A stretch of 64,000 nt of DNA from Nocardioides mesophilus. Lineage in GTDB: Bacteria > Actinomycetota > Actinomycetes > Propionibacteriales > Nocardioidaceae. Every line of letters begins with the position of its first letter. The stretch's first letter is position 1. Shown piece after piece: positions 1-64,000 of this stretch. The notes under the pieces are model-generated. The model was not told where the DNA came from and did no database searches. It was given only the letters and a program-made list of their open reading frames with translations. The position numbers and the translations under genes were made by a program. The stretch lies in NCBI RefSeq assembly GCF_014395785.1, contig NZ_CP060713.1:3934501-3998500 (forward strand), read 5' to 3'.

Positions 1-791
1 GCGGCCTGGTCCAGGTGCTTCAGGGGCCGGGAATCTCCGACATCCCCGCGGCGCTGCAGCAGGGACGCCTCGGCGTCCCCCGTCTCACGCGTGCCGCCGG
101 TCGCTGGGCCCGGCAGCTCCGCGAGGCCGGGGTGAACATGAACCTGGCTCCCGTGATGGACACCGTCCCGGGCCCGGAGGCAGCTCGGCTGAACCCGCCG
201 ATCGGGGCCTTCGACCGCGAGTTCGGCTACACGCCACTCCGGGTCTCCCGGCACGGCTCCGCGTTCCTTCGCGGGATGGCGGCGAACGGCATCGTGCCGG
301 TGGCGAAGCACTTCCCGGGGCTGGGCCGGGTGCGCGCCAACCCCGACACGTCCACCGGCGTTGTGGACCGGGTCACCCGGCGCGGCGACGCCTACCTGCG
401 ACCGTTCCGGGCGGCGGTCGGCGCCGGCGTTCCGTTCATGATGATGTCCACCGCCTCCTACGCCCGGATGGATCCGGGCCGTCCGGCCGCCTTCTCCCGG
501 TTCATCATCCGCACCGTGCTGCGCGGTGACCTCGGGTTCCACGGCGCCGTGATCTCCGACGACCTCGGCCTGGCCCGTCAGGTCTCGCCGTGGCCGCCCG
601 GTGCGCGGGCGGTCAAGTTCATCCGGGCAGGGGGAGACCTGGTGCTCACGGTGAGCCCGCGCCCGCTCCCGGCGATGTACGCCGCCGTCCTCCAGCGCGC
701 CCGGAACAACGCGGGCTTCCGGGCCAAGGTGGACCGCGCCGCGCTCCGGGTGCTCAAGGTCAAGGAGCGGCGGCACCTGCTCGCAGGCTGA
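1..791 (+). CDS. glycoside hydrolase family 3 (beta-N-acetylhexosaminidase-like), 5' end outside window
   Basis: C-terminal part of a GH3 N-terminal-domain protein. The reading frame is open from base 3 and the GTG at 15 lies inside conserved sequence, so the true start is upstream of the window. Visible family blocks are NLAPVMD, KHFPGLG and ISDDLGLA; the Asp pair of the last block includes the expected nucleophile of GH3. NagZ-type enzymes carry a His-Asp dyad (FPGHG...DSH) that cuts GlcNAc-anhydroMurNAc; here it reads FPGLG and PDTS, so the acid/base arrangement of classical NagZ is missing. It could be a divergent hydrolase or a non-catalytic member. The protein ends at a clean TGA without the C-terminal GH3_C domain. 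Confidence 0.8.
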   Translation, partial: GLVQVLQGPGISDIPAALQQGRLGVPRLTRAAGRWARQLREAGVNMNLAPVMDTVPGPEAARLNPPIGAFDREFGYTPLRVSRHGSAFLRGMAANGIVPVAKHFPGLGRVRANPDTSTGVVDRVTRRGDAYLRPFRAAVGAGVPFMMMSTASYARMDPGRPAAFSRFIIRTVLRGDLGFHGAVISDDLGLARQVSPWPPGARAVKFIRAGGDLVLTVSPRPLPAMYAAVLQRARNNAGFRAKVDRAALRVLKVKERRHLLAG

Positions 792-865
792 GCGCCTGCT
801 GAGGCGGTCGCCCGCACCCAGCAGACGTGCTGGCGGCGCCTGGGCATCCCGGCTTACATTGCCGG

Positions 866-1660
866 ATGGAGACTCGCGCGGGTGAGGTGACCGTCCACTA
901 CGTCGAGCACGGAGCCGGCCGGCCGGTCCTGGTGCTGCACGGCGCCGGCGTCGACCACCGCGAGCCCGAGGCCTGCTTCGAACCGGTCTTCGACGCTCTC
1001 CCGGGATTCAGGCGGATCTACCCCGACCTGCCGGGCATGGGGCGGACGGCGGCGCCCGACTCGCTGCGCGGCGCCGAGGACGTCCTGGACACGCTCCTGG
1101 AGCTCGCCGGGCAGGTCGGCGGCGGGGACCCCTACCTCCTCATCGGCCACTCGGCGGGCGCCTACTACGCGCAGGCGATGGCCACGAGGGCGCCGGCGCA
1201 GGTCGCCGGGCTTGCGCTCGTCTGCCCGCTGGTGCCGGGCGTTCGTGACGTCCCGGCGCATCGCGTCGCGGTCGTGTCCGACGACATCGGCGACGACGAC
1301 TTCCGCGGCTACTTCGTGATCCACACGCCGGAGATGCTCGAGCGCTACGAACGCCATGTCGCCCCGGCAGCCGCGCTCGTGGACGCCGCGGCGCTGGAGC
1401 GGATCGGGCAGCGGTGGGAGATCGCTGCCGCGGGCGGGTCCGCGTACGCCGGTCCCACGCTGGTCGTCGCGGGGCGGTTGGACTCGACGGTCGGGTACGT
1501 CGGCGCCGCGGACCTTCTCCACCACTACCCGCACGCCACGCTCGCGGTGGTCGACGACGCCGGTCACGCCTTGCCTCACGAGCAGCCGGATCTGCTGCGT
1601 GCACTCGTCGGCGAGTGGCTCGAGCGCGTGCAGCGGTCGGTCCAGCACGGTCGCGTCTGA
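866..1660 (+). CDS. alpha/beta hydrolase
   Basis: About 264 residues with the full alpha/beta-hydrolase layout: VLHGAG oxyanion region, nucleophile elbow GHSAG near residue 100, acid in AGRLDS, and catalytic His in DAGHALPHEQP near the C-terminus. The ATG at 866 (METRAGEV) is chosen because homology begins there; the upstream GTG adds only non-conserved residues. The substrate cannot be told from sequence; the fold covers esterases, lipases, epoxide hydrolases and C-C hydrolases. It stands alone, 75 bp after the GH3 gene and convergent with the kinase gene. Confidence 0.85.
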   Translation: METRAGEVTVHYVEHGAGRPVLVLHGAGVDHREPEACFEPVFDALPGFRRIYPDLPGMGRTAAPDSLRGAEDVLDTLLELAGQVGGGDPYLLIGHSAGAYYAQAMATRAPAQVAGLALVCPLVPGVRDVPAHRVAVVSDDIGDDDFRGYFVIHTPEMLERYERHVAPAAALVDAAALERIGQRWEIAAAGGSAYAGPTLVVAGRLDSTVGYVGAADLLHHYPHATLAVVDDAGHALPHEQPDLLRALVGEWLERVQRSVQHGRV

Positions 1661-1677
1661 GTCATCGCGCGCCGGAC

Positions 1678-3051
1678 TCACAGAGGGAGGCTGGCTACGA
1701 CTCTGCCGTCGCCGGCGACGAGCGTGCCGCCGACGAGCGCGGCTCGATCGTGCATGGAGGTGATGCCGGTGCCTGGCTGCTAGGAGCCGGCGGTTCCTCC
1801 GTTGTCGACCACTTCCACGGTGAGCGCTTGGGGGCTCGTCGTCAGGGTGACTGTGGCGGACGTCGCCCCGGAGTGCCGGACGACGTTCGTGAGAGCCTCC
1901 AACCCGATCCGGTAGGCCGCCACCTCGATCGCCGCGCCGAGGCGGGGCAGCTCGTCGGAGCAGACGGTGACAGGTAGCGGCAGGTTGGAGGCGTGCTGGC
2001 GCAGGGCGGCCACCAGTCCGAGCTCGTCGAGCGCAGGCGGCCGGAGACCGTCGACGAGGCGACGGATCTCCCTGATCGCGCACTCGGTCGAGGTCCGCAC
2101 GGACGCCAGGTGCCTCCGGGCAGCGGCAGGGTCGGAGTCGAGGAGGTTCCGCGCAGCGTCCGCCGCGTAGGCCGCTCCGGTGAGGGTGGGCCCGAGTCCG
2201 TCGTGGAGGTCGTGGCGCAACCGCCGCCGCTCGTCCTCGATGCCGGCGATGGCCGCTTCGCGGGAGGCCCGAAGACGGACCGTCTGCGCGAGCAGCGGCG
2301 CCACAACCCGCAGGACCTGCTCATCGGTCCGAGGCAGCCGCAGGTCGCCTGCGCGCAGCCCCACCACGAGCTCGCCGGCCTCCTCCGTGCCCAGTCTGAG
2401 CGGGAGGCTGTGGGTGTAGGTGACCGGAGTTCCCGCCGTCGCCAGCGTCCTCCCGCCGGAGAGGAGCGCCGCGTACGGGTGGACCAGCGCCTGGCGCACG
2501 GCGTCCAGAGCCAGCACCGGATCGTCGCTCACGGAGTCCGCGACACGGGTGGCCGCGCCGAGCGGGTCAGGTCGGTCGCCGAACAGCAGCTGATCGACGA
2601 CTCCACGAAGCAGGACCCGCAGTGGGTGGACCCCGGCTGCGCAGACCACGCCGACCAGCGCGAACGTCGCCGGGCTCATCGCGCCCGCACCGAGCAGGGT
2701 GAGCAGTGCCCACAACCCGACGAAGGCTGCGATGTAGGCAGTCACGACGACCACCGCAACGACGACACCGACCAGAAGCCCGTGAACGTCCACGAGCCTC
2801 GGGCGAAGCACGCCGACGACAAGCGCCGCCAGCAGCGGCAGCGCGAGGACGGTCAGGACCGCCGGAGGAACGCTGCGGACGCGGCTGGTGTCTGCGAACA
2901 CGAGCACCACCGTGACGGCCGCGACCGGCACGGCGGCGACGACCAGCCACAGCAGCACCTCCCGCTCGCGCGGCGACCCGACTTCCAGTCGCCACCAGCA
3001 GGCTGCGATCAGTCCAAGGGCCAGGACGAAGAGCAGCGTCCCCTCACCCAC
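1678..3051 (-). pseudogene. NarL-type sensor histidine kinase interrupted by an in-frame TAG
   Basis: Membrane sensor kinase of the HisKA_3/LuxR class. Five or so hydrophobic segments fill the first 160 residues. The phosphoacceptor motif LRHDLHDGLG follows, then an N box (EALTNVVRHS) and the D box VVDNGG. The frame then meets TAG at 1780-1782. Reading straight through it gives GTGITSMHDRAALVGG and ends VVASLPL at TGA 1678-1680, which is exactly the missing G2 box and C-terminus of the ATPase domain. So one nonsense codon, probably from TGG, splits an otherwise intact gene. The start is probably GTG 3051, overlapping the regulator stop by 8 bp; an upstream GTG at 3078 also exists. Without readthrough the ATP lid is lost. 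Confidence 0.75.
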
Positions 3052-3595
3052 GGCGACCCAGCCCCTCTTCCCGGGCACGAACGATGGCCTCCGACCTGTC
3101 GCTCAGCTGGAGCTTGGCGAAGATCGATGAGACGTGGTTGGCCACGGTCTTGGGCGAGAGACGCAGGCGTTCGGCGATCGCGTTGTTGCGGAGCCCGCCG
3201 GCGATCAGGTCCAGGATCTCGCGCTCCCGGGTCGTCAGCTGGGGGAAGGGCGTGGCGCCGCCCCCGGTGAAGTGCTGCAACATCCGTGTTGCCACTCCGG
3301 GGCCGAAGATCGCCTCTCCAGCGACGACGCCACGCAAAGCGCGCTCGAGTTCGTCCTGGCCCGCGCCCTTGAGCAAGTAGCCCTGGGCGCCGGCTCGCAT
3401 GGCGGCCAGGACCGTCTCGTCGTCCTCGAGCATCGACAGCACGAGCACCGAGGTGTCCGGGGAGGCCGCACGGATCCGTCGGGTCGCCTCCAGCCCGTCG
3501 GCGCCCGGCATCCGCAGATCCATGAGCACCACGTCGGGGCGGGTCAGCAGGACCTCGCGCACCACCGAGTCACCGTCGGTCGCCTGGCCCACCAC
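3044..3595 (-). pseudogene. LuxR/NarL-family response regulator lacking its N-terminus
   Basis: Receiver plus LuxR helix-turn-helix. The phospho-acceptor Asp is in VVLMDLRMPG, the conserved Lys in GYLLKGA, and the C-terminal HTH runs from LTTREREIL through SPKTVANHVSSIFAKL. The first roughly 30 residues of a receiver, including strand beta-1 and the acidic Asp pair that binds magnesium, are missing. Recognisable homology begins at GLEVVGQ (about 3604) and the upstream frame reaches a stop at 3632. The gene should form an operon with the kinase that overlaps its 3' end. As it stands it cannot be phosphorylated normally, and its promoter is gone because the acetyltransferase gene abuts it head-to-head. 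Confidence 0.75.
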
Positions 3596-3604
3596 CTCGA
3601 GGCC

Positions 3605-3625
3605 GGTCCGACCGTGCGCGCGCCG
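3605..3625. other. fusion junction between two 5'-truncated divergent genes
   Basis: Regulator homology on the minus strand runs up to about 3604, and acetyltransferase homology on the plus strand starts by about 3619 (ADRFIAACLQMADEG). Nothing is left between them for two start codons, ribosome sites and promoters. The simplest reading is a deletion that removed the intergenic region and both N-termini; an assembly join would look the same. Confidence 0.65.
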
Positions 3626-3651
3626 ATCGATTCATCGCGGCCTGCCTGCAG

Positions 3652-4047
3652 ATGGCGGACGAAGGCACCGGAGCCCGGCTGGCCATCGTCCGTGGCGACG
3701 ACGGCACCTTCATCGGCTGGTGCAGCCTCAGCCGGTGGAACCCGGGCTTCCGCAGCGCCTCGTTGACCTACTGCCTCGACCACTCGGCCTGGGGACGGGG
3801 CTACGCGACCGAGGCCGTAGGTGCCCTGCTGCACTGGGGATTCGACACGCTGGGCCTGAACCGGGTCCAGGCCGAGACCGATACCCGCAACCTGGCCTCT
3901 GCCAGGGTCCTGCAGAAGCTCGGGTTCGTGCGTGAAGGCATGCTGCGGGAGGACTGCGTCGTGAACGGCGAGGTGTCGGACTCGTGGGTCTTCGGGTTGC
4001 TCAGCCGGGAGTGGCGGGCGTTGTCCGGGCCGGCTCACGGAGGCTGA
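3652..4047 (+). pseudogene. GNAT-family N-acetyltransferase, 5' truncated
   Basis: RimJ/RimL-type GNAT C-terminal two thirds. FIGWCSLSRWNP forms the central strands, WGRGYATEAV is the acetyl-CoA-binding motif A, and NLASARVLQKLGFVREG is motif B. The ATG at 3652 is only the first in-frame start. Family-like residues (ADRFIAACLQ) continue upstream to about 3619, so the original gene was about 50-60 residues longer. The missing part holds the first strand and helix of the fold, so activity is doubtful. Confidence 0.7.
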
Positions 4048-4090
4048 GTCCTCCTCGCTCGCGAGACGGGCCCAGGTAGGGCGGGAGCCG

Positions 4091-4471
4091 TCAGCCGATG
4101 TGCTCCATCGCCACTCGCCATACGCCGTCCGGCTCCTTGCGCCACACGAGGATGCCCCGCACGTCGACCGTCGTCGGCTGGCTCTCCGCAGGTCCGCTGA
4201 CCCAGGACGCCTGGCACCAGACCGCCACGAGGCCCTCCCGTCCTTCGGTGCGCAGCGGCCGGATGGACACCGACCCCAACGGACGCATCGATCCGGCCAT
4301 GGCCAGCAGCGACTCGCGGCCGACGACTGCGTGCTCGCCACCTCCGTCGAACACCGCGTCCTCGGTGTACTCCAGGACCCAGCTCGTGGGGTCGGCCGCT
4401 TCGAGGGCAGCTTCCAGCCGACGCTCCGCCTCCCGGATCTCGGACTCGTCGAACGGTGCCTGCGGATGCAT
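4091..4471 (-). CDS. SnoaL/DUF4440-like small alpha+beta barrel protein
   Basis: A 126-residue protein starting at ATG 4471 (MHPQAPFDESEIREAERRL). The layout is an N-terminal helix, then TSWVLEYTEDAVFDGGG, then strands ending VWRKEPDGVWRVAMEHI, the usual cone fold of nuclear-transport-factor-2-like proteins. Family members include ketosteroid isomerases, cyclases and calmodulin-kinase association-like domains; no specific activity can be assigned. The open frame extends further upstream but those residues look non-coding. Confidence 0.75.
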   Translation of the reverse strand: MHPQAPFDESEIREAERRLEAALEAADPTSWVLEYTEDAVFDGGGEHAVVGRESLLAMAGSMRPLGSVSIRPLRTEGREGLVAVWCQASWVSGPAESQPTTVDVRGILVWRKEPDGVWRVAMEHIG

Positions 4472-4606
4472 GGTCACCCACCTTCCGGGCTCGAGGCCGA
4501 AGTCGTCGGACGACCGGGCGCGGCCGTCATCAGCAGTGTGGCCTCCGGTGGCGCCGAGCGACAGCCTGTCGCGCCCGCCAGCACGGCCGGGGGTCATCAT
4601 GGACGG

Positions 4607-5014
4607 ATGCACTTCACCGAGTACGAGCTCACCGCGGCGGTCACCGGGGCGGCCAAGGGCGTCCTGGCGAGCAAGAAGCGCCGCAGGCGCGGCACGGACG
4701 TCGACGCGGAGTGGGACGCCATGGACCGCTACCAGCGGTTCAAGCTGCTCGACGCGGTCGGCAGCCAGGTGCTTCCCGTGCTGGTGGCCCTGCCCGACGT
4801 ACCGGTCGCGCCCGGCACCAGGCCGTCCTACTCCCACCAGCAGATCCAGGAAGTCGTCCGCGGACTGGTCGGCGACGACATCGGCAAGATGCAGCGTCTG
4901 GTGGTGGTCAAGGCACGCACGGCGCTCGTGCAAACGGCCCTCACCCATGTTCCGCCGCGATCGACCGAGCCGGGGACTCCGGCGAGCAGCCCTGGGCCGG
5001 CCCCCGGTCGATAG
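4607..5014 (+). CDS. hypothetical protein, 135 aa
   Basis: Starts at ATG 4607 (MHFTEYELTAAV). It has an acidic-basic helical N-terminal half with a Lys/Arg patch (ASKKRRRRG), a middle PVLVALPDVPV segment, a helical QQIQEVVRGLVGDDIGKMQRL region and a Pro/Ser-rich tail. No signal peptide or membrane segment. I do not recognise the family. It is divergent from the SnoaL-like gene and convergent with the patatin gene. Confidence 0.6.
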   Translation: MHFTEYELTAAVTGAAKGVLASKKRRRRGTDVDAEWDAMDRYQRFKLLDAVGSQVLPVLVALPDVPVAPGTRPSYSHQQIQEVVRGLVGDDIGKMQRLVVVKARTALVQTALTHVPPRSTEPGTPASSPGPAPGR

Positions 5015-5044
5015 TGAGGCCCGCGGAGGGGCCCACCCGTGCTC

Positions 5045-6064
5045 TCAGGTGGTGGGCCGCCCGACTCCCCGGAAGGTAGCGAGGTAGTCCGCCCAGTCCC
5101 ACTCCCTCAGGAACCGGGTGGCTGCCGCTCGGCCGTTCTCGAACAGTGCCGTGGCCTGAGCACGACTGAGCCCGAAGTCGATCGGGTTGACCCCTGCGCT
5201 GTCGACCCGCATCGTCCGGACCTTCACCCACGGCTTGGCGAGGTGCGCCTGGTCACGGCCGACGATCGCGGTCATGGCCAGGTCCGCGGCCAACGCGACG
5301 GGGCCGTGCTGGAACAGGCCCGCGATGGGTACGAGCTTGGCCGCATCCACGGGGAGGAGCGGCAGCAGCTTGACGCCGAAGGTCGGCCAGCGCGGTGGCC
5401 GACCGTCGGTCCGGTCGAAGATGTCGATCGGGAAGTTGGACAGCACGCCGCCGTCCACCAGCGTCGAGGTCGCCCCGTCGGCGCCCGTCAAGGTGACAGG
5501 CTCGTAGAAGAACGGGATCGACATGGACGCGCGAACGGCGTCAGCCACCCGCTGGCGACCCGGTTCGAGGCCGTAGGTGCCCTCGTAGTCCCAGGGGAAG
5601 TGCACGAGCTCGCCGCGCGTCACGTCGGTGGCGGTGACCACCAGGCGGAAGCGGCGCTCCGGCGGCAGGGACGACCCCGGGTCGTCGAGGGCGAGGTCGG
5701 CGAACGTCTCGACGCCGCACTCGTCGACGAGGAGGTTCCCGAGCCACTCCCGGACCCGGTCGCCCTCGAAGACGCCGTCGTCCATCAGCAGCGAGAGCAG
5801 GGGTCCGCCGATGGGCACCCGGTCCAGAAGCGATCGGTCGGCGAACTGCCGGTAGTCCAACGTCGCCATGATGTCCGTGATCCGCGACGAGCGCATGCCC
5901 GCGGCCACCAGTGCCCCGACGATCGAGCCGGCGGAGGTGCCGGCCACCCTCGGGAACGAGTAACCGGCTTCCTCGAGCACGGAGATCGCTCCGACGTGTC
6001 CGATGCCCAGCACGCCCCCGCCCTCGAGGACGAGGTCTGCCTCGAGCACCGACGGATCAGCCAT
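5045..6064 (-). CDS. patatin-like phospholipase (RssA/YchK type)
   Basis: 339 residues with all patatin hallmarks: oxyanion glycine loop LEGGGVLGIGHVG near residue 15, nucleophile elbow GTSAGS near residue 47, and catalytic Asp in DGGVLSNFP. The Ser-Asp dyad hydrolyses acyl esters of lipids. No signal peptide is seen, so it is cytoplasmic or membrane-associated. ATG 6064 (MADPSVLE) is preferred; a GTG three codons earlier is possible. It is monocistronic. Confidence 0.88.
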   Translation of the reverse strand: MADPSVLEADLVLEGGGVLGIGHVGAISVLEEAGYSFPRVAGTSAGSIVGALVAAGMRSSRITDIMATLDYRQFADRSLLDRVPIGGPLLSLLMDDGVFEGDRVREWLGNLLVDECGVETFADLALDDPGSSLPPERRFRLVVTATDVTRGELVHFPWDYEGTYGLEPGRQRVADAVRASMSIPFFYEPVTLTGADGATSTLVDGGVLSNFPIDIFDRTDGRPPRWPTFGVKLLPLLPVDAAKLVPIAGLFQHGPVALAADLAMTAIVGRDQAHLAKPWVKVRTMRVDSAGVNPIDFGLSRAQATALFENGRAAATRFLREWDWADYLATFRGVGRPTT

Positions 6065-6239
6065 GGTCTCCACTCCCGAGGGCTCGGGGAACGCACCCGC
6101 GCCCGTCCGTGGCGACGGTAGTGCGCCGGGGTAGGGGCCGCAATGGCACCTCGTCGCGACAGGGCTCGCCCGATCCCCGGCGCCCATGCCGAGCCGATAG
6201 GCCCTTCCAGCCAGGTCCGGGCGTGGCTAGGTTCCAGGC

Positions 6240-6704
6240 ATGAGCATCGACGACATCGGTCCCCGTCCCCAGGCGTTCGACCTGGAGACAGAGACGCTCG
6301 ACAATTCCAACTACCGCACCGTCGTCTGGAGCGGCAGCCATCTGCAGGTGACCCTCATGTCGATCCCGGTCGGCGGCGACATCGGACTCGAGAGACACCC
6401 CGACACCGACCAGTTCATCCGACTCGACCGCGGCCGCGGTCGCGCCCAGATGGGACCGGCCAAGGACGAGCTGACCTTCGACCACGAGGTGAGCGACGGC
6501 TGGTGTGTCCTGGTTCCGGCCGGCAGCTGGCACAACGTGACCAACGTCGGCGAGGAGCCGATGCAGGTCTACACCGTCTACGCGCCGCAGCACCACAAGC
6601 CGGGCAAGGTGCACCAGACCCAGGCGACCGCCGCCGCCGACACCGACGACGAACCCGCCGAGTGGTCGGTCCAACCGCACCCGGTCGCAGACCAGCACGC
6701 CTGA
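6240..6704 (+). CDS. cupin-domain protein
   Basis: 154 residues forming one cupin barrel. Motif 1 is represented by LERHPDTDQFIRLDRGRG, with metal-ligand His and Asp/Gln, and motif 2 by VPAGSWHNVTNVG, with His. The C-terminal tail is acidic and likely disordered. Single cupins like this include mannose-6-phosphate isomerase-like and quercetinase-like proteins; no substrate is predictable. It is convergent with the epimerase gene 22 bp downstream. Confidence 0.82.
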   Translation: MSIDDIGPRPQAFDLETETLDNSNYRTVVWSGSHLQVTLMSIPVGGDIGLERHPDTDQFIRLDRGRGRAQMGPAKDELTFDHEVSDGWCVLVPAGSWHNVTNVGEEPMQVYTVYAPQHHKPGKVHQTQATAAADTDDEPAEWSVQPHPVADQHA

Positions 6705-6726
6705 GCCGAGCGCGCCGGAGCCGCGC

Positions 6727-7632
6727 TCAGCCGTGCTCGGCCCCGGGGTCGGCCAGCACGTCGCGCCAGGAGTGACGCGGGGCGAACCCCAGGAGGTCGC
6801 GTGCCTTGTCGATGGCGTAGAAGGTCTCGTCGCGGCCCATCTCCCGACGCACCTCCACCCCGTCGTAGAAACGGTCCTGGAGCTCCTGGGTCGTCGCAGC
6901 CACCGACAGGTCCGGGTTGGCCACGTTGAAGACCTCGTAGCCCAGACCGTCGGTCTCGAGGCAGCACTGCACCATCTGGCCGAGATCGCGGACGTCGATG
7001 TAGGCGAACAGGTTGCGGCGCCGCAGCGCCGGGTCGTCGAGGAAGGCAGGGAACATCTCGGCGTACTCGTGGGGCTCGATGACGTTGTTGATCCGCAAGC
7101 CATACACGTCGGCACCGGTGCGGGCGTGGAACGAGCGCGCCGTCACCTCGCCGGCGACCTTCGACATCGCGTAGGAGTCCTCGGGGACCGTCGGATGGTC
7201 CTCGTCGACGGGCACGTAGAGCGGGCGGCGCTCGCCCTGGGCGAAGCAGATCCCGTAGGTCGTCTCCGAGGAGGCGAACACGACCTTGCGCACGCCCAAC
7301 CGGGTCGCGGCCTCGAGCACGTTGTAGGTGCTGAGGACGTTCGTCGCGTAGGTCGCCGCGTCCGACGTGAGCAGGATCGCCGGCACCGCGGCGAAGTGCA
7401 CCACGGCGTCGTAGGTGGGCTTCGTCGGCAGGTCCAGCTCCTCGAAGGTCGCCAGGCCGGCCAGCGCAGAGTAGGTCTCACCGGCATCGGTCAGGTCGAC
7501 GCGAAGGTCGGCGACCGCCGGGTGCCCCAGCGGGACGAGGTCGGCGTTGGTGACGTGGTGGCCCTGCTCGGCGAGGTACGGCGCGACGTGCCTGCCGGCC
7601 TTGCCGCTGCCACCGGTGAAGAAGATGCGCAT
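6727..7632 (-). CDS. NAD-dependent epimerase/dehydratase (extended SDR)
   Basis: 301 residues. The N-terminal nucleotide motif TGGSGKAG and an acidic NADL after beta-2 favour NAD. The active-site Ser/Thr is in FASSETTYG, the SYAMSKVAGE motif supplies Tyr and Lys, and the C-terminus is substrate-binding (IEPHEYAEMFPAFL, YAIDKARDLLGF). It resembles UDP-hexose 4-epimerase-like or uronate dehydrogenase-like enzymes. It is not inside a sugar cluster, so the substrate stays open. Confidence 0.87.
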   Translation of the reverse strand: MRIFFTGGSGKAGRHVAPYLAEQGHHVTNADLVPLGHPAVADLRVDLTDAGETYSALAGLATFEELDLPTKPTYDAVVHFAAVPAILLTSDAATYATNVLSTYNVLEAATRLGVRKVVFASSETTYGICFAQGERRPLYVPVDEDHPTVPEDSYAMSKVAGEVTARSFHARTGADVYGLRINNVIEPHEYAEMFPAFLDDPALRRRNLFAYIDVRDLGQMVQCCLETDGLGYEVFNVANPDLSVAATTQELQDRFYDGVEVRREMGRDETFYAIDKARDLLGFAPRHSWRDVLADPGAEHG

Positions 7633-7711
7633 GTGCCTTCATACCCCGAGGGCGTGGGTGGAGTCCCACCGGGCAGGCCCTTCATCGATCGACGGAGGGT
7701 CCGGAGGCGCC

Positions 7712-8893
7712 TCAACGCTGGGTTCTGCTGAACGGCCCCTCGCTGTCGAACACCAGCCGAGCGAACCGCTCGCCGATCTGTTGCTGGGTCTCCGCGTCCG
7801 GGTGCAGCGCGTCCGGAAGAGGCCGCTCTTCGGCGTCTGCGCGTCCGTAGAGCTCGAGACCGTCGAGGTAGCCGAGATGCGGGTCGGTGGCGCTGCGGGC
7901 GCCGACGATGCGAGCCAGCTCGTCGCGGACGACCTGGAGGGTGAGCTTGCCGCTCGCGACCTCGGCGGGGTCACCCGCGGCCCGGAAGCCGAGCCGTCCT
8001 TCGGCGAGACCTGCCGTGTCCATCTCGCTGGGACCCGGCGTCTCTTCGTGGATGGGACACATGATCGGCGAGACGACGAGAAGCGGCGTACTCGGGTGTC
8101 CTTCCCGGATCGTGTCGAGGAATCCGTGGACCGCTGGTGCGAACGCGCGAAGGCGCATCAGGTCGGTGTTGACGAGGTTGATCCCGATCTTCAGGCTGAT
8201 GAGATCAGCGCTGGTGTCGCGGATGACGCGCGCGACGAAGGGATCGAGCAGCGCGCTGCCCCCGAACCCGAGATTGAGCAGCTCGACCCCTCCGAGGGCG
8301 GCTGCGAGGGCCGGCCAGGTGGACGTGGGGCCGGCTGCGTTGGAGCCGTGGCTGATCGAGCTGCCGTGGTGCAGCCACAAGAGACGGCCATGGCCGGACA
8401 GGGGTTCGACCGGGGCGTCCGTCTTGAGCGCCACGAGCTCGGTGCGCTCGTTCCAGGGCAGCCAGACCTCGATCTCCTTGTCGGCGTCGCCAAGATCCCC
8501 GAACTCGATGACCGCCGTCTGGCCGGGGGTGACGTCGGCCGCGCCGCTCGCCATGTCGATCCTCAACGTGTCACCACCGGTCGCGGTCGCGCTCGCGGTC
8601 CTACGCCCGTCGACCTTCAGCTCGTAGACGCCGTCGGGACGCGGCGGTGCGCCCACGTAGACCATCTTGGTGGGCACGGTCTCCACCCGCACGTAGGTGG
8701 CCCGGGAGCGGAAGGCGAGCCGGACTCCGGACGGCTGGGCCTCGGCCATCGCCAGCTGGCCATCGGCGTACTGGCGCGCCGACGCGGGTAGCCGGTGGGG
8801 CAGCACGCCGCGCGAGGTCTGCTCGAGCTCGAGCGCGCCTCTCACGAGGTCCAGCGTGAGAGGTGTCGAGATCAGGTCCGAGATGTCGTCCAC
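7712..8893 (-). CDS. SGNH/GDSL hydrolase with N-terminal beta-sandwich
   Basis: 393 residues from GTG 8893. The first half is a beta-rich domain resembling the jelly-roll of carbohydrate esterase family 2. The second half carries SGNH blocks: HHGSSISHGS (nucleophile Ser), LGFGGSALLDP (block II Gly), LKIGINL (block III Asn) and LPDALHPDAE (block V Asp and His). It probably removes acetyl or other acyl groups from carbohydrate. No signal peptide is evident. Confidence 0.85.
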   Translation of the reverse strand: MDDISDLISTPLTLDLVRGALELEQTSRGVLPHRLPASARQYADGQLAMAEAQPSGVRLAFRSRATYVRVETVPTKMVYVGAPPRPDGVYELKVDGRRTASATATGGDTLRIDMASGAADVTPGQTAVIEFGDLGDADKEIEVWLPWNERTELVALKTDAPVEPLSGHGRLLWLHHGSSISHGSNAAGPTSTWPALAAALGGVELLNLGFGGSALLDPFVARVIRDTSADLISLKIGINLVNTDLMRLRAFAPAVHGFLDTIREGHPSTPLLVVSPIMCPIHEETPGPSEMDTAGLAEGRLGFRAAGDPAEVASGKLTLQVVRDELARIVGARSATDPHLGYLDGLELYGRADAEERPLPDALHPDAETQQQIGERFARLVFDSEGPFSRTQR

Positions 8894-8950
8894 ACGCCAA
8901 GCATGCCTCCCGTTCAGCGGGCAGGGTCGACACCCCCACGGTGTCGCCGG

Positions 8951-10005
8951 CTACGGCAGGTAGCGCCTCGCTCCGTAGAACCCGACCTTCGTCACGGGGA
9001 CCGTCCGCACGCTGCTGCCGGTGTGCGGTGCTTCCACCATCCGCCCGCTGCCGGCGTACATCGTCACGTGGTGGACGACGCCGTTGGTGGCGTAGAACAT
9101 CAGGTCGCCCTTGCGCAGCGACGACCAGGCGACGCGGGTGCCGTGCGCGGCCTGGGCGGAGGCGTCCCGGGGGATCACGATGCCGTGGCTGCGGTAGTCG
9201 AGCCACGTGAGGCCCGAGCAGTCGAGGCCGAACCCGGAGACACCGGCCCACAGGTACGGCAGCCCGGTGAACAGCCGGGCGGTGGGGACGAGGTTCCGGC
9301 GCGTCTGCGGCAGCGCCGGCTTCCCCGGCCGGTGGGTCACCACCGCCCCGACGCGGATCCGGCGGACGGTGCCGAGCGGGGTGACCACCCGGACCGTGTC
9401 GCCCGCGGTGCCGGCCACCGGCAGCACTGTCCCGAAGCTGATCTCGACCAGAGGCGTTGCGGCCGCGGAGTCGCTGCGCAGCCAGGTGGTGCGCTGGGTC
9501 ACGGTGACCACCTTCGGCGTGCTCGGGCGCGGCCGGGCGGTGAGCTGCCGGGTCGGCACCCAGCCCGGGTAGCCGCGGGAGTCCTTGGGCGTGGGCTGGT
9601 CGCGCACGACGACCTTGGCCCACCCGTCACGGAGCCGGACCACGGTGACCCGCTCGCCCATGAGTGCCTGGGTGTCCGCGCGACCGTTTAGCTCACGGCG
9701 CTGCGTCAGCGTCATGTCCGAGAGCCACTGCCGGATCCGCGCCGGCCGAGCCAGAGCCGGTGCGTCGACGGCTCGCGGCGAGGTCCGGCTGCGCCATACC
9801 GTCGCCACCGAGACCGCGACCTGCGCGGGATCACCGACGGTCAGCGCTGGGGAGTACGCCGTGCGGTCGTGGCCACAGCGGCGGTCGCGCCGTCCGGCGT
9901 AGAACCCGATGTCGAGCTCACGGTCCCGGGCGACGAGACGCCGCACGACACCAGCAGCGCGGCGGCCGTGACAGCGCCGAAGAGCGCGCCCACCCTCCTG
10001 TTCAC
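8951..10005 (-). CDS. NlpC/P60 peptidoglycan hydrolase lipoprotein, apparent frameshift
   Basis: Secreted cell-wall endopeptidase. The C-terminal NlpC/P60 domain has catalytic Cys in FGLDCSGLTWLDY and His in GVVHHVTMYAG; before it sit SH3-like repeats (MGERVTVVRLRDGWAKVVV). The enzyme frame has no credible start. The lipoprotein signal VNRRVGALFGAVTAAALL followed by lipobox LVSC is found just upstream in another frame (GTG 10005) and stops at TGA 9841. Adding one C to the CCCC run at 9849-9852 (minus strand) joins the two smoothly as RRTPPALTVGDPAQ. The product would be a roughly 350-residue lipoprotein. This is either a sequencing error or a loss of export. Confidence 0.78.
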
Positions 10006-10055
10006 GTCTCCAGCGTCGGTCCCCGTCCGGGCCCGGCTCAGAGACGAAGGTCATC

Positions 10056-10964
10056 ATGAGCCGGGGCGTACTGCCCGACTCACGGGTGTCGCCCGGGGCC
10101 GCGATCGCCGATGATGGGGTGGTGCTCAGCGACGACCTGGACCACGGCAAAGCCGCCGGACCATCGAGCGACAAGGCGGATGCTCTCCTTGCCCTGCACG
10201 CCGGGCCGGGCTTCGTGCTGCCCAACGCCTGGGATCCCGGCTCCGCCCGCATCCTGGAGCACGTCGGCTTCCCGGCCATCGCCACGACCAGCGCTGGCAT
10301 CGCCTGGTCCTGTGGAGTCCCGGACGGGGGAGTGCTGGACCGCGACACGATGCTCGAGCACATCGGTCGCATCGTGGCCGCAGTGCGTGTTCCGGTGACG
10401 GCCGACCTCGAGGCCGGGTACGGCGACACCGCGGACGAGGTCGGCCGCACCGTGGCGCGCGCCGTCGAGCTCGGGGTCGTGGGCGCCAACGTCGAGGACG
10501 CCGCGCAGGGCGAGCTGTTCGGTATCGACCGGGCGACCGAGCGGATCGCGGCAGCCCGGGCCGCGGCCCGCAGCGGCACCTTCGTGCTGAACGCCCGCAC
10601 TGACGCCTACTTCGTCGGCACGACCGGGGACGTCTTCGCCCAGACGGTCGAGCGGGCTGAGCGGTACTTCGAAGCGGGGGCCGACTGCGTCTTCGTGCCC
10701 GGCGTGGTCGAGGAGGACACCATTGGCCGCCTCGCCGCCGCCCTTCCTGGCCCGCTCAACGTGGTGGCGGGGCTGGCGAACACCATCGATGCCCGCACGC
10801 TCTTCTCGCTCGGCGTCAAACGGGTCAGCCTGGGCGGCAGCCTGGCCCGGGCGGCACTCAGCTTGGTGGAACGAGCGGGCCGGGAGCTGCTCGACTCCGG
10901 AACGCTCGGCTTCCTCGACGGTGCGATCGGCTACGCGGACCTGCAGCGACGCTTCGGCTCGTGA
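10056..10964 (+). CDS. isocitrate lyase/phosphoenolpyruvate mutase superfamily protein
   Basis: 302 residues (270-280 if GTG 10119 or 10122 is the start) forming a PEP-mutase/ICL TIM barrel. Landmarks are FVLPNAWDPGSARILE, TSAGIAWSCG, the metal-binding VTADLEAGYGD, GANVEDAAQ, LNARTDAYF and RVSLGGSLARAAL. The KKCGH catalytic loop of true isocitrate lyases is absent. That fits the broad carboxyphosphonoenolpyruvate-mutase-like group of C-C or P-C bond lyases. It is divergent from the NlpC/P60 gene. Confidence 0.83.
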   Translation: MSRGVLPDSRVSPGAAIADDGVVLSDDLDHGKAAGPSSDKADALLALHAGPGFVLPNAWDPGSARILEHVGFPAIATTSAGIAWSCGVPDGGVLDRDTMLEHIGRIVAAVRVPVTADLEAGYGDTADEVGRTVARAVELGVVGANVEDAAQGELFGIDRATERIAAARAAARSGTFVLNARTDAYFVGTTGDVFAQTVERAERYFEAGADCVFVPGVVEEDTIGRLAAALPGPLNVVAGLANTIDARTLFSLGVKRVSLGGSLARAALSLVERAGRELLDSGTLGFLDGAIGYADLQRRFGS

Positions 10965-11011
10965 CCTGCCCCTTCCACCCGTCTGCGCGACGGATCGGTG
11001 CTGTGCGCGAA

Positions 11012-11869
11012 TCAGACGCTTCCCGCGTGATCGGACGCCAGCACGGTCTCGACAGGGGTGCACGGTAGGTGCGCGACTTCTCGCCGGGCATCGTCGTGTG
11101 CTGGGGCCATGACGTCCATGGCCAGGGCCGCTTCAGCCTGGCGGCCGGGCCTGCCGGGCAGCATCGACGCCAGGCGCAGCGCTCCGGTGGGCACGTGGCG
11201 AGGGTCGCCGGACCAACCATGAACGGCCATGACCCGCGAAGCGAGCTCGGTCAGGGTGAGTCGCTGTGGTCCGGAGATGGTCAGCGTCTTCTGGCGCAGG
11301 GACGCACTCTGGACGGCCCGCACGGTCAGCGCGGACACATCACGCACGGCGACCCAGCCGATCGGGTTGTTCCCGCGCCCGAAGACCAGCGGTCGGTGGG
11401 AGCCTCCTGCCGTGGTGGTGAGCAGGTCGACCCAGAGGTCGGCGAACGCTTCGGGACGGATGATGGTCCATCCGAGGTTCGATCGTCTGAGCACCTGTTC
11501 GGCCTGGTATTTGGCCCGGAACAGTCCCACGCGGCTGTCCGGCGACGCTCCCGCGACGGAGACCAGCACCAGGTCTGCGCCGGCCCGTCCAGCGGCGTCG
11601 GCGAGCACCCTGGTGCCCTGGAGGTCGACCCGGGTCGGCGACACGAAGGGGAAGCCCGTCACGGTTGACACCACCACCTCCACCCCCTCGACGGCTCGAG
11701 CGACGACGGCCGGGTCGCTCACGGAGCCGGCGATCAGCTGCGCGCCGGTGATCTCGGCTGGTGGTGGTCGCTTCCCACGGGCGAGCACCCGGACCTCGTG
11801 ACCGCCGGCGAGGAGGCCGGCCACGACCTGAGCACCGAGCCGACCGGTGCCGCCGGCGACCAGCATCAT
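11012..11869 (-). CDS. NAD(P)-binding atypical SDR / NmrA-like oxidoreductase
   Basis: 285 residues from ATG 11869, overlapping the upstream stop as ATGA. The Rossmann motif VAGGTGRLGAQVV sits at the N-terminus, VRVLARGKR after beta-2 suits NADP, and SVAGASPDSRVGLFRAKYQAE replaces the classical SDR triad. It looks like an NADP-sensing or quinone-reductase-like protein. It is the second gene of a two-gene operon behind the TetR operator at 12300-12319, so it is probably derepressed together with the SnoaL-like gene. Confidence 0.85.
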   Translation of the reverse strand: MMLVAGGTGRLGAQVVAGLLAGGHEVRVLARGKRPPPAEITGAQLIAGSVSDPAVVARAVEGVEVVVSTVTGFPFVSPTRVDLQGTRVLADAAGRAGADLVLVSVAGASPDSRVGLFRAKYQAEQVLRRSNLGWTIIRPEAFADLWVDLLTTTAGGSHRPLVFGRGNNPIGWVAVRDVSALTVRAVQSASLRQKTLTISGPQRLTLTELASRVMAVHGWSGDPRHVPTGALRLASMLPGRPGRQAEAALAMDVMAPAHDDARREVAHLPCTPVETVLASDHAGSV

Positions 11870-12279
11870 GGCGCACCGCCGGTGCCGAGGGTGGCCAGGA
11901 AGTCGTCGGCGGTCAGCTCGTCGCCTGCCACGGGTTCGAGGTAGAACCGGCAGGAGCGGGCCCGGTCGCCGTCGACGCCGAAGATCATCACCCCCCGCAT
12001 CAGGTGCGGTGTGTGATCGCGTCGGGTGCCCCGCATCTCCCACTCGCTCCACACGTGGTCGCCGCTGGTGACCTCATCGACCACCGTGGCTTCCAGGTCG
12101 GGTACCGCAGCCAGGATCGCGGTCCAGTTGCGACGCACCTGCTCGGTGCCCGTGAACCCCCGTGCCGGGTGACACGGCGTCTGGTTGACGTAGTCGGGCG
12201 TGAAGCAGCCGACGATCCGCTCGACATCGTGGGCGTTGGTGGCTTCGAGCACGCGCGCCAGGAATGCAGATCGATCCAT
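11866..12279 (-). CDS. SnoaL-like polyketide cyclase / ester cyclase family
   Basis: 137 residues starting at ATG 12279, preceded by a strong AGGAG site five bases upstream. NTF2-like fold: FLARVLEATNAHDVERIVGCFTPDY, then HVWSEWEMRGTRRDHT, then MIFGVDGDRARSCRFYLEPV. SnoaL-like members close rings or act as small-molecule isomerases. It is the first gene of the operon facing the TetR gene, and its promoter must overlap the operator palindrome. Confidence 0.82.
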   Translation of the reverse strand: MDRSAFLARVLEATNAHDVERIVGCFTPDYVNQTPCHPARGFTGTEQVRRNWTAILAAVPDLEATVVDEVTSGDHVWSEWEMRGTRRDHTPHLMRGVMIFGVDGDRARSCRFYLEPVAGDELTADDFLATLGTGGAP

Positions 12280-12299
12280 GATGACTCCTGCCATACTTC

Positions 12300-12319
12300 G
12301 GATACAGCAAGGTGTATCC
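12300..12319. promoter_or_regulatory. TetR-type operator in divergent promoter region
   Basis: Perfect inverted repeat GGATACA-6 nt-TGTATCC lies in the only gap between the SnoaL-like gene (leftward) and the TetR gene (rightward). A 20-bp, two-fold symmetric site in this position is what a TetR dimer would bind, repressing both directions. The AT-rich arms stand out against the flanks. Confidence 0.72.
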
Positions 12320-12337
12320 AATAGGAGTGTGAGCCGG

Positions 12338-13048
12338 TTGCCAGCCTCCGTCAAGAGTCGCCGCTACGACGTCCGGGGCCGGCGCGCCGCTGCCCTGAGG
12401 CGCCGGGAGGGCATCCTGGCAGCCGGCCGTGAGCTCATGCTGCGCGATGGGTACGCCGCCACCACCGTCGCCTCCATCGCGGCGGCGGCCGCGGTGTCGA
12501 CGGAGACCGTCTACAAGGCCTTCGGCGGCAAGCCCGGCATCGTGCGCGCGCTCTTCCGACAGGCGCTCGACGGGGCCGGGCCCGAGTCCGCCGTGGCACG
12601 CTCAGACCGGCTCCGGGAGGGGGCGACGGGCCATGCGCTGGTTGCCGGGTGGGCGGAGCTGGCCCGCGAGGTGGCGCCGCGCGGCGCGCCACTCGCACTG
12701 CTGCTCCGGGATGCGGCCGGTCATGATCCGAAGGCGCGATCAGTGCTGGACGAGATCGAGCGCACGCGGCTGCTGCGGATGCGCGACAACGCGCGCGCCC
12801 TGGTGGCGACCGGAGACGTCCGTCCCGACCTCAGCCTGCGTGACGTCACCGACGTCCTCTTCGCCGTCTCGTCGGCAGAGTTGTACGAGCTGCTCGTGAT
12901 CCGCCGCGGGTGGTCGAGCCGCAGGTTCGCGCGCTTCCAGCGAGAGACCATGGCAGGCGCGCTCCTGGTCCAGGAGACTGCGGACCCCGCCGGCCAGAGC
13001 CCCACGACGCCCCGGCAAACGGAAAGAGCCCCTCGAGAGGGGCTCTGA
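12338..13048 (+). CDS. TetR/AcrR-family transcriptional regulator
   Basis: About 235 residues. N-terminal TetR HTH: RRREGILAAGRELMLRDGYAAT, then VASIAAAAAVSTETVYKAFGGK. The C-terminal ligand domain is all-helical (LVAGWAELAREV, TDVLFAVSSAELYELLV). Start choice is uncertain. GTG 12329 lies only one base after the AGGAG at 12323-12327, whereas TTG 12338 has normal spacing. It likely represses itself and the divergent SnoaL-like/SDR pair through the palindrome at 12300-12319. Its last codons overlap the original tRNA-operon terminator. Confidence 0.85.
   Translation: MPASVKSRRYDVRGRRAAALRRREGILAAGRELMLRDGYAATTVASIAAAAAVSTETVYKAFGGKPGIVRALFRQALDGAGPESAVARSDRLREGATGHALVAGWAELAREVAPRGAPLALLLRDAAGHDPKARSVLDEIERTRLLRMRDNARALVATGDVRPDLSLRDVTDVLFAVSSAELYELLVIRRGWSSRRFARFQRETMAGALLVQETADPAGQSPTTPRQTERAPREGL
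13025..13046 (-). terminator. original terminator of the tRNA Gly-Cys-Val operon
   Basis: Hairpin AGAGCCCCTC/GAGGGGCTCT followed on the minus strand by TTTCCGTTT. It lies just beyond the displaced tRNA-Val 3' end at 13063, which is where the tRNA operon would have ended before the element inserted. It also serves as the 3' end of the TetR gene, whose stop is inside it. Confidence 0.65.
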
Positions 13049-13062
13049 CCTGCGAGAACTTG

Positions 13063-13108
13063 GTGGGCGATACTGGGTTTGAACCAGTGACCTCTTCCGT
13101 GTCAAGGA
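13063..13108 (-). repeat. attachment site, displaced tRNA-Val 3' fragment
   Basis: 46 bases identical to 18768-18813. It covers the tRNA from the anticodon loop to the acceptor end. Past 13108 the match stops (GATGAACG against GAAGCGCG), so no tRNA can fold here. It marks the far end of the integrated element. Confidence 0.85.
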
Positions 13109-13116
13109 TGAACGAG

Positions 13117-13154
13117 CCGCAGGTCAGCCCCCTCGACAGGCCCCTGACCTGCGG
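13117..13154. repeat. inverted repeat next to the att core
   Basis: CCGCAGGTCAG (13117-13127) and CTGACCTGCGG (13144-13154) form a perfect 11-bp inverted pair. The same 11-mer recurs at 18072, 18266 and 18747 inside the element, and a one-base variant sits on the chromosome side at 13045. Candidate recombinase-binding sites. Confidence 0.6.
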
Positions 13155-13160
13155 TTACCC

Positions 13161-13186
13161 GTTGCATGACGTTGCATGGCGTTGCA
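13161..13186 (+). repeat. three phased GTTGCA repeats
   Basis: GTTGCATGAC, GTTGCATGGC and GTTGCAGG follow each other with an exact 10-bp period, one DNA turn. They lie between the att core and the 25-nt arm-like repeat. This is a protein-binding type of arrangement, perhaps for integrase or excisionase. Confidence 0.5.
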
Positions 13187-13197
13187 GGAAGCTCGCT

Positions 13198-13222
13198 GTC
13201 GTTCCGCATAAATCCCGTATGA
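13198..13222 (+). repeat. left copy of 25-nt end repeat (putative att arm)
   Basis: Starts GTCGTTCCGCA and continues AATCCCGTATGA. 22 of 25 positions match 18670-18694, in the same orientation. It lies 89 bp inside the left att core; the partner lies 73 bp inside the right core. In a circularised element the two would flank the core on opposite sides. Confidence 0.6.
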
Positions 13223-13262
13223 AAAAGGCCCCCGCCGTCCGGGTGCGGCGGACGGCGGGGGC
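13223..13262 (-). terminator. rho-independent terminator for the leftward phage-like genes
   Basis: Perfect 13-bp stem (13228-13240 with 13250-13262, GCCCCCGCCGTCC paired), a nine-base loop, followed on the minus strand by CTTTTTC. It is placed 70 bp after the HNH stop, so it ends the minus-strand operon of the element. Confidence 0.8.
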
Positions 13263-13333
13263 GCCGGGCCCAGGGGTCGAATCCTGTGGCCCGATGTGGG
13301 TAGCGACGAACGTAGGCACCCCCGGGGGAGCCG

Positions 13334-13645
13334 TCAAACGTCGAGCGAGCGGGCGATCGCCCGGCGATAGCCGAGGTGCGCCAGGTCGAAGGCGTACCGG
13401 CTCACGGGCACCGGGTAGAGCGCGGTCACCTCGGCCCAGCTCAGCTTGCCGGCGCGTCGGACGATGAGCCGCAGCAGCTCGTGGGTGTTCGTGTGGGTCG
13501 TCGGGCAGATGAACACGGCGTTCTCGGGGACGTCGGGCCCGCCCATCCCCTTCGGCCAGACGTGGTGGTACTCCAGGTCGAGCGGCTCGGGGGCGTGCGG
13601 CTTGCGGCACACGCACACCTTGCCGACGTCGTCGGGGTTGCTCAC
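13334..13645 (-). CDS. HNH endonuclease, 103 aa
   Basis: Small phage-type HNH nuclease. The start is GTG 13645 with GGAGG six bases upstream, overlapping the preceding stop as GTGA. A zinc-site CVC pair near residue 12 and a later Cys hold the fold. The catalytic His-His is in LEYHHVWPKGMGG, Asn in VPENAVF, and CPTTHTNTHELLR completes the beta-beta-alpha-metal motif. In actinophages such genes often sit next to terminase and help packaging; no terminase is seen here. Last gene of a four-gene leftward operon. Confidence 0.85.
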   Translation of the reverse strand: MSNPDDVGKVCVCRKPHAPEPLDLEYHHVWPKGMGGPDVPENAVFICPTTHTNTHELLRLIVRRAGKLSWAEVTALYPVPVSRYAFDLAHLGYRRAIARSLDV

Positions 13646-13869
13646 AGGTCCTCCAGGCTCGGGACGGTGACGATGTGCTGGGCGAACCACGCGGCGAACG
13701 CGCCCCAGCCCATCAGGAACGCGGCGCGGCCTGCCGGGGTGTCGACGCGCACGACCAGCCGGACGACCTCGGAGAGGGTGCCGCCGGAGCGGGCGCGAAT
13801 CTCGTGGACCTCGTAGGCGATTCCTGCGCCGAACAGGGTCGCCCACACCGCCTCGCGCGGGACGCGCAT
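13642..13869 (-). CDS. small membrane-associated phage protein, 75 aa
   Basis: Starts at ATG 13869, three bases after the previous gene. One hydrophobic stretch (AVWATLFGAGIAYEV) and a second C-terminal one (GRAAFLMGWGAFAAWFAQHI) flank a basic linker, suggesting two membrane passes. Translationally coupled to the HNH gene. Size and position recall the small membrane or holin-like proteins found after tail genes in actinobacterial prophages, but no diagnostic motif is present. Confidence 0.65.
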   Translation of the reverse strand: MRVPREAVWATLFGAGIAYEVHEIRARSGGTLSEVVRLVVRVDTPAGRAAFLMGWGAFAAWFAQHIVTVPSLEDL

Positions 13870-13872
13870 CGG

Positions 13873-14190
13873 TCAGCCCATGTCCTGGTAGATGCGGGTG
13901 ACGAGGTAGTCGCCCGGCGGGAAGGTCTGCGGCTTGGACCCGGGCCAGGTGACCTCGACCTCGGCGACGAGGTCGCCGACGACGTCGGTGTCGCCCGGGA
14001 GCCAGTCCATCTTGACCACCCCGGCGGCGTCGGCCGAGGTGGCGGCGCGGCTGGTCGCGACGGAGTCGCCTGGCTTGAGGAACAGCACCTTCACGGAGCT
14101 CGCCGTGGTCAGGTCGATGGGCGCACCGGCGTCGGTCAGCGTCGCCTGCCACGGCGGCAGCAGGTCGCCGCGCTTGATGTTGTCGGTCAC
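13873..14190 (-). CDS. BppU-like baseplate/tail domain protein, 105 aa
   Basis: Sequence pattern of the N-terminal domain of phage baseplate upper proteins: IKRGDLLPPWQATLTDAGAP, then IDLTTASSVKVLFLKPG, then VVKMDWLPGDTDVVGDLVAEVEV, ending FPPGDYLVTRIYQ. The domain is a small beta sandwich used in receptor-binding baseplates. ATG 14190 overlaps the stop of the repeat protein (ATGA), tying the two together as tail genes. Confidence 0.65.
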   Translation of the reverse strand: MTDNIKRGDLLPPWQATLTDAGAPIDLTTASSVKVLFLKPGDSVATSRAATSADAAGVVKMDWLPGDTDVVGDLVAEVEVTWPGSKPQTFPPGDYLVTRIYQDMG

Positions 14191-15983
14191 GTCGTGGTTC
14201 CTGCCTGGTTCTCTTGGAGGGTCGCGGTGTACGTGGTCGGCTCGAGGACAGCGGTCGCCTGGTTGCGGCTGACGGTCGCCTCGGGGTGCGTGACGATGGC
14301 GTAGGGGAGGTATTTCTCCATCGACACGTCGTCGGTGAGCCCGAGCTGGTCGCCGTAGGTGTCGCGGGTGTCCTGGGCCAGGGCGAACGCGTCGTCCATG
14401 CCGGCGGCGTCGACGATGTCGCGCACCGAGTCGAGGACCATCGTCACCGTGTCGGTGACCCCGGCGGCGTCGGTCGCGTTCACGCCGCGGCCGATGAGGC
14501 TGGTCGTGGAGTCGGTCAGGCCCTCGGCGTCGGTGCGGGCGACGCCGACGCCGATACCGACCGTGGCCGAGTCCGTGAGCCCGGCCGTGTCGGAGACGCC
14601 GAGCGGCCGGGACACGGCGATGGTCGCCGTGTCGGTCAGGCCGATGTCGTCCAGTTGGGGCCGGACGGCGTCGACGGTGCGGGCCGCGGCGTCGGACAGG
14701 CCGAGGTTGTCGGTGGCGGTCTGGCTACCGGACCCGGCGAGCCCGGTGCCGTCGGTGAGCCCGAGGGCGTCGGTGACAGTGACGGCGCGGTCGATCGTGA
14801 CGGCGTCGGTGACCCCGACGGCGTCCGCGGGGGAGACGGCGATCCCGAGGGCGGGGGTCGCGGCGTCGGTGAGCCCGGCCGTGTCTGAGACGACCGCGGC
14901 CCGGTCGACGGTGACGGCGTCTGCGAGGCCCAGGGTGTCGGTGGCCGACTGGGCGCCCGACCCAGCCGTGGACGCCTGGTCGCTGAGGCCGAGGGTGTCG
15001 GCGAGGTGGACGTCCCGGTCGATGGTGACGGCGTCCGTCAGGCCGAGGGCGTCGGTGGGTGCCTGGGCGCCGGACAGCTCGACGGTGGACGCGTCGGAGA
15101 GCCCGACGGTGTCGGTCGGTGCTTGGGTGATGCCCAAGCTGGCGACCGCGGCGTCAGCGAGGCCCAGGGCGTCTGCCTGCGCCTGCGCGACGTCGAGCGC
15201 GGCGGCGTCGGACATGCCCAGGGCGTCGGTGGCGGTCTGGGTGCCGGACCCGGCGCTGGACGCCTGGTCGGTCAGCCCGAGGGCGTCGGTGACCGTGATG
15301 AGGAACGCGCCGGTGGAGCTCGCGGAATCCGTCAGCCCGAGGGCGTCGGTGACCGCGACGACGTGCCCAGCCTCGACGGTGACGGCGTCGGCCAGCCCGG
15401 CGACGTCGTCCTGCGTGCGGCTGAACACGCCGACGGTGGCCGCCGCGTCGGACAGGCCGAGGGCGTCGGTGGGCGCTTGGGCGTAGTCGACGCCGCCGGC
15501 CTTGATGACGGTGAACGTGTCGGCGAGGCCGATCGGCTCGGAGCCGTCGAGGGCGTGCGCCTTGACGGTGCCGGCGTCGGTGAGCCCCGTGGGGTCGTTC
15601 ACGACGGGGTTGGTGCTGCCGCTGATGGTCGCTGCGTCGGCGAGGCCGAGGGCGTCGGCGACGATGACGGCGCGGTCGATGACGACGGCGTCGGCGAGGC
15701 CCACGGTGTCGGCGCTGGTGGCGCCCCGGTCGAGGGCGACGGCATCGGACAGCCCGACCGTGTCCGCGGGCGACTGGGTGTAGCTGACGCTGGTGGCGGT
15801 GGCGATCGTGAACGTGTCCGCGAGGCCCATCGGCTCGGAGCCGTCGAGGGCGTGCGCCTTGACGGTGCCGGCGTCGGACAGGCCCAGCCCGTCGGCGGCG
15901 ACCAGTCCGCGGGTCATGGTCGCGGCGTCGGTCAGGCCCAGCGCGTCGGTGGGCGTCTGGGTGTAAGAGGTGCCGGTGACCAC
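14187..15983 (-). CDS. tail-like protein of about 28 LGLTDA repeats, 5' end missing
   Basis: 598 residues from GTG 15983. About 28 copies of a roughly 20-residue unit with core D-x-LGL(T/S/A)DA, then a unique C-terminus (MEKYLPYAIVTHPEA, TTYTATLQENQ). Such regular acidic repeats suit an extended fibre or tape-like phage structural protein. The repeats continue upstream of the GTG in the same frame to about 16040 and then run into a stop at about 16068 with no start codon or ribosome site. The rightward gene 16058 begins there. The gene is therefore probably truncated. The minus-strand frame is supported by the coupled start of the baseplate-like gene. Confidence 0.72.
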   Translation of the reverse strand: MVTGTSYTQTPTDALGLTDAATMTRGLVAADGLGLSDAGTVKAHALDGSEPMGLADTFTIATATSVSYTQSPADTVGLSDAVALDRGATSADTVGLADAVVIDRAVIVADALGLADAATISGSTNPVVNDPTGLTDAGTVKAHALDGSEPIGLADTFTVIKAGGVDYAQAPTDALGLSDAAATVGVFSRTQDDVAGLADAVTVEAGHVVAVTDALGLTDSASSTGAFLITVTDALGLTDQASSAGSGTQTATDALGMSDAAALDVAQAQADALGLADAAVASLGITQAPTDTVGLSDASTVELSGAQAPTDALGLTDAVTIDRDVHLADTLGLSDQASTAGSGAQSATDTLGLADAVTVDRAAVVSDTAGLTDAATPALGIAVSPADAVGVTDAVTIDRAVTVTDALGLTDGTGLAGSGSQTATDNLGLSDAAARTVDAVRPQLDDIGLTDTATIAVSRPLGVSDTAGLTDSATVGIGVGVARTDAEGLTDSTTSLIGRGVNATDAAGVTDTVTMVLDSVRDIVDAAGMDDAFALAQDTRDTYGDQLGLTDDVSMEKYLPYAIVTHPEATVSRNQATAVLEPTTYTATLQENQAGTTT

Positions 15984-16057
15984 GGGGGTGGCGGCGTCCG
16001 TGAGGCCGAGGTTGTCGGTGGGGGTCTGGGTGCGAGCCGGATCAAGAGGAGGAAGTC

Positions 16058-16195
16058 GTGAAGTACCGATTCAAGGGCCACTGGGCCGATCGGCTGTGGT
16101 GGGAGTCCGGGCGCATCCCCGGCGACTCCCGCGTCGAGCAGGTCAGCTGCGACGCCCACTGGTTCTACTCGATGATGTTGGGGGCTGGGCGATGA
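16058..16195 (+). CDS. tiny protein 1, 45 aa
   Basis: GTG start with an excellent AGGAGG site (16048-16053) five bases upstream. Rich in Trp and other aromatics (GHWADRLWWESGR, AHWFYSMML) with one Cys. No family recognised. First gene of a run of nine short genes in which most stops overlap the next start. Confidence 0.65.
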   Translation: MKYRFKGHWADRLWWESGRIPGDSRVEQVSCDAHWFYSMMLGAGR

Positions 16196-16353
16196 GCCAG
16201 CGCGACGTCTACCGCGCCCTGCGATTCTGGAACGACCTGCGGGCCGTCGGCCGCGCCGCGAGCAGCGGTTCGTCGGCGCCCATCGGTCGCCGGATCGGCC
16301 GCCGCGCCTACGGGCGCCTGACGGGGCGGCTCGCCCGGAGGTTGTTCGGGTGA
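16192..16353 (+). CDS. tiny protein 2, 53 aa, strongly basic
   Basis: Starts in the ATGA overlap with the previous gene. N-terminal helix (MSQRDVYRALRFWNDLR), then an arginine-rich amphipathic C-terminus (GRRIGRRAYGRLTGRLARRL). The net charge is highly positive, suggesting nucleic-acid or membrane binding. No family recognised. Confidence 0.6.
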   Translation: MSQRDVYRALRFWNDLRAVGRAASSGSSAPIGRRIGRRAYGRLTGRLARRLFG

Positions 16354-16559
16354 CTCATTGCTACTTCTGCAGCCGACCCGAGCTGGTCGGCCCCGACGGG
16401 TGCGGGAACTGCGGCGCCCCGGCCGACCCTGACGGCCCGGGCCCGACCAGCCCGACCGTCGAGTGCGCCGGCTGCTCCACCGTCGTCGCCGAGGCCGGCA
16501 CCTCCGGGTGGCGCTTCACGGACGCCCCGTGGTGCCCGAAGTGCGCGTGGCTCGCATGA
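16350..16559 (+). CDS. tiny protein 3, 69 aa, double zinc-ribbon
   Basis: GTG start in a GTGA overlap. Four cysteine pairs: CYFC, CGNC, CAGC and a C-terminal CPKC. Paired CxxC knuckles of this spacing usually bind two zinc ions. No other domain. Function unknown; zinc ribbons in phage early genes often touch DNA or RNA polymerase. Confidence 0.68.
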   Translation: MTHCYFCSRPELVGPDGCGNCGAPADPDGPGPTSPTVECAGCSTVVAEAGTSGWRFTDAPWCPKCAWLA

Positions 16560-17008
16560 CCGCCCGCGACAGGCTCGCCGCGGCCCTGCACCGGCTGAAT
16601 TGCCTGCACCAGCAACACCTCGGCCGGCAGCCAGGGCAGCCGGACGCCGTCGACTACAACGCCGCCGACGCGTTGCTCGCCGGCGACTGGGTCGACCAGC
16701 TCGTCGCCGAGCGGAGGGACGACGCGATCACGTGGGACGTGACGTGCCTGAACTGCGCCCGGCTGCTCGGCCAGCTATACGGCGAGTACGCCCGCGGCTA
16801 CCAGGCCGGGTTCCACGCCCGCGTCGTCGACCCACCCGACCTCCGGCCGCTCCACGTCGGCCGTGACGGCATGGGGAACTGGGAGACGACCTGCCCCACC
16901 CACGGCCCTGTCGCGACCAGCTCGGACTGGTCGGGCGCGATGGAGGCCGCCTGGGGACACATCGCAATGGTGCGACACGACTCGTGGACGGAGGAGTTGG
17001 TCACATGA
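16556..17008 (+). CDS. protein 4 of the tiny-gene run, 150 aa
   Basis: ATG 16556 overlaps the previous stop (ATGA). Helical N-terminus (RDRLAAALHRLNCLHQQH), a middle with CLNC (residues about 63-66), and a C-terminus with CPTHG and a WSGAMEAAWGHI helix. The longest protein of the set. Related-looking hypothetical proteins occur in Streptomyces prophages, but no function is known to me. Confidence 0.65.
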   Translation: MTARDRLAAALHRLNCLHQQHLGRQPGQPDAVDYNAADALLAGDWVDQLVAERRDDAITWDVTCLNCARLLGQLYGEYARGYQAGFHARVVDPPDLRPLHVGRDGMGNWETTCPTHGPVATSSDWSGAMEAAWGHIAMVRHDSWTEELVT

Positions 17009-17181
17009 TCTTTCGCCTGCGGCCGAGGCCGCACCTGGACCTGTTCCGCGCCCGTTGGGCGCCGATCTGGCTGCGCCGCCGGTTCCCCGGCTACTGGACG
17101 CAGGCCGAGGTCGACGACATCGAGCGCCGCGCCCACGAGGACTGGGCCCGATTCCGGCACCTGTTCGACGACGAGGAATGA
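17005..17181 (+). CDS. tiny protein 5, 58 aa
   Basis: ATG 17005 in an ATGA overlap. Basic N-terminus (FRLRPRPHLDLFRARW) and acidic helical C-terminus (EVDDIERRAHEDWARFRHLFDDEE). No cysteines, no signal peptide. Family not recognised. Confidence 0.6.
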   Translation: MIFRLRPRPHLDLFRARWAPIWLRRRFPGYWTQAEVDDIERRAHEDWARFRHLFDDEE

Positions 17182-17182
17182 C

Positions 17183-17338
17183 ATGAAGCTCATCTATGAC
17201 AGCCGACCCACCAGCCCGCGCTACCCGCACGGCTACTGGTACGCCTGCACCGGTGACGGCAAATATGACGCCGCCGGGCCCGACCCGTTGACGGCGATCA
17301 CCCGGCTCCTCCAGGTGCTGGAGGAAGCGCTCAAGTGA
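17183..17338 (+). CDS. tiny protein 6, 51 aa
   Basis: ATG 17183, one base after the previous stop. Reads MKLIYDSRPTSPRYPHGYWY, then a short DGKYDAAGPDPLTAI turn and a C-terminal helix ITRLLQVLEEALK. Compact alpha+beta look; the pattern of a strand followed by a helix resembles HicB-like antitoxin cores, but it is too short to call. Confidence 0.58.
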   Translation: MKLIYDSRPTSPRYPHGYWYACTGDGKYDAAGPDPLTAITRLLQVLEEALK

Positions 17339-17601
17339 AGGGGGTGAGGGTCTGCCGAACCTGCGGTCACGCCCTGACCGACCAGGAGCGCGATGCCTAC
17401 GTGGACCAGTGCGGGCCCTGCGTCTGGGTGAAGGACGAGGAGGAGCAGCCGCCGCGGCACCGCATCCGCTCCCACTTGGCGCTGCTGGACTTCGGCCCCA
17501 GCTGCTACGCGCCCGACTGTCCGGCGTGCCGGTGGTACCGCGCCCGCGGCGGCTGGGCCCATGACGACTCGATGGAGGGGTGGCTCGATGGTCAGCGGTG
17601 A
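17335..17601 (+). CDS. tiny protein 7, 88 aa, zinc-finger
   Basis: GTG in a GTGA overlap. CRTCGH and CGPC form one knuckle pair; CYAPDCPAC forms another. A DQERDAY helix lies between them. C-terminal region ends in acidic/Trp-rich WAHDDSMEGWLDG. Unknown function; one of four Cys-knuckle proteins in this operon. Confidence 0.62.
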   Translation: MKGVRVCRTCGHALTDQERDAYVDQCGPCVWVKDEEEQPPRHRIRSHLALLDFGPSCYAPDCPACRWYRARGGWAHDDSMEGWLDGQR

Positions 17602-17782
17602 ATCGTGGGCACGCAGGCACGCCCGCGAGAACCCCGGCCACCTGAGCCGCGAGGGGCTGGACGACCCGGGATCGTGTGCCGACTGTCGCGAGCGGTCACC
17701 CATCTACGACCTCCCGCACCTGGTCGTCCGGCGTGCCCGGTGGTACCGCGCCTGGCTCGCACGCGTGGAGGACGACGCGTGA
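17588..17782 (+). CDS. tiny protein 8, 64 aa
   Basis: ATG 17588, overlapping the previous gene by 14 bp. Basic N-terminus (SWARRHARENPGHLSREGL), a CADC pair, then a helix RRARWYRAWLARVEDD. Not recognised. The single CxxC could complete a zinc site with His residues or by dimerisation. Confidence 0.58.
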   Translation: MVSGESWARRHARENPGHLSREGLDDPGSCADCRERSPIYDLPHLVVRRARWYRAWLARVEDDA

Positions 17783-17919
17783 AGCCGCGCATCCGAGTCG
17801 GGCGGTTGACGGTCTGGCTGTGGTCTGGCTCATGGTCATGGGTTGACCGCCTGGACTGCGCCCACTGCCGAAACATCTACGTGGGGCCGTTCGGCGTCGA
17901 GTGGGAGCGCCCCGGCTGA
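17779..17919 (+). CDS. tiny protein 9, 46 aa
   Basis: GTG in a GTGA overlap. Trp-rich strand region (LTVWLWSGSWSW) followed by CAHC. Last gene of the plus-strand run; downstream is the CACCTG array with no further credible gene on this strand. Confidence 0.58.
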   Translation: MKPRIRVGRLTVWLWSGSWSWVDRLDCAHCRNIYVGPFGVEWERPG

Positions 17920-18020
17920 AGACCCCGGCCCGCCGGTGGGAGGGCGCTGCGCGAAAGGCTGGCCGCGCGGCACGCCCGGGGAAGCCCGCCGGCGGGCCGG
18001 TCACCTGTGACATGACCCCC

Positions 18021-18106
18021 CACACCTGCGACACGCACCTGCACACCTGTCACTCGAAAGTCGGCAGCCCTCTGACCTGCGGGTTTGCCGTCCGATCTGG
18101 GGGATT
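18021..18106 (+). repeat. 86-bp direct repeat, copy A
   Basis: About 71 of 86 positions match 18215-18300. Conserved blocks are the CACACCTGCGACACGCACCT start, CGAAAGTCG, CTGACCTGCGG and TTTGCCGTCCGA. Embedded in the CACCTG array. Confidence 0.72.
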
Positions 18107-18214
18107 ACCTCGCCCACACCTGCCACCACCTGTGACACACCTGCGACACCTGCCACCACACCTGGCGCGCACCTGCTGCGGCTCCCGCCGGGCTCGCACC
18201 TGGCGCACGCACTG

Positions 18215-18300
18215 CACACCTGCGACACGCACCTGCACACCGGGGAGACGAAAGTCGCCGAGGCGCTGACCTGCGGTTTTGCCGTCCGACTTGGGGGGTT
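18215..18300 (+). repeat. 86-bp direct repeat, copy B
   Basis: Partner of copy A, 194 bp downstream. Differences are confined to two short blocks (after GCACACC and after AAAGTCG), so the conserved blocks look selected, as expected for binding sites. Confidence 0.72.
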
Positions 18301-18367
18301 GCGTCGTCCACACCTGCTCGCACCTGGCGCACACCTGCGACACCGGGCGCGGCACCTGCGACGGGGC

Positions 18368-18553
18368 TCAGCTGGCGCGGCGCCGGCGTCGCTGGCCGCG
18401 CCAGCCGGCGACCAGCCCCTCGACCCGGGCCCAGCACCGGGCGCACGCCTCGCCCTCGAGCTCGACCCCGTCCACCGTCATCTCGTGCGTCCGCACGTCA
18501 CCCTCGACGCCGCAGCCGTCGCACACCAGGGTGACACTCTCACGTGTAGCCAT
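18368..18553 (-). CDS. small zinc-ribbon protein, 61 aa
   Basis: ATG 18553. VTLVCDGCGVEGDVRTHEMT, then VDGVELEGEACARCW and a basic tail (GWRGQRRRRRAS). Two CxxC pairs predict one zinc. The strand pattern VTLV...VDG resembles the N-terminal dimerisation domain of Lsr2-like nucleoid proteins with cysteines added; that is inference only. It is transcribed towards the CACCTG array, which begins 10 bp past its stop, so it could be the array's binding protein. Confidence 0.65.
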   Translation of the reverse strand: MATRESVTLVCDGCGVEGDVRTHEMTVDGVELEGEACARCWARVEGLVAGWRGQRRRRRAS

Positions 18554-18669
18554 GGGGCAATCCTGCCCCGGTCCGGGCGATCCGTCCTCACTTCCGGCCG
18601 GTCCGCGGCCACAGGCCCCGCCAGGGGCTCCAGGGGCACCCCCGGGGGTCGGCGCTCCGATTTCTCGGC

Positions 18670-18694
18670 GTCGTTCCGCACTAATCCCGTACGA
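18670..18694 (+). repeat. right copy of 25-nt end repeat (putative att arm)
   Basis: GTCGTTCCGCACTAATCCCG and on to TACGA; 22 of 25 match to 13198-13222, same orientation. Lies between the zinc-ribbon gene and the terminator, in otherwise gene-free DNA. Confidence 0.6.
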
Positions 18695-18712
18695 GCCTGC
18701 CCTGGAACGCAG

Positions 18713-18740
18713 AATCGCCCCCGCCGAAGCGGGGGCGATT
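18713..18740 (-). terminator. element-borne terminator downstream of tRNA-Val
   Basis: Perfect 12-bp stem AATCGCCCCCGC/GCGGGGGCGATT with a four-base loop. It is 29 bp past the tRNA-Val 3' end on the minus strand and so replaces the terminator at 13025-13046 that integration moved 5.7 kb away. No strong U tract, but the stem is very stable. Confidence 0.65.
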
Positions 18741-18767
18741 GTGTGTCTGACCTGCGGTTTTGTCTCT

Positions 18768-18813
18768 GTGGGCGATACTGGGTTTGAACCAGTGACCTCT
18801 TCCGTGTCAAGGA
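18768..18813 (-). repeat. attachment site within intact tRNA-Val
   Basis: Second copy of the 46-bp direct repeat, here forming the 3' part of a complete tRNA gene. The element supplied this 3' part on integration, which restores the tRNA. Confidence 0.85.
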
Positions 18814-18840
18814 AGCGCGCTACCACTGCGCCAATCGCCC
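18769..18840 (-). tRNA. tRNA-Val(GAC)
   Basis: 72-nt cloverleaf: acceptor GGGCGAT pairs with ATCGCCC, D arm GCGC, anticodon stem CTTCC/GGAAG around TTGACAC (anticodon GAC), T arm ACTGG/CCAGT with TTCAAAC, discriminator A. Third gene of a Gly-Cys-Val operon and target of the integrated element. Confidence 0.95.
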
Positions 18841-18883
18841 GTGACGACCCAAACTCCCACATGATGGGGTGATCGGGCAATCG

Positions 18884-18954
18884 AGGTGGAGACGGGATTT
18901 GAACCCGTGTAGACGGATTTGCAGTCCGTTGCCTCGCCTCTCGGCCACTCCACC
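18884..18954 (-). tRNA. tRNA-Cys(GCA)
   Basis: About 71 nt: acceptor GGTGGAG/CTCCACC, anticodon loop CTGCAAA (GCA), T loop TTCAAAT. Middle gene of the operon, 43 bp upstream of tRNA-Val. Confidence 0.95.
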
Positions 18955-18981
18955 AAGGAGAGAACCTGCGACCCTTCTCCG

Positions 18982-19054
18982 AGCGGACGACGAGGCTCGA
19001 ACTCGCGACCTCAACCTTGGCAAGGTTGCGCTCTACCAACTGAGCTACGTCCGC
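18982..19054 (-). tRNA. tRNA-Gly(GCC)
   Basis: 73 nt: acceptor GCGGACG/CGTCCGC, anticodon stem CAACC/GGTTG around TTGCCAA (GCC), T loop TTCGAGC. First gene of the operon, 27 bp before tRNA-Cys. Confidence 0.95.
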
Positions 19055-19095
19055 TTGCAACACCCGTTCAGTTTCCTGACCGGCGGTGCGTGAGA

Positions 19096-19123
19096 ACTTT
19101 AGCCGACAACGGGGGAATGACAA
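19096..19123 (-). promoter_or_regulatory. candidate promoter of the tRNA Gly-Cys-Val operon
   Basis: On the minus strand TTGTCA (19123-19118), a 16-bp spacer, then TAAAGT (19101-19096), about 40 bp before tRNA-Gly. Matches the TTGaca/TAnnnT pattern of actinobacterial housekeeping promoters. Assigned by eye. Confidence 0.5.
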
Positions 19124-19187
19124 ATTCGGGCCCAGGGCGGCGTGTTCGCCCTCGTCGACGGGGGTCGTCAACGCCTAGGGTCGGCGC

Positions 19188-20024
19188 ATGCGTGCATGGC
19201 TGAACGGGCGTCTGCTCGAGGATCCGACCGCCCCCGCGGTCACCGTGGCCGACCACGGGTTCACCGTCGGCGACGGGGTGTTCGAGGCGGTGAAGGTGGT
19301 GGAGGGCCGTCCCTTCGCCCTCACCCGGCACCTCGACCGGCTGACCCGCTCGGCGAAGGGGCTCGGGCTTCCAGAGCTGGACCACGACGCCGTACGCCGG
19401 GGCGTGGAGTCGGTCCTCGCTGCCGAGCACCTGCCGCTGGGACGGCTGCGCATCACCTACACCGGCGGCGTGGCTCCGCTGGGCTCCGGCCGGGGCGACA
19501 GCCCGCCGACCCTGGCGGTGGTCGCCGACCACCTGTCTGCGTGGGCCGAGCCGGCCGTCGTCGTGACGGTGCCGTGGCCCCGCAACGAGCGCGGCGCGCT
19601 GGCCGGGCTGAAGACCACGTCCTACGCGGAGAACGTGGTGGCGCTCGCCTACGCGCACGAGCGCGGGGCGGGGGAGGCGATCTTCGCGAACCTGGCGGGC
19701 AACCTGTGCGAGGGCACCGGCTCCAACGTCTTCTACGTCGTCGACGGTGAGCTGCGCACCCCGACGCTGGCGTCCGGCTGCCTGGCGGGGATCAGCCGAG
19801 CGCTGCTCCTGGAGTGGTACGACGGTTCGGGGAGGCCGGTCCGCGAGGTGGACGAGCCGATCGAGGTGCTGACCACCGCCGACGAGGTGTTCCTGGTCTC
19901 GACGACGCGCGACGTCCAGCCGGTGGTGCGCTGCGACGACCGGGAGCTGGTTACCCCGGGCCCCGTCACTGCGGCCTGCAGGGCGACGTGGAGCGAGCGC
20001 GAGGCCGCCGACCTCGACCCGTGA
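19188..20024 (+). CDS. class IV PLP-dependent aminotransferase / aminodeoxychorismate lyase
   Basis: 278 residues of fold-type IV. DHGFTVGDGVFEAVK at the N-terminus, RLTRSAKGLGL, the PLP-Lys region LKTTSYAENVVAL (Schiff-base Lys near residue 144) and the phosphate/cofactor motif EGTGSNVF. This family includes PabC (4-amino-4-deoxychorismate lyase for folate), branched-chain and D-amino-acid aminotransferases. Length and the N-terminal motif favour PabC-like, but no pabA/pabB neighbour supports it. Confidence 0.85.
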   Translation: MRAWLNGRLLEDPTAPAVTVADHGFTVGDGVFEAVKVVEGRPFALTRHLDRLTRSAKGLGLPELDHDAVRRGVESVLAAEHLPLGRLRITYTGGVAPLGSGRGDSPPTLAVVADHLSAWAEPAVVVTVPWPRNERGALAGLKTTSYAENVVALAYAHERGAGEAIFANLAGNLCEGTGSNVFYVVDGELRTPTLASGCLAGISRALLLEWYDGSGRPVREVDEPIEVLTTADEVFLVSTTRDVQPVVRCDDRELVTPGPVTAACRATWSEREAADLDP

Positions 20025-20055
20025 GGAACCGGGCGGTGAGGAGGAGCGGACGAGC

Positions 20056-20496
20056 TCAGGCCCGGCCGGTGGCCAGGATCGCTGCGATGGCGGCGTCCAC
20101 GTCGAGGTGAGCGGACTCGGTGCCGGTGGCGACGAGAGCGTTCATCCGGGCCACGAAGGCCTGCATGTCACCGGTGCGCGCCTGGACCAGGGCCTCGCCG
20201 TCGGGCGAGCAGAGCTCGATGATGACGACCGCGTGGCCGCTGCTGTCCAGGCACGGCCAGACGTGCACGTCCCCGTCGCCCGACGGCTCGTAGAGGCCCT
20301 CGACGAGCAGCTCCCGGCCGAAGGTCCACGACACCTGGTGCGATCCGGTCTTGAACACCGCGGTGACGGCGAACGGGTCGGTCGGGTCGTAGTGCAGCTC
20401 GGCCTCGATCGGCGTCGCGTTCCCGGTCGCGTCGATCAGGTCGACGGTGACGGGGTGCGTCACGGTGACCGGTGCGGTGTTCATCGAGTAGTCCAT
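20056..20496 (-). CDS. SsgA-family sporulation/cell-division regulator (SsgB-like)
   Basis: 146 residues from ATG 20496 with GGGAGG ahead of it; ATG 20484 (MNTAPV) is possible. Typical family course: PIEAELHYDPTDPFAVTAVF, WTFGRELLVEGLYEPSGDGDVHVWP, then LCSPDGEALVQA, ending LDVDAAIAAILA. SsgB localises FtsZ to septa in Streptomyces sporulation. Related orphan proteins occur in other actinobacteria, where the role is less clear. It stands alone here, convergent with the aminotransferase gene. Confidence 0.87.
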   Translation of the reverse strand: MDYSMNTAPVTVTHPVTVDLIDATGNATPIEAELHYDPTDPFAVTAVFKTGSHQVSWTFGRELLVEGLYEPSGDGDVHVWPCLDSSGHAVVIIELCSPDGEALVQARTGDMQAFVARMNALVATGTESAHLDVDAAIAAILATGRA

Positions 20497-20564
20497 GGTT
20501 CTTCCTCCCAGTCAGCCCCTCCGGCTTCGACATGGAGACGCTGTGGAGTGGTCCTCATGACGGC

Positions 20565-20578
20565 GTTTCAAACGAAAC
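20565..20578. promoter_or_regulatory. small inverted repeat upstream of the SsgB-like gene
   Basis: GTTTC-4 nt-GAAAC, about 70 bp before the start, in an AT-richer patch. A possible operator or promoter part; the evidence is only symmetry and position. Confidence 0.3.
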
Positions 20579-20714
20579 TGGGAACTTTTCTTGACAACGC
20601 CTGGGTCAGCCGGTCGTTGTGTCCGGATTAGGGCGTTTCCGCACCCGCACGGCCGTTGCCGGAGTCCCGATAGGCTCGGGAACGACAGCCGGCCGACAAC
20701 AGGGGACAGGGTCC

Positions 20715-21185
20715 GTGACCGACAACGCCACCGACGTCTCGCAGGAGAACCCCGACAGCGGGCGCAGGCTCGGAGGCCTGCACCGCAAGCTGCACGCCCA
20801 CCCGGTGCTGTCGCTGGTCACCAAGACCGTGGTGGCGGTCGTCGGCGGGCTGGTCACGCTCGCCGGTGTGGTGATGATCGTGACCCCCGGCCCGGCGTTC
20901 GTGCTCATCCCGCTCGGCCTGGCCATCCTGGCGACCGAGTTCGCCTTCGCGCGCCGATGGCTCGACTGGGCCCGCCGCAAGGCCGAGGAGGCCAAGCGGC
21001 GCAACGACGCGCTGGACCCGGCCGTACGTCGTCGTCGGCTCCTGCTGACCGGTCTCGCGATCCTCGTGCTCGTCGGCGCGGTGACCTGGTATGTCCTGGT
21101 CTACGACTGGCCGTTGCTCGCGGTCGACGGCTGGGACTGGGTGCAGAGCCTGGCCGGATGGGTCCCCGACCTGCCGGGGATGTGA
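20715..21185 (+). CDS. PGPGW/TIGR02611-type transmembrane protein
   Basis: 156 residues from GTG 20715. Two adjoining membrane segments (VTKTVVAVVGGLVTLAGVVM, then FVLIPLGLAILATEFAF) separated by the TPGPAF turn typical of the family, a basic cytoplasmic loop (RRKAEEAKRR), and a third segment (LLLTGLAILVLVGAVTWYVLV). Function unknown across actinobacteria. Confidence 0.82.
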   Translation: MTDNATDVSQENPDSGRRLGGLHRKLHAHPVLSLVTKTVVAVVGGLVTLAGVVMIVTPGPAFVLIPLGLAILATEFAFARRWLDWARRKAEEAKRRNDALDPAVRRRRLLLTGLAILVLVGAVTWYVLVYDWPLLAVDGWDWVQSLAGWVPDLPGM

Positions 21186-21244
21186 TCGCGGCGCCGGGAT
21201 GCGCTAACCTTTCCCGCGCACCACATCGATCCCCGGATCGATGC

Positions 21245-21316
21245 GGGCGATTGGCGCAGTGGTAGCGCGCTTCGTTCACACCGAAGAGGTCACTGGTTCG
21301 AACCCAGTATCGCCCA
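21245..21316 (+). tRNA. tRNA-Val(CAC)
   Basis: 72 nt, nearly the same body as tRNA-Val(GAC) but with anticodon stem CTTCG/CGAAG around TTCACAC (CAC). CCA follows the discriminator A in the DNA. A TAACCT hexamer 36 bp upstream could be its -10 box. No repeat of its 3' end is seen nearby, so nothing is integrated here. Confidence 0.95.
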
Positions 21317-21369
21317 CCATCCGGCAGTTCGGAGATGGACCGAGAACCGCACAACGTCGAAGCACGTCA

Positions 21370-21400
21370 AAGGGCGCCCCTCCCCAGGAGAGGCGCCCTT
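21370..21400. terminator. bidirectional terminator between tRNA-Val(CAC) and the secreted-protein gene
   Basis: 14-bp stem with one mismatch (AAGGGCGCC...GGCGCCCTT) and a three-base loop, lying between two convergent transcripts. Confidence 0.65.
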
Positions 21401-21435
21401 CGGCGTTCTGTGCCCACCCTCGTGGACTGTCCGCT

Positions 21436-21939
21436 TCAGACGCGGCAGCTCCCTTCGTAGGTGGTCAGCTTGGTCAGCCTGACGCCCTCGTCGTCGTAGA
21501 CCTTCGTGATGACCTTGGCGCGGAACAGGTCATCGAAGCCGGTCACCTTGACGGAGAGCTCCGGGCTGGCGTCCCCACCCCACCGGAACGGCGAGACGTT
21601 GACCCCGCCGACACTGACTGCGCGGCCCAGCTTGCCGGCGAAATTGCCCGTGGCGGCCACGTCCACCCACTCGCCCGCGTAGTTCTTCTCCTGGGCGACG
21701 AGCTTCGTCTTCACCATGTAGGTGCGGAAGTGCTTGTCCGCTGGACGGGTCTCACTGCCTGAAACCTCGACGTACAAGGTTCCCCCGTCACCGTCGCCCT
21801 GCACCTGGCCCTCGCAGCTGAGAGGGCCGGTCGCCTGTGAGTAAGCGCCGTGCGTCGCAGTCATGGCCGAAGCCGGTGCGGCCATGGCCACAGCGGCCAA
21901 GAAGACCGCTGACGTGGACGCTAATCCCTTCTTGAACAT
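21436..21939 (-). CDS. secreted hypothetical protein, 167 aa
   Basis: ATG 21939 with AAGGA upstream. Sec signal peptide MFKKGLASTSAVFLAAVAMA with cleavage probably after APASA. The mature part is beta-rich with two cysteines (LSCEGQV near the start, EGSCRV at the end) that could form one disulphide. No family recognised. Its upstream region is unusually AT-rich for this genome, hinting at transfer or a strongly regulated promoter. Confidence 0.72.
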   Translation of the reverse strand: MFKKGLASTSAVFLAAVAMAAPASAMTATHGAYSQATGPLSCEGQVQGDGDGGTLYVEVSGSETRPADKHFRTYMVKTKLVAQEKNYAGEWVDVAATGNFAGKLGRAVSVGGVNVSPFRWGGDASPELSVKVTGFDDLFRAKVITKVYDDEGVRLTKLTTYEGSCRV

Positions 21940-22401
21940 CGGTGTTCCTTTCGATTGGACGGTACGACCGTCATGCATATTTGAGACTCTAGGAATGTCC
22001 TCCTTTGAGGGCAACTGAAGTGAATGAGAATGGCACAGACGACCTACAAGGAGTACCCCGGAATGCGTGTTCTCGTCGATTTGCGGAGAGAGCGTGAATC
22101 GGCCAGCAACCTGATGGTTGGAGGTGAAACCGTTGCCCATATGGGGATCTGACCGCCTGTGCATCGGTCGAGAAGAGGGGACGTGGGACTCCCGTAGCGA
22201 TAATCCGAAATCAGCGGATTCGGATGCCGAGGGGGATTAGTGGATATCGGGTGAAGTGCCACTGAATGCGACCCGTCGATAATTCGCGCCGCAGGTGGGC
22301 CGACTACTGAGGACGGCCCCTGGGTCGACGCGACCGCGGCGCGGCGGGCGGCACGCCGGTTGGCATAGGATCGAGCCTCCCGCCCGAACAGGAGATCGAA
22401 C
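21940..22401. other. gene-free intergenic region, partly AT-rich
   Basis: 462 bp with no credible gene. 21940-22260 is visibly lower in GC than the rest of the window and holds a GACGGT-3 nt-ACCGTC inverted repeat (21958-21972) just before the secreted-protein gene, and AATCCG...CGGATT (22202-22219). TAGGAT at 22366-22371 may be the -10 of thrS. No T-box-like structure could be made out by eye. Confidence 0.5.
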
Positions 22402-24384
22402 GTGTCCGAGACCAGGGTCGTCGTCGTCGGCGCCGAGCAGCAGGACGAACGGACCGTGATCGCGGGCACCAAGGCGTGGGAGCTCTTCAGCGACGATCCC
22501 TCGGTGATCGTGGCGCGCGTCGGCGGTCAGCTCCGTGACCTCTCCTACGAGCTCGCGGACGGCGACGTCGTCGAAGGTGTCGCCAGCGACTCGCCGGACG
22601 GTCTCGCGGTCCTGCGGCACTCGACAGCCCACGTGCTGGCCCAGGCCGTCCAGGAACTCTTCCCCGAGGCGAAGCTCGGCATCGGCCCGCCGATCGAGAA
22701 CGGCTTCTACTACGACTTCGACGTCGAGACCCCGTTCGTGCCCGAGGACCTCGAGAAGATCGAGTCGCGGATGCGCAAGATCGTCAAGGAGGGCCAGAAG
22801 TTCGCCCGCCGGCCGGTCTCCGACGAGGACGCGCGCACCGAGCTCGCCGGCGAGCCCTACAAGCTCGAGCTGATCGCGCTCAAGGGGGCCTCGGACGGTG
22901 AGGCCGCCGAAGGAGCCGACGTCGAGGTGGGCGCCGGGGAGCTGACCATCTACGACAACCTGCGACGCGGCGGAGAGCTCGCCTGGAAGGACCTGTGCCG
23001 CGGTCCGCACCTGCCCACCACCAAGCGCATCCCGGCCTTCAAGCTGATGCGATCGGCGGCGGCGTACTGGCGCGGCGACGAGAAGAACAAGCAGCTGCAG
23101 CGGATCTACGGGACCGCCTGGGAGTCCAAGGAAGCGCTGGAGGCCTATCTGCACCGTCTCGAGGAGGCGGAGCGCCGCGACCACCGCAAGCTCGGGCGCG
23201 AGCTGGACCTGTTCAGCTTCCCCGACGAGCTCGGCTCCGGACTGCCGGTCTTCCACCCCAAGGGCGGGGTGGTCAAGCGGGAGATGGAGGACTACGTCCG
23301 CGCCCGCCACATCGAGGAGGGCTTCCAGTACGTCGGCACCCCGCACATCTCCAAGCAGGGGCTGTTCGAGACCTCCGGGCACCTGCCCTACTACGCCGAC
23401 ACCATGTTCCCGCCGATGGAGCTGGAGGGCAGCAGCTACTACCTCAAGGCGATGAACTGCCCGATGCACAACCTGATCTTCAGGTCGCGCGGGCGCTCCT
23501 ACCGCGAGCTGCCGCTGCGGTTCTTCGAGTTCGGCTCGGTCTACCGCTACGAGAAGTCCGGGGTGGTCCACGGGCTGACCCGGGTCCGGGGGATGACCCA
23601 GGACGACTCGCACTCCTACGTCACGCCGGAGCAGGCACCCGCCGAGATCAAGCACCTGCTGTCGTTCGTGCTCGGCCTGCTCAAGGACTTCGGGCTCGAC
23701 GACTTCTACCTCGAGCTCTCCACCCGCGACCCGCAGTCGGACAAGTTCATCGGCAGCGACGAGCAGTGGGCCGAGGCCACCCGGATCCTCGAGGAGGCGG
23801 CCACGGAGACCGGGCTGGAGCTGGTGCCCGACCCGGGCGGCGCCGCCTTCTACGGCCCGAAGATCTCGGTGCAGACCCGGGATGCCATCGGCCGCACCTG
23901 GCAGATGTCGACGATCCAGTACGACTTCAACCAGCCGGCCGGCTTCGGGCTGGAGTACCAGGCCGCCGACGGCACGCGTCAGCAGCCGGTGATGATCCAC
24001 TCCGCCAAGTTCGGCTCGATCGAGCGGTTCCTCGGCGTGCTCGTGGAGCACTACGCCGGCGCGTTCCCGCCCTGGCTGGCTCCGGTGCAGGTGGTCGCCA
24101 TCCCGATCGCGGAGCGGCACAACGACTACCTGCAGAAGGTGGCCGCGGAGCTGCGCGCCCAGGGGATCCGCGTCGAGGTCGACGAGTCCGACGACCGGAT
24201 GCAGAAGAAGATCCGCAACGCGCAGCTGCAGAAGGTGCCGTTCATGGTCATCGCGGGCGACCGCGACGTCGAGGAGAACGCGGTCTCCTTCCGCTACCGC
24301 TCCGGCGAGCAGGACAACGGGGTGTCGGTCTCCGACGCGATCGCCCGGGTGGTGGACGCGGTCCAGCGGCGGGTCCAGGTATGA
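22402..24384 (+). CDS. thrS: threonyl-tRNA synthetase
   Basis: Charges tRNA-Thr. 660 residues in class II layout: an N-terminal TGS-like domain, an editing domain with HSTAHVLAQ, and the catalytic core with AMNCPMHN (zinc Cys), [14 protein letters not shown] (motif 2), [16 protein letters not shown] and [11 protein letters not shown] (motif 3). The C-terminal HGTP anticodon domain ([17 protein letters not shown] to the end) is present. GTG 22402 with AGGAG nine bases upstream. Followed without gap by the HIT gene (ATGA overlap), opening an operon that carries PIM lipid genes. Confidence 0.97.
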
Positions 24385-24944
24385 CCGATCCCGACGACAC
24401 CGGCCCGGACGCTTGGGTGCAGGACGGGGTGGGGGAGCCCGACGAGCTCGAGCGCCTGTGGACGCCGCACCGGATGGAGTACATCAAGGGCGTCAACAAG
24501 CCCACGCACGGCGAGGCGGGGGAGGACTGCCCGTTCTGCCGGATCCCCACGCTGCCGGACGAGGAGGGCCTGGTCGTGCACCGCGGCGAGACGTCGTACG
24601 CCGTGCTCAACCTCTACCCCTACAGCCCCGGGCACCTGCTGGTGTGCCCTTACCGGCACGTCGCCGACTACACCGACCTCACCCGCGAGGAGACCGTCGA
24701 GGTCGCCGAGCTGACCCAGACGGCGATGCGGGTGGTGCGCCAGGTCTCCGGGGCGCACGGGTTCAACATCGGCATGAACCAGGGCTCGGTCGCGGGCGCC
24801 GGGATCGCCGCGCACCTGCACCAGCACGTGGTGCCGAGGTGGGGCGGCGACCAGAACTTCATGCCGATCATCGGCCGCACCCGCGCGATGCCGCAGCTGA
24901 TGAGCGACACCCGCAAGCTGTTGTCCGACGCGTGGCCGGAGTGA
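24381..24944 (+). CDS. HIT-family nucleotide hydrolase/phosphorylase
   Basis: 187 residues. Zinc-site CPFCRI near residue 50, HIT signature [12 protein letters not shown] with the three-His active site near residue 147. The family cleaves dinucleoside polyphosphates such as Ap4A; tRNA synthetases make Ap4A, which suits its overlap with thrS. The extra N-terminal 35 residues are typical of the actinobacterial Ap4A-phosphorylase-like branch. Confidence 0.9.
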
Positions 24945-24993
24945 CGCCTCCTCACTCCGGGCCGGCATCGCCACCGGCTAGCCTTCTCTCGCC

Positions 24994-25602
24994 ATGCTGA
25001 ACCGATTCCGTGACTTCTGGACCAAGGTCTTCTCGCCGCTCGCCCGGCTGCTCCTGCGTCTGGGGGTCAGCCCGGACGCGGTGACGGTGGTCGGCACCCT
25101 CGGGGTGGCGGCCGGCGCGCTCTGGTTCTTCCCGCGCGGGCAGCTGCTGGGCGGCGTGCTGTTCATCACCGTCTTCGTCTTCAGCGACCTGCTGGACGGC
25201 CACATGGCGCGGCTCTCGGGTACCTCCTCGAAGTGGGGGGCGTTCCTCGACTCCACCCTGGACCGGCTCGGCGACGCCGCCATCTTCGCCGGTCTCGTCC
25301 TCTACTACATGGGGCCCGGGGAGTCGGACACGTTCGCCGTGCTCGCGCTCTACTGCCTGGTGATGGGCTCGGTGACCTCCTACGCCCGGGCCCGCGCGGA
25401 GTCGCTGGGGATGCAGGCCAAGGGCGGCATCGCCGAGCGGGCGGACCGGCTGGTGGCGATCCTGGCCATGACCGGCCTCTCCGACATCTTCGACCTCCCG
25501 GTGCTGATCCCGATCACGTTGTGGCTGCTCGCGGCGGCCTCCACGGTCACGGTCGTCCAGCGGATCCTGCTGGTCCGTCGTCAGGCGACCGCGGCCCTCT
25601 GA
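24994..25602 (+). CDS. pgsA: phosphatidylinositol phosphate synthase (CDP-alcohol phosphotransferase)
   Basis: 202-residue membrane enzyme. Signature DG-x2-AR-x8-G-x3-D-x3-D is seen in DGHMARLSG followed by GAFLDSTLD near residue 70. Several hydrophobic helices follow. In actinobacteria this enzyme joins CDP-diacylglycerol with inositol phosphate to give the precursor of phosphatidylinositol and PIMs. The assignment over other CDP-alcohol transferases rests on the patA-pimA neighbours. Its TGA overlaps the next ATG. Confidence 0.92.
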   Translation: MLNRFRDFWTKVFSPLARLLLRLGVSPDAVTVVGTLGVAAGALWFFPRGQLLGGVLFITVFVFSDLLDGHMARLSGTSSKWGAFLDSTLDRLGDAAIFAGLVLYYMGPGESDTFAVLALYCLVMGSVTSYARARAESLGMQAKGGIAERADRLVAILAMTGLSDIFDLPVLIPITLWLLAAASTVTVVQRILLVRRQATAAL

Positions 25603-26531
25603 TGACAGGGCGGCAAGGGGGGCTGGCCCGGGCGCGCGCTGCCGTCGTCGACCAGGGAGCGGCCACCGGCTACGTCGCCGGCTGGCGCCTGGTGCGCCGG
25701 CTGCCGGAGCCGGTCGCCCGCAAGGTGTTCGCCCGGATCGGCGAGCAGATCCACCGTCGCGACGGCTCCGGCGTACGGCGGCTGCGGGAGAACCTGCGCC
25801 TGGTGTGCCCCGAGCTGGACCCCGAGGCGCTGGAGGCCCTGACCCGGGAGGGCGTCGGCTCCTACCTGCGCTACTGGTGCGAGGCCTTCCGGCTGCCCAC
25901 CTGGACGCCGCAGGAGCTGGTGCGGCGGACCGTCGTCGTCGACGAGCACCACCTGCGGGCGCCGCAACAGGCCGGCCAGGGCGTGGTCGTGGCGCTGCCG
26001 CACATGGCCAACTGGGACTGGGCCGGGGCCTGGGCGTGCGGCACCGGCATGCCGCTGACCACGGTGGCCGAACGGCTGAAGCCGGAGCGGCTCTACGACG
26101 AGTTCGTCGCCTACCGGGCCTCGCTGGGCATGGAGATCCTGTCGCTGACCGGTGAGCAGCCGGTGTTCGGCCCGCTGGTCAGCCGGCTCCGGGCCGGCCG
26201 GCTGGTCTGCCTGCTCTCGGACCGCGACCTGTCCCGCACCGGGGTCGAGGTCGACCTGTGCGGAGCGCCGGCCCGGATGCCGCGCGGCCCGGCGATGCTG
26301 GCCCGCGCCACCGGCGCGCCGCTGGTGCCGGCGACCCTGGCCTACCGGGGGGAGTGCCTGCAGATCACCTTCCACGAGCCGGTCCCGCACCGTAGCGGTC
26401 CCGACGGCGTCGCGCACATGATGCAAGGAGTGGCCGACGCCTTCAGCGCCGGGATCCACGCTGATCCGCAGGACTGGCACATGATGCAGCGCGTCTTCGT
26501 CGAGCATCTCTCGCCGCAGGAGCGACGGTGA
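25602..26531 (+). CDS. patA: phosphatidylinositol mannoside acyltransferase
   Basis: 309 residues of the LpxL/HtrB acyltransferase superfamily. Catalytic H-x4-D in LPHMANWDWAGAW near residue 132; DRDLSRTGVEVDLCG and PRGPAMLARATGAPLVPA are further family blocks. PatA adds a palmitoyl group to the mannose of PIM1 at the inner membrane. It starts in the TGATG overlap with pgsA and ends overlapping pimA (GTGA). Confidence 0.93.
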   Translation: MTGRQGGLARARAAVVDQGAATGYVAGWRLVRRLPEPVARKVFARIGEQIHRRDGSGVRRLRENLRLVCPELDPEALEALTREGVGSYLRYWCEAFRLPTWTPQELVRRTVVVDEHHLRAPQQAGQGVVVALPHMANWDWAGAWACGTGMPLTTVAERLKPERLYDEFVAYRASLGMEILSLTGEQPVFGPLVSRLRAGRLVCLLSDRDLSRTGVEVDLCGAPARMPRGPAMLARATGAPLVPATLAYRGECLQITFHEPVPHRSGPDGVAHMMQGVADAFSAGIHADPQDWHMMQRVFVEHLSPQERR

Positions 26532-27634
26532 GGATCGGCATCGTCTGTCCGTACTCCCTCGACACCCCCGGCGGGGTCCAGAACCACGTGAAGGACCTCG
26601 CGGAGGCGTTGCTGGCCCGCGGGCACCACGTGTCCGTGCTGGCCCCCACCGACGAGACCGACCTTCCGGCGTACGTCGTCCGCGCCGGCCGCGCCGTGCC
26701 GGTGCCCTACAACGGGTCCGTGGCGCGGGTCTCCTTCGGGCCGGTCGTCGCCGCCCGGGTCCGCCGGTGGCTCAAGGAGGGCGACTTCGACGTGCTGCAC
26801 CTGCACGAGCCGGCAACCCCGAGCATCTCGCTGCTGGCGTTGTGGGCGGCCGAGTGCCCGGTGGTGGCCACCTTCCACACCTCCAACGTCCGGTCCCGGG
26901 CCATGTCGGCCTCGGCAGCGATCCTGCGGCCCTCGATGGAGAAGGTGGCCGCCCGGATCGCCGTGTCCGAGCTGGCCCGCGAGATGCTGGTCAACCACGT
27001 CGGCGGCGAGCCGGTGGTGATCCCGAACGGCATCTACGTCGACGCCTACGAGCGGGCGGCGCAACGGCCGGACTGGCGCGGCAGCCAGGGCACGGTGGCC
27101 TTCGTCGGCCGGATCGACGAGCCCCGCAAGGGTTTCCCGCTGGCCGCCGAGGCGTTCACCCGGCTGGCCCGGGACCGGCCGGGGCTGCGGCTGCTTGTCG
27201 TCGGTGGCGGCGACACCGCCGCGGCGGGCGGGCTGTTCCCGCCGGAGGTGCGGGCCCGGGTCGACCTCCTGGGTCCCGTCCCGGACGCGGACAAGGCCTC
27301 CGCGCTGCGGACCGCCGACGTCTACGTGGCGCCCAACACCGGCGGGGAGAGCTTCGGGATCGTGCTGATCGAGGCGATGGCCGCCGGAACGGCGGTGCTC
27401 GCCAGTGACCTGCCGGCGTTCGCCCGCGTGCTCGAGGGCGGCCGGTACGGCGAGCTGTTCCGCTCCGAGGACGTCGACGACCTGGCCCGACGGCTCGGCG
27501 ACCTGCTCGACGACCCGGACCGCCGCGCCACGCTGACCGCGGCCGCCCGGGTCGGCGCCCGGCGCTACGACTGGTCGAGCGTGGCCGACCGGATCCTGCA
27601 GGTCTACGAGACGGTGACGGAGGCTGACCGGTGA
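26528..27634 (+). CDS. pimA: phosphatidylinositol mannosyltransferase
   Basis: 368-residue GT4 glycosyltransferase with GT-B fold. N-terminal glycine-rich loop in YSLDTPGGVQNHVKDLAEAL, HLHEPATPS, FHTSNVRSR and the C-terminal donor site GESFGIVLIEAMAAGTAV (EX7E). It transfers the first mannose from GDP-mannose to PI. Fully conserved neighbours patA and pgsA make the identity firm. Confidence 0.95.
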   Translation: MRIGIVCPYSLDTPGGVQNHVKDLAEALLARGHHVSVLAPTDETDLPAYVVRAGRAVPVPYNGSVARVSFGPVVAARVRRWLKEGDFDVLHLHEPATPSISLLALWAAECPVVATFHTSNVRSRAMSASAAILRPSMEKVAARIAVSELAREMLVNHVGGEPVVIPNGIYVDAYERAAQRPDWRGSQGTVAFVGRIDEPRKGFPLAAEAFTRLARDRPGLRLLVVGGGDTAAAGGLFPPEVRARVDLLGPVPDADKASALRTADVYVAPNTGGESFGIVLIEAMAAGTAVLASDLPAFARVLEGGRYGELFRSEDVDDLARRLGDLLDDPDRRATLTAAARVGARRYDWSSVADRILQVYETVTEADR

Positions 27635-28173
27635 TCGAGGAGGTCCTGGTCGTCCTGCTGGCGCTGCTGGTGCTGGTGACCGGCCTCTGGCTGAGCTGGA
27701 CCGCGCAGCGGCTGGACCGGATGCACCACCGCATCGACGTGGCGCGCGCCTCCCTGGAGAGCCAGCGGCTGCGGCGCTCGGCCACTGCGCTGGAGCTGGC
27801 CACCTCCGGCACGCTGGACCCGGTCCGGTCGCTGCTGCTGCTCGACGCCGCCGCCCGCGCCCGGGCGGCGCCCGCCGAGGAGTACGAAGCCGCCGAGTCC
27901 GACCTCTCCCAGTCGTTGCGCGCGGTGCTGGCCGACGAGCGGGAGGTCGCCTCCCTGCGCGAGGACCCCGCGGTGGAGCCGCTGCTCGCCGAGCTCGCCG
28001 TCGCCTGCCGCAAGCTCGAGCTGGCCCGCCGCTTCCACAACGACGTGGTGGTCTCCGCGCGGGCGCTGAGGTCGCGACGCCGGGTGCGTTGGCTGCGGCT
28101 CTCCGGCCGGGCCGGCCCGGTGCACAGCGTCGACCTGGACGACGTACCTCCCCGGGCGCTGGTCGCTGACTGA
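27631..28173 (+). CDS. LemA-like membrane protein, 180 aa
   Basis: One N-terminal membrane helix (VLVVLLALLVLVTGLWLSW) followed by a long helical cytoplasmic domain: RLDRMHHRIDVARASLESQ, then LARRFHNDVVVSARALRSRR, resembling LemA. The same slot after pimA in other actinobacteria holds a conserved membrane protein. Function unknown. Overlaps pimA by 4 bp (GTGA). Confidence 0.72.
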   Translation: MIEEVLVVLLALLVLVTGLWLSWTAQRLDRMHHRIDVARASLESQRLRRSATALELATSGTLDPVRSLLLLDAAARARAAPAEEYEAAESDLSQSLRAVLADEREVASLREDPAVEPLLAELAVACRKLELARRFHNDVVVSARALRSRRRVRWLRLSGRAGPVHSVDLDDVPPRALVAD

Positions 28174-28178
28174 TTCCG

Positions 28179-28206
28179 GCGGACTGAACCGGTTCGTTCG
28201 GTCCGC
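28179..28206. promoter_or_regulatory. hairpin ahead of pdxS
   Basis: GCGGACTGAAC pairs with GTTCGGTCCGC (one G-U) around CGGTTC. A second hairpin GCCACC/GGTGGC (28208-28228) holds TACGCT, a possible -10 box. It may end the PIM operon and start a separate pdxST transcript. Confidence 0.45.
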
Positions 28207-28293
28207 AGCCACCGTCTACGCTGGTGGCATCCCCTGGAACCGGGCGGCAGCACGCCGTCCGCCACCCGTACGACCCATGACGAGAAGGCCATC

Positions 28294-29235
28294 GTGACCG
28301 ACAGCACCACCGAAGCGCAGACGCCCGACACCACCGCCGCCCGACCGGACGCGGCAGCCACCGGGACCGCCGGGGTGAAGCGCGGCATGGCCGAGATGCT
28401 CAAGGGGGGCGTGATCATGGACGTGGTCACCGCCGAGCAGGCCAGGATCGCCGAGGACGCCGGCGCCGTCGCGGTGATGGCGCTCGAGCGCGTGCCCGCC
28501 GACATCCGCGCCCAGGGCGGGGTCTCCCGGATGAGCGACCCGGACATGATCGACTCGATCATCGAGACGGTGTCGATCCCGGTGATGGCCAAGGCGCGGA
28601 TCGGCCACTTCGTGGAGGCGCAGGTGCTCCAGAGCCTGGGCGTCGACTACATCGACGAGTCCGAGGTGCTGACCCCGGCCGACTACACCAACCACATCGA
28701 CAAGTGGGCCTTCACGGTGCCGTTCGTGTGCGGGGCGACCAACCTGGGCGAGGCGCTGCGCCGGCTGACCGAGGGCGCGGCGATGATCCGCTCCAAGGGC
28801 GAGGCGGGCACCGGCGACGTCTCGAACGCGGTCACCCACATGCGTACGATCCGCGGTGAGATCCGCCGGCTGCAGTCGATGTCGCCCGACGAGCTGTACG
28901 TCGCCGCCAAGGAGCTGCAGGCGCCCTACCACCTGGTCGCGGAGGTCGCGGCCGCCGGCAAGCTGCCGGTCGTGCTGTTCACCGCCGGTGGCATCGCGAC
29001 GCCCGCCGACGCGGCGATGATGATGCAGCTGGGCGCGGACGGCGTGTTCGTCGGCTCCGGCATCTTCAAGTCCGGCAATCCCGCCCAGCGCGCCGAGGCG
29101 ATCGTGAAGGCGACCACCTTCTTCGACGACCCGGACGTGCTCGCCAAGGTCTCGCGGGGCCTGGGCGAGGCGATGGTCGGGATCAACGTCGAGGAGATCC
29201 CGCAGCCGCACCGCCTCGCCGAGCGCGGCTGGTAG
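28294..29235 (+). CDS. pdxS: pyridoxal 5'-phosphate synthase lyase subunit PdxS
   Basis: 313-residue TIM barrel that condenses ribose 5-phosphate, glyceraldehyde 3-phosphate and ammonia to [22 protein letters not shown], the catalytic Lys in [14 protein letters not shown], and the phosphate loop [19 protein letters not shown] are clear. The N-terminal 25 residues are a low-complexity extension. Paired with pdxT 55 bp downstream. Confidence 0.97.
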
Positions 29236-29290
29236 GGGTCTCGAACCGGGGGCAACCGCGGAGAGCGGCGCAGACCGCGCCTACGATTGA

Positions 29291-29938
29291 GTGGTGGAGA
29301 GACCGACGATCGGAGTGCTCGCCCTGCAGGGCGACGTGCGCGAGCATCGCGCGATGCTGGAGCGCGCCGGTGCCGCCACCGTCGCGGTCCGCCGGCCCGA
29401 GGAGCTCGCCGGGCTCGACGGGATCGTGCTGCCCGGCGGGGAGTCGACCACGATCTCCAAGCTGGCCCGGACCTTCGGCCTGCTCGACCCGCTGCGCACC
29501 GCGTTGCGGCAGGGCCTGCCGGCCTTCGGCACCTGCGCCGGGATGATCATGCTGGCCGAGCACGTCGAGAACGGGGTCCCCGACCAGGAGACCTTCGGGG
29601 GTCTCGACGTCGTGGTCCGCCGCAACGCCTTCGGACGCCAGGTCGACTCCTTCGAGGCCGACCTCGACGTGGACGGCCTGGCCGACCGGTTCCACGCCCT
29701 GTTCATCCGCGCGCCGTGGGTGGAGAAGATCGGCGCCTCGGTCGAGGTGGTCGCGCGGATCGCCGCCGGCAATCGCCCCGAGGCGGTCGGTAGGATCGTC
29801 GCCGTCCGGCAGGGACACCTGCTGGCCACGTCATTCCATCCCGAGATCACCGGGGACCACCGGATCCACGCGTTGTTCGTGGACCTGGTCCGTGAAACGG
29901 TGCGGGCAGCAGGACCCGAGGACCACGAGCGGAAGTAG
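29291..29938 (+). CDS. pdxT: pyridoxal 5'-phosphate synthase glutaminase subunit PdxT
   Basis: 215-residue class I glutaminase. [20 protein letters not shown], nucleophile Cys in [10 protein letters not shown], and the His/Glu pair in [10 protein letters not shown]. It delivers ammonia to PdxS. Two GTG codons in a row (29291, 29294) can start it; no good Shine-Dalgarno is present. Confidence 0.96.
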
Positions 29939-29949
29939 GGGCACCACCG

Positions 29950-30717
<768 letters not shown>

Positions 30718-30834
30718 GCGGTTCCGGTCACCGGACCGCTCCTCGCAGGTGTGTCGTCCCGTCGGCCGGGGGTGCGGTCGTCTACCGTTGCGTGCGAACA
30801 GACGTTCGAGGAGCGGGCGCGACGAGGAGGCGGC

Positions 30835-31359
30835 ATGCGGGTGCTCGGCATCGACCCCGGCCTCACCCGGTGCGGCATGGGCGTCGTCGAGGGCGACGTC
30901 GGCCGGCCGCTGCGGCTCGTCGACGTCAATGTGCTGCGCACCTCCGCCTCGGTGCCGGTGGCGATCCGCCTGGTGACGATCGAGAAGGGCATCAACGCCT
31001 GGATCGAGGAGTACGAACCCGACGCGGTCGCCGTCGAGCGGGTCTTCGCCCGCTCCGACGTCAGCACGGTGATGGGCACCGCGCAGGCCAGTGGTCTGGC
31101 CCTCGTGGCCGCCGCCCGCCGGGGCATCCCGGTCGCCCTGCACACCCCCAGCGAGGTCAAGGCGGCCGTGAGCGGCAACGGCCGTGCCGACAAGGCCCAG
31201 GTGGGCGCGATGGTCGCTCGGTTGCTGCGGCTCGACGCCCCGCCCAAGCCGGCCGACGCCGCCGACGCCCTGGCCCTGGCCATCTGTCACATCTGGCGCG
31301 GAGGGGCCCAGGCGCGCATCGACGCCGCGGTCGCCGCCGCGGGGAGGAGAACGCCATGA
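30835..31359 (+). CDS. ruvC: crossover junction endodeoxyribonuclease RuvC
   Basis: 174 residues starting at ATG 30835 behind GAGGAGG. RNase-H fold with acidic catalytic residues in [22 protein letters not shown] and [11 protein letters not shown]. Resolves Holliday junctions held by RuvAB. Overlaps ruvA by 4 bp. Confidence 0.96.
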
Positions 31360-31976
31360 TCGCCTTCGTCAACGGCACGGTCGCCTCGGTGGGCCTCGCC
31401 TCGGTGGTGCTCGAGGTGGGCGGCGTGGGGCTCGAGCTCCAGTGCGCGCCGAACACCCTGGCCACGTTGCGGATCGGGCACCGGGCGCAGCTCCCCACCA
31501 GCATGGTCGTGCGCGAGGAGTCGCTGACGCTGTTCGGGTTCCTCGACGACGACGAGAAGTCCGTCTTCGAGCTGCTCCAGACCGCCAGCGGCGTGGGGCC
31601 CAAGCTGGCGCAGGCCATGCTCGCCGTCCACTCACCCGACCAGCTGCGTCGGGCGGTGACCACCGAGGACGTCAAGACGCTGACCACCGTGCCCGGGATC
31701 GGCCAGAAGGGTGCCCAGCGGATCATTCTCGAGCTCAAGGACCGCATCGGGCCGCCCACCGGCTCGACCGGCGCGGCCGCGCCGGCCCATGCCCGGGACG
31801 CCGCCTGGCGAGAGCAGGTGCACGGCGGTCTGGTCGGGCTCGGCTGGTCGACCAGGGAGGCCGACAAGGCCGTCGAGGCGGTCGCGCCCGAGGCGCAGGC
31901 CGCTCGTGACGGCGGCGCCGAGCCGGACGTCGCCGCTCTGCTCCGGGCGGCCCTGCGGACGCTGAGCCGGGCATGA
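31356..31976 (+). CDS. ruvA: Holliday junction DNA helicase subunit RuvA
   Basis: 206 residues. OB-fold N-terminus ([20 protein letters not shown]), tandem helix-hairpin-helix motifs ([13 protein letters not shown] and [13 protein letters not shown]), and the C-terminal RuvB-binding domain after an Ala/Thr linker. ATGA overlaps on both sides tie it to ruvC and ruvB. Confidence 0.96.
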
Positions 31977-33112
31977 GCCGGATGCGCCACGAGCGCGGTG
32001 AGGCCGGGGTGCCGGGGCTGTCCGGGCTGCCGGGGGAGAACGACCTGAGTGCCGCCGAGCTGGAGTACGTCGAGAGCCGGGCGGTCGTGGCGGCCGAGGC
32101 GGAGGGTGACGAGCGCGCCGTCGAGGCGGCCCTGCGACCGCGTCGACTCGACGACGTCATCGGCCAGGACCGCGTGCGCGAGCAGCTGTCCCTGGTCCTG
32201 CAGGCCGCGCTGGGCAGGGACCGCGCCCCCGACCACGTGCTGCTCTCCGGGCCGCCGGGCCTCGGCAAGACCACCCTCGCGATGATCATCGCCGCCGAGA
32301 TGGGCAGCCCCCTGCGGTTGACCTCCGGTCCGGCGATCACGCACGCCGGCGACCTGGCGGCCATCTTGTCGGGCATGAACGACAACGACGTGCTGTTCGT
32401 CGACGAGATCCACCGGATGTCCCGGCCGGCCGAGGAGATGCTCTACATGGCCATGGAGGACTTCCGGGTCGACGTGGTGATCGGCAAGGGGCCCGGTGCC
32501 ACCGCGATCCCGCTGGAGATCCCCCCGTTCACACTGGTCGGCGCCACCACCCGGGCCGGGCTGCTGCCGGGTCCGCTGCGCGACCGCTTCGGCTTCACCG
32601 CGCACCTGGAGTTCTACGAGCCCGCCGAGCTCGACCTGATCGTGCGCCGCTCCGCGGGTCTGCTGGGGGTCGAGCTCACCGATGACGGCGCCGCGGAGAT
32701 CGCGTCGCGCTCGCGTGGCACGCCCCGGATCGCCAACCGGCTGCTGCGCCGGGTCCGTGACTACGCCCAGGTCCGCGCCGACGGGGTGGTCAGCCTCGAC
32801 ATCGCCCACCGCGCGCTCGACCTCTACGAGGTGGACCGGCTCGGTCTCGACCGGCTGGACCGTGCGGTCATCGACGCCTTGTGCCGCCGCTTCGGCGGCG
32901 GACCGGTCGGCCTCAGCACCCTGGCGGTGGCCGTGGGGGAGGAGCGGGAGACCGTCGAGGAGGTGGCCGAGCCGTTCCTCGTCCGGTCCGGGTTCCTGGC
33001 ACGCACCTCTCGCGGCCGCGTCGCCACTCCGGCCGCGTGGGAGCACCTGGGCCTCCGTGCGCCTGCAGGGTCGCCCTTCGCGACCGATCCGGGGTTGTTC
33101 ACCGAACCGTGA
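31973..33112 (+). CDS. ruvB: Holliday junction DNA helicase subunit RuvB
   Basis: 379 residues. AAA+ motor with Walker A GPPGLGKT, Walker B LFVDEIHR, sensor [18 protein letters not shown] and the C-terminal winged helix ([18 protein letters not shown]). The N-terminus is about 35 residues longer than the E. coli protein, common in actinobacteria. Confidence 0.96.
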
Positions 33113-33224
33113 CCTGCCGGCTCCGGGCTTCCTCCGGGCTGCCGGACCGCGGCCGTTACACTCGACCGTCGGCCACCCTCGGGTGTCGTGCCATGCCCGC
33201 AATACCCCTAGCTAGGAGTCGCTC

Positions 33225-33527
33225 GTGTCTGGTTGGGAGTCCCTTCTCCCGTTCGTCCTGATCGTGGTGGTCTTCTGGTTCCTGGTGGCTCGCCCCGCGC
33301 GCCGTCAGCAGCAGAAGCTCGCGGCGACGCAGGCGGGCATCGCCATCGGCTCGGAGGTCATGCTCGGCTCGGGGATCTATGGACGCGTTGCCTCGTTGGA
33401 CGAGGAGACCCTGCAGCTGGAGATAGCCCCGGGCACGCAGGTGAAGGTGGCCCGACAGGCCGTCGTACGCGTGCTCGAGCCGGCACCGCCGGAGTACCCG
33501 ACCAGTCCCGAGCAGCAGGACCAGTAA
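33225..33527 (+). CDS. yajC: preprotein translocase subunit YajC
   Basis: 100 residues, GTG start. One membrane helix (LLPFVLIVVVFWFLVARPARR), then the YajC core (LAATQAGIAIGSEVMLGSGIYGRVASL). Works with SecDF at the translocon. TACACT at 33157-33162 could be a -10 box for yajC-secDF. Confidence 0.92.
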   Translation: MSGWESLLPFVLIVVVFWFLVARPARRQQQKLAATQAGIAIGSEVMLGSGIYGRVASLDEETLQLEIAPGTQVKVARQAVVRVLEPAPPEYPTSPEQQDQ

Positions 33528-33570
33528 ACGTGTCCGGGCCGACGGTCCGGACCTGGAGGAGCGAGTAGCA

Positions 33571-35352
33571 GTGGCGAAAAAAGCGTCCCGTCCCGGGCGC
33601 AGGCTCATCGTCTTCGCGTTGCTGATCGCAGCGCTGTACGGCGGCGTGGCGATCGGTGGCGTGTGGAAGCCGAAGCTCGGCCTGGACCTGCAAGGCGGCA
33701 CCCGGATCACGCTCGAGGCGAGCACCGCGACCGGTGACGCGATCACCCCGGAGAAGCTCGCCGAGGCCCGCGACATCATCGACCAGCGCGTCAACGGCCA
33801 AGGCGTCGCCGAGGCCGAGGTCGCCGTGCAGGGCAGCCGCAACATCGTCGTCGAGATCCCGGGCAAGACCCGCAAGGACCTCGTGGACTCGGTGAAGCAG
33901 ACCGCGCAGCTGCGCTTCCGCCTGGTCGCCGCGATGGCGCCGGGCCGGCCGAGCCAGCAGCCCTCGGCGTCGCCGAGCCCGTCGGCCTCGGGGGCCTCCG
34001 GCTCGCCGTCCGCCAAGGCCAGCGGCACCGGTGAGAAGGCGACCGCTCCCTCCACCGCCCCCTCCGCCTCCCCCAAGGGTCGCGCCATCTCCGGTGGCCT
34101 GCTCGCCGCGGACCAGAAGAAGAAGAACAAGGGCGCTACGGCCACCCCGGCGCCGAGCGCGGCGCCCAGCGCGCTGCCCAGTGCCGCCCCCAGCGCGAAC
34201 GCGCCCAGCCAGAAGGGCGCCCCGGTCGACCAGCCGCTGCAGTGGATGGACAACCCGGGGGAGGAGTGGCTGAAGAAGTTCGCGGCGTTCACGTGCCCCG
34301 AGCCGGGCAAGCCGGTGCCGCCGGTCGTCGACCGCAAGGACCAGCCGCTCGTCACCTGTGACTCCGCCGGGATGAAGTACCTCCTCTCGGCGTCGGTGAT
34401 CGAGGGCACCCAGCTGACCCGCGCCGAGGCCGGCATCCCCCAGAACGAGTTCACCTGGGTGGTCGACCTCAGCTTCAACAGCGAGGGCCGCACCACCTTC
34501 GCGGACGTGACGCGTCAGATCGCCAACGCGACCAGCCCGCTGACCGGGCAGCAGAAGCAGTTCGCGATCGTCCTCGACGGCACGGTCATCAGCGCCCCCG
34601 TCGTGGACCAGCCGATCCCCAACGGGCAGGCGGTCATCCGCGGCGACTTCTCCCAGACCGAGGCGCAGACCCTCGCGAACAGCCTCAAGTACGGCGCGCT
34701 GCCGCTGACCTTCACCGTCCCCGTGGTCAGCGAGGAGGGGCCGACGCTCGCCGCCGACCAGCTCAGCGCCGGCCTCTGGGCGGGTGCGATCGGGCTGCTG
34801 CTCGTGATCATCTACTGCCTGTTCTACTACCGCGGACTCGGCCTGGTGGTCGTCGCCTCGCTGGCGGTCGCCGGCGTCATCACCTACGGCGTGGTGCTGG
34901 CGATGAGCCAGGCGGTCAACTTCACCCTGACGCTGCCGGGCATCGCCGGACTGATCGTCGGTGTCGGCATCACCGCGGACTCGTTCATCGTCTACTTCGA
35001 GCGGATCCGCGACGAGATGCGGGACGGCAAGTCGATGCGGGTGGCGGTGGAGTCCGGCTGGGTCCGGGCCCGGAACACCTGCCTGGCCGCCGACACGGTC
35101 TCGCTGCTGGCAGCGGTGGTGCTCTACATCTTCGCCATCGGCGTGGTGAAGGGCTTCGCATTCGCGCTGGGCATCAGCACGGTCATCGACCTCGCGGTGT
35201 TCTTCATGTTCACCAAGCCGATGGTCACCTGGCTGGCCCGGTTCCCGTTCTTCAACACCGGCCACAAGATGTCCGGGCTCTCCCCGGAGGCGATCGGCAT
35301 CGACCGCATCTCCGGCGGTCGCCGCCCGTCCGTCGCAGGGGGTAAAGCCTGA
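33571..35352 (+). CDS. secD: protein translocase subunit SecD
   Basis: 593 residues, RND-like export motor. First helix LIVFALLIAALYGGVAIGG, then GLDLQGGTRITLEA. The periplasmic P1 domain is split by a roughly 100-residue Pro/Ala/Ser/Lys-rich insertion (about residues 128-220). ITADSFIVYFERIRDE and the last five membrane helices form the proton-driven part. The low-complexity insert is a feature of several high-GC actinobacteria, not a frame error. Ends in TGATG with secF. Confidence 0.95.
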   Translation: MAKKASRPGRRLIVFALLIAALYGGVAIGGVWKPKLGLDLQGGTRITLEASTATGDAITPEKLAEARDIIDQRVNGQGVAEAEVAVQGSRNIVVEIPGKTRKDLVDSVKQTAQLRFRLVAAMAPGRPSQQPSASPSPSASGASGSPSAKASGTGEKATAPSTAPSASPKGRAISGGLLAADQKKKNKGATATPAPSAAPSALPSAAPSANAPSQKGAPVDQPLQWMDNPGEEWLKKFAAFTCPEPGKPVPPVVDRKDQPLVTCDSAGMKYLLSASVIEGTQLTRAEAGIPQNEFTWVVDLSFNSEGRTTFADVTRQIANATSPLTGQQKQFAIVLDGTVISAPVVDQPIPNGQAVIRGDFSQTEAQTLANSLKYGALPLTFTVPVVSEEGPTLAADQLSAGLWAGAIGLLLVIIYCLFYYRGLGLVVVASLAVAGVITYGVVLAMSQAVNFTLTLPGIAGLIVGVGITADSFIVYFERIRDEMRDGKSMRVAVESGWVRARNTCLAADTVSLLAAVVLYIFAIGVVKGFAFALGISTVIDLAVFFMFTKPMVTWLARFPFFNTGHKMSGLSPEAIGIDRISGGRRPSVAGGKA

Positions 35353-36608
35353 TGAGCAAGATGTCACGCCTGGGTCAGCAGCTGTACGACGGCAGCGTCT
35401 CGATCGACTTCGTCGGCCGTCGCGTGCTGTGGTACTCCATCTCCGCCGTGATCATCGCGATCGCGCTGGCCGGGCTGCTCTTCAAGGGGCTCAACCTCGG
35501 CATCGAGTTCGAGGGCGGCACGGAGTACCGCGTGTCGATGCCCTCGGGCCAGGCGAACCAGCAGAACGTCGAGAAGATCCGCGACGCGGTGGCGAGCTCC
35601 GGCATCGACGCCGCCTCCTCGCCGGTGGTGAACACCTCCGGCGACACGAACATCCGGGTGCAGACCGAGCCGCTGACCAACGACCAGGCGGCCCAGCTCG
35701 AGCAGGTCATCCGGGAGACCGCCGGGGTGAAGGCGGACGACCTCAGCGAGCAGGCGATCGGTGCCACCTGGGGTCAACAGGTGGCCGACCGGGCGCTGCT
35801 GGGGCTGGGAGTGTTCCTCGTCCTGGTGGTCCTGTTCATCTGGGCCTACTTCCGCGAGTGGAAGATGTCGGTGGGTGGCCTGGTCGCGCTCTTCCACGAC
35901 GTGATCATCACCGTCGGCGTCTACGCGCTGTCCGGGTTCGAGGTCACGCCGGCCACGGTCACCGGTGTGCTGACGATCCTTGGCTTCTCGCTCTACGACA
36001 CCGTCGTGGTGTTCGACAAGGTGCGCGAGAACACCCACAACCTGGCGCGGACCCGGAAGACCTACCGCGAGGCGGCCAACCTGGCCATCAACCAGACCCT
36101 GGTCCGGTCGATCAACACCTCGATCGTGGCGCTGCTGCCGGTCGGAGCGCTGCTCTACGTCGGCGTCTTCACGCTCGGCTCCGGCGCCCTGAAGGACCTG
36201 GCGCTCGCCCTGTTCGTCGGGATGGCGGCCGGTCTGTACTCGTCGATCTTCATCGCCACGCCGCTGGTCGTGCAGCTCAAGGAGCGCGAGCCCGGGGTCA
36301 GGGCCGGCGACGCCCGGGCGATCCGGCACCACAACGCCAAGCAGGCCGACCGCTTCGCGGACGTGCCGGCGTTCACCGAGGACATGCCGGTCTACGACGA
36401 GCCGGGCTCGGGGGCCCGCACCGCGGCCCCCCGCGGCGGCGTCGAGCCGCAGGTCGACGACGCCGAGCCGGCGCCGCCGGCCCGTCCGGTCCGGGCCCCG
36501 CGGTCCACCGCCGGTGAGCGGCCCGCCTCGCGCGCGGTGAGCCCGTCGGCGTCGGCCAAGCGGGCCCAGCCGCAGCGCAAGCCGCGTTCCCAACGAGGCA
36601 AGCGATGA
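35352..36608 (+). CDS. secF: protein translocase subunit SecF
   Basis: 418 residues. GLNLGIEFEGGTEYRV, LSEQAIGATWGQQVADRAL, LTILGFSLYDTVVVFDKVREN mark the family; six membrane helices. A disordered basic Pro/Arg tail of about 100 residues ends in [10 protein letters not shown]. Overlaps apt by 4 bp. Confidence 0.95.
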   Translation: MSKMSRLGQQLYDGSVSIDFVGRRVLWYSISAVIIAIALAGLLFKGLNLGIEFEGGTEYRVSMPSGQANQQNVEKIRDAVASSGIDAASSPVVNTSGDTNIRVQTEPLTNDQAAQLEQVIRETAGVKADDLSEQAIGATWGQQVADRALLGLGVFLVLVVLFIWAYFREWKMSVGGLVALFHDVIITVGVYALSGFEVTPATVTGVLTILGFSLYDTVVVFDKVRENTHNLARTRKTYREAANLAINQTLVRSINTSIVALLPVGALLYVGVFTLGSGALKDLALALFVGMAAGLYSSIFIATPLVVQLKEREPGVRAGDARAIRHHNAKQADRFADVPAFTEDMPVYDEPGSGARTAAPRGGVEPQVDDAEPAPPARPVRAPRSTAGERPASRAVSPSASAKRAQPQRKPRSQRGKR

Positions 36609-37150
36609 AGGTCCGCGGGCTCGACGAGCTGCTCGCCACGCTGATCCGCGACGTCCCCGACTTCCCGCAGCCGGGTGTCGTCTTCAAGGACATCACCCCG
36701 CTGCTGGCCGACCACGAAGGCTTCTCGGCCGTCATCGAGGCGCTCGCGGCGCCCGGGCGCGACGCCAGCGGCGCGGCCGCGGTCGACAAGGTGGTCGGCA
36801 TGGAGGCGCGCGGGTTCATCCTCGCCGCACCGGTCGCGCTGGCGCTCGGCGCCGGCTTCGTCCCGGTGCGCAAGTCCGGCAAGCTGCCCGGTCCGACCCA
36901 CGCGGTCTCCTACGCCCTGGAGTACGGCGAGGCCACCCTCGAGGTGCACCAGGACGCCTTCGAGGAGGGCGACCGGGTGCTCCTGGTGGACGACGTGCTC
37001 GCCACCGGCGGCACGGCGCAGGCCACCCAGAAGGTCGTGGAGGCCTGTGGGGCCGAGGTCATCGGCCTCTCGGTCCTGATGGAGCTCGGCTTCCTCAACG
37101 GCCGTGACGTGCTGACCGGGCTGCCGTTGCATGCACTGACCACGCTCTGA
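36605..37150 (+). CDS. apt: adenine phosphoribosyltransferase
   Basis: 181 residues. PRPP-binding loop [16 protein letters not shown] near residue 122, [15 protein letters not shown] near the start, and [12 protein letters not shown]. Salvages adenine to AMP. secDF-apt-relA is the standard actinobacterial order. Confidence 0.96.
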
Positions 37151-37202
37151 TTGCGGGGGCCGTCTAGACTTACCCTTTGGGATCTCGAGGACGGGAGTAG
37201 TC

Positions 37203-39560
37203 ATGGCCGACGAGCGTGTGGCTGACCTCCCCGAGGTGCTGCCCCCGCACACCGAGGCCGTCGCGCCGAGCCCGGCGTCGGCCCCGGAGACCGCCCCCGC
37301 GGGGCGGCGGATGCGTGCCCGGCTGGCGCGGATGGCCACCAAGACCCAGGCCGGCAACCCGGTGCTCGAGCCGCTCTTCCGGGCGGTCCGTGCGAACCAC
37401 CCGAAGGCCGACCTGGCCCTGCTCGAGCGTGCCTACCTGGTCGCCGAGCGGATGCATGCGCCGCAGACCCGCAAGAGCGGTGATCCCTACATCACCCATC
37501 CGCTGGCCGTCGCGACGATCCTGGCCGACATCGGCATGACCGAGCCGACGCTCGTGGCAGCCCTGCTGCACGACACCGTCGAGGACACGCCGTACACCCT
37601 GGACCAGCTGCGCGCGGACTTCGGCGACGAGGTGGCGGTGCTCGTCGACGGCGTCACCAAGCTCGACAAGGTGAAGTACGGCGACTCGGCGCAGGCCGAG
37701 ACGATCCGCAAGATGATCGTCGCGATGAGCCGGGACATCCGGGTGCTGGTCATCAAGCTCGCCGACCGGCTGCACAACATGCGCACGCTGCGCTACCTCA
37801 AGCAGGAGACCCAGGAGCGCAAGGCCCGCGAGACGCTGGACATCTTCGCGCCGCTGGCCCACCGGCTGGGCATGAACACCCTCAAGTGGGAGCTCGAGGA
37901 CCTCGCGTTCGCCACGCTGCACCCGAAGATGTACGACGAGATCGTCCGGCTGGTGGCGGACCGGGCCCCCTCCCGCGACCAGTTCCTCGCGCAGGTGATC
38001 GCGCAGGTCGAGCACGACCTCCGTGACGCGAAGATCAAGGCCACCGTGACCGGCCGGCCCAAGCACTACTACTCGATCTACCAGAAGATGATCGTCCGGG
38101 GCCGGGAGTTCTCCGACATCTACGACCTCGTCGGCATCCGGATCCTCGTGGAGAGCGACCGGGACTGCTACGCCGTCCTCGGCGTGCTGCACAACCGGTG
38201 GAACCCGGTGCCGGGCCGGTTCAAGGACTTCGTGGCGATGCCGAAGTTCAACATGTACCAGTCGCTGCACACGACGGTGATCGGTCTGCAGGGCAAGCCG
38301 GTGGAGCTCCAGATCCGGACCTACAGCATGCACCGCCGCGCCGAGTACGGCGTCGCCGCGCACTGGAAGTACAAGGAGAACATGGGCGCCACCGCCGGCG
38401 CCGGCGCGGCCACCGACCGCTCGCTCGCCGAGTCCGGGAACGCCGACATGGCCTGGGTCCGCCAGCTGCTCGACTGGCAGCAGGAGACCGAGGATCCGGG
38501 GGAGTTCCTGGAGTCGCTCCGCTTCGAGATCAACTCCGCCGAGGTCTATGTCTTCACGCCGCGCGGCGACGTCATCGCGCTGCCCACCGGCTCGACCTCC
38601 GTGGACTTCGCCTACGCCATCCACACCGAGGTCGGCCACCGCACCATCGGCGCGCGGGTCAACGGGCGGCTGGTGCCGCTGGAGTCGACGCTGGAGAACG
38701 GCGACGTCGTCGAGGTGTTCACCTCCAAGGCCCCGAACGCCGGCCCGAGCCGCGACTGGCTGGGCTTCGTCAAGTCGCCGCGTGCCCGCAACAAGATCCG
38801 GCAGTGGTTCACCAAGGAGCGCCGCGAGGAGGCCATCGAGCACGGCAAGGACCAGATCGCCCGCCTGATGCGCAAGGAGGGGCAGCCGCTCAAGCGGCTC
38901 CTGACCCACGAGACGCTCTCCACGGTCGCGACCGAGCTACGGCTCCCGGACGTGTCGTCGCTCTACGCCGCGGTCGGCGAGGGCAACCTCGGCGCCCAGA
39001 CGGTGGTCCGGCGCGTCATCGACCTCTTCGGCGGCGAGGAGGGCGCGTCGGAGGATCTCGCCGAGGGCGTCACGATCACCGCACGGCGGGGCCGGTCGCA
39101 GGCGGCCGGCGGCGACGCCGGGGTCATCGTCAAGGGCATCTCCGACGTCTGGGTCAAGCTCGCCAAGTGCTGCACGCCCGTCCCCGGGGACGCGATCCTG
39201 GGGTTCGTGACCCGCGGCGCCGGGGTCTCGGTGCACCGGGCCGACTGCACCAACGCCAAGAGCCTGACCTCGCAGCCGGAGCGGCTCGTCGAGGTGGACT
39301 GGGCGCCGACGGCGCAGTCGATGTTCCTGGTGAACATCCAGGTCGAGGCCCTCGACCGGGCCCGCCTGCTCTCGGACATCACCAAGGTGCTCTCCGACGT
39401 TCACGTGAACATCCTGGCGGCGTCCTTGGCCACGACGCGTGACCGCGTCGCCAAGAGCCGCTTCACCTTCGAGATGGCCGACCCCAAGCACCTCGGCCAC
39501 GTGCTCAAGGCGGTCCGTTCCGTCGACGGCGTCTTCGACGCCTACCGGGTCACCCAGTGA
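37203..39560 (+). CDS. relA: bifunctional (p)ppGpp synthetase/hydrolase RelA/SpoT
   Basis: 785 residues, long RSH form. HD hydrolase domain ([25 protein letters not shown]), synthetase domain ([41 protein letters not shown]), TGS ([14 protein letters not shown]), zinc-finger/conserved Cys region ([13 protein letters not shown]) and C-terminal ACT. Hydrolase and synthetase residues both appear intact, so it should be bifunctional. TAGACT 37 bp upstream may be its -10 box. Confidence 0.96.
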
Positions 39561-39584
39561 CCGGCTGACCGACGAGCGGACCTC

Positions 39585-41003
39585 TCAGGAGAAGTCGTCG
39601 AGTGCGCGCTGCGCCTCCGTCAGCCACGACCGCCGGGCCTCCAGCGCGCTCGCGTGCTCGGCCTCCTTGGCGCTGTTGCCTGCGGCGGCCGCCTTCTCGC
39701 GCTTGGTCTCCAGGTCGGCGATCGAGGCCTCGAGCTGGGCGACGGTGTCGGCCGCACGGGCGCGGGCCTCCGGGTTGGAGCGGCGCCACTGGTCGTCCTC
39801 GACGCCGCGGATCGCCTGCTCGACGGTCCGCATCCGGCCCTCGAGCTCCTTGATCCGGTCGCGGGGGACCTTGCCCGCGGCGTCCCAGCGGTCGGCGAGG
39901 TCCCGGAACGCCTCCTTGGCGGCTCGCAGGTCCGTCACCGGCAGGAGCTTCTCCGCCTCGGCCAGGATCTCCTCCTTGGCCGCAGCGTTGGCCGCGAACT
40001 CGCGGTCGAGCTCGGTGTTGGCGGCGTCGCGTGCCCCGAAGAAGGCGTCCTGCGCAGCACGGAAGCGTCTCCACAGCTGCTCGTCGAGCGCCCGCGGTGC
40101 CGGACCGGCCGCCTTCCACTGCCGCATCAGGTCGCGGTACCGGCCCGCGGTCGGACCCCACTCGGTGGAGTCGGCCAGCTTCTCGGCCTCGACGACCAGC
40201 TGCTCCTTGACGCTGCGGGCGCTGTCGCGCTTCTCGTTGAGCTCCCCGAAGTGGGACTTCCGCCGACGGGTGTACGTCGTCCGGGCGGTCGAGAAGCGTC
40301 GCCACAGCGCGTCGTCGACGGCCTTGTCGAGCCGCGGCAGGGCCTTCCACTCCTCGAGCAGGTCGCGGAGCCGGTTGGCGCCGTTGCGCCAGTCCTCGCT
40401 CTCGGCGAGCTTCTCGGCCTCCCCGGCGATCCGCTCCTTCTCGCCGCGGGCGCGCTCGAGCTTCTTGGCGCGCTCGGCCTTCTTCTTCTCCCGCTGCCGG
40501 GTGATCGTCACCGACAGCTGGTCCAGCCGGGCCTCCAGTCCGGCGAGGTCACCGACCGCCTGGGCGTCCTGCAGGGTGCCGTGCACCTTCTTGACCGAGG
40601 CGGCGGCCTCGTCGGGCGCGAGCGCCCCTGCGCGCACGCGCTTCTCGAGCAGGTCCACCTCGAAGGCGAGGTCGTCGTAGCGCTTGGTGAAGAACGCCAG
40701 GGCCTCCTCGGCGGTGGCGTCCGGCATCTGCCCGACCGACCGCTCGCCGTCGGCGGTGCGTACGTAGACGGTGCCGTCCTCTGCCACGCGCCCCCACACC
40801 TCGCCGGTCTCGCCGGTCTCGCCGGGCTCGTCTGCCTCGGGTGCGGCGACGACCGCGGGCGACGCCGCGGCAGCCATCGCGCCCGGCCGGGGGGTCGGCA
40901 CGGGTGTCGGGCCGGGCACGGGTGGCACGGGCGGCACGGGCGGCGTGGGCGCGGGTGCGGCCTCCGCCTCGGCTGCGGTCTGGTCGGACTCGGGGGTGCT
41001 CAC
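39585..41003 (-). CDS. DUF349 domain-containing protein
   Basis: 472 residues from GTG 41003. Pro/Ala-rich N-terminal 60 residues, a small beta region (GRVAEDGTVYVRTADGE), then a long charged coiled coil with three DUF349 units, each with a W-x5-P-like core and LWRRF (LEEWKALPR, MRQWKAAGP, ADRWDAAGK). Cytoplasmic, function unknown; always near relA in actinobacteria. Confidence 0.88.
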   Translation of the reverse strand: MSTPESDQTAAEAEAAPAPTPPVPPVPPVPGPTPVPTPRPGAMAAAASPAVVAAPEADEPGETGETGEVWGRVAEDGTVYVRTADGERSVGQMPDATAEEALAFFTKRYDDLAFEVDLLEKRVRAGALAPDEAAASVKKVHGTLQDAQAVGDLAGLEARLDQLSVTITRQREKKKAERAKKLERARGEKERIAGEAEKLAESEDWRNGANRLRDLLEEWKALPRLDKAVDDALWRRFSTARTTYTRRRKSHFGELNEKRDSARSVKEQLVVEAEKLADSTEWGPTAGRYRDLMRQWKAAGPAPRALDEQLWRRFRAAQDAFFGARDAANTELDREFAANAAAKEEILAEAEKLLPVTDLRAAKEAFRDLADRWDAAGKVPRDRIKELEGRMRTVEQAIRGVEDDQWRRSNPEARARAADTVAQLEASIADLETKREKAAAAGNSAKEAEHASALEARRSWLTEAQRALDDFS

Positions 41004-41007
41004 CGTG

Positions 41008-41259
41008 CTACCTCGATCGGGTCGTGGACGAGTTGGCAGGACCGGCATCGTAGTCCGGGGACGCCGCGGCGGCTCCGGTGCCGTTCCCGTCGTGGAGCGC
41101 GATCCACAGGACCAGCGCTGTCAGGGCCGCGACCACGGCGACGGCGGCGAGCAGCGTGCGTGTCCTGCGCCGCCGTGCTTCCCGGGCGGCGAGCCGCTCG
41201 GACCTGCGACGGGCGCTCTCACGTGCGAGCTGGCTCCGCCGCTTCCTCTTCGTGGCCAC
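41008..41259 (-). CDS. 83-aa single-pass membrane protein, like the N-terminus of a PpiB-type isomerase
   Basis: Very basic N-terminus (ATKRKRRSQLARESARRRSE), one membrane helix (TRTLLAAVAVVAALTALVLWIAL) and a short extracytoplasmic tail that stops after TTRSR. In related genomes the gene in this slot is a membrane-anchored cyclophilin whose first 80 residues look like this. Here no cyclophilin domain follows in any frame before the DUF349 start at 41003. It may be a remnant or a stand-alone small protein. Confidence 0.6.
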   Translation of the reverse strand: MATKRKRRSQLARESARRRSERLAAREARRRRTRTLLAAVAVVAALTALVLWIALHDGNGTGAAAASPDYDAGPANSSTTRSR

Positions 41260-41393
41260 GCAGGGAGTCTAAGGTGCACGACCCTCCGGGTCACGGATAC
41301 CGCCCCGGGGGCATGACACGACCCGGTAACGCCCGTCGGTAGGCTGCGTCGGTCCGCTGTCCGACTGCCTGACCTTCCAGGAGCGCTGATCCC

Positions 41394-42119
41394 GTGCTGA
41401 TCGCTGGCTTCCCCGCCGGCCCGTGGGGCACGAACTGCTACGTCGTCTCGACGGGACCGGGCGCCGAGTGCGTCGTCGTGGACCCGGGGAAGGACGCCGC
41501 CTCCGGAGTCGCCGACGTCGTGCGCGAGCATCACCTCAAGCCGGTGGCGGTCCTGGTCACGCACGGTCACGTCGACCACATGTGGTGCGTGGCCCCGGTG
41601 GCCGGCAGCTACGACGCGACCGCCTGGATCCACCCCGCGGACCGGCACCTGCTCACCGACCCGATGGCCGGCCTGTCGCCGGAGTCGGCCGGGATGCTGC
41701 TCGGCGGCAGCTACGAGATCGCCGAGCCGGACGAGGTGGCGGAGCTGGCCGACCGGCAGTCCCTGGAGCTGGCGGGCCTCGAGCTCGTCGTCGACCACAC
41801 GCCCGGTCACACCCCCGGCTCGGTGACCTTCCGGACGCCGTACGGTGAGCAAGGGGTCTCGGAGGTGATGTTCAGCGGAGACCTGCTGTTCGCCGGCTCG
41901 ATCGGCCGCACCGACCTGCCCGGCGGTGACCACGCCACGATGCTGCGCAGCCTGCGCGAGCGGGTGCTGCCGCTGCGCGACGACGTGGTGGTGCTGCCCG
42001 GTCACGGCGAGCAGACCAGCATCGGCCGCGAGCGCGCCACCAACCCTTACCTCCTGGAGCTGGACACCGGCGGCGACGCCGACGGAGCCCCGGTTCCACC
42101 CCCGACGAGGGCTGTGAGC
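41394..42119 (+). CDS. MBL-fold metallo-hydrolase (glyoxalase II-like), reads through into hisS
   Basis: About 240 residues. Metal motif THGHVDHM, further ligands in [24 protein letters not shown] and LPGHGEQT. The family hydrolyses thioesters or related compounds. The frame has no stop of its own: it continues through [10 protein letters not shown] into the HisRS methionine. Removing one C from the CCCCC run at 42099-42103 gives PVPPRRGL and the TGA at 42115-42117, two bases before the hisS ATG. Either a real fusion or a one-base insertion. Confidence 0.85.
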
Positions 42120-43382
42120 ATGAACGACAAGATCGTCGCCCCGAAGGGCGTCCCCGAGTACCTCCCGCCGGACTCCGCGGCCTTCCTCGCCGTGCGGGAC
42201 GCGCTGACCGCTCCCGCGGTGCACGCCGGCTACGGCTACGTCGAGCTGCCGGTCTTCGAGGAGACCAGCCTCTTCGTCCGCGGGGTGGGGGAGTCCACCG
42301 ACGTGGTCAGCAAGGAGATGTACACCTTCACCGACCGTGGCAACCGTTCGCTGACCCTGCGGCCCGAGGGCACCGCCGGCGTGATGCGCTCGGTGATCGA
42401 GCACGGCCTCGACCACGGCCAGCTGCCCGTGAAGCTGTGGTACGCCGGGCCGTTCTTCCGCGCCGAACGACCCCAGCACGGTCGCTACCGCCAGCTGCAG
42501 CAGGTCGGTGTGGAGGCCATCGGCAGCGACGACCCCGCGCTGGACGCCGAGGTGATCGCGATCGCCGACGATGGCTTCCGGGCGCTGGGCCTGACCGGCT
42601 ACCGCCTCGAGCTGACCTCGCTGGGCTGCGCCGCGTGCCGGCCCGGCTACCGCGAGCTGCTGGTCGACTTCCTGTCCGGGCTCGACCTCGACGAGGCGAC
42701 CCGCGAGCGGGCCAGGATCAACCCGCTCCGCGTGCTCGACGACAAGCGTCCCGAGGTGCGGGCGCTGACCGCCGGGGCCCCGCTGATGCTGGACCACCTC
42801 TGCGACGAGTGCGCGGCGCACTTCACCGCGGTCCGCGAGCTGCTCGACGCGCTCGAGGTCGGCTACGTGGTCAACGGCCGGATGGTGCGCGGCCTCGACT
42901 ACTACACGCGCACCACCTTCGAGTTCGTCCACGACGGGCTCGGGTCCCAGTCGGGGATCGGCGGCGGCGGTCGCTACGACGGGCTGATGGCCGAGCTCGG
43001 CGGCCAGGAGCTGTCGGGCATCGGCTTCGGGCTCGGCGTCGACCGCACCTATCTCGCCTGCCAGGTCGAGGGTCTGACGGTCGCGGACCCGGCACGGGTC
43101 GACGTGTACGTCGTACCGCTCGGCGACCGGGCCCGGCACCGGGCCGCCCTGATCGCCGCCGCGCTGCGACGCTCCGGCGTCCGCGTCGACATGGCCTTCG
43201 GTGGCCGCGGCCTCAAGGGTGCGATGAAGGGCGCCGACCGCTCCGGCGCCCGGCTGACCGTCGTCCTCGGCGACCGAGATATCGAGGCCGGAGAGGCCCA
43301 GGTCAAGACCATGTCCACCGGCGAGCAGATCGCCGTCCCGCTCGATCGTCTCGAGCACACCCTCAAGGAGCAGCTCTCGTGA
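42120..43382 (+). CDS. hisS: histidyl-tRNA synthetase
   Basis: 420 residues, class [16 protein letters not shown] at the start, motif 2 [17 protein letters not shown], the histidine-specific [12 protein letters not shown], motif 3 [14 protein letters not shown] and a C-terminal anticodon-binding domain ([16 protein letters not shown]). ATG 42120 matches the family start although the upstream MBL frame is continuous with it. Overlaps aspS by 4 bp. Confidence 0.95.
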
Positions 43383-45157
43383 TCCGCACCCATGACGCAG
43401 GCAGCCTGCGCGCCGAGCACGTCGGACAGACCGTCACCCTCGCCGGCTGGGTCGCCCGCCGGCGCGACCACGGCGGCGTCGCCTTCATCGACCTGCGTGA
43501 GGCCTCGGGCGTCGTCCAGGTCGTCATCCGTGACGAGGAGGTCGCCCACCACCTGCGTGCGGAGTACTGCCTCAAGGTCACCGGCGAGGTCTCGGCGCGG
43601 CCGGAGGGCAACCAGAACCCGAACCTGCCGACCGGCGAAGTGGAGGTGATCGCGACCGACGTCGAGGTGCTGAGCGCGAGCGCCCCGCTGCCGTTCCCGA
43701 TCGACGAGCACGTCGAGGTGGGGGAGGAGGTCCGGCTGGCGCACCGCTACCTCGACCTGCGCCGGTCCGGCCCGGCCGCGGCCATCCGGCTGCGCTCGGA
43801 GGTCAACCGGGCCGCCCGCGAGGTGCTGGCCGGCGAGGGGTTCGTGGAGGTCGAGACGCCCACCCTGACCCGCAGCACCCCCGAGGGGGCCCGCGACTTC
43901 CTGGTGCCGGCCCGCCTGCAGCCCGGCAGCTGGTACGCCCTTCCGCAGAGCCCGCAGCTGTTCAAGCAGCTGCTGATGGTCGGCGGCCTCGAGCGCTACT
44001 ACCAGATCGCCCGCTGCTACCGCGACGAGGACTTCCGGGCCGACCGGCAGCCGGAGTTCACCCAGCTCGACGTCGAGATGAGCTTCGTCGACCAGGACGA
44101 CGTCATCGCGGTCGGCGAGCGGGTCCTGGCCGCGCTGTGGCGGCTCGTCGGCTACGACGTCCCCACGCCGCTTCCCCGGATGACCTACGCCGAGGCGATG
44201 GCGCGCTACGGCAGTGACAAGCCCGACCTGCGGATGGGCCAGGAGCTGGTCGAGTGCACCGACTTCTTCTCCGAGACCACGTTCCGCGTCTTCCAGGCGC
44301 CGTACGTCGGTGCCGTCGTCATGCCGGGTGGAGCGTCCCAGCCGCGCAAGCAGCTCGACGCCTGGCAGGACTTCGCCAAGCAGCGCGGGCACAAGGGTCT
44401 CGCCTACGTCCTGGTGGGCGAGGACGGCGAGCTCGGCGGGCCGGTCGCGAAGAACCTCACCGACAAGGAGCGCGAGGGCATCGCGGACCACGTCGGGGCG
44501 AAGCCGGGGGACTGCATCTTCTTCGCCGCCGGCCCCGCGAAGTCGGCGCGGGCCCTGCTCGGTGCCGCGCGTCTCGAGATCGGTCGCCGCACCGGGCTGC
44601 TCGACGAGTCGGCCTGGAGCTTCCTGTGGGTGGTCGACGCGCCGCTGTTCGAGCCTGCCGGCGACGCCACCGCGGCCGGTGACGTCGCGGTGGGCAGCGG
44701 TGCCTGGACCGCGGTCCACCACGCGTTCACCTCGCCGAAGCCCGAGTCGATGGACACCTTCGACACCGACCCCGGCTCGGCGCTGGCCTATGCCTACGAC
44801 ATCGTCTGCAACGGCAACGAGATCGGTGGCGGGTCCATCCGTATCCACCGCGAGGACATCCAGAAGCGGGTCTTCGCGGTCATGGGTCTCGGCGAGGCCG
44901 AGGCGCAGGAGAAGTTCGGCTTCCTCCTCGACGCCTTCAAGTTCGGCGCGCCGCCGCACGGCGGCATCGCGTTCGGGTGGGACCGGATCTGCGCGCTGCT
45001 GAGCGGCACGGACTCGATCCGCGACGTCATCGCCTTCCCGAAGACCGGCGGCGGCTACGACCCGCTCACCGCGGCGCCTGCGCCGATCACCCCTGCGCAG
45101 CGCAAGGAGGCAGGCGTGGACGCCGTCCCGGAGAAGCCCCAGAAGTCCCAGCCCTGA
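43379..45157 (+). CDS. aspS: aspartyl-tRNA synthetase
   Basis: 592 residues, bacterial type. N-terminal OB domain ([21 protein letters not shown]), class II core with motif 2 [15 protein letters not shown], the bacterial GAD insertion domain in the middle, and motif 3 [14 protein letters not shown] 43379 in a GTGA overlap with hisS. No gatCAB is visible, so whether it also serves tRNA-Asn is open. Confidence 0.96.
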
Positions 45158-45330
45158 GGGTTTGCGGACCGCCCGGGAACAGCCGGTACCAATTCGTTAC
45201 CGACTGTGACCCAAACTGACGCCAACCGTCGTTTACAGTCACATCGGCTCGGACGGTCCGAAACTGTGACGTGCCTTACCAGGCACCACGCAGCGACCGT
45301 TTGCAGCCAGCCTCGACCAGAAAGGTGAGC
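45158..45330 (+). promoter_or_regulatory. control region of the oligopeptide ABC operon
   Basis: AT-richer gap. Three CTGTGAC/GTCACA half-sites (45204-45210, 45238-45243 inverted, 45264-45270) and a small perfect hairpin GTGCCT-4 nt-AGGCAC (45271-45286) lie before the first ABC gene. The spacing does not match a classical CRP site. Candidate operator region only. Confidence 0.4.
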
Positions 45331-46332
45331 ATGGGGATTCAGCCCACGGAGATGCCCGAGTCGGACATCACCGAGCAGGAGCCGACCCTCGTCCGTCAGG
45401 AGATCGCCGGCCGGTCCCCGATCCAGATCGCGGTCGCGCGGCTCAAGCAGGACAAGATCGCCATGATCTGCCTGGCCGTCGTGATCCTGTTCGCCCTGAT
45501 CGCCATCTTCGCGCCGCTGCTCACCAAGATGTTCGGTGTCGAGGTGGACGCCGGTTCGCCCTCCAAGGACCTGGACCAGTTCAACTTCCCGCTCATCGGC
45601 CCGCCGGACCACGGCTTCACGTGGGAGGCCCCGTTGGGCCTGGCGCCGAACAGCGGCGACGACAACCTGGCGGAGTGGTTCTACGGGGCGCGGACCTCGC
45701 TGATCGTCGCGACGGTCTCCACCCTGGCGGCCACGTTCATCGGCGTGGCGATCGGCCTCGTCGCCGGCTTCAGCCGGGGCTGGGTCGACAAGGTGGTCAA
45801 CTTCCTCATCGACGTCTTCTTGTCGTTGCCCTTCCTCATCGTCGCCCTGGCGATCTCCCCGATCATCGTGACCCGCTTCGGCAACAAGCCGCAGCAGCTC
45901 GAGAACTGGCAGTTCGTCTCCCTCCTGCTGGTGCTGTCCCTCTTCGGGTGGATGCTGCTGGCCCGGCTGGTGCGCGGTGAGGTGCTCTCGCTGCGTGAGC
46001 GTGAGTTCATCCAGGCCGCCCGTGTGATCGGCGTGCCGACCCGGCGCATCCTCTTCAAGGAGCTGCTGCCGAACCTGATCGCGCCGATCATCGTGTCGAT
46101 CTCGCTGGGGCTGCCGGCGTTCGTGACCGCTGAGGCCGGGCTGGCGTTCCTGGGCATCGGAGCGGTCGGCAAGCCGTCCTGGGGCCAGACGATCGACAAG
46201 GCCGTCCCCTTCTTCAACACCTATCCGCTTTACCTGTACGCGCCCGTCCTGGGGGTCTTCCTCCTCGTGGTCGCGCTCAACCTCCTAGGCGACGCCGTGC
46301 GCGACGCCTTCGACCCCAAGACTCGCCGGTGA
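45331..46332 (+). CDS. oligopeptide ABC transporter permease (OppC type)
   Basis: 333 residues. Cytoplasmic N-terminus, first helix MICLAVVILFALIAIFAPLL, five more helices and the EAA loop EFIQAARVIGVPTRRILFKE near residue 230. BPD-transporter inner-membrane component with an OppC_N region. First gene of a five-gene importer. GTG 45325 two codons upstream is an alternative start. Confidence 0.9.
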   Translation: MGIQPTEMPESDITEQEPTLVRQEIAGRSPIQIAVARLKQDKIAMICLAVVILFALIAIFAPLLTKMFGVEVDAGSPSKDLDQFNFPLIGPPDHGFTWEAPLGLAPNSGDDNLAEWFYGARTSLIVATVSTLAATFIGVAIGLVAGFSRGWVDKVVNFLIDVFLSLPFLIVALAISPIIVTRFGNKPQQLENWQFVSLLLVLSLFGWMLLARLVRGEVLSLREREFIQAARVIGVPTRRILFKELLPNLIAPIIVSISLGLPAFVTAEAGLAFLGIGAVGKPSWGQTIDKAVPFFNTYPLYLYAPVLGVFLLVVALNLLGDAVRDAFDPKTRR

Positions 46333-46384
46333 AATCCACACCGGTGGGATGCATCGACCAGCCAAGAGAGGTGGGTACACCTAG

Positions 46385-48148
46385 ATGCGCATGAAGAAAC
46401 CAGCCGTCGCTCTCGCGACTGCTGCACTGATGACGCTCGCTGCCTGTGGTGGTGGCAGCAGCAGCACCGACAGCAAGAACGCCACGGACGACCCGACGTT
46501 CAAGGAGGGCGGCAACGCCGGCTCCTTCAAGAACCCCGACGCGGAGGCCCCGGTCGCCGTGCCGGACGACGCCTCCGAGGGTGGCCGGCTGACCGTGCTG
46601 ACCTCGGTCGCGCCGAGCACCCTGGACCCGACGCAGGCCTACTACACGGACTCGACCGCGATCCTGTCCGACCTGGTCACCCGCTCGCTGACGCAGTACG
46701 CGTACAACGAGGACACCCAGGACATGCAGCTGATCCCGGACATGGCCACCGACCTCGGCCGTCCCAACGAGGACAACACCGAGTGGACCTTCACGCTGCG
46801 TGACGGCCTGAAGTACGAGGACGGCACCGACGTCAAGGCAGAGGACGTCGCGTACGCGATCAAGCGGTCCTTCGCGATCGCCGAGCTGCCGGACGGCCCG
46901 ACGTACCAGACCACCTTCTTCCTCGACGGTGACAAGTACAAGGGTCCGTTCTCCGACAAGGGCGACTACGCCGGCGTCTCGGTCAGCGGCAACGACATCA
47001 CCATCAAGATGCGTCGTCCGTTCTCCGACATGGACTACTACGCCTCGTTCCCCGCGTTCACCGCGATCCCCGAGGCGAAGGACAACCCGCAGACCTACGG
47101 CCAGCACCCGCTGGCGACCGGTCCGTACAAGTTCTCCGACTACAAGGCGGGCTCGAGCCTGACCCTGGAGAAGAACGACCAGTGGGACCCCAACACCGAC
47201 GCCGGCCGGATCCAGGCCGTCGACGGGTGGGACTTCAAGTTCGCCCAGGACACCGCCAAGCTCGAGAACGTGATCATCAACGACACGGGCTCGGCGCAGA
47301 CCACGCTCACCTACGACAACGTGACCGCGGCGTCCTACCGGCAGATCTCGCAGGAGAAGGACCGTCTCGTGACCGGCACGCAGCCGTGCACGTTCATGTG
47401 GTTCATCGACATGACGAAGATCAAGGACCTCAAGGTCCGTCAGGCGCTGGGCTGGGCCTACCCCTACCAGAACGCGTGGAAGGCCGCCGGTGAGCTCGTC
47501 GGCATCACGCGCGTCCCGGGCACCGCGATCCTGCCGCCCGGCACCGCCGGTCGCAAGGACTACCAGGCCCTCGACGGCCAGGACGGTCAGACGACCGACC
47601 CGGAGAAGTCGAAGGCCCTGCTGAAGGAGGCCGGCGCCGAGGGCTTCGAGATCAAGTTCCTCTACGCCACCGACGACGACCAGTCGATCGCCGCGAAGGA
47701 CGCCATCGTCAAGGGTCTCGAGGAGGGTGGCTTCAAGGCCACCCCGATCGCCTCGAGCACCGAGACGATCCGCACCGACCGGACCGACTACAACAGCCCG
47801 ATCAACGTCCGCTCCAGCGGCTGGTGCTCGGACTGGCCGTCGGGCGGCTCCTGGTTCCCGGCCCAGTGGTCCGGCGACCTGGTCGGCCTCGAGGGCATGC
47901 CGAACCCGGCCAACTTCAAGGTGGCCAAGTTCGACAAGCTCCAGAACCACATCCTGGACGACCTCTCCCCTGAGGAGGCCACCAAGGCCTGGGGCGACTT
48001 CGACCAGATGATGGAGACCGAGCAGTACCCCGCGGTCGTCACCGGTTACGGCGGCGTCGCGATGATCCACGGCTCGAAGGTCGGCGGCATGGCGAACGAC
48101 AACGTTCGCGGAATGCCCACCCTGGCCCGCATGTACATCACCAAGTGA
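46385..48148 (+). CDS. ABC transporter substrate-binding lipoprotein, family 5
   Basis: 587 residues. Lipoprotein signal with lipobox LAAC at residues 18-21, a Gly/Ser linker, then the SBP_bac_5 fold: LTVLTSVAPSTLDPTQAYY, LRDGLKYEDGTDVKAEDVAYAIKRS, HPLATGPYKFSDYK. Binds peptides or similar ligands outside the membrane. Followed by a strong hairpin before the next permease gene. Confidence 0.92.
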   Translation: MRMKKPAVALATAALMTLAACGGGSSSTDSKNATDDPTFKEGGNAGSFKNPDAEAPVAVPDDASEGGRLTVLTSVAPSTLDPTQAYYTDSTAILSDLVTRSLTQYAYNEDTQDMQLIPDMATDLGRPNEDNTEWTFTLRDGLKYEDGTDVKAEDVAYAIKRSFAIAELPDGPTYQTTFFLDGDKYKGPFSDKGDYAGVSVSGNDITIKMRRPFSDMDYYASFPAFTAIPEAKDNPQTYGQHPLATGPYKFSDYKAGSSLTLEKNDQWDPNTDAGRIQAVDGWDFKFAQDTAKLENVIINDTGSAQTTLTYDNVTAASYRQISQEKDRLVTGTQPCTFMWFIDMTKIKDLKVRQALGWAYPYQNAWKAAGELVGITRVPGTAILPPGTAGRKDYQALDGQDGQTTDPEKSKALLKEAGAEGFEIKFLYATDDDQSIAAKDAIVKGLEEGGFKATPIASSTETIRTDRTDYNSPINVRSSGWCSDWPSGGSWFPAQWSGDLVGLEGMPNPANFKVAKFDKLQNHILDDLSPEEATKAWGDFDQMMETEQYPAVVTGYGGVAMIHGSKVGGMANDNVRGMPTLARMYITK

Positions 48149-48188
48149 CGTACGTCTCGAGAGCACCGCTCAGGATCATCTGAGTCAC

Positions 48189-48225
48189 CCCGATGGGGGC
48201 GGGTTCACCACCCGCCCCCATCGGG
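48189..48225 (+). terminator. perfect 16-bp hairpin inside the ABC operon
   Basis: CCCGATGGGGGCGGGT, five-base loop, ACCCGCCCCCATCGGG. It lies between the binding-protein gene and the second permease, 32 bp before the latter. No U tract follows. Such hairpins commonly protect the binding-protein mRNA and reduce downstream expression. Confidence 0.65.
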
Positions 48226-48256
48226 CCGCCCGTCTGATGCGAGGGAGACCCGCGAC

Positions 48257-49252
48257 ATGTTCGGCTACATCATCCGACGACTCATCTCCGGAGTGCTCGT
48301 GCTCCTGGTGGTCTCGGTATCCGTCTTCGCCCTGTTCTTCTACGGGCCCTCCGACCCCGCGCTGGCCTACTGCCCGGAGACCCGGTGCACGCCGCAGCGG
48401 CTCGAGGCGGTGCGGACCTCCCTCGGCCTCGACGAGCCTGTCGTCCAGCAGTACACCGACTACATGGCCGGGATCTTCACCGGCAACGACTTCCAGCTCG
48501 GCTCGATCGCGATCGAGTGCCCGGCCCCGTGCCTGGGCGTCTCCTTCAAGCTGCGGCTCCCGGTCACCGAGTACCTCATCAGCCGCTTCCCCGCCACGTT
48601 GTCCCTGGCCCTGGGCGGTGCCGTCATCTTCCTCACCACCGGCGTCGGCATGGGCATCATGGCCGCGCGAAAACGCGGCACCGGCACCGACAAGGGGATC
48701 GTGGGGGTGAGCCTGTTCATCAACGCGATCCCGTACTACCTGCTCGCCCTGCTCGCCTACCTCTTCCTGATCAGCCAGTGGGCGATCTTCCCCGAGAGCG
48801 GCTACTACGGGCCGTTCACCGAGGGTCCACTCGCCTGGGTGAAGGGCATGCTGCTGGCCTGGCTGGTGATCGGGCTCTCCTACTCCACCCAGTACGCCCG
48901 GTTCAGCCGCGGCTCCATGATCGAGTCCCTCAACGAGGACTACGTGCGCACGGCCCGGGCGAAGGGCCTCTCCGAGCGGCAGGTCACGCTCAAGCACGGG
49001 CTGCGCGCTGCGATCGTCCCGGTGGTCACGATCTTCGGCCTGGACTTTGCCTACCTGCTCACCGGCACGATCTTCACGGAGCGTATCTTCGGCATCCAGG
49101 GGATCGGCGTCACGGCGCTGGACGCGATCGGCAACAAGGACCTGCCGGTCATCTCCGCCACGGTCCTCATCGCCGCTGCCTTCATCGTGGTGGCCAACAT
49201 CATTGTGGACATCATCTACAGCGTGATCGACCCGAGGGTGCGCCTGACATGA
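48257..49252 (+). CDS. oligopeptide ABC transporter permease (OppB type)
   Basis: 331 residues. Helix 1 RLISGVLVLLVVSVSVFALFF, a periplasmic stretch with two Cys pairs (YCPETRC; ECPAPC), five more helices and the EAA loop DYVRTARAKGLSERQVTLKH. The cysteines in the external loop are unusual for OppB and could form disulphides. Overlaps the ATPase gene by 4 bp. Confidence 0.9.
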   Translation: MFGYIIRRLISGVLVLLVVSVSVFALFFYGPSDPALAYCPETRCTPQRLEAVRTSLGLDEPVVQQYTDYMAGIFTGNDFQLGSIAIECPAPCLGVSFKLRLPVTEYLISRFPATLSLALGGAVIFLTTGVGMGIMAARKRGTGTDKGIVGVSLFINAIPYYLLALLAYLFLISQWAIFPESGYYGPFTEGPLAWVKGMLLAWLVIGLSYSTQYARFSRGSMIESLNEDYVRTARAKGLSERQVTLKHGLRAAIVPVVTIFGLDFAYLLTGTIFTERIFGIQGIGVTALDAIGNKDLPVISATVLIAAAFIVVANIIVDIIYSVIDPRVRLT

Positions 49253-50394
49253 CCGAGACCTACCTCAACGAGCAGCCGCAGGGCTCGACCGCGACCAAGG
49301 GTGAGGAACCCTTCCTCGTGGTGGAGAACCTGACGGTCAAGTTCCCCACGGCCGACGGGGTCGTGCACGCGGTCACCGACATGAGCTACACCCTCGAGCA
49401 GGGCTCGACCCTCGGCATCGTCGGCGAGTCCGGCTCCGGCAAGAGCGTCTCCTCGATGGCGATCATGGGTCTGCACGACTACAAGCGCACGCAGATGTCC
49501 GGCTCGATCCGGGTCGGCGGCCGCGAGATCATCGGGCTGACCAACAACCAGATGCGCTCGGTGCGCGGTGCCGACGTCGCGATGATCTTCCAGGACCCGC
49601 TGTCGGCGCTGCACCCCTTCTACTCGATCGGTGCGCAGATCGCCGAGGCGTACCGCGCGCACAACGACGTCTCCAAGTCGCAGGCCCGGACCAAGGCGAT
49701 CGAGATGCTCGACCGCGTCGGCATCCCCCAGGCGCGCAGCCGGGTCGACGACTTCCCGCACCAGTTCTCCGGCGGCATGCGTCAGCGGGCCATGATCGCG
49801 ATGGCGCTGTCGAACGACCCGAAGCTGCTGATCGCCGACGAGCCGACGACCGCTCTCGACGTGACCGTCCAGGCGCAGATCCTCGACCTGCTCCAAGAGC
49901 TCCAGCACGACTTCAACTCGGCCATCATCATCATCACCCACGACCTGGGCGTGGTGGCGGAGATGGCTGACGACGTCCTGGTGATGTACGGCGGCCGGGC
50001 GGTGGAGCACGGCTCCACCAAGGAGATCCTCACCCACCCCGAGATGCCCTACACCTGGGGCCTGCTCTCCAGCATCCCCGACGTGGCCGGCGACACCGAC
50101 GGTCGGCTGATCCCGATCCCGGGCAACCCGCCGAGCCTGCTCTCGCCGCCCAGCGGGTGTCCGTTCCACCCCCGCTGCCCGCACCGTGACAAGGTGCCCG
50201 GCGACCTGTGCCGCACCGAGCTGCCGCCCCTCGAGGTCGGCGCCCGGCCGCCGCACCTGAAGCGCTGCCACCTGCCCGACCCCGACGCGGTCTACGAGGC
50301 CGAGGTGCTGCCGGTGATGGCGCCGGACCTCGCCGCCGCGATCCAGCAGCAGGACGGGCCCGCCGACGAGGCATTTGCCCGAGACGACAGGTGA
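49249..50394 (+). CDS. oligopeptide ABC transporter ATPase (OppD type)
   Basis: 381 residues. Walker [10 protein letters not shown] loop [12 protein letters not shown], signature [12 protein letters not shown], Walker [14 protein letters not shown] loop ITHDLG, and the C-terminal oligo_HPY Cys motif ([11 protein letters not shown]). Powers peptide uptake together with the next gene. Confidence 0.93.
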
Positions 50395-50402
50395 CGAGGA
50401 CA

Positions 50403-51677
50403 ATGACTGCTATGACCAACCCTGTCGTCACGCCTGCCGGCACCGAGCAGAGCGGCGCAGACACCCCCATCCTCGAGGTCACCAACCTCCGCAAGTACTT
50501 CCCGGTGCGCTCCTCCGGTCTGGTCCGGCGCACCATCGGCCAGGTGCAGGCCGTGGACGGCGTCAGTTTCCAGGTCCGCCGCGGCAGCGCGCTCGGTCTG
50601 GTGGGGGAGTCCGGTTGCGGCAAGTCGACCACCGGTCGGCTGATCACCCGGCTCTACGACCCGACCTCGGGGTCGATGAAGTTCGACGGCCGCGAGATCG
50701 GCAACCTGTCGAACAAGCAGATGCTGCCGTTGCGCAGCGAGATCCAGATGATCTTCCAGGACCCGTACAGCTCGCTGAACCCGCGCCACACCGTCGGCAC
50801 GATCGTCGGCACGCCGCTGCGGGTGCACAAGATGGTCCCGGAGAAGAAGGTGCTCGCGCGCGTCCAGGAGCTGCTCGAGGTCGTCGGGCTGAACCCGGAG
50901 CACTACAACCGCTACCCCAACGAGTTCTCCGGCGGTCAGCGCCAGCGCATCGGCATCGCGCGGGCGCTCGCGCTGCAGCCGAAGCTGCTCGTGGCCGACG
51001 AGCCCGTCTCCGCGCTGGACGTCTCGATCCAGGCCCAGGTGGTGAACCTTCTGCAGGACGTGCAGAAGGAGTTCCAGATCGCGTTCCTCTTCATCGCGCA
51101 CGACCTCGCGATCGTCCGGCACTTCTGCCCCGAGATCGCGGTGATGTACCTCGGCAAGATCGTCGAGATCGCGGACCGGGACACGCTCTACAACCGGCCC
51201 CACCACCCCTACACCCAGGCGCTGCTCTCCGCGGCGCCGGACGTGAAGCAGGCCGCGATCGGTGGCCGTCGCGAGCGGATCCGGCTCGAGGGCGACGTGC
51301 CGAGCCCGATCAACCCGCCGTCCGGGTGCCGGTTCCGCACCCGCTGCTGGCGAGCGGAGGAGATCTGCGCGCGCCAGGAGCCGCCGCTGCTGCAGATCGG
51401 GCGCACCCACAAGGTCGCCTGCCACTTCGCCGGCGAGCTCGGCCAGGAGTCGTCCACGCCGATCACGCTGAGCGCGCTCGGCGTGGACCGCGAGGGCACG
51501 CCCGTGGCCGGCGCCACCCCGAGCACCGAGGACCTCGACAAGGCCGGCTTCTCCGACTCGTGGACCGACCTCACCACGCACGCGGTCGCGTCCGACGAGA
51601 TCAACCGTGAGCACCCGGCCGAGGACACCGGGAGCACCGGGGCCACCAGCACCAGCGTCACGGACCAGCCGTCCTGA
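50403..51677 (+). CDS. oligopeptide ABC transporter ATPase (OppF type)
   Basis: 424 residues from ATG 50403. Walker [22 protein letters not shown], signature [12 protein letters not shown], Walker [19 protein letters not shown]-terminal [15 protein letters not shown] 60-residue acidic low-complexity tail follows the usual end of the family. Last gene of the importer. Confidence 0.93.
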
Positions 51678-51699
51678 CCGTGCTGCGGGCGCGCTGAGC

Positions 51700-53109
51700 G
51701 TGGACGGGCTCTTCGACATCGGGTCCTCGGACGCGGGCCCGGCCGGCTCGGGTCCCTCGGGCGGCTCGCTCGCGGGGAACACGCACTCCTCCGCGCCGCT
51801 GGCCGTCCGGATGCGGCCGCGCACGCTCGGTGAGCTGGTGGGCCAGGCGCACTTGCTGGCCCCCGGCGCCCCGCTGCGGCGACTGGTCGAGGGAGACCAG
51901 CCGATGTCGCTGCTGCTGTGGGGCCCGCCCGGCACCGGGAAGACCACCATCGCCTCGATCGTCTCCCAGCAGACCAACCGGCGCTTCGTCGAGGTGTCGG
52001 CGGTCGCTGCGGGGATCAAGGAGGTGCGCGCCGCCATCGACGGCGCGCGCACGGTCCTCACCAAGGGCGGCCCGGAGACGGTGCTCTTCGTCGACGAGGT
52101 GCACCGGTTCACCAAGGCCCAGCAGGACGCGTTGCTGCCCGGGGTCGAGAACCGTTGGGTCACGCTGGTCGCGGCGACCACGGAGAACCCGTTCTTCTCG
52201 GTGATCTCGCCGCTGCTCTCCCGGTCCCTGCTGCTCACGCTGGAGCCGCTGACCGACGACGACATCCGCGACGTCATCGCCTCCGCGCTGGTCGACGAGC
52301 GGGGTCTGGCCGGCGAGGTGACCCTCGAGGAAGACGCGCGCGACCACCTGGTCCGGCTCGCCGGGGGAGACGCGCGCCGTGCGCTGACCTACCTGGAGGC
52401 GGCGGCCGGCGCGGCCACCACGCAGGGTCAGCCGTCGGTCGACCTGACCACGGCCGAGACCGCGGTCGACCGGGCCGCGGTGCGCTACGACCGCCAGGGG
52501 GACCAGCACTACGACGTGATCAGCGCGTTCATCAAGTCGGTGCGCGGCTCGGACGCGGACGCAGCCCTGCACTACCTGGCCCGGATGATGGAGGCGGGCG
52601 AGGACCCGCGGTTCATCGCCCGGCGGCTGGTGATCCTGGCCAGCGAGGACATCGGCCTGGCGGACCCGACGGCGATGACCACCGCGGTCGCGGCCGCACA
52701 GGCGGTCCAGCTGATCGGGATGCCGGAAGCCCGGCTGAACCTCGCGCAGGCGACGATCGCGCTCGCCCTGGCCCCGAAGTCGAACGCCGTGATCACCGCG
52801 ATCGACGCGGCCGCCGCGGACGTCCGGTCGGGCAAGATCGGCCCGGTCCCGCCGCACCTGCGCGACGCCCACTACGGCGGGTCGAAGAAGCTCGGTCACG
52901 GCAAGGGCTACCGCTACGCCCACGACGAGCCCTACGGCATCGCCGAGCAGCAGTACGCCCCCGACGTCGTGGCCGACGCCACCTACTACCGGCCGACCTC
53001 CCTCGGCGCCGAGGCCGGCCTCAAGGAGCGCTGGCAGCGGGTCCGGGCGCTGATCCGCGGTCACGGGGGGCCGGAGGGCACGAAGGGACGCAACCGGTCG
53101 GCACGGTAA
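51700..53109 (+). CDS. rarA: replication-associated recombination protein A (RarA/MgsA)
   Basis: 469 residues from GTG 51700 (VDGLFDIG). AAA+ clamp-loader-like ATPase: [36 protein letters not shown], then the tetramerisation domain ([18 protein letters not shown]) and C-terminal [14 protein letters not shown]. Acts at stalled forks. An earlier in-frame ATG at 51607 would overlap OppF by 70 bp and adds no family sequence. Confidence 0.94.
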
Positions 53110-53120
53110 GGTCCCGTCCT

Positions 53121-53609
53121 ATGGGTCCGGGCCTCGTCGTCGTGCTCGCGGCGCTCTGCGTCGTGCTGCTCGTGCTGCTCGCCGCCGTACTCCTGACCGG
53201 CGCGCGTCGCAGCCGCGAGGTCGCCGACCTGCACCGTCGGCTGGACGCGCTGCACCAGGAGCTGGAGCACCGTCCGGCCCCCCGTGCGGAGCCGGACGAG
53301 GTCGAGTACGTCATCACCAGTGCCGGCCCAGCGGGCCCACCCGGTCCCGACGCGCAGGTCCCGGGCCAGGAGGTCGAGGCCCTCGACGGACGTCAGTTCG
53401 TGAGCACCGCGGTGGCGGAGTCGCTGGTCCGGGTGGTCTCCCTCGGGTACGGCGTCCGCCGGGCGCTCTCGGCCGAGAACCGCAACCGGATCGGCTTCGA
53501 GATGAGGCGCGAGACCCGGCGGGCCCGCAAGGAGCGCAAGCGCGAGCTGCGGCTGCTGCGGCGCACCCTGCGCGCGCCGCGATCGGTCCCGGACCAGGAC
53601 GCCGCATGA
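53121..53609 (+). CDS. DUF948-like membrane protein, 162 aa
   Basis: N-terminal membrane helix (LVVVLAALCVVLLVLLAAVLL), a coiled part (REVADLHRRLDALHQELE), then VRVVSLGYGVRRAL, the segment typical of DUF948 proteins in this slot before alaS, and a very basic helical tail (RRETRRARKERKRELRLL). Function unknown. Confidence 0.72.
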   Translation: MGPGLVVVLAALCVVLLVLLAAVLLTGARRSREVADLHRRLDALHQELEHRPAPRAEPDEVEYVITSAGPAGPPGPDAQVPGQEVEALDGRQFVSTAVAESLVRVVSLGYGVRRALSAENRNRIGFEMRRETRRARKERKRELRLLRRTLRAPRSVPDQDAA

Positions 53610-53622
53610 ACGGTGGTCGCAC

Positions 53623-53883
53623 ATGAGCCGCGCGCTGTGGTTCGTCGCCGGAGCCGGAGCGGGCGTCTACGCGATGGCGAAGGCACGCCGGGTCGCCGAG
53701 GCGCTGACCCCGGACGGGCTCTCCGACCGGCTCTCCGGGCTCGCCGTCGGCATGCACCTGTTCGGCGAAGAGGTGCGGGCCGGGATGGCGGAGAAGGAAA
53801 CAGAGTTGCGCGACCGGCTCGGCCCGGCGCTCCATGGACACCCCCCGCAACACCCGGAACTGACGAGGAAGGCCAACGACTGA
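53623..53883 (+). CDS. DUF6167-type small protein, 86 aa
   Basis: Short N-terminal membrane or glycine-rich helix ([20 protein letters not shown]), then [16 protein letters not shown] and an acidic helix ([16 protein letters not shown]). Conserved just ahead of alaS in actinobacteria. Its TGA shares a base with the alaS ATG. Confidence 0.78.
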
Positions 53884-56557
53884 TGGATACCGCGGAGATC
53901 CGCCGCCGGTTCATCGCCCACTTCGAGGAGCGCGGGCACCAGGTGGTGCCGTCTTCCTCGTTGCTCCTCGACGACCCGAACCTGCTGTTCGTGAACGCGG
54001 GCATGGTGCCGTTCAAGCCGTACTTCCTCGGCCAGGAGACGCCGCCGTACAGCCGCGCGGTCAGCGTGCAGAAGTGCGTGCGCACCCTCGACATCGAAGA
54101 GGTCGGCAGGACCACCCGGCACGGCACGTTCTTCCAGATGAACGGCAACTTCTCCTTCGGCGACTACTTCAAGGAAGGCGCGATCGAGCTGGCCTGGGAG
54201 CTGGTCACCAAGCCCCAGGCCGAGGGTGGCTACGGGCTGCCGGAGAGCCAGCTCTACGCCAGCGTCTACCAGGACGACGACGAGGCGATCGCGCTCTGGA
54301 AGCGGGTCGCCGGGCTGCCCGACGACCGGATCGTCCGGCTGGGCAAGAAGGACAACTACTGGAACATGGGCGTGCCCGGTCCCGGTGGACCGTGCAGCGA
54401 GATCCTCATCGACCGGGGCCCCGAGTTCGGTGCGGACCGGGACTGGGAGGCGGGCGACCGCTACCTGGAGTTCTGGAACCTGGTGTTCATGCAGGAGGAG
54501 CTCAGCGCGGTCCGCAGCAAGGAGGACTTCGACGTCGCCGGGCCGCTGCCGAACCGCAACATCGACACCGGCATGGGCCTGGAGCGGGTGGCCTACCTGC
54601 TCCAGGGCAAGAGCAACATGTACGAGATCGACGAGATCTTCCCGGTGATCGAGAAGGCCTCGGAGCTGTCCGGGCGCCGGTACGGCGTCGACCACGAGGA
54701 CGACGTCCGCTTCCGGGTGGTGGCCGACCACGTGCGCAGCGGGATGATGCTGATCGCCGACGGCGTGACGCCCGGCAACGAGGCGCGCGGCTACGTGCTG
54801 CGCCGGCTGCTGCGCCGCGCGGTCCGCTCGATGCGGCTGCTCGGCGTCGAGGAGCGCACGCTGCCGGAGCTGCTGCCGGTCAGCAAGGAGCGGATGGAGC
54901 GCTCCTACCCCGAGCTCGAGCGCGACTGGGAGCGGATCAGCACCATCGCCTACGCCGAGGAGGACGCCTTCCGGCAGACGCTGCGCACCGGTACGACGAT
55001 CTTCGACCTCGCCGCGCAGGACGCCCGGGCGACGGGGCAGAAGCAGCTGTCGGGCTCTCAGGCGTTCGCGCTGCACGACACCTACGGCTTCCCGATCGAC
55101 CTGACCCTGGAGATGGCCTCGGAGCAGGGCCTCGAGGTGGACCAGGAGGGCTTCCGTCGCCTGATGGGCGAGCAGCGGGAGCGGGCGAAGGCCGACGCGA
55201 AGGCCAAGAAGGGCCAGCACGCGGGGCCGACTTCTACCGCGAGATCGCCGACAAGCTCGGCCGGGCGGTCGAGTTCACCGGCTACAGCGAGGTGCTCTCC
55301 GAGGGCAGGGTCGGCGGCATCGTCGGCCCGGCCGGCCCGGTGGCCGCGGCACGGGAGGGCGACGAGGTGGAGCTGGTGCTCGACCGCACGCCGTTCTACG
55401 CCGAGGGCGGAGGTCAGCTCGCCGACCAGGGGCTGATCGAGCTCGGCAACGGCGCCACGGTGCAGGTGCTCGACGTGCAGTCGCCGATCACCGGCCTGGT
55501 CGTCCACAAGGCGCGGGTGCTCTCCGGAGAGGTGATGGTCGGCGACCATGCCCAGGCGATGGTGGACGTGGAGCGACGGCGCTCGATCAGCCGCGCGCAC
55601 ACCGCGACCCACATGGTGCACAAGGCGTTCCGCGAGGCGCTCGGGGAGACCGCGACCCAGGCGGGCTCCGAGAACGCCCCGGGCCGGTTCCGGTTCGACT
55701 TCTCGGCCACCGGCGCGGTGCCCGCGTCGGCGATGGCCGACGTGGAGGCGCGGGTCAACGACCTGGTGATGGCCGACCTCGGCGTGCACGCGGAGCTGAT
55801 GACCCAGGAGGAGGCGGTCCGCTCCGGCGCGATGGCGCTGTTCGGCGAGAAGTACGGCAACGAGGTGCGGGTCATCTCGGTCGGCGACTGGGCCCGCGAG
55901 CTGTGCGGCGGCACGCACGCCGGCCGTTCCGGCCAGCTCGGTGTCGTCAAGCTGCTCGGGGAGTCGTCGATCGGCTCGGGCGTACGACGGGTGGAGGCGC
56001 TCGTGGGGGCCGACGCCTACCAGTTCCTGGCCCGCGAGCACGTGCTGGTCGCGCAGCTCAGCGAGGCGCTGAAGGCACGCCCCGAGGAGCTGCCCGAGCG
56101 GGTCCACGACCTCGTCGAGCGGCTGCGGACCGCGGAGAAGGAGATCGAGCGGGTCCGGATGTCGCAGCTGCTGGCTGCGGCCGGCGAGCTCGCCGCCGGC
56201 GCCCGGGAGGTCTACGGGGTCGGCTTCGTCGGGCACCGGGTCGACGGCGCCGGGGCCGGCGACGTCCGCAAGCTCGCCCTCGACATCCGCGGCCGGATGC
56301 CGGTCGGGCGGCCCGGAGTGGTCGCGGTGATCGGCTCGACCAACGGCAAGCCCGCGGTCGTGGTGACCGTCAACGACGAGGCGCGTGCCTGGGGGATCTC
56401 CGCGAACGCGCTGGTGAAGACTGCGGCGACGGCGCTCGGCGGCAGCGGCGGCGGCAAGGACGACGTGGCGCAGGGCGGCGGGGCCGACGTGACCCACGTC
56501 GACCAGGCGCTGCGCGAGGTCGAGCACGAGGTCGGCCGGGTGGCCACCACCCGATGA
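53883..56557 (+). CDS. alaS: alanyl-tRNA synthetase, apparent one-base deletion
   Basis: About 891 residues once repaired. Part 1 (53883 to about 55223): class II aminoacylation core ([55 protein letters not shown]). Part 2, in the next frame to 56557: editing domain with [11 protein letters not shown] and [10 protein letters not shown] zinc residues, then the C-Ala domain. The frames join if the GGGG run at 55223-55226 gains one G ([16 protein letters not shown]). Unrepaired, the protein stops at 55436 without editing. Because alaS is normally essential and single-copy, a base-calling error is most likely. Confidence 0.93.
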
Positions 56558-57084
56558 GACCGGGGGTGCGGCTCGGCGTCGACGTCGGTGACGTCCGGAT
56601 CGGCGTGGCGCGCTCGGACCCGTCGGGCCTGATCGCCACGCCGGTCGAGACGGTGCGTCGCGGAGCGGGCGACCTGGCCCGGCTGCGCGCCATCGCCGAG
56701 GAGGAGGGCGCCGTCGAGGTGGTCGTCGGGCTGCCCCGCAGCCTGTCCGGGCGCGAGGGACCGGCCGCCGAGAAGGTGCGCGTGTTCGCCGGCCAGGTGG
56801 CCACCGCGCTGGCGCCGGTGCCGGTGCGCCTGTGCGACGAGCGGCTCACGACGGTCACCGCGGAGAACGTCCTGCGCGAACGGGGCAAGAAAGGACAGAA
56901 GCGACGCGCCGTGGTCGATCAGGCCGCGGCGGTCGTCATCTTGCAGAATGCACTGGAGACGGAACGGAGCAGCGGCAGGGTGCCCGGCGAGATCGTCGCC
57001 GATCCCTCCGCTGCCCCCACCGACCAGAGCGACCAGACCGACCGCACGGGGCCGAGCACGGATGGGTGTGAGACGAACCGGTGA
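56554..57084 (+). CDS. ruvX: Holliday junction resolvase-like pre-16S rRNA nuclease YqgF
   Basis: 176 residues. RNase-H-like: LGVDVGDVRIGVARSD, VVGLPRSLSG, CDERLTTVTAENVL, VDQAAAVVILQ. In E. coli the homologue trims 16S rRNA. A 35-residue acidic tail is added at the C-terminus. ATGA overlap with alaS, GTGA overlap with mltG. Confidence 0.93.
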   Translation: MRPGVRLGVDVGDVRIGVARSDPSGLIATPVETVRRGAGDLARLRAIAEEEGAVEVVVGLPRSLSGREGPAAEKVRVFAGQVATALAPVPVRLCDERLTTVTAENVLRERGKKGQKRRAVVDQAAAVVILQNALETERSSGRVPGEIVADPSAAPTDQSDQTDRTGPSTDGCETNR

Positions 57085-58205
57085 GCGACCTCGGACTCGA
57101 GCTCGAGCAAAGCAGTTCCCGCAAGCCGCGCTCCCGACGCGGCCTGGGCTGCCTGGCGGTGCTGATCGCGCTCGCGGTGCTGGTCGGCGGAGGGTATGCA
57201 GTGGCCACCGCGAGCATGAGCGCGCTCCGGGGTGTGTTCGCCCCGCCCGCGGACTACGACGGCCCGGGCCACGGCAAGGTCCTGTTCGAGGTGGAGCAGG
57301 GGGACACCGCCTCGGAGATCGGCCGGGGGCTGGTGGAGAAGGACGTCGTGAAGAGCGTCGGCGCGTTCGTGGCGGCCGCCCAGGACGAGCCGCGGTCGAT
57401 GCAGATCCAGCCCGGCTTCTACCAGCTGAAGAAGCAGGTGCCGGCCGTGGACGCGCTCGGTGTGCTGATCGACCCCGAGAACATGGTGCAGACCTCGGTG
57501 ACCGTCCCCGAGGGGTTGCGCGTCGAGCAGGTCGTGAAGCTGCTCGCCAAGAAGACCGACTACTCCGTCAAGCAGTTCCAGGCTGCGCTGGCCAAGCCCG
57601 GCCGGCTGGGCCTGCCCGACTACGCGAAGGGCAACCCCGAGGGCTACCTCTTCCCGGCGACCTACTCCTTCGGTCCGGACGAGACCCCGATGACCATGCT
57701 GCAGGCGATGGTCGCGCGGTGGCGCCAGGCAGCGGACGAGGCCGACCTCGAGGCGGCTGCGCAGCAGCTGGGCTATACGCCCGCCGAGCTGATGACGGTC
57801 GCCAGCCTGGTCGAGTCGGAGGCCAACCGCGACGTCGACCGGGGCAAGGTCGCCCGGGTGATCTACAACCGCCTGGAGTCCGACGTCACCAACGGACTGC
57901 TGCAGATCGACGCCACGGTGAACTACGCCCTCGGCCGTGATCTGGGGCTCGGGCTCACCGAGGAGGACCTGCGGGTCGACTCGCCGTACAACACCCGCCG
58001 GTACCCAGGGCTGCCGCCGGGCCCGATCGAGTCGCCGGGCGACAAGGCGATCGCGGCGGCCGCCCACCCGACCCCCGGCCCGTGGGTCTACTACGTGACG
58101 GTCAACCTGGAGACCGGCGAGACCAAGTTCGCGAAGGACTACGACCAGTTCCTGAAGTACCGCAAGCAGCTGCAGGCGTGGTGCGACACCTCCGACCGTT
58201 GCTGA
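57081..58205 (+). CDS. mltG: endolytic murein transglycosylase MltG
   Basis: 374 residues. One N-terminal membrane helix (LGCLAVLIALAVLVGGGYAV), a LysM-like region (VLFEVEQGDTASEIGRGLV), and the YceG domain with catalytic Glu in TVASLVESEANRDVD and the conserved SPYNTRRYPGLPPGPI. Cuts nascent peptidoglycan strands at the membrane. Confidence 0.95.
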   Translation: MSDLGLELEQSSSRKPRSRRGLGCLAVLIALAVLVGGGYAVATASMSALRGVFAPPADYDGPGHGKVLFEVEQGDTASEIGRGLVEKDVVKSVGAFVAAAQDEPRSMQIQPGFYQLKKQVPAVDALGVLIDPENMVQTSVTVPEGLRVEQVVKLLAKKTDYSVKQFQAALAKPGRLGLPDYAKGNPEGYLFPATYSFGPDETPMTMLQAMVARWRQAADEADLEAAAQQLGYTPAELMTVASLVESEANRDVDRGKVARVIYNRLESDVTNGLLQIDATVNYALGRDLGLGLTEEDLRVDSPYNTRRYPGLPPGPIESPGDKAIAAAAHPTPGPWVYYVTVNLETGETKFAKDYDQFLKYRKQLQAWCDTSDRC

Positions 58206-58230
58206 GCCGCGGCTGCCCGGGGACCGGGTC

Positions 58231-59073
58231 GTGACCACGCACTGCGCGGTGCTCGGCAGCCCGATCGCGCACTCGCTGTCCCCGGTGCTGCACCGGGCCG
58301 CCTACGCCGAGCTCGGCCTGGACTGGGAGTACGACGCCTGCGAGGTGCGCGAGGCCGACCTGCCGGGGTTCCTGGACGGGCTGGACAGCAGCTGGCGGGG
58401 GCTGTCGCTGACGATGCCGCTGAAGCGGGCGGTGGTGCCGCTGCTGGACGAGCTGAGCGCCCGGGCCGGGCAGGCCGGCGCCGCGAACACCGTCGTGCTG
58501 CGGGGTGGCCGCCGGGTCGGCCACAACACGGACGTTCCCGGGGTGGCCGCTGCGTTGCGGGAGCGGTACGACGGGCCGCTGCGCAGCGCCGTCGTGCTGG
58601 GTGGCGGAGCGACCGCGGCCTCGGTCCTGCTGGCGCTCGGCGACCTGGGCTGCCCGCGGGCCGACCTGGTGGTCCGCGACCCGGGCCGGGCGGGCGAGAC
58701 GCTGGCCGCGGTGGCGCGGCACCCGACGCCTCCGCGGGTTGAGGTCCGCACCTTCGCGGAGCTGGCGGCCGCACCGACCGCCATGTCCGACCTGTTCGAC
58801 GAGGTCGACCTGGTGGCCTCGACGGTGCCGGTGACCGCCCAGACGCCGACCGTGCTGGCCGCCTGCGCGGCTGCGACGGTGGTCTTCGAGGTGCTCTACG
58901 ACCCGTGGCCGACGCCGTTGGCGCTCGCAGCCCGGGAGCGGGACCAAATGCTCGTCGGCGGCCTCGACCTGCTCGTGCACCAGGCGGTGCTGCAGGTGCA
59001 GCTGATGACCGGCAGTCTGCCGTCGCTGGACGTGCTGCGCGCGGCGGGGGAGCGCGCCCTGCTCGACCGCTGA
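58231..59073 (+). CDS. aroE: shikimate dehydrogenase
   Basis: 280 residues. Substrate domain GSPIAHSLSPVLHRAAY and LSLTMPLKR (Lys of the catalytic pair; NVTxPxK in E. coli), GAANTVV, HNTDVPGVAA, then the nucleotide loop VVLGGGATAASVLLAL and C-terminal VGGLDLLVHQAVLQ. Reduces 3-dehydroshikimate in aromatic biosynthesis. GTG 58231 fits the family start. Confidence 0.92.
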   Translation: MTTHCAVLGSPIAHSLSPVLHRAAYAELGLDWEYDACEVREADLPGFLDGLDSSWRGLSLTMPLKRAVVPLLDELSARAGQAGAANTVVLRGGRRVGHNTDVPGVAAALRERYDGPLRSAVVLGGGATAASVLLALGDLGCPRADLVVRDPGRAGETLAAVARHPTPPRVEVRTFAELAAAPTAMSDLFDEVDLVASTVPVTAQTPTVLAACAAATVVFEVLYDPWPTPLALAARERDQMLVGGLDLLVHQAVLQVQLMTGSLPSLDVLRAAGERALLDR

Positions 59074-59167
59074 GCGACCGCTGACCGGCCGGTCGGCAGG
59101 GTCCGCCGGGCCCAACGGCCCTGATCAGCCCCGCCCTCGCCACCTAGCGTCCGGTGAGGGAGGGGAG

Positions 59168-59749
59168 ATGTTCTCAGTGAGGATCCACGGTCGCGGCGGG
59201 CAGGGGGCCGTGACGGCTGCGGAGATGCTCTCGGTCGCCGCCTTCCGCGAGGGCCGGCACGCGCAGGCCTTCCCGACCTTCGGCTCCGAGCGCACCGGGG
59301 CTCCGGTCGTGGCGTTCTGCCGCATCGACGACCGCGCCATCCGGTTGCGCGAGCCGGTCGCCGACCCGGATGCGCTGGTGGTCGCCGACCCCACCCTGCT
59401 GCACCAGGTCGACCTCTTCGCCGGCTTCCGGCCGGGCGGCTACCTGCTGGTCAACACCTCACGCACGCTCGAGGAGCTCGGGCTGCTCGAGCTGGTCGGG
59501 GAGATGCGCCCCGAGCGGACGGCCACCGTCGCCGCCACCGAGCTGGCCCGCGAGCACCTCGGCCGGCCGCTGCCCAACGCGGCGCTGCTCGGGGGTTTCG
59601 CGGCGCTGACCGGCCAGGTGTCGCTCGTCGCGGTGGTGGCCGCGATCCAGGCGCAGTTCCCCGGCCGGGTCGGCGAGGCCAACGCGGAGGCCGCGCGCGC
59701 GGCGTACGACCGGGTCCAGGAGCAGCTGAGGAGCCACGCCGATGCTTGA
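59168..59749 (+). CDS. 2-oxoacid:acceptor oxidoreductase, gamma subunit
   Basis: 193 residues. Family start VRIHGRGGQGAVTAAEML, then FPTFGSERTGAPVVAFCRID and ALLGGFAALTG. Gamma subunit of pyruvate- or 2-oxoacid-ferredoxin oxidoreductases, which bind coenzyme A. First of four tightly packed genes; overlaps the alpha gene by 8 bp. Confidence 0.9.
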   Translation: MFSVRIHGRGGQGAVTAAEMLSVAAFREGRHAQAFPTFGSERTGAPVVAFCRIDDRAIRLREPVADPDALVVADPTLLHQVDLFAGFRPGGYLLVNTSRTLEELGLLELVGEMRPERTATVAATELAREHLGRPLPNAALLGGFAALTGQVSLVAVVAAIQAQFPGRVGEANAEAARAAYDRVQEQLRSHADA

Positions 59750-61001
59750 GCAGATCGAAGGGTCGCAGGCCGTCGCCCGCACCGTCGGGCTGTGCCGCCC
59801 CGCGGTGATCGCCGCCTACCCCATCTCGCCGCAGACGCACATCGTGGAGAAGCTCTCCGACCTGGTCCGCACCCGTGAGCTGGAGCCGTGCGAGTACCTG
59901 ATGGTGGAGTCGGAGTTCGGGGCGCTGTCGGCCTGCATCGGTGCCTCCGCCGCCGGTGCCCGGACCTACACCGCGACCTCCAGCCAGGGGTTGCTGTTCA
60001 TGGCCGAGGCCCTGTTCAACGCCTCGGGCCTCGGGCTGCCGCTGGTGATGACGGTGGCGAACCGGGCCATCGGGGCGCCGATCAACATCTGGAACGACCA
60101 CTCCGACGCGATGTCGATGCGCGACTCGGGGTGGGTCCAGCTCTACGCCGAGTCGAACCAGGAGGCCGTGGACCTGCACGTGCAGGCCTACCGCCTCGCC
60201 GAGTCGCTCTCGCTGCCGGTGATGGTCTGCATGGACGGCTTCGTGCTCACCCACGCCGTGGAGCAGGTGGACCTGCCGGGCCAGGACGAGGTCGACCGCT
60301 ACCTGCCCGCGTTCGTGCCGCAGCAGATGCTGGACCCGGACGATCCCGTGACGATCGGGGCGATGGTCGGTCCGGAGGCGTTCACCGAGGTGAAGTACCT
60401 GATGCACGCCAAGCAGATGCAGGCCCTCGACGAGATCCCGCGGCTCGCCGCCGAGTTCGCCGAGCAGTTCGGACGGTCCTCCGGCGGGCTGCTGAGCGCC
60501 TACCGCCTCGACGACGCCGACACCGTCGTGGTGGCCCTCGGCTCGATGCTCGGCACCCTCGAGGACGTCGTGGACAGCCTGCGCGACGAGGGCGTCTCGG
60601 TCGGCGTGCTCGGGGTGAAGTGCTTCCGGCCCTGGCCGCGCGACGAGATCCGGGAGGCGCTGAGCCACGCGAGGCGGGTGGTCGTGGTGGAGAAGGCCTT
60701 CGCGGTCGGCGCCGGCGGCATCGTCGGGCAGAACCTCCGGCTGGCCCTGCAGGACCTGCCCGTCGAGGTGTACGACGTCGTCGCCGGCCTGGGCGGCCGG
60801 GCGGTGACCCGGGCCTCGCTGCGCCGGCTGCTCGACGTCCTCCTCGCCGGCGGCCTCGACCCCTACGAGCTGCACTTCCTCGACCTCGACACCGCGCTGG
60901 TCCAGCGCGAGCTCGAACGGTCACGGCACCGGGTCCGGCCCGGCCCGCACGCGGAGAACATGCTCCGCGACCTCGGCGTCGTCGGCTCCGGGCCCCTGTA
61001 G
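59742..61001 (+). CDS. 2-oxoacid:acceptor oxidoreductase, alpha subunit
   Basis: 419 residues. PorA-type: GSQAVARTVGLCRPAVIAAYPISPQT, then ESEFGALSACIGASAAGARTYTATSSQGL, RAIGAPINIWNDHSD and the C-terminal pyruvate-oxidoreductase domain (VGVLGVKCFRPWPRDEI). Carries the pyrimidine-binding part for thiamine diphosphate. Substrate could be pyruvate, phenylglyoxylate or another 2-oxoacid. Confidence 0.91.
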   Translation: MLEQIEGSQAVARTVGLCRPAVIAAYPISPQTHIVEKLSDLVRTRELEPCEYLMVESEFGALSACIGASAAGARTYTATSSQGLLFMAEALFNASGLGLPLVMTVANRAIGAPINIWNDHSDAMSMRDSGWVQLYAESNQEAVDLHVQAYRLAESLSLPVMVCMDGFVLTHAVEQVDLPGQDEVDRYLPAFVPQQMLDPDDPVTIGAMVGPEAFTEVKYLMHAKQMQALDEIPRLAAEFAEQFGRSSGGLLSAYRLDDADTVVVALGSMLGTLEDVVDSLRDEGVSVGVLGVKCFRPWPRDEIREALSHARRVVVVEKAFAVGAGGIVGQNLRLALQDLPVEVYDVVAGLGGRAVTRASLRRLLDVLLAGGLDPYELHFLDLDTALVQRELERSRHRVRPGPHAENMLRDLGVVGSGPL

Positions 61002-61009
61002 GAGGAGAG

Positions 61010-62035
61010 ATGGCGTTCCAGGAGATCAAGCTCTACCAGGTCGGCACCTTCGTCGCCGGCAACCGGCTGCTCGACCCGGAGCAACGCTCGGTGCAGGCCC
61101 GGATGGGGCGCTCGAACTCGCTCACCTCGGGCCACCGCGCCTGCCAGGGCTGCGGTGAGGCGCTCGGCGCCCGCTACGTGCTCGACGCGGCGATGCGGGC
61201 CACCGACGGCAAGATGATCGCGGCCAACTCCACCGGCTGCCTCGAGGTGTTCTCCACGCCGTACCCCGAGTCCTCGTGGCAGGTGCCGTGGCTGCACTCG
61301 CTGTTCGGCAACGGGCCCGCGGTCGCCTCGGGGATGGCGGCCGCGCTGAAGGCGCAGGGCCGGGAGGACATCCGGGTGGTGGCCCAGGCGGGCGACGGCG
61401 GCACCGTCGACATCGGCTTCGGCACCCTGTCGGGGATGTTCGAGCGCAACGACGACGTGCTGTTCGTCTGCTACGACAACCAGGGCTACATGAACACCGG
61501 TGTGCAGCGCTCCGGGGCGACACCGCCGGCCGCCCGGACCGCCAACACCAAGCCTGTCGGCGGCACCACCGGCAACGTCTTCGGCCAGGGCAAGAACCTC
61601 CCGCAGATCGCGATGGCCCACGAGATCCCCTACGTCGCCACCGCGACGGTCGCGGAGCTGCGCGACCTCGAGCACAAGGTGGAGCGGGCGATGGAGTTCC
61701 GCGGGGCGCGCTACCTGCACGTCTACGTGCCCTGCCCGCTGGGCTGGGGAGCGGCGCCCGCGGACACGATCCGGCTGGCCCGGCTGGTGAAGGAGACCGG
61801 CATCTTCCCGGTGTTCGAGGCCGAGCACGGGGTCGTCACCGAGGTCTCCCGGATCCGGCACCAGGTGCCGGTCGAGGACTACCTGCGGCCGCAGCGCCGC
61901 TACGCGCACCTGTTCGGCGACCCGCCGCGACGCGACCTCATCGACCGCATCCAGGCGGGCGCGGACCGCAACATCGCCCGGTTCGGGCTGCTCGACGACC
62001 CGGACACCTCCGACCTCCCGGGAGCCCGGCCATGA
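61010..62035 (+). CDS. 2-oxoacid:acceptor oxidoreductase, beta subunit
   Basis: 341 residues, AGGAGG start site. Cys ligands for a 4Fe-4S cluster in GHRACQGCGEAL plus a later Cys (NSTGCLEVFSTPYP); thiamine-diphosphate site AQAGDGGTVDIGFG through CYDNQGYMNTG. Pairs with the alpha subunit for catalysis. Overlaps the flavoprotein gene (ATGA). Confidence 0.91.
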   Translation: MAFQEIKLYQVGTFVAGNRLLDPEQRSVQARMGRSNSLTSGHRACQGCGEALGARYVLDAAMRATDGKMIAANSTGCLEVFSTPYPESSWQVPWLHSLFGNGPAVASGMAAALKAQGREDIRVVAQAGDGGTVDIGFGTLSGMFERNDDVLFVCYDNQGYMNTGVQRSGATPPAARTANTKPVGGTTGNVFGQGKNLPQIAMAHEIPYVATATVAELRDLEHKVERAMEFRGARYLHVYVPCPLGWGAAPADTIRLARLVKETGIFPVFEAEHGVVTEVSRIRHQVPVEDYLRPQRRYAHLFGDPPRRDLIDRIQAGADRNIARFGLLDDPDTSDLPGARP

Positions 62036-63666
62036 CCATGGAGAAGCCGTTCGCGATCACCCTCGACATCGGCTCCAGCAAGGCCAACAAGACCGGCTCC
62101 TGGCGCACCGAGCGGGCCGTCTACACGAACCGGATGCCGCCGTGCAACGACGCCTGCCCGGCGGGGGAGAACATCCAGTCCTGGCTCTACGAGGGCGAGG
62201 AGGGCGGCGCCGGCTACGAGCGGGCCTGGCGCAAGATCATGGCGGACAACCCGTTCCCCGCGATCATGGGCCGGGTCTGCTACCACCCGTGCGAGTCGGC
62301 CTGCAACCGCGGCCAGCTCGACGAGGCGGTCGGCATCAACTCCGTCGAGCGGTTCCTCGGCGACGAGGCGATCCGCAGGGGGTGGACAGTCTCGGTGGAG
62401 GCCCCGCCGACCGGCAAGCGGGTCCTCGTCGTGGGCGCGGGACCCTCCGGCCTCTCCGCGGCGTACCACCTCGCGCTGCGCGGGCACACCGTCACCGTCA
62501 AGGAGGCCGGTCCCAAGGCCGGCGGGATGATGCGCTTCGGCATCCCGAAGTACCGCCTGCCCCGCGACGTCCTCGACGCCGAGGTGCAGCGGATCCTCGA
62601 CCTCGGCGTCACGCTGGAGCTGGACGCCGCGGTCAGCGACCTCGACGCCTTGCGCGGCGATTACGACGCGGTGTTCCTGGCGGTCGGCGCGCAGATCGGC
62701 AGGCGGGCCTACCTGCCGGCCGGGTCGGCCGCGCACGTGCTCGACGCGGTGAGCATGCTGCACGACCTCGAGGAGGGCGAGACCCCGCTGCTGGGCCGCC
62801 GGGTCGCGGTGTACGGCGGCGGCAACACCGCGCTGGACGCGGCCCGGACCGCCAAGCGGCTCGGCGCGTCCGAGGCCGTGGTCGTCTACCGGCGCACCCA
62901 GGACCGGATGCCCGCCCACGAGACCGAGCTCGCCGAGGCCGAGGACGAGGGCGTGCTGTTCAAGTGGCTGACCACGGTGAAGCAGGTGGAGGCGGGCCGG
63001 CTGGTCGTGGAGCGGATGGAGCTGGACGAGACCGGCTTCCCGCAGCCGACCGGTGAGCTCGAGGAGCTCGCGGCGGACTCGCTGGTGCTGGCACTCGGGC
63101 AGGAGACCGACCTCTCGCTGCTCCAGAACGTGCCCGGGCTGGACGTCGAGGACGGCGTGGTGGCGGTGGACGCGACGATGATGACCGGCTGCCCCGGCGT
63201 CTTCGCCGGCGGGGACATGGTGCCCTTCGAGCGGTCGGTCACCGTGGCGGTCGGGCACGGGAAGCGGGCGGCCCGGCACATCGACGGCTGGCTCTCCGGG
63301 GCGGCGCCGGAGCCTGCCGTCCGACCGGCCCTGGCGACGTACGACACCCTGAACACCTGGTACTACGCCGACGCACCGCGGGTGCACCGCCCGATGCTGG
63401 AGCAGGCGCGCCGCGCGTCGACCTTCGACGAGGTGGTGCAGGGGCTCGACGAGAGCAACGCGCTGTACGAGGCGCGGCGGTGCATGTCGTGCGGCAACTG
63501 CTTCAGCTGTGACAACTGCTACGGGGTGTGCCCGGACAACGCGGTGATCAAGCTCGGGCAGCCGGGGGAGAAGTACCTCATCGACCTCGACTACTGCAAG
63601 GGCTGCGGGCTCTGCGTCGCGGAGTGCCCCTCCGGCGCGATCCAGATGTTCCCCGAGGAGATCTGA
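62032..63666 (+). CDS. GltD-like NAD(P)-FAD oxidoreductase fused to a 2[4Fe-4S] ferredoxin
   Basis: 544 residues. N-terminal Fe-S region of the glutamate-synthase small subunit (CNDACPAGENIQ; CYHPCESACNRGQLDE), FAD motif VVGAGPSGLSAAYH near residue 127, NAD(P) motif YGGGNTALDAARTAKRLG near 265, then a C-terminal ferredoxin (CMSCGNCFSCDNC; CKGCGLCVAECPSGA). It probably moves electrons between the oxidoreductase and NAD(P), as the flavoprotein subunit does in phenylglyoxylate:NAD oxidoreductase; here the delta ferredoxin is fused on. Confidence 0.9.
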   Translation: MTMEKPFAITLDIGSSKANKTGSWRTERAVYTNRMPPCNDACPAGENIQSWLYEGEEGGAGYERAWRKIMADNPFPAIMGRVCYHPCESACNRGQLDEAVGINSVERFLGDEAIRRGWTVSVEAPPTGKRVLVVGAGPSGLSAAYHLALRGHTVTVKEAGPKAGGMMRFGIPKYRLPRDVLDAEVQRILDLGVTLELDAAVSDLDALRGDYDAVFLAVGAQIGRRAYLPAGSAAHVLDAVSMLHDLEEGETPLLGRRVAVYGGGNTALDAARTAKRLGASEAVVVYRRTQDRMPAHETELAEAEDEGVLFKWLTTVKQVEAGRLVVERMELDETGFPQPTGELEELAADSLVLALGQETDLSLLQNVPGLDVEDGVVAVDATMMTGCPGVFAGGDMVPFERSVTVAVGHGKRAARHIDGWLSGAAPEPAVRPALATYDTLNTWYYADAPRVHRPMLEQARRASTFDEVVQGLDESNALYEARRCMSCGNCFSCDNCYGVCPDNAVIKLGQPGEKYLIDLDYCKGCGLCVAECPSGAIQMFPEEI

Positions 63667-63700
63667 GCCGGCGGCCACCCGATGGCCTAGGGTCGCGGGC

Positions 63701-64000
63701 GTGACCTGGCACCTCGACGCGGCGATCGCCTGCGCCCTCTACGGACTGCTCGTGGGCCGGCTGGTGCCGACGCTCATCGCCTGGGTCCCCGAGCCGGAGG
63801 CCGATCCCGACGCCGATCCGGCCGAGGAGCCCAAGGAGCTCTACGCCGACATCGCCCGGCAGCGTGGCCTGCGGACCCGGGCGTCGCTGGCCACCGCGGT
63901 GGTCGCCGGGCTGCTCGGGGCGGCGGTGGGCTGGTCGACGGCGCTGATGTTCCTGCTCTACCTCGCCCCGGTCGGCGTGGCGCTCGCCGTGATCGACTGG
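63701..64000 (+). CDS. prepilin peptidase (A24 family), 3' end outside window
   Basis: 100 residues visible from GTG 63701. Helix 1 AAIACALYGLLVGRLVPTLI, an acidic loop (EADPDADPAEEPKELYADIARQ), helix 2 with LATAVVAGLLGAAVGW, helix 3, and finally LAVIDW, where the first catalytic Asp of the GxxxD/xxDxxxxxLP aspartyl protease is expected. Cleaves type IV pilin leader peptides. The sequence ends just as the catalytic motif begins. Confidence 0.75.
   Translation, partial: MTWHLDAAIACALYGLLVGRLVPTLIAWVPEPEADPDADPAEEPKELYADIARQRGLRTRASLATAVVAGLLGAAVGWSTALMFLLYLAPVGVALAVIDW

What the first reader, a model, noticed from the sequence alone, without database searches (positions are those of the whole stretch)
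13063..18813. A 5.7-kb element in tRNA-Val with perfect att repeats but no recombinase
Seen: 46-bp identical direct repeats, one inside a complete tRNA-Val(GAC), the other an orphan 3' fragment. Between them are phage-like genes, nine tiny genes and repeat arrays, but no integrase, excisionase, Rep, primase, terminase or capsid. Known: tyrosine recombinases commonly target tRNA 3' halves. Inference: this is either a decayed prophage or a mini-satellite mobilised by a helper's integrase. The exact repeats and intact-looking small genes favour something recent.
Basis: partly seen in the sequence, partly recalled or inferred. Interest (0 to 1): 0.75.

Follow-up and report, generated by a model that had tools for sequence, protein, structure and literature searches.

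The report
Integrase-less prophage relic in tRNA-Val
A 5.7-kb piece of DNA really did insert into a tRNA gene of this bacterium, and it is most likely the shrunken, stranded remains of a larger phage that has lost the enzyme it used to jump; that is a common fate, though its landing sites are unusually well preserved.

Summary
A perfect 46-bp direct repeat (13063-13108, 18768-18813) bounds 5.7 kb beside a complete tRNA-Val(GAC). A same-genus genome shows the unfilled site, so this is an insertion. Six other family genomes carry different elements at this tRNA. Each encodes a tyrosine integrase 16-119 bp from the tRNA core; this element has none and no detectable remnant.

New here: both ends keep an attP-like layout. 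A 25-nt direct repeat (22/25 identical) lies at 13198 and 18670; its pattern occurs only there in the 4.49-Mb genome at up to 3 mismatches. Five of the genome's 20 CTGACCTGCGG copies lie in the element, two placed as in the roughly 51-kb elements of G247 and G292. The 598-aa repeat ORF has no ATG/GTG/TTG start for its upstream repeats, which run up to the ribosome-binding site of the divergent nine-gene operon. I read that as a deletion junction.

No relative of the unit was found in the phage, plasmid, IMG/VR and family-genome searches made, which covered part of its genes. Best reading: a heavily deleted prophage with preserved att sites, CIME-like but phage-derived. A helper-dependent mini-satellite is not excluded; nothing shows recurrence or movement.

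The parts
18768..18840 (-). complete tRNA-Val(GAC), the integration target; its 3' 46 bp are the att core
   Evidence: ARAGORN; Rfam
18768..18813 (.). att core copy inside the tRNA gene
13063..13108 (.). orphan att core copy (3' part of the tRNA only)
13025..13046 (-). hairpin with T-run that belongs to the native 3' flank of the tRNA, now cut off from it by the element
   Evidence: alignment to G003
13198..13222 (+). arm-like 25-nt direct repeat, left copy
18670..18694 (+). arm-like 25-nt direct repeat, right copy (22/25 identical)
13117..13154 (.). inverted pair CCGCAGGTCAG / CTGACCTGCGG beside the orphan core
18747..18757 (+). CTGACCTGCGG beside the tRNA-side core; two more copies at 18072 and 18266 inside the array
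18713..18740 (.). GC-rich palindrome that could serve as the tRNA terminator supplied by the element (not listed by the terminator scan, no T-run)
   Evidence: read by eye
13228..13262 (-). terminator-like hairpin after the minus-strand operon
13334..13645 (-). HNH endonuclease
   Evidence: PF01844 over cut-off
13642..13869 (-). 75-aa protein, DUF7427 match below cut-off
13873..14190 (-). 105-aa phage-like protein (phrog_1627, unknown function)
14187..16033 (-). repeat protein, 5'-truncated: listed ORF 14187-15983 (phrog_12240); the repeats and the open frame continue upstream without an ATG/GTG/TTG
16030..16057 (.). inferred deletion junction between the repeat gene and the leader of the small operon
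   Evidence: inference
16058..17919 (+). nine small genes (45, 53, 69, 150, 58, 51, 88, 64, 46 aa), 7 of 8 junctions overlapping, no known family
   Evidence: family scans 10, 18, 57, 58, 59
18000..18370 (+). iteron-like array: 17 CACCTG on one strand, 9 of 16 spacings 9-13 bp, two 144-bp units 80% alike
18368..18553 (-). 61-aa Cys-containing protein with a basic tail (phrog_17873, E 1.3e-4, unknown function)

Best explanation
A temperate phage integrated by its own tyrosine integrase into the 3' end of tRNA-Val(GAC). It rebuilt the tRNA with its attP copy of the core and pushed the native 3' flank to the far end. It then lost most of its genome. What is left is the end of a late-type minus-strand operon next to the orphan att, an early-type operon of nine small genes, an iteron-like array, and both attP ends with arm-like repeats. 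One deletion appears to join the repeat gene to the leader of the small operon. The integrase, expected beside the tRNA, was lost in another event. The relic should be stranded unless an integrase of matching specificity arrives; the preserved att sites could then let it be excised or carried along. Shown: insertion, att repeats, arm-like repeats, missing integrase, missing start of the repeat gene. Inferred: phage ancestry of the whole unit, the deletion history, any remaining mobility.
For: Unfilled site: window 12991-13108 aligns next to the tRNA in same-genus G003. Without the 46-bp core, the 74-nt flank is identical in 59 of 78 columns in G003, against 42-48 of 82-92 in four genomes without an alignable flank; shorter native flanks agree in G028 (32 of 43), G010 (36 of 44) and G029 (18 of 25). 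Six other family genomes have elements at this tRNA with an integrase 16-119 bp from the core (five of the six confirmed as PF00589, the sixth is 99% identical to one of them). No integrase remnant: best E inside the element 0.10 over six queries, while the control, a split integrase elsewhere in this genome, scores 1e-16. Arm-like repeat 22/25 at both ends (0 of 400 Markov resamples, best 19; 0 of 400 random window pairs, best 21) and its pattern found only at the two ends genome-wide. CTGACCTGCGG 5 of 20 genome copies, placed as in G247/G292. HNH and phage-family matches. Repeat frame open upstream without a start codon.
Against: The small operon shows no broken gene and normal GC3, so decay of what remains is not visible. 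The place where an integrase is expected holds another gene and an array rather than debris, so at least two events are needed. No intact parent was found: seven proteins and the element DNA against phages, four proteins against IMG/VR, element DNA and two proteins against 341 family genomes. The only phage hits were generic HNH matches. Phage ancestry rests on three proteins, two in families of unknown function. One random pair of window segments reached 21/25, so the arm repeat is not overwhelming by that control alone. In three of the six same-genus genomes (G001, G004, G005) and in G021 the left flank does not align beyond the core; G002 ends inside the tRNA cluster and G006 was not fetched.
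Confidence: 0.72

Rival explanations
1. A true mini-satellite: an element that normally lacks an integrase and borrows that of a phage using the same tRNA-Val site. The CACCTG array would be its replication origin or packaging signal and the nine small genes its regulators.
For: Perfect core repeat and both arm-like repeats kept; the orphan-side inverted pair has the placement seen in the roughly 51-kb elements of G247 and G292; overlapping small genes without visible decay; a striking one-strand array. Integrase-less satellites are discussed in print (PMC10690885, passages).
Against: No recurrence in the family searches: (weak, only 2 candidates per genome scored). Arm pattern absent, as an exact match, from viral contigs and genome contigs, and no other copy in the host. 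Its arms differ from the repeats read by eye beside the core in G247/G292. The missing start of the repeat gene is hard to explain in a maintained element. No PF04860 portal in the host, but this test is blunt: the G291 portal gene is not matched by Pfam either.
Confidence: 0.13
2. A relic of a non-phage integrative element (small actinobacterial conjugative element or island) at this tRNA, with a few phage-like genes picked up.
For: G191 has an 8.8-kb element at the same tRNA with integrase and a pSAM2-type replication initiator (PF20199, E 3.8e-134), so non-phage elements do use this site. CIMEs are common relics of this kind (PMC7563491, passages).
Against: No replication, transfer or mobilisation gene in the family scans; the orphan-side att layout resembles G247/G292 and not G191 or G148; HNH and two phage-family proteins.
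Confidence: 0.12
3. No insertion: a partial tRNA duplication or an assembly artefact.
For: Close copies of the tRNA core occur in some relatives.
Against: Unfilled site in G003, arm-like repeats just inside both cores, other elements bounded in the same way, one complete contig.
Confidence: 0.03

Closest known systems
Cryptic (defective) prophage in a tRNA gene
   Same: tRNA 3'-end target, direct att repeats, phage-type genes, lost recombinase and structural modules
   Different: Reduced to 5.7 kb with core and arm-like repeats intact; no relative of the parent phage found in the searches made
CIME (cis-mobilizable element; PMC7563491, passages)
   Same: Decayed element that kept its att sites and lost all recombination genes; size within the 1.2-13 kb given there for classical CIMEs
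   Different: CIMEs derive from ICEs or IMEs and are tracked there in tandem with them; this one carries phage-type traces and stands alone
PICMI phage satellites (PMC10803314, passages)
   Same: Very small chromosomal element of largely unknown small genes
   Different: PICMIs carry integrase, AlpA and primase; none of these was matched here
Streptomyces satellites MulchRoom and MiniFlayer (PMC10690885, passages)
   Same: Actinobacterial host group; MiniFlayer has no integrase; HNH gene near one end
   Different: Those are packaged satellites with structural genes; this is a chromosomal insert with no structural module and no sign of packaging

Membership tests
tRNA-targeted integrated element | direct repeat of the tRNA 3' end bounding the insert | tested here: met
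tRNA-targeted integrated element | unfilled site in relatives | tested here: met
   G003; short flanks also in G010, G028, G029
Cryptic prophage | phage-type genes inside | tested here: met
   HNH, phrog_1627, phrog_12240; two of the three families have no known function
Cryptic prophage | broken or deleted modules relative to an intact parent | tested here: inconclusive
   start-less repeat gene and missing integrase, but no intact parent found
CIME | att sites kept, recombination genes lost | tested here: met
CIME | derived from an ICE or IME | tested here: not met
   no replication, relaxase or transfer family matched; so CIME-like only
Phage satellite of PICMI type | integrase, AlpA and primase genes | tested here: not met
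Phage satellite (any) | recurrence as a bounded unit in other genomes | tested here: not met
   on 341 genomes, one per species; other strains of this species were not available
Phage satellite (any) | packaging and transfer by a helper phage | not testable with these tools
   needs virion DNA or induction

The most novel reading that the evidence does not exclude
An actinobacterial mini-satellite that has dispensed with its own integrase: it keeps only attP ends (core, arm repeats, CTGACCTGCGG pair) matched to tRNA-Val(GAC) phages, an iteron-like array as origin or packaging site, and a small regulatory operon, and it is moved in trans by the integrase of a passing phage.
Probability: 0.12. 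Interest if true: 0.7.

Novelty: new member of a known kind. Interest (0 to 1): 0.32.

Why it matters
It shows how far a prophage can shrink while its attachment sites survive, and it gives a well-defined pair of att ends (core, arm repeats, inverted pair) for asking whether att-only relics can still be recombined by the integrase of a phage that uses the same tRNA. If it did move in trans it would be a very reduced integrase-less satellite in Actinomycetota. As it stands it is an ordinary kind of relic with a well documented insertion site.

Tried and rejected
Chance repeat or simple tRNA duplication: rejected by the unfilled site in G003. Resident helper: no PF04860 portal in the host, but the test is blunt because the G291 portal gene is matched by phrog_10963 and not by Pfam; the arm pattern occurs nowhere else in the genome. 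The integrase at 3.05 Mb of this genome is a homologue of the tRNA-Val integrases (30% identity), but its fetched locus has no arm match at up to 4 mismatches. Integrase debris in the element: none. My first reading rested on a cut output that showed one of six queries; one search gives all six. Relatives of the genes: the G158 hit and the best of the hits (G306) were read in context and judged chance hits in ordinary chromosomal DNA; the other 12 non-host hits were not read in context. CTGACCTGCGG as purely an integrase arm: weakened, because native flanks of this tRNA in many relatives carry a similar string. A nested older island to the left: no further core fragment; about 18 kb there do not align with G003, and the long ORFs look chromosomal (by eye).
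Full report
Observation. The repeat is real and exact: 46 bp at 13063-13108 and 18768-18813. The right copy is the 3' part of a complete tRNA-Val(GAC) on the minus strand; the left copy is an orphan followed by unrelated sequence. With exact 14-mer seeds, the only other place in the window and in 12.5 kb to its left is the tRNA-Val(CAC) gene with 4 mismatches.

It is an insertion. In same-genus genome G003, window 12991-13108 aligns directly next to the tRNA and its right-hand flank. Since that alignment includes the core, I checked the flank alone: 59 of 78 columns identical in G003, against 42-48 of 82-92 in four genomes whose flank did not align (G001, G004, G005, G021). Shorter native flanks agree in G028 (32 of 43), G010 (36 of 44) and G029 (18 of 25). 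So the hairpin at 13025-13046 belongs to the tRNA, and the element now separates the two. The element brings a GC-rich palindrome of its own at 18713-18740 (read by eye; not listed by the terminator scan). Further left, about 18 kb do not align with G003; the long ORFs there look chromosomal (by eye).

The same site elsewhere. A 40-base piece of the core with up to 1 mismatch was searched in 341 genomes of the family: 282 had a match, and 16 including the host had two or more. Of the 15 others I fetched regions for 10 and not for G176, G190, G204, G272 and G353; of G312 one of two places was fetched. Among the 10, G247, G291 and G292 (about 49-52 kb), G148 (about 12 kb) and G191 (8.8 kb) have an orphan and a tRNA copy on one contig; G336 has them on two contigs; G218, G253 and G359 have only complete tRNA copies; the fetched G312 copy is complete. 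All six element-bearing genomes have a tyrosine integrase beside the tRNA: five of these proteins match PF00589 over its cut-off, and the sixth (G292) is 99% identical to that of G247, so these two count as one lineage. The genes end 16-119 bp from the core. G291 has a portal gene (phrog_10963, E 2.3e-99) and is a prophage. One long ORF of G247 matches a phage family of unknown function. G191 carries a pSAM2-type replication initiator (PF20199) and is not a phage. G247 appears to be Pimelobacter simplex ATCC 6946: the pattern hit lies on a contig of the same length (841085).

The window element has no such gene. Family scans of its proteins gave no recombinase: PHROGs saw 14 of 14 proteins, and Pfam, PADLOC and NCBIfam 10 of 14 each. 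The six tRNA-Val integrases were searched, filters off, against all six-frame segments of 12900-18900. The best E was 0.045, outside the element, and 0.10 inside it; the same search finds the split integrase of this genome at tRNA-Thr at 1e-16.

The att ends look complete. A 25-nt direct repeat, 22/25 identical, sits at 13198-13222 and 18670-18694, that is 89 and 73 bp from the cores. None of 400 Markov resamples reached it (best 19), and none of 400 random pairs of window segments (best 21). With up to 3 mismatches its 22-base pattern occurs at these two places only in the genome; exact matches are absent from viral contigs and genome contigs. CTGACCTGCGG occurs 20 times in 4.49 Mb, the reversed control 12 times; 5 of the 20 lie in the element. 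Beside the orphan core, CGCAGGTCAG begins at base 10 in the window, in G247 and in G292; CTGACCTGCGG follows at base 36 in the window and 35 in the other two; G336 has a degenerate version, and G148 and G191 do not show it. Against a pure arm-site reading, native flanks of this tRNA in many relatives carry a similar string.

Gene content. Minus strand, reading toward the orphan att: repeat protein, 105-aa protein, 75-aa protein, HNH nuclease, terminator-like hairpin. Plus strand, reading toward the tRNA: nine small genes with GC3 0.85-0.93, 7 of 8 junctions overlapping. Then an array with 17 CACCTG on one strand within 371 bp (0.4 expected), 9 of 16 spacings being 9-13 bp, in two 144-bp units, and a 61-aa gene. 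The repeat ORF looks truncated: its frame and its repeats continue upstream of the listed GTG to about 16030, with no ATG, GTG or TTG before the next stop, and no ribosome-binding site is seen before the GTG. The repeats end about ten bases before the ribosome-binding site of the small operon. I take this as the join left by a large deletion. In G247 two long ORFs near the orphan att also read toward it.

No relatives. tblastn of seven element proteins against 50,697 phage records: six without a match, and the HNH protein with generic HNH matches in enterobacterial phages. blastn of the whole element against phages and of 16040-18767 against plasmids: no match. IMG/VR scans with four proteins: none confirmed. 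Family-wide searches with the element DNA (weak, since 2 candidates per genome were scored), the 105-aa protein and the 150-aa protein gave only weak hits. The two that I read in context look like chance.

Mechanism. Shown: integration at the tRNA across the 46-bp core, preserved core and arm-like repeats, absence of an integrase. Inferred: a phage ancestor, an internal deletion near 16030-16057, separate loss of the integrase, and a relic that could still serve as a substrate if a matching integrase arrives. The unselected orphan core is unchanged over 46 bp, which fits a fairly recent event but sets only a loose bound.

Comparison. CIMEs are described as decayed ICEs or IMEs that kept att sites but not all their recombination genes, classical ones 1.2-13 kb long (PMC7563491, passages). 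The state is the same, but the traces here are of phage type, so I call it CIME-like only. PICMI satellites carry integrase, AlpA and primase (PMC10803314, passages), none of them matched here. A paper on Streptomyces satellites says that integrase-less satellites found in bacterial chromosomes likely are inactivated ones, while integrase-less ones also occur in virion DNA (PMC10690885, passages); that is the opening left for the satellite reading. All other papers were seen only in search listings. I make no claim about what is or is not in print on this element.

Verdict: real, well bounded, and probably an extreme prophage relic. A trans-mobilised mini-satellite is a minority reading, about 0.12.

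Noticed in passing
window 18000-18370: Iteron-like array of 17 CACCTG on one strand, 9 of 16 spacings 9-13 bp, in two 144-bp units that also share a CTGACCTGCGG module; could be an origin, an operator or a packaging site.
   Followed up: partly
L082 2352-11173 (G191): An 8.8-kb element at the same tRNA with integrase and a pSAM2-type replication initiator (PF20199), probably a small actinobacterial conjugative element or its relative.
   Followed up: partly
G353 C1:1512417-1513933; also G176, G190, G204, G272: Two to four copies of the tRNA-Val(GAC) core within about 330-590 bp of each other; possible tandem tRNA duplications.
   Followed up: no
L050 about 5900-18000 (host genome): Several tyrosine recombinase genes clustered around a tRNA-Pro(GGG); one of the genome's 20 CTGACCTGCGG copies lies just beside that tRNA.
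   Followed up: no
L052 3458-4508 (host genome): An integrase split over two frames beside tRNA-Thr(CGT), another integration relic.
   Followed up: partly
native 3' flanks of tRNA-Val(GAC) in several family genomes: A recurring CTGACCTGCG-like string about 18-21 nt beyond the tRNA 3' end, next to a hairpin; several elements at this site carry a similar string.
   Followed up: partly
host genome about 3929174-3947490 (left of and into the window): About 18 kb between the native tRNA-Val flank and the next DNA that aligns with G003, where G003 has about 4.4 kb; ordinary-looking genes, origin not examined.
   Followed up: no
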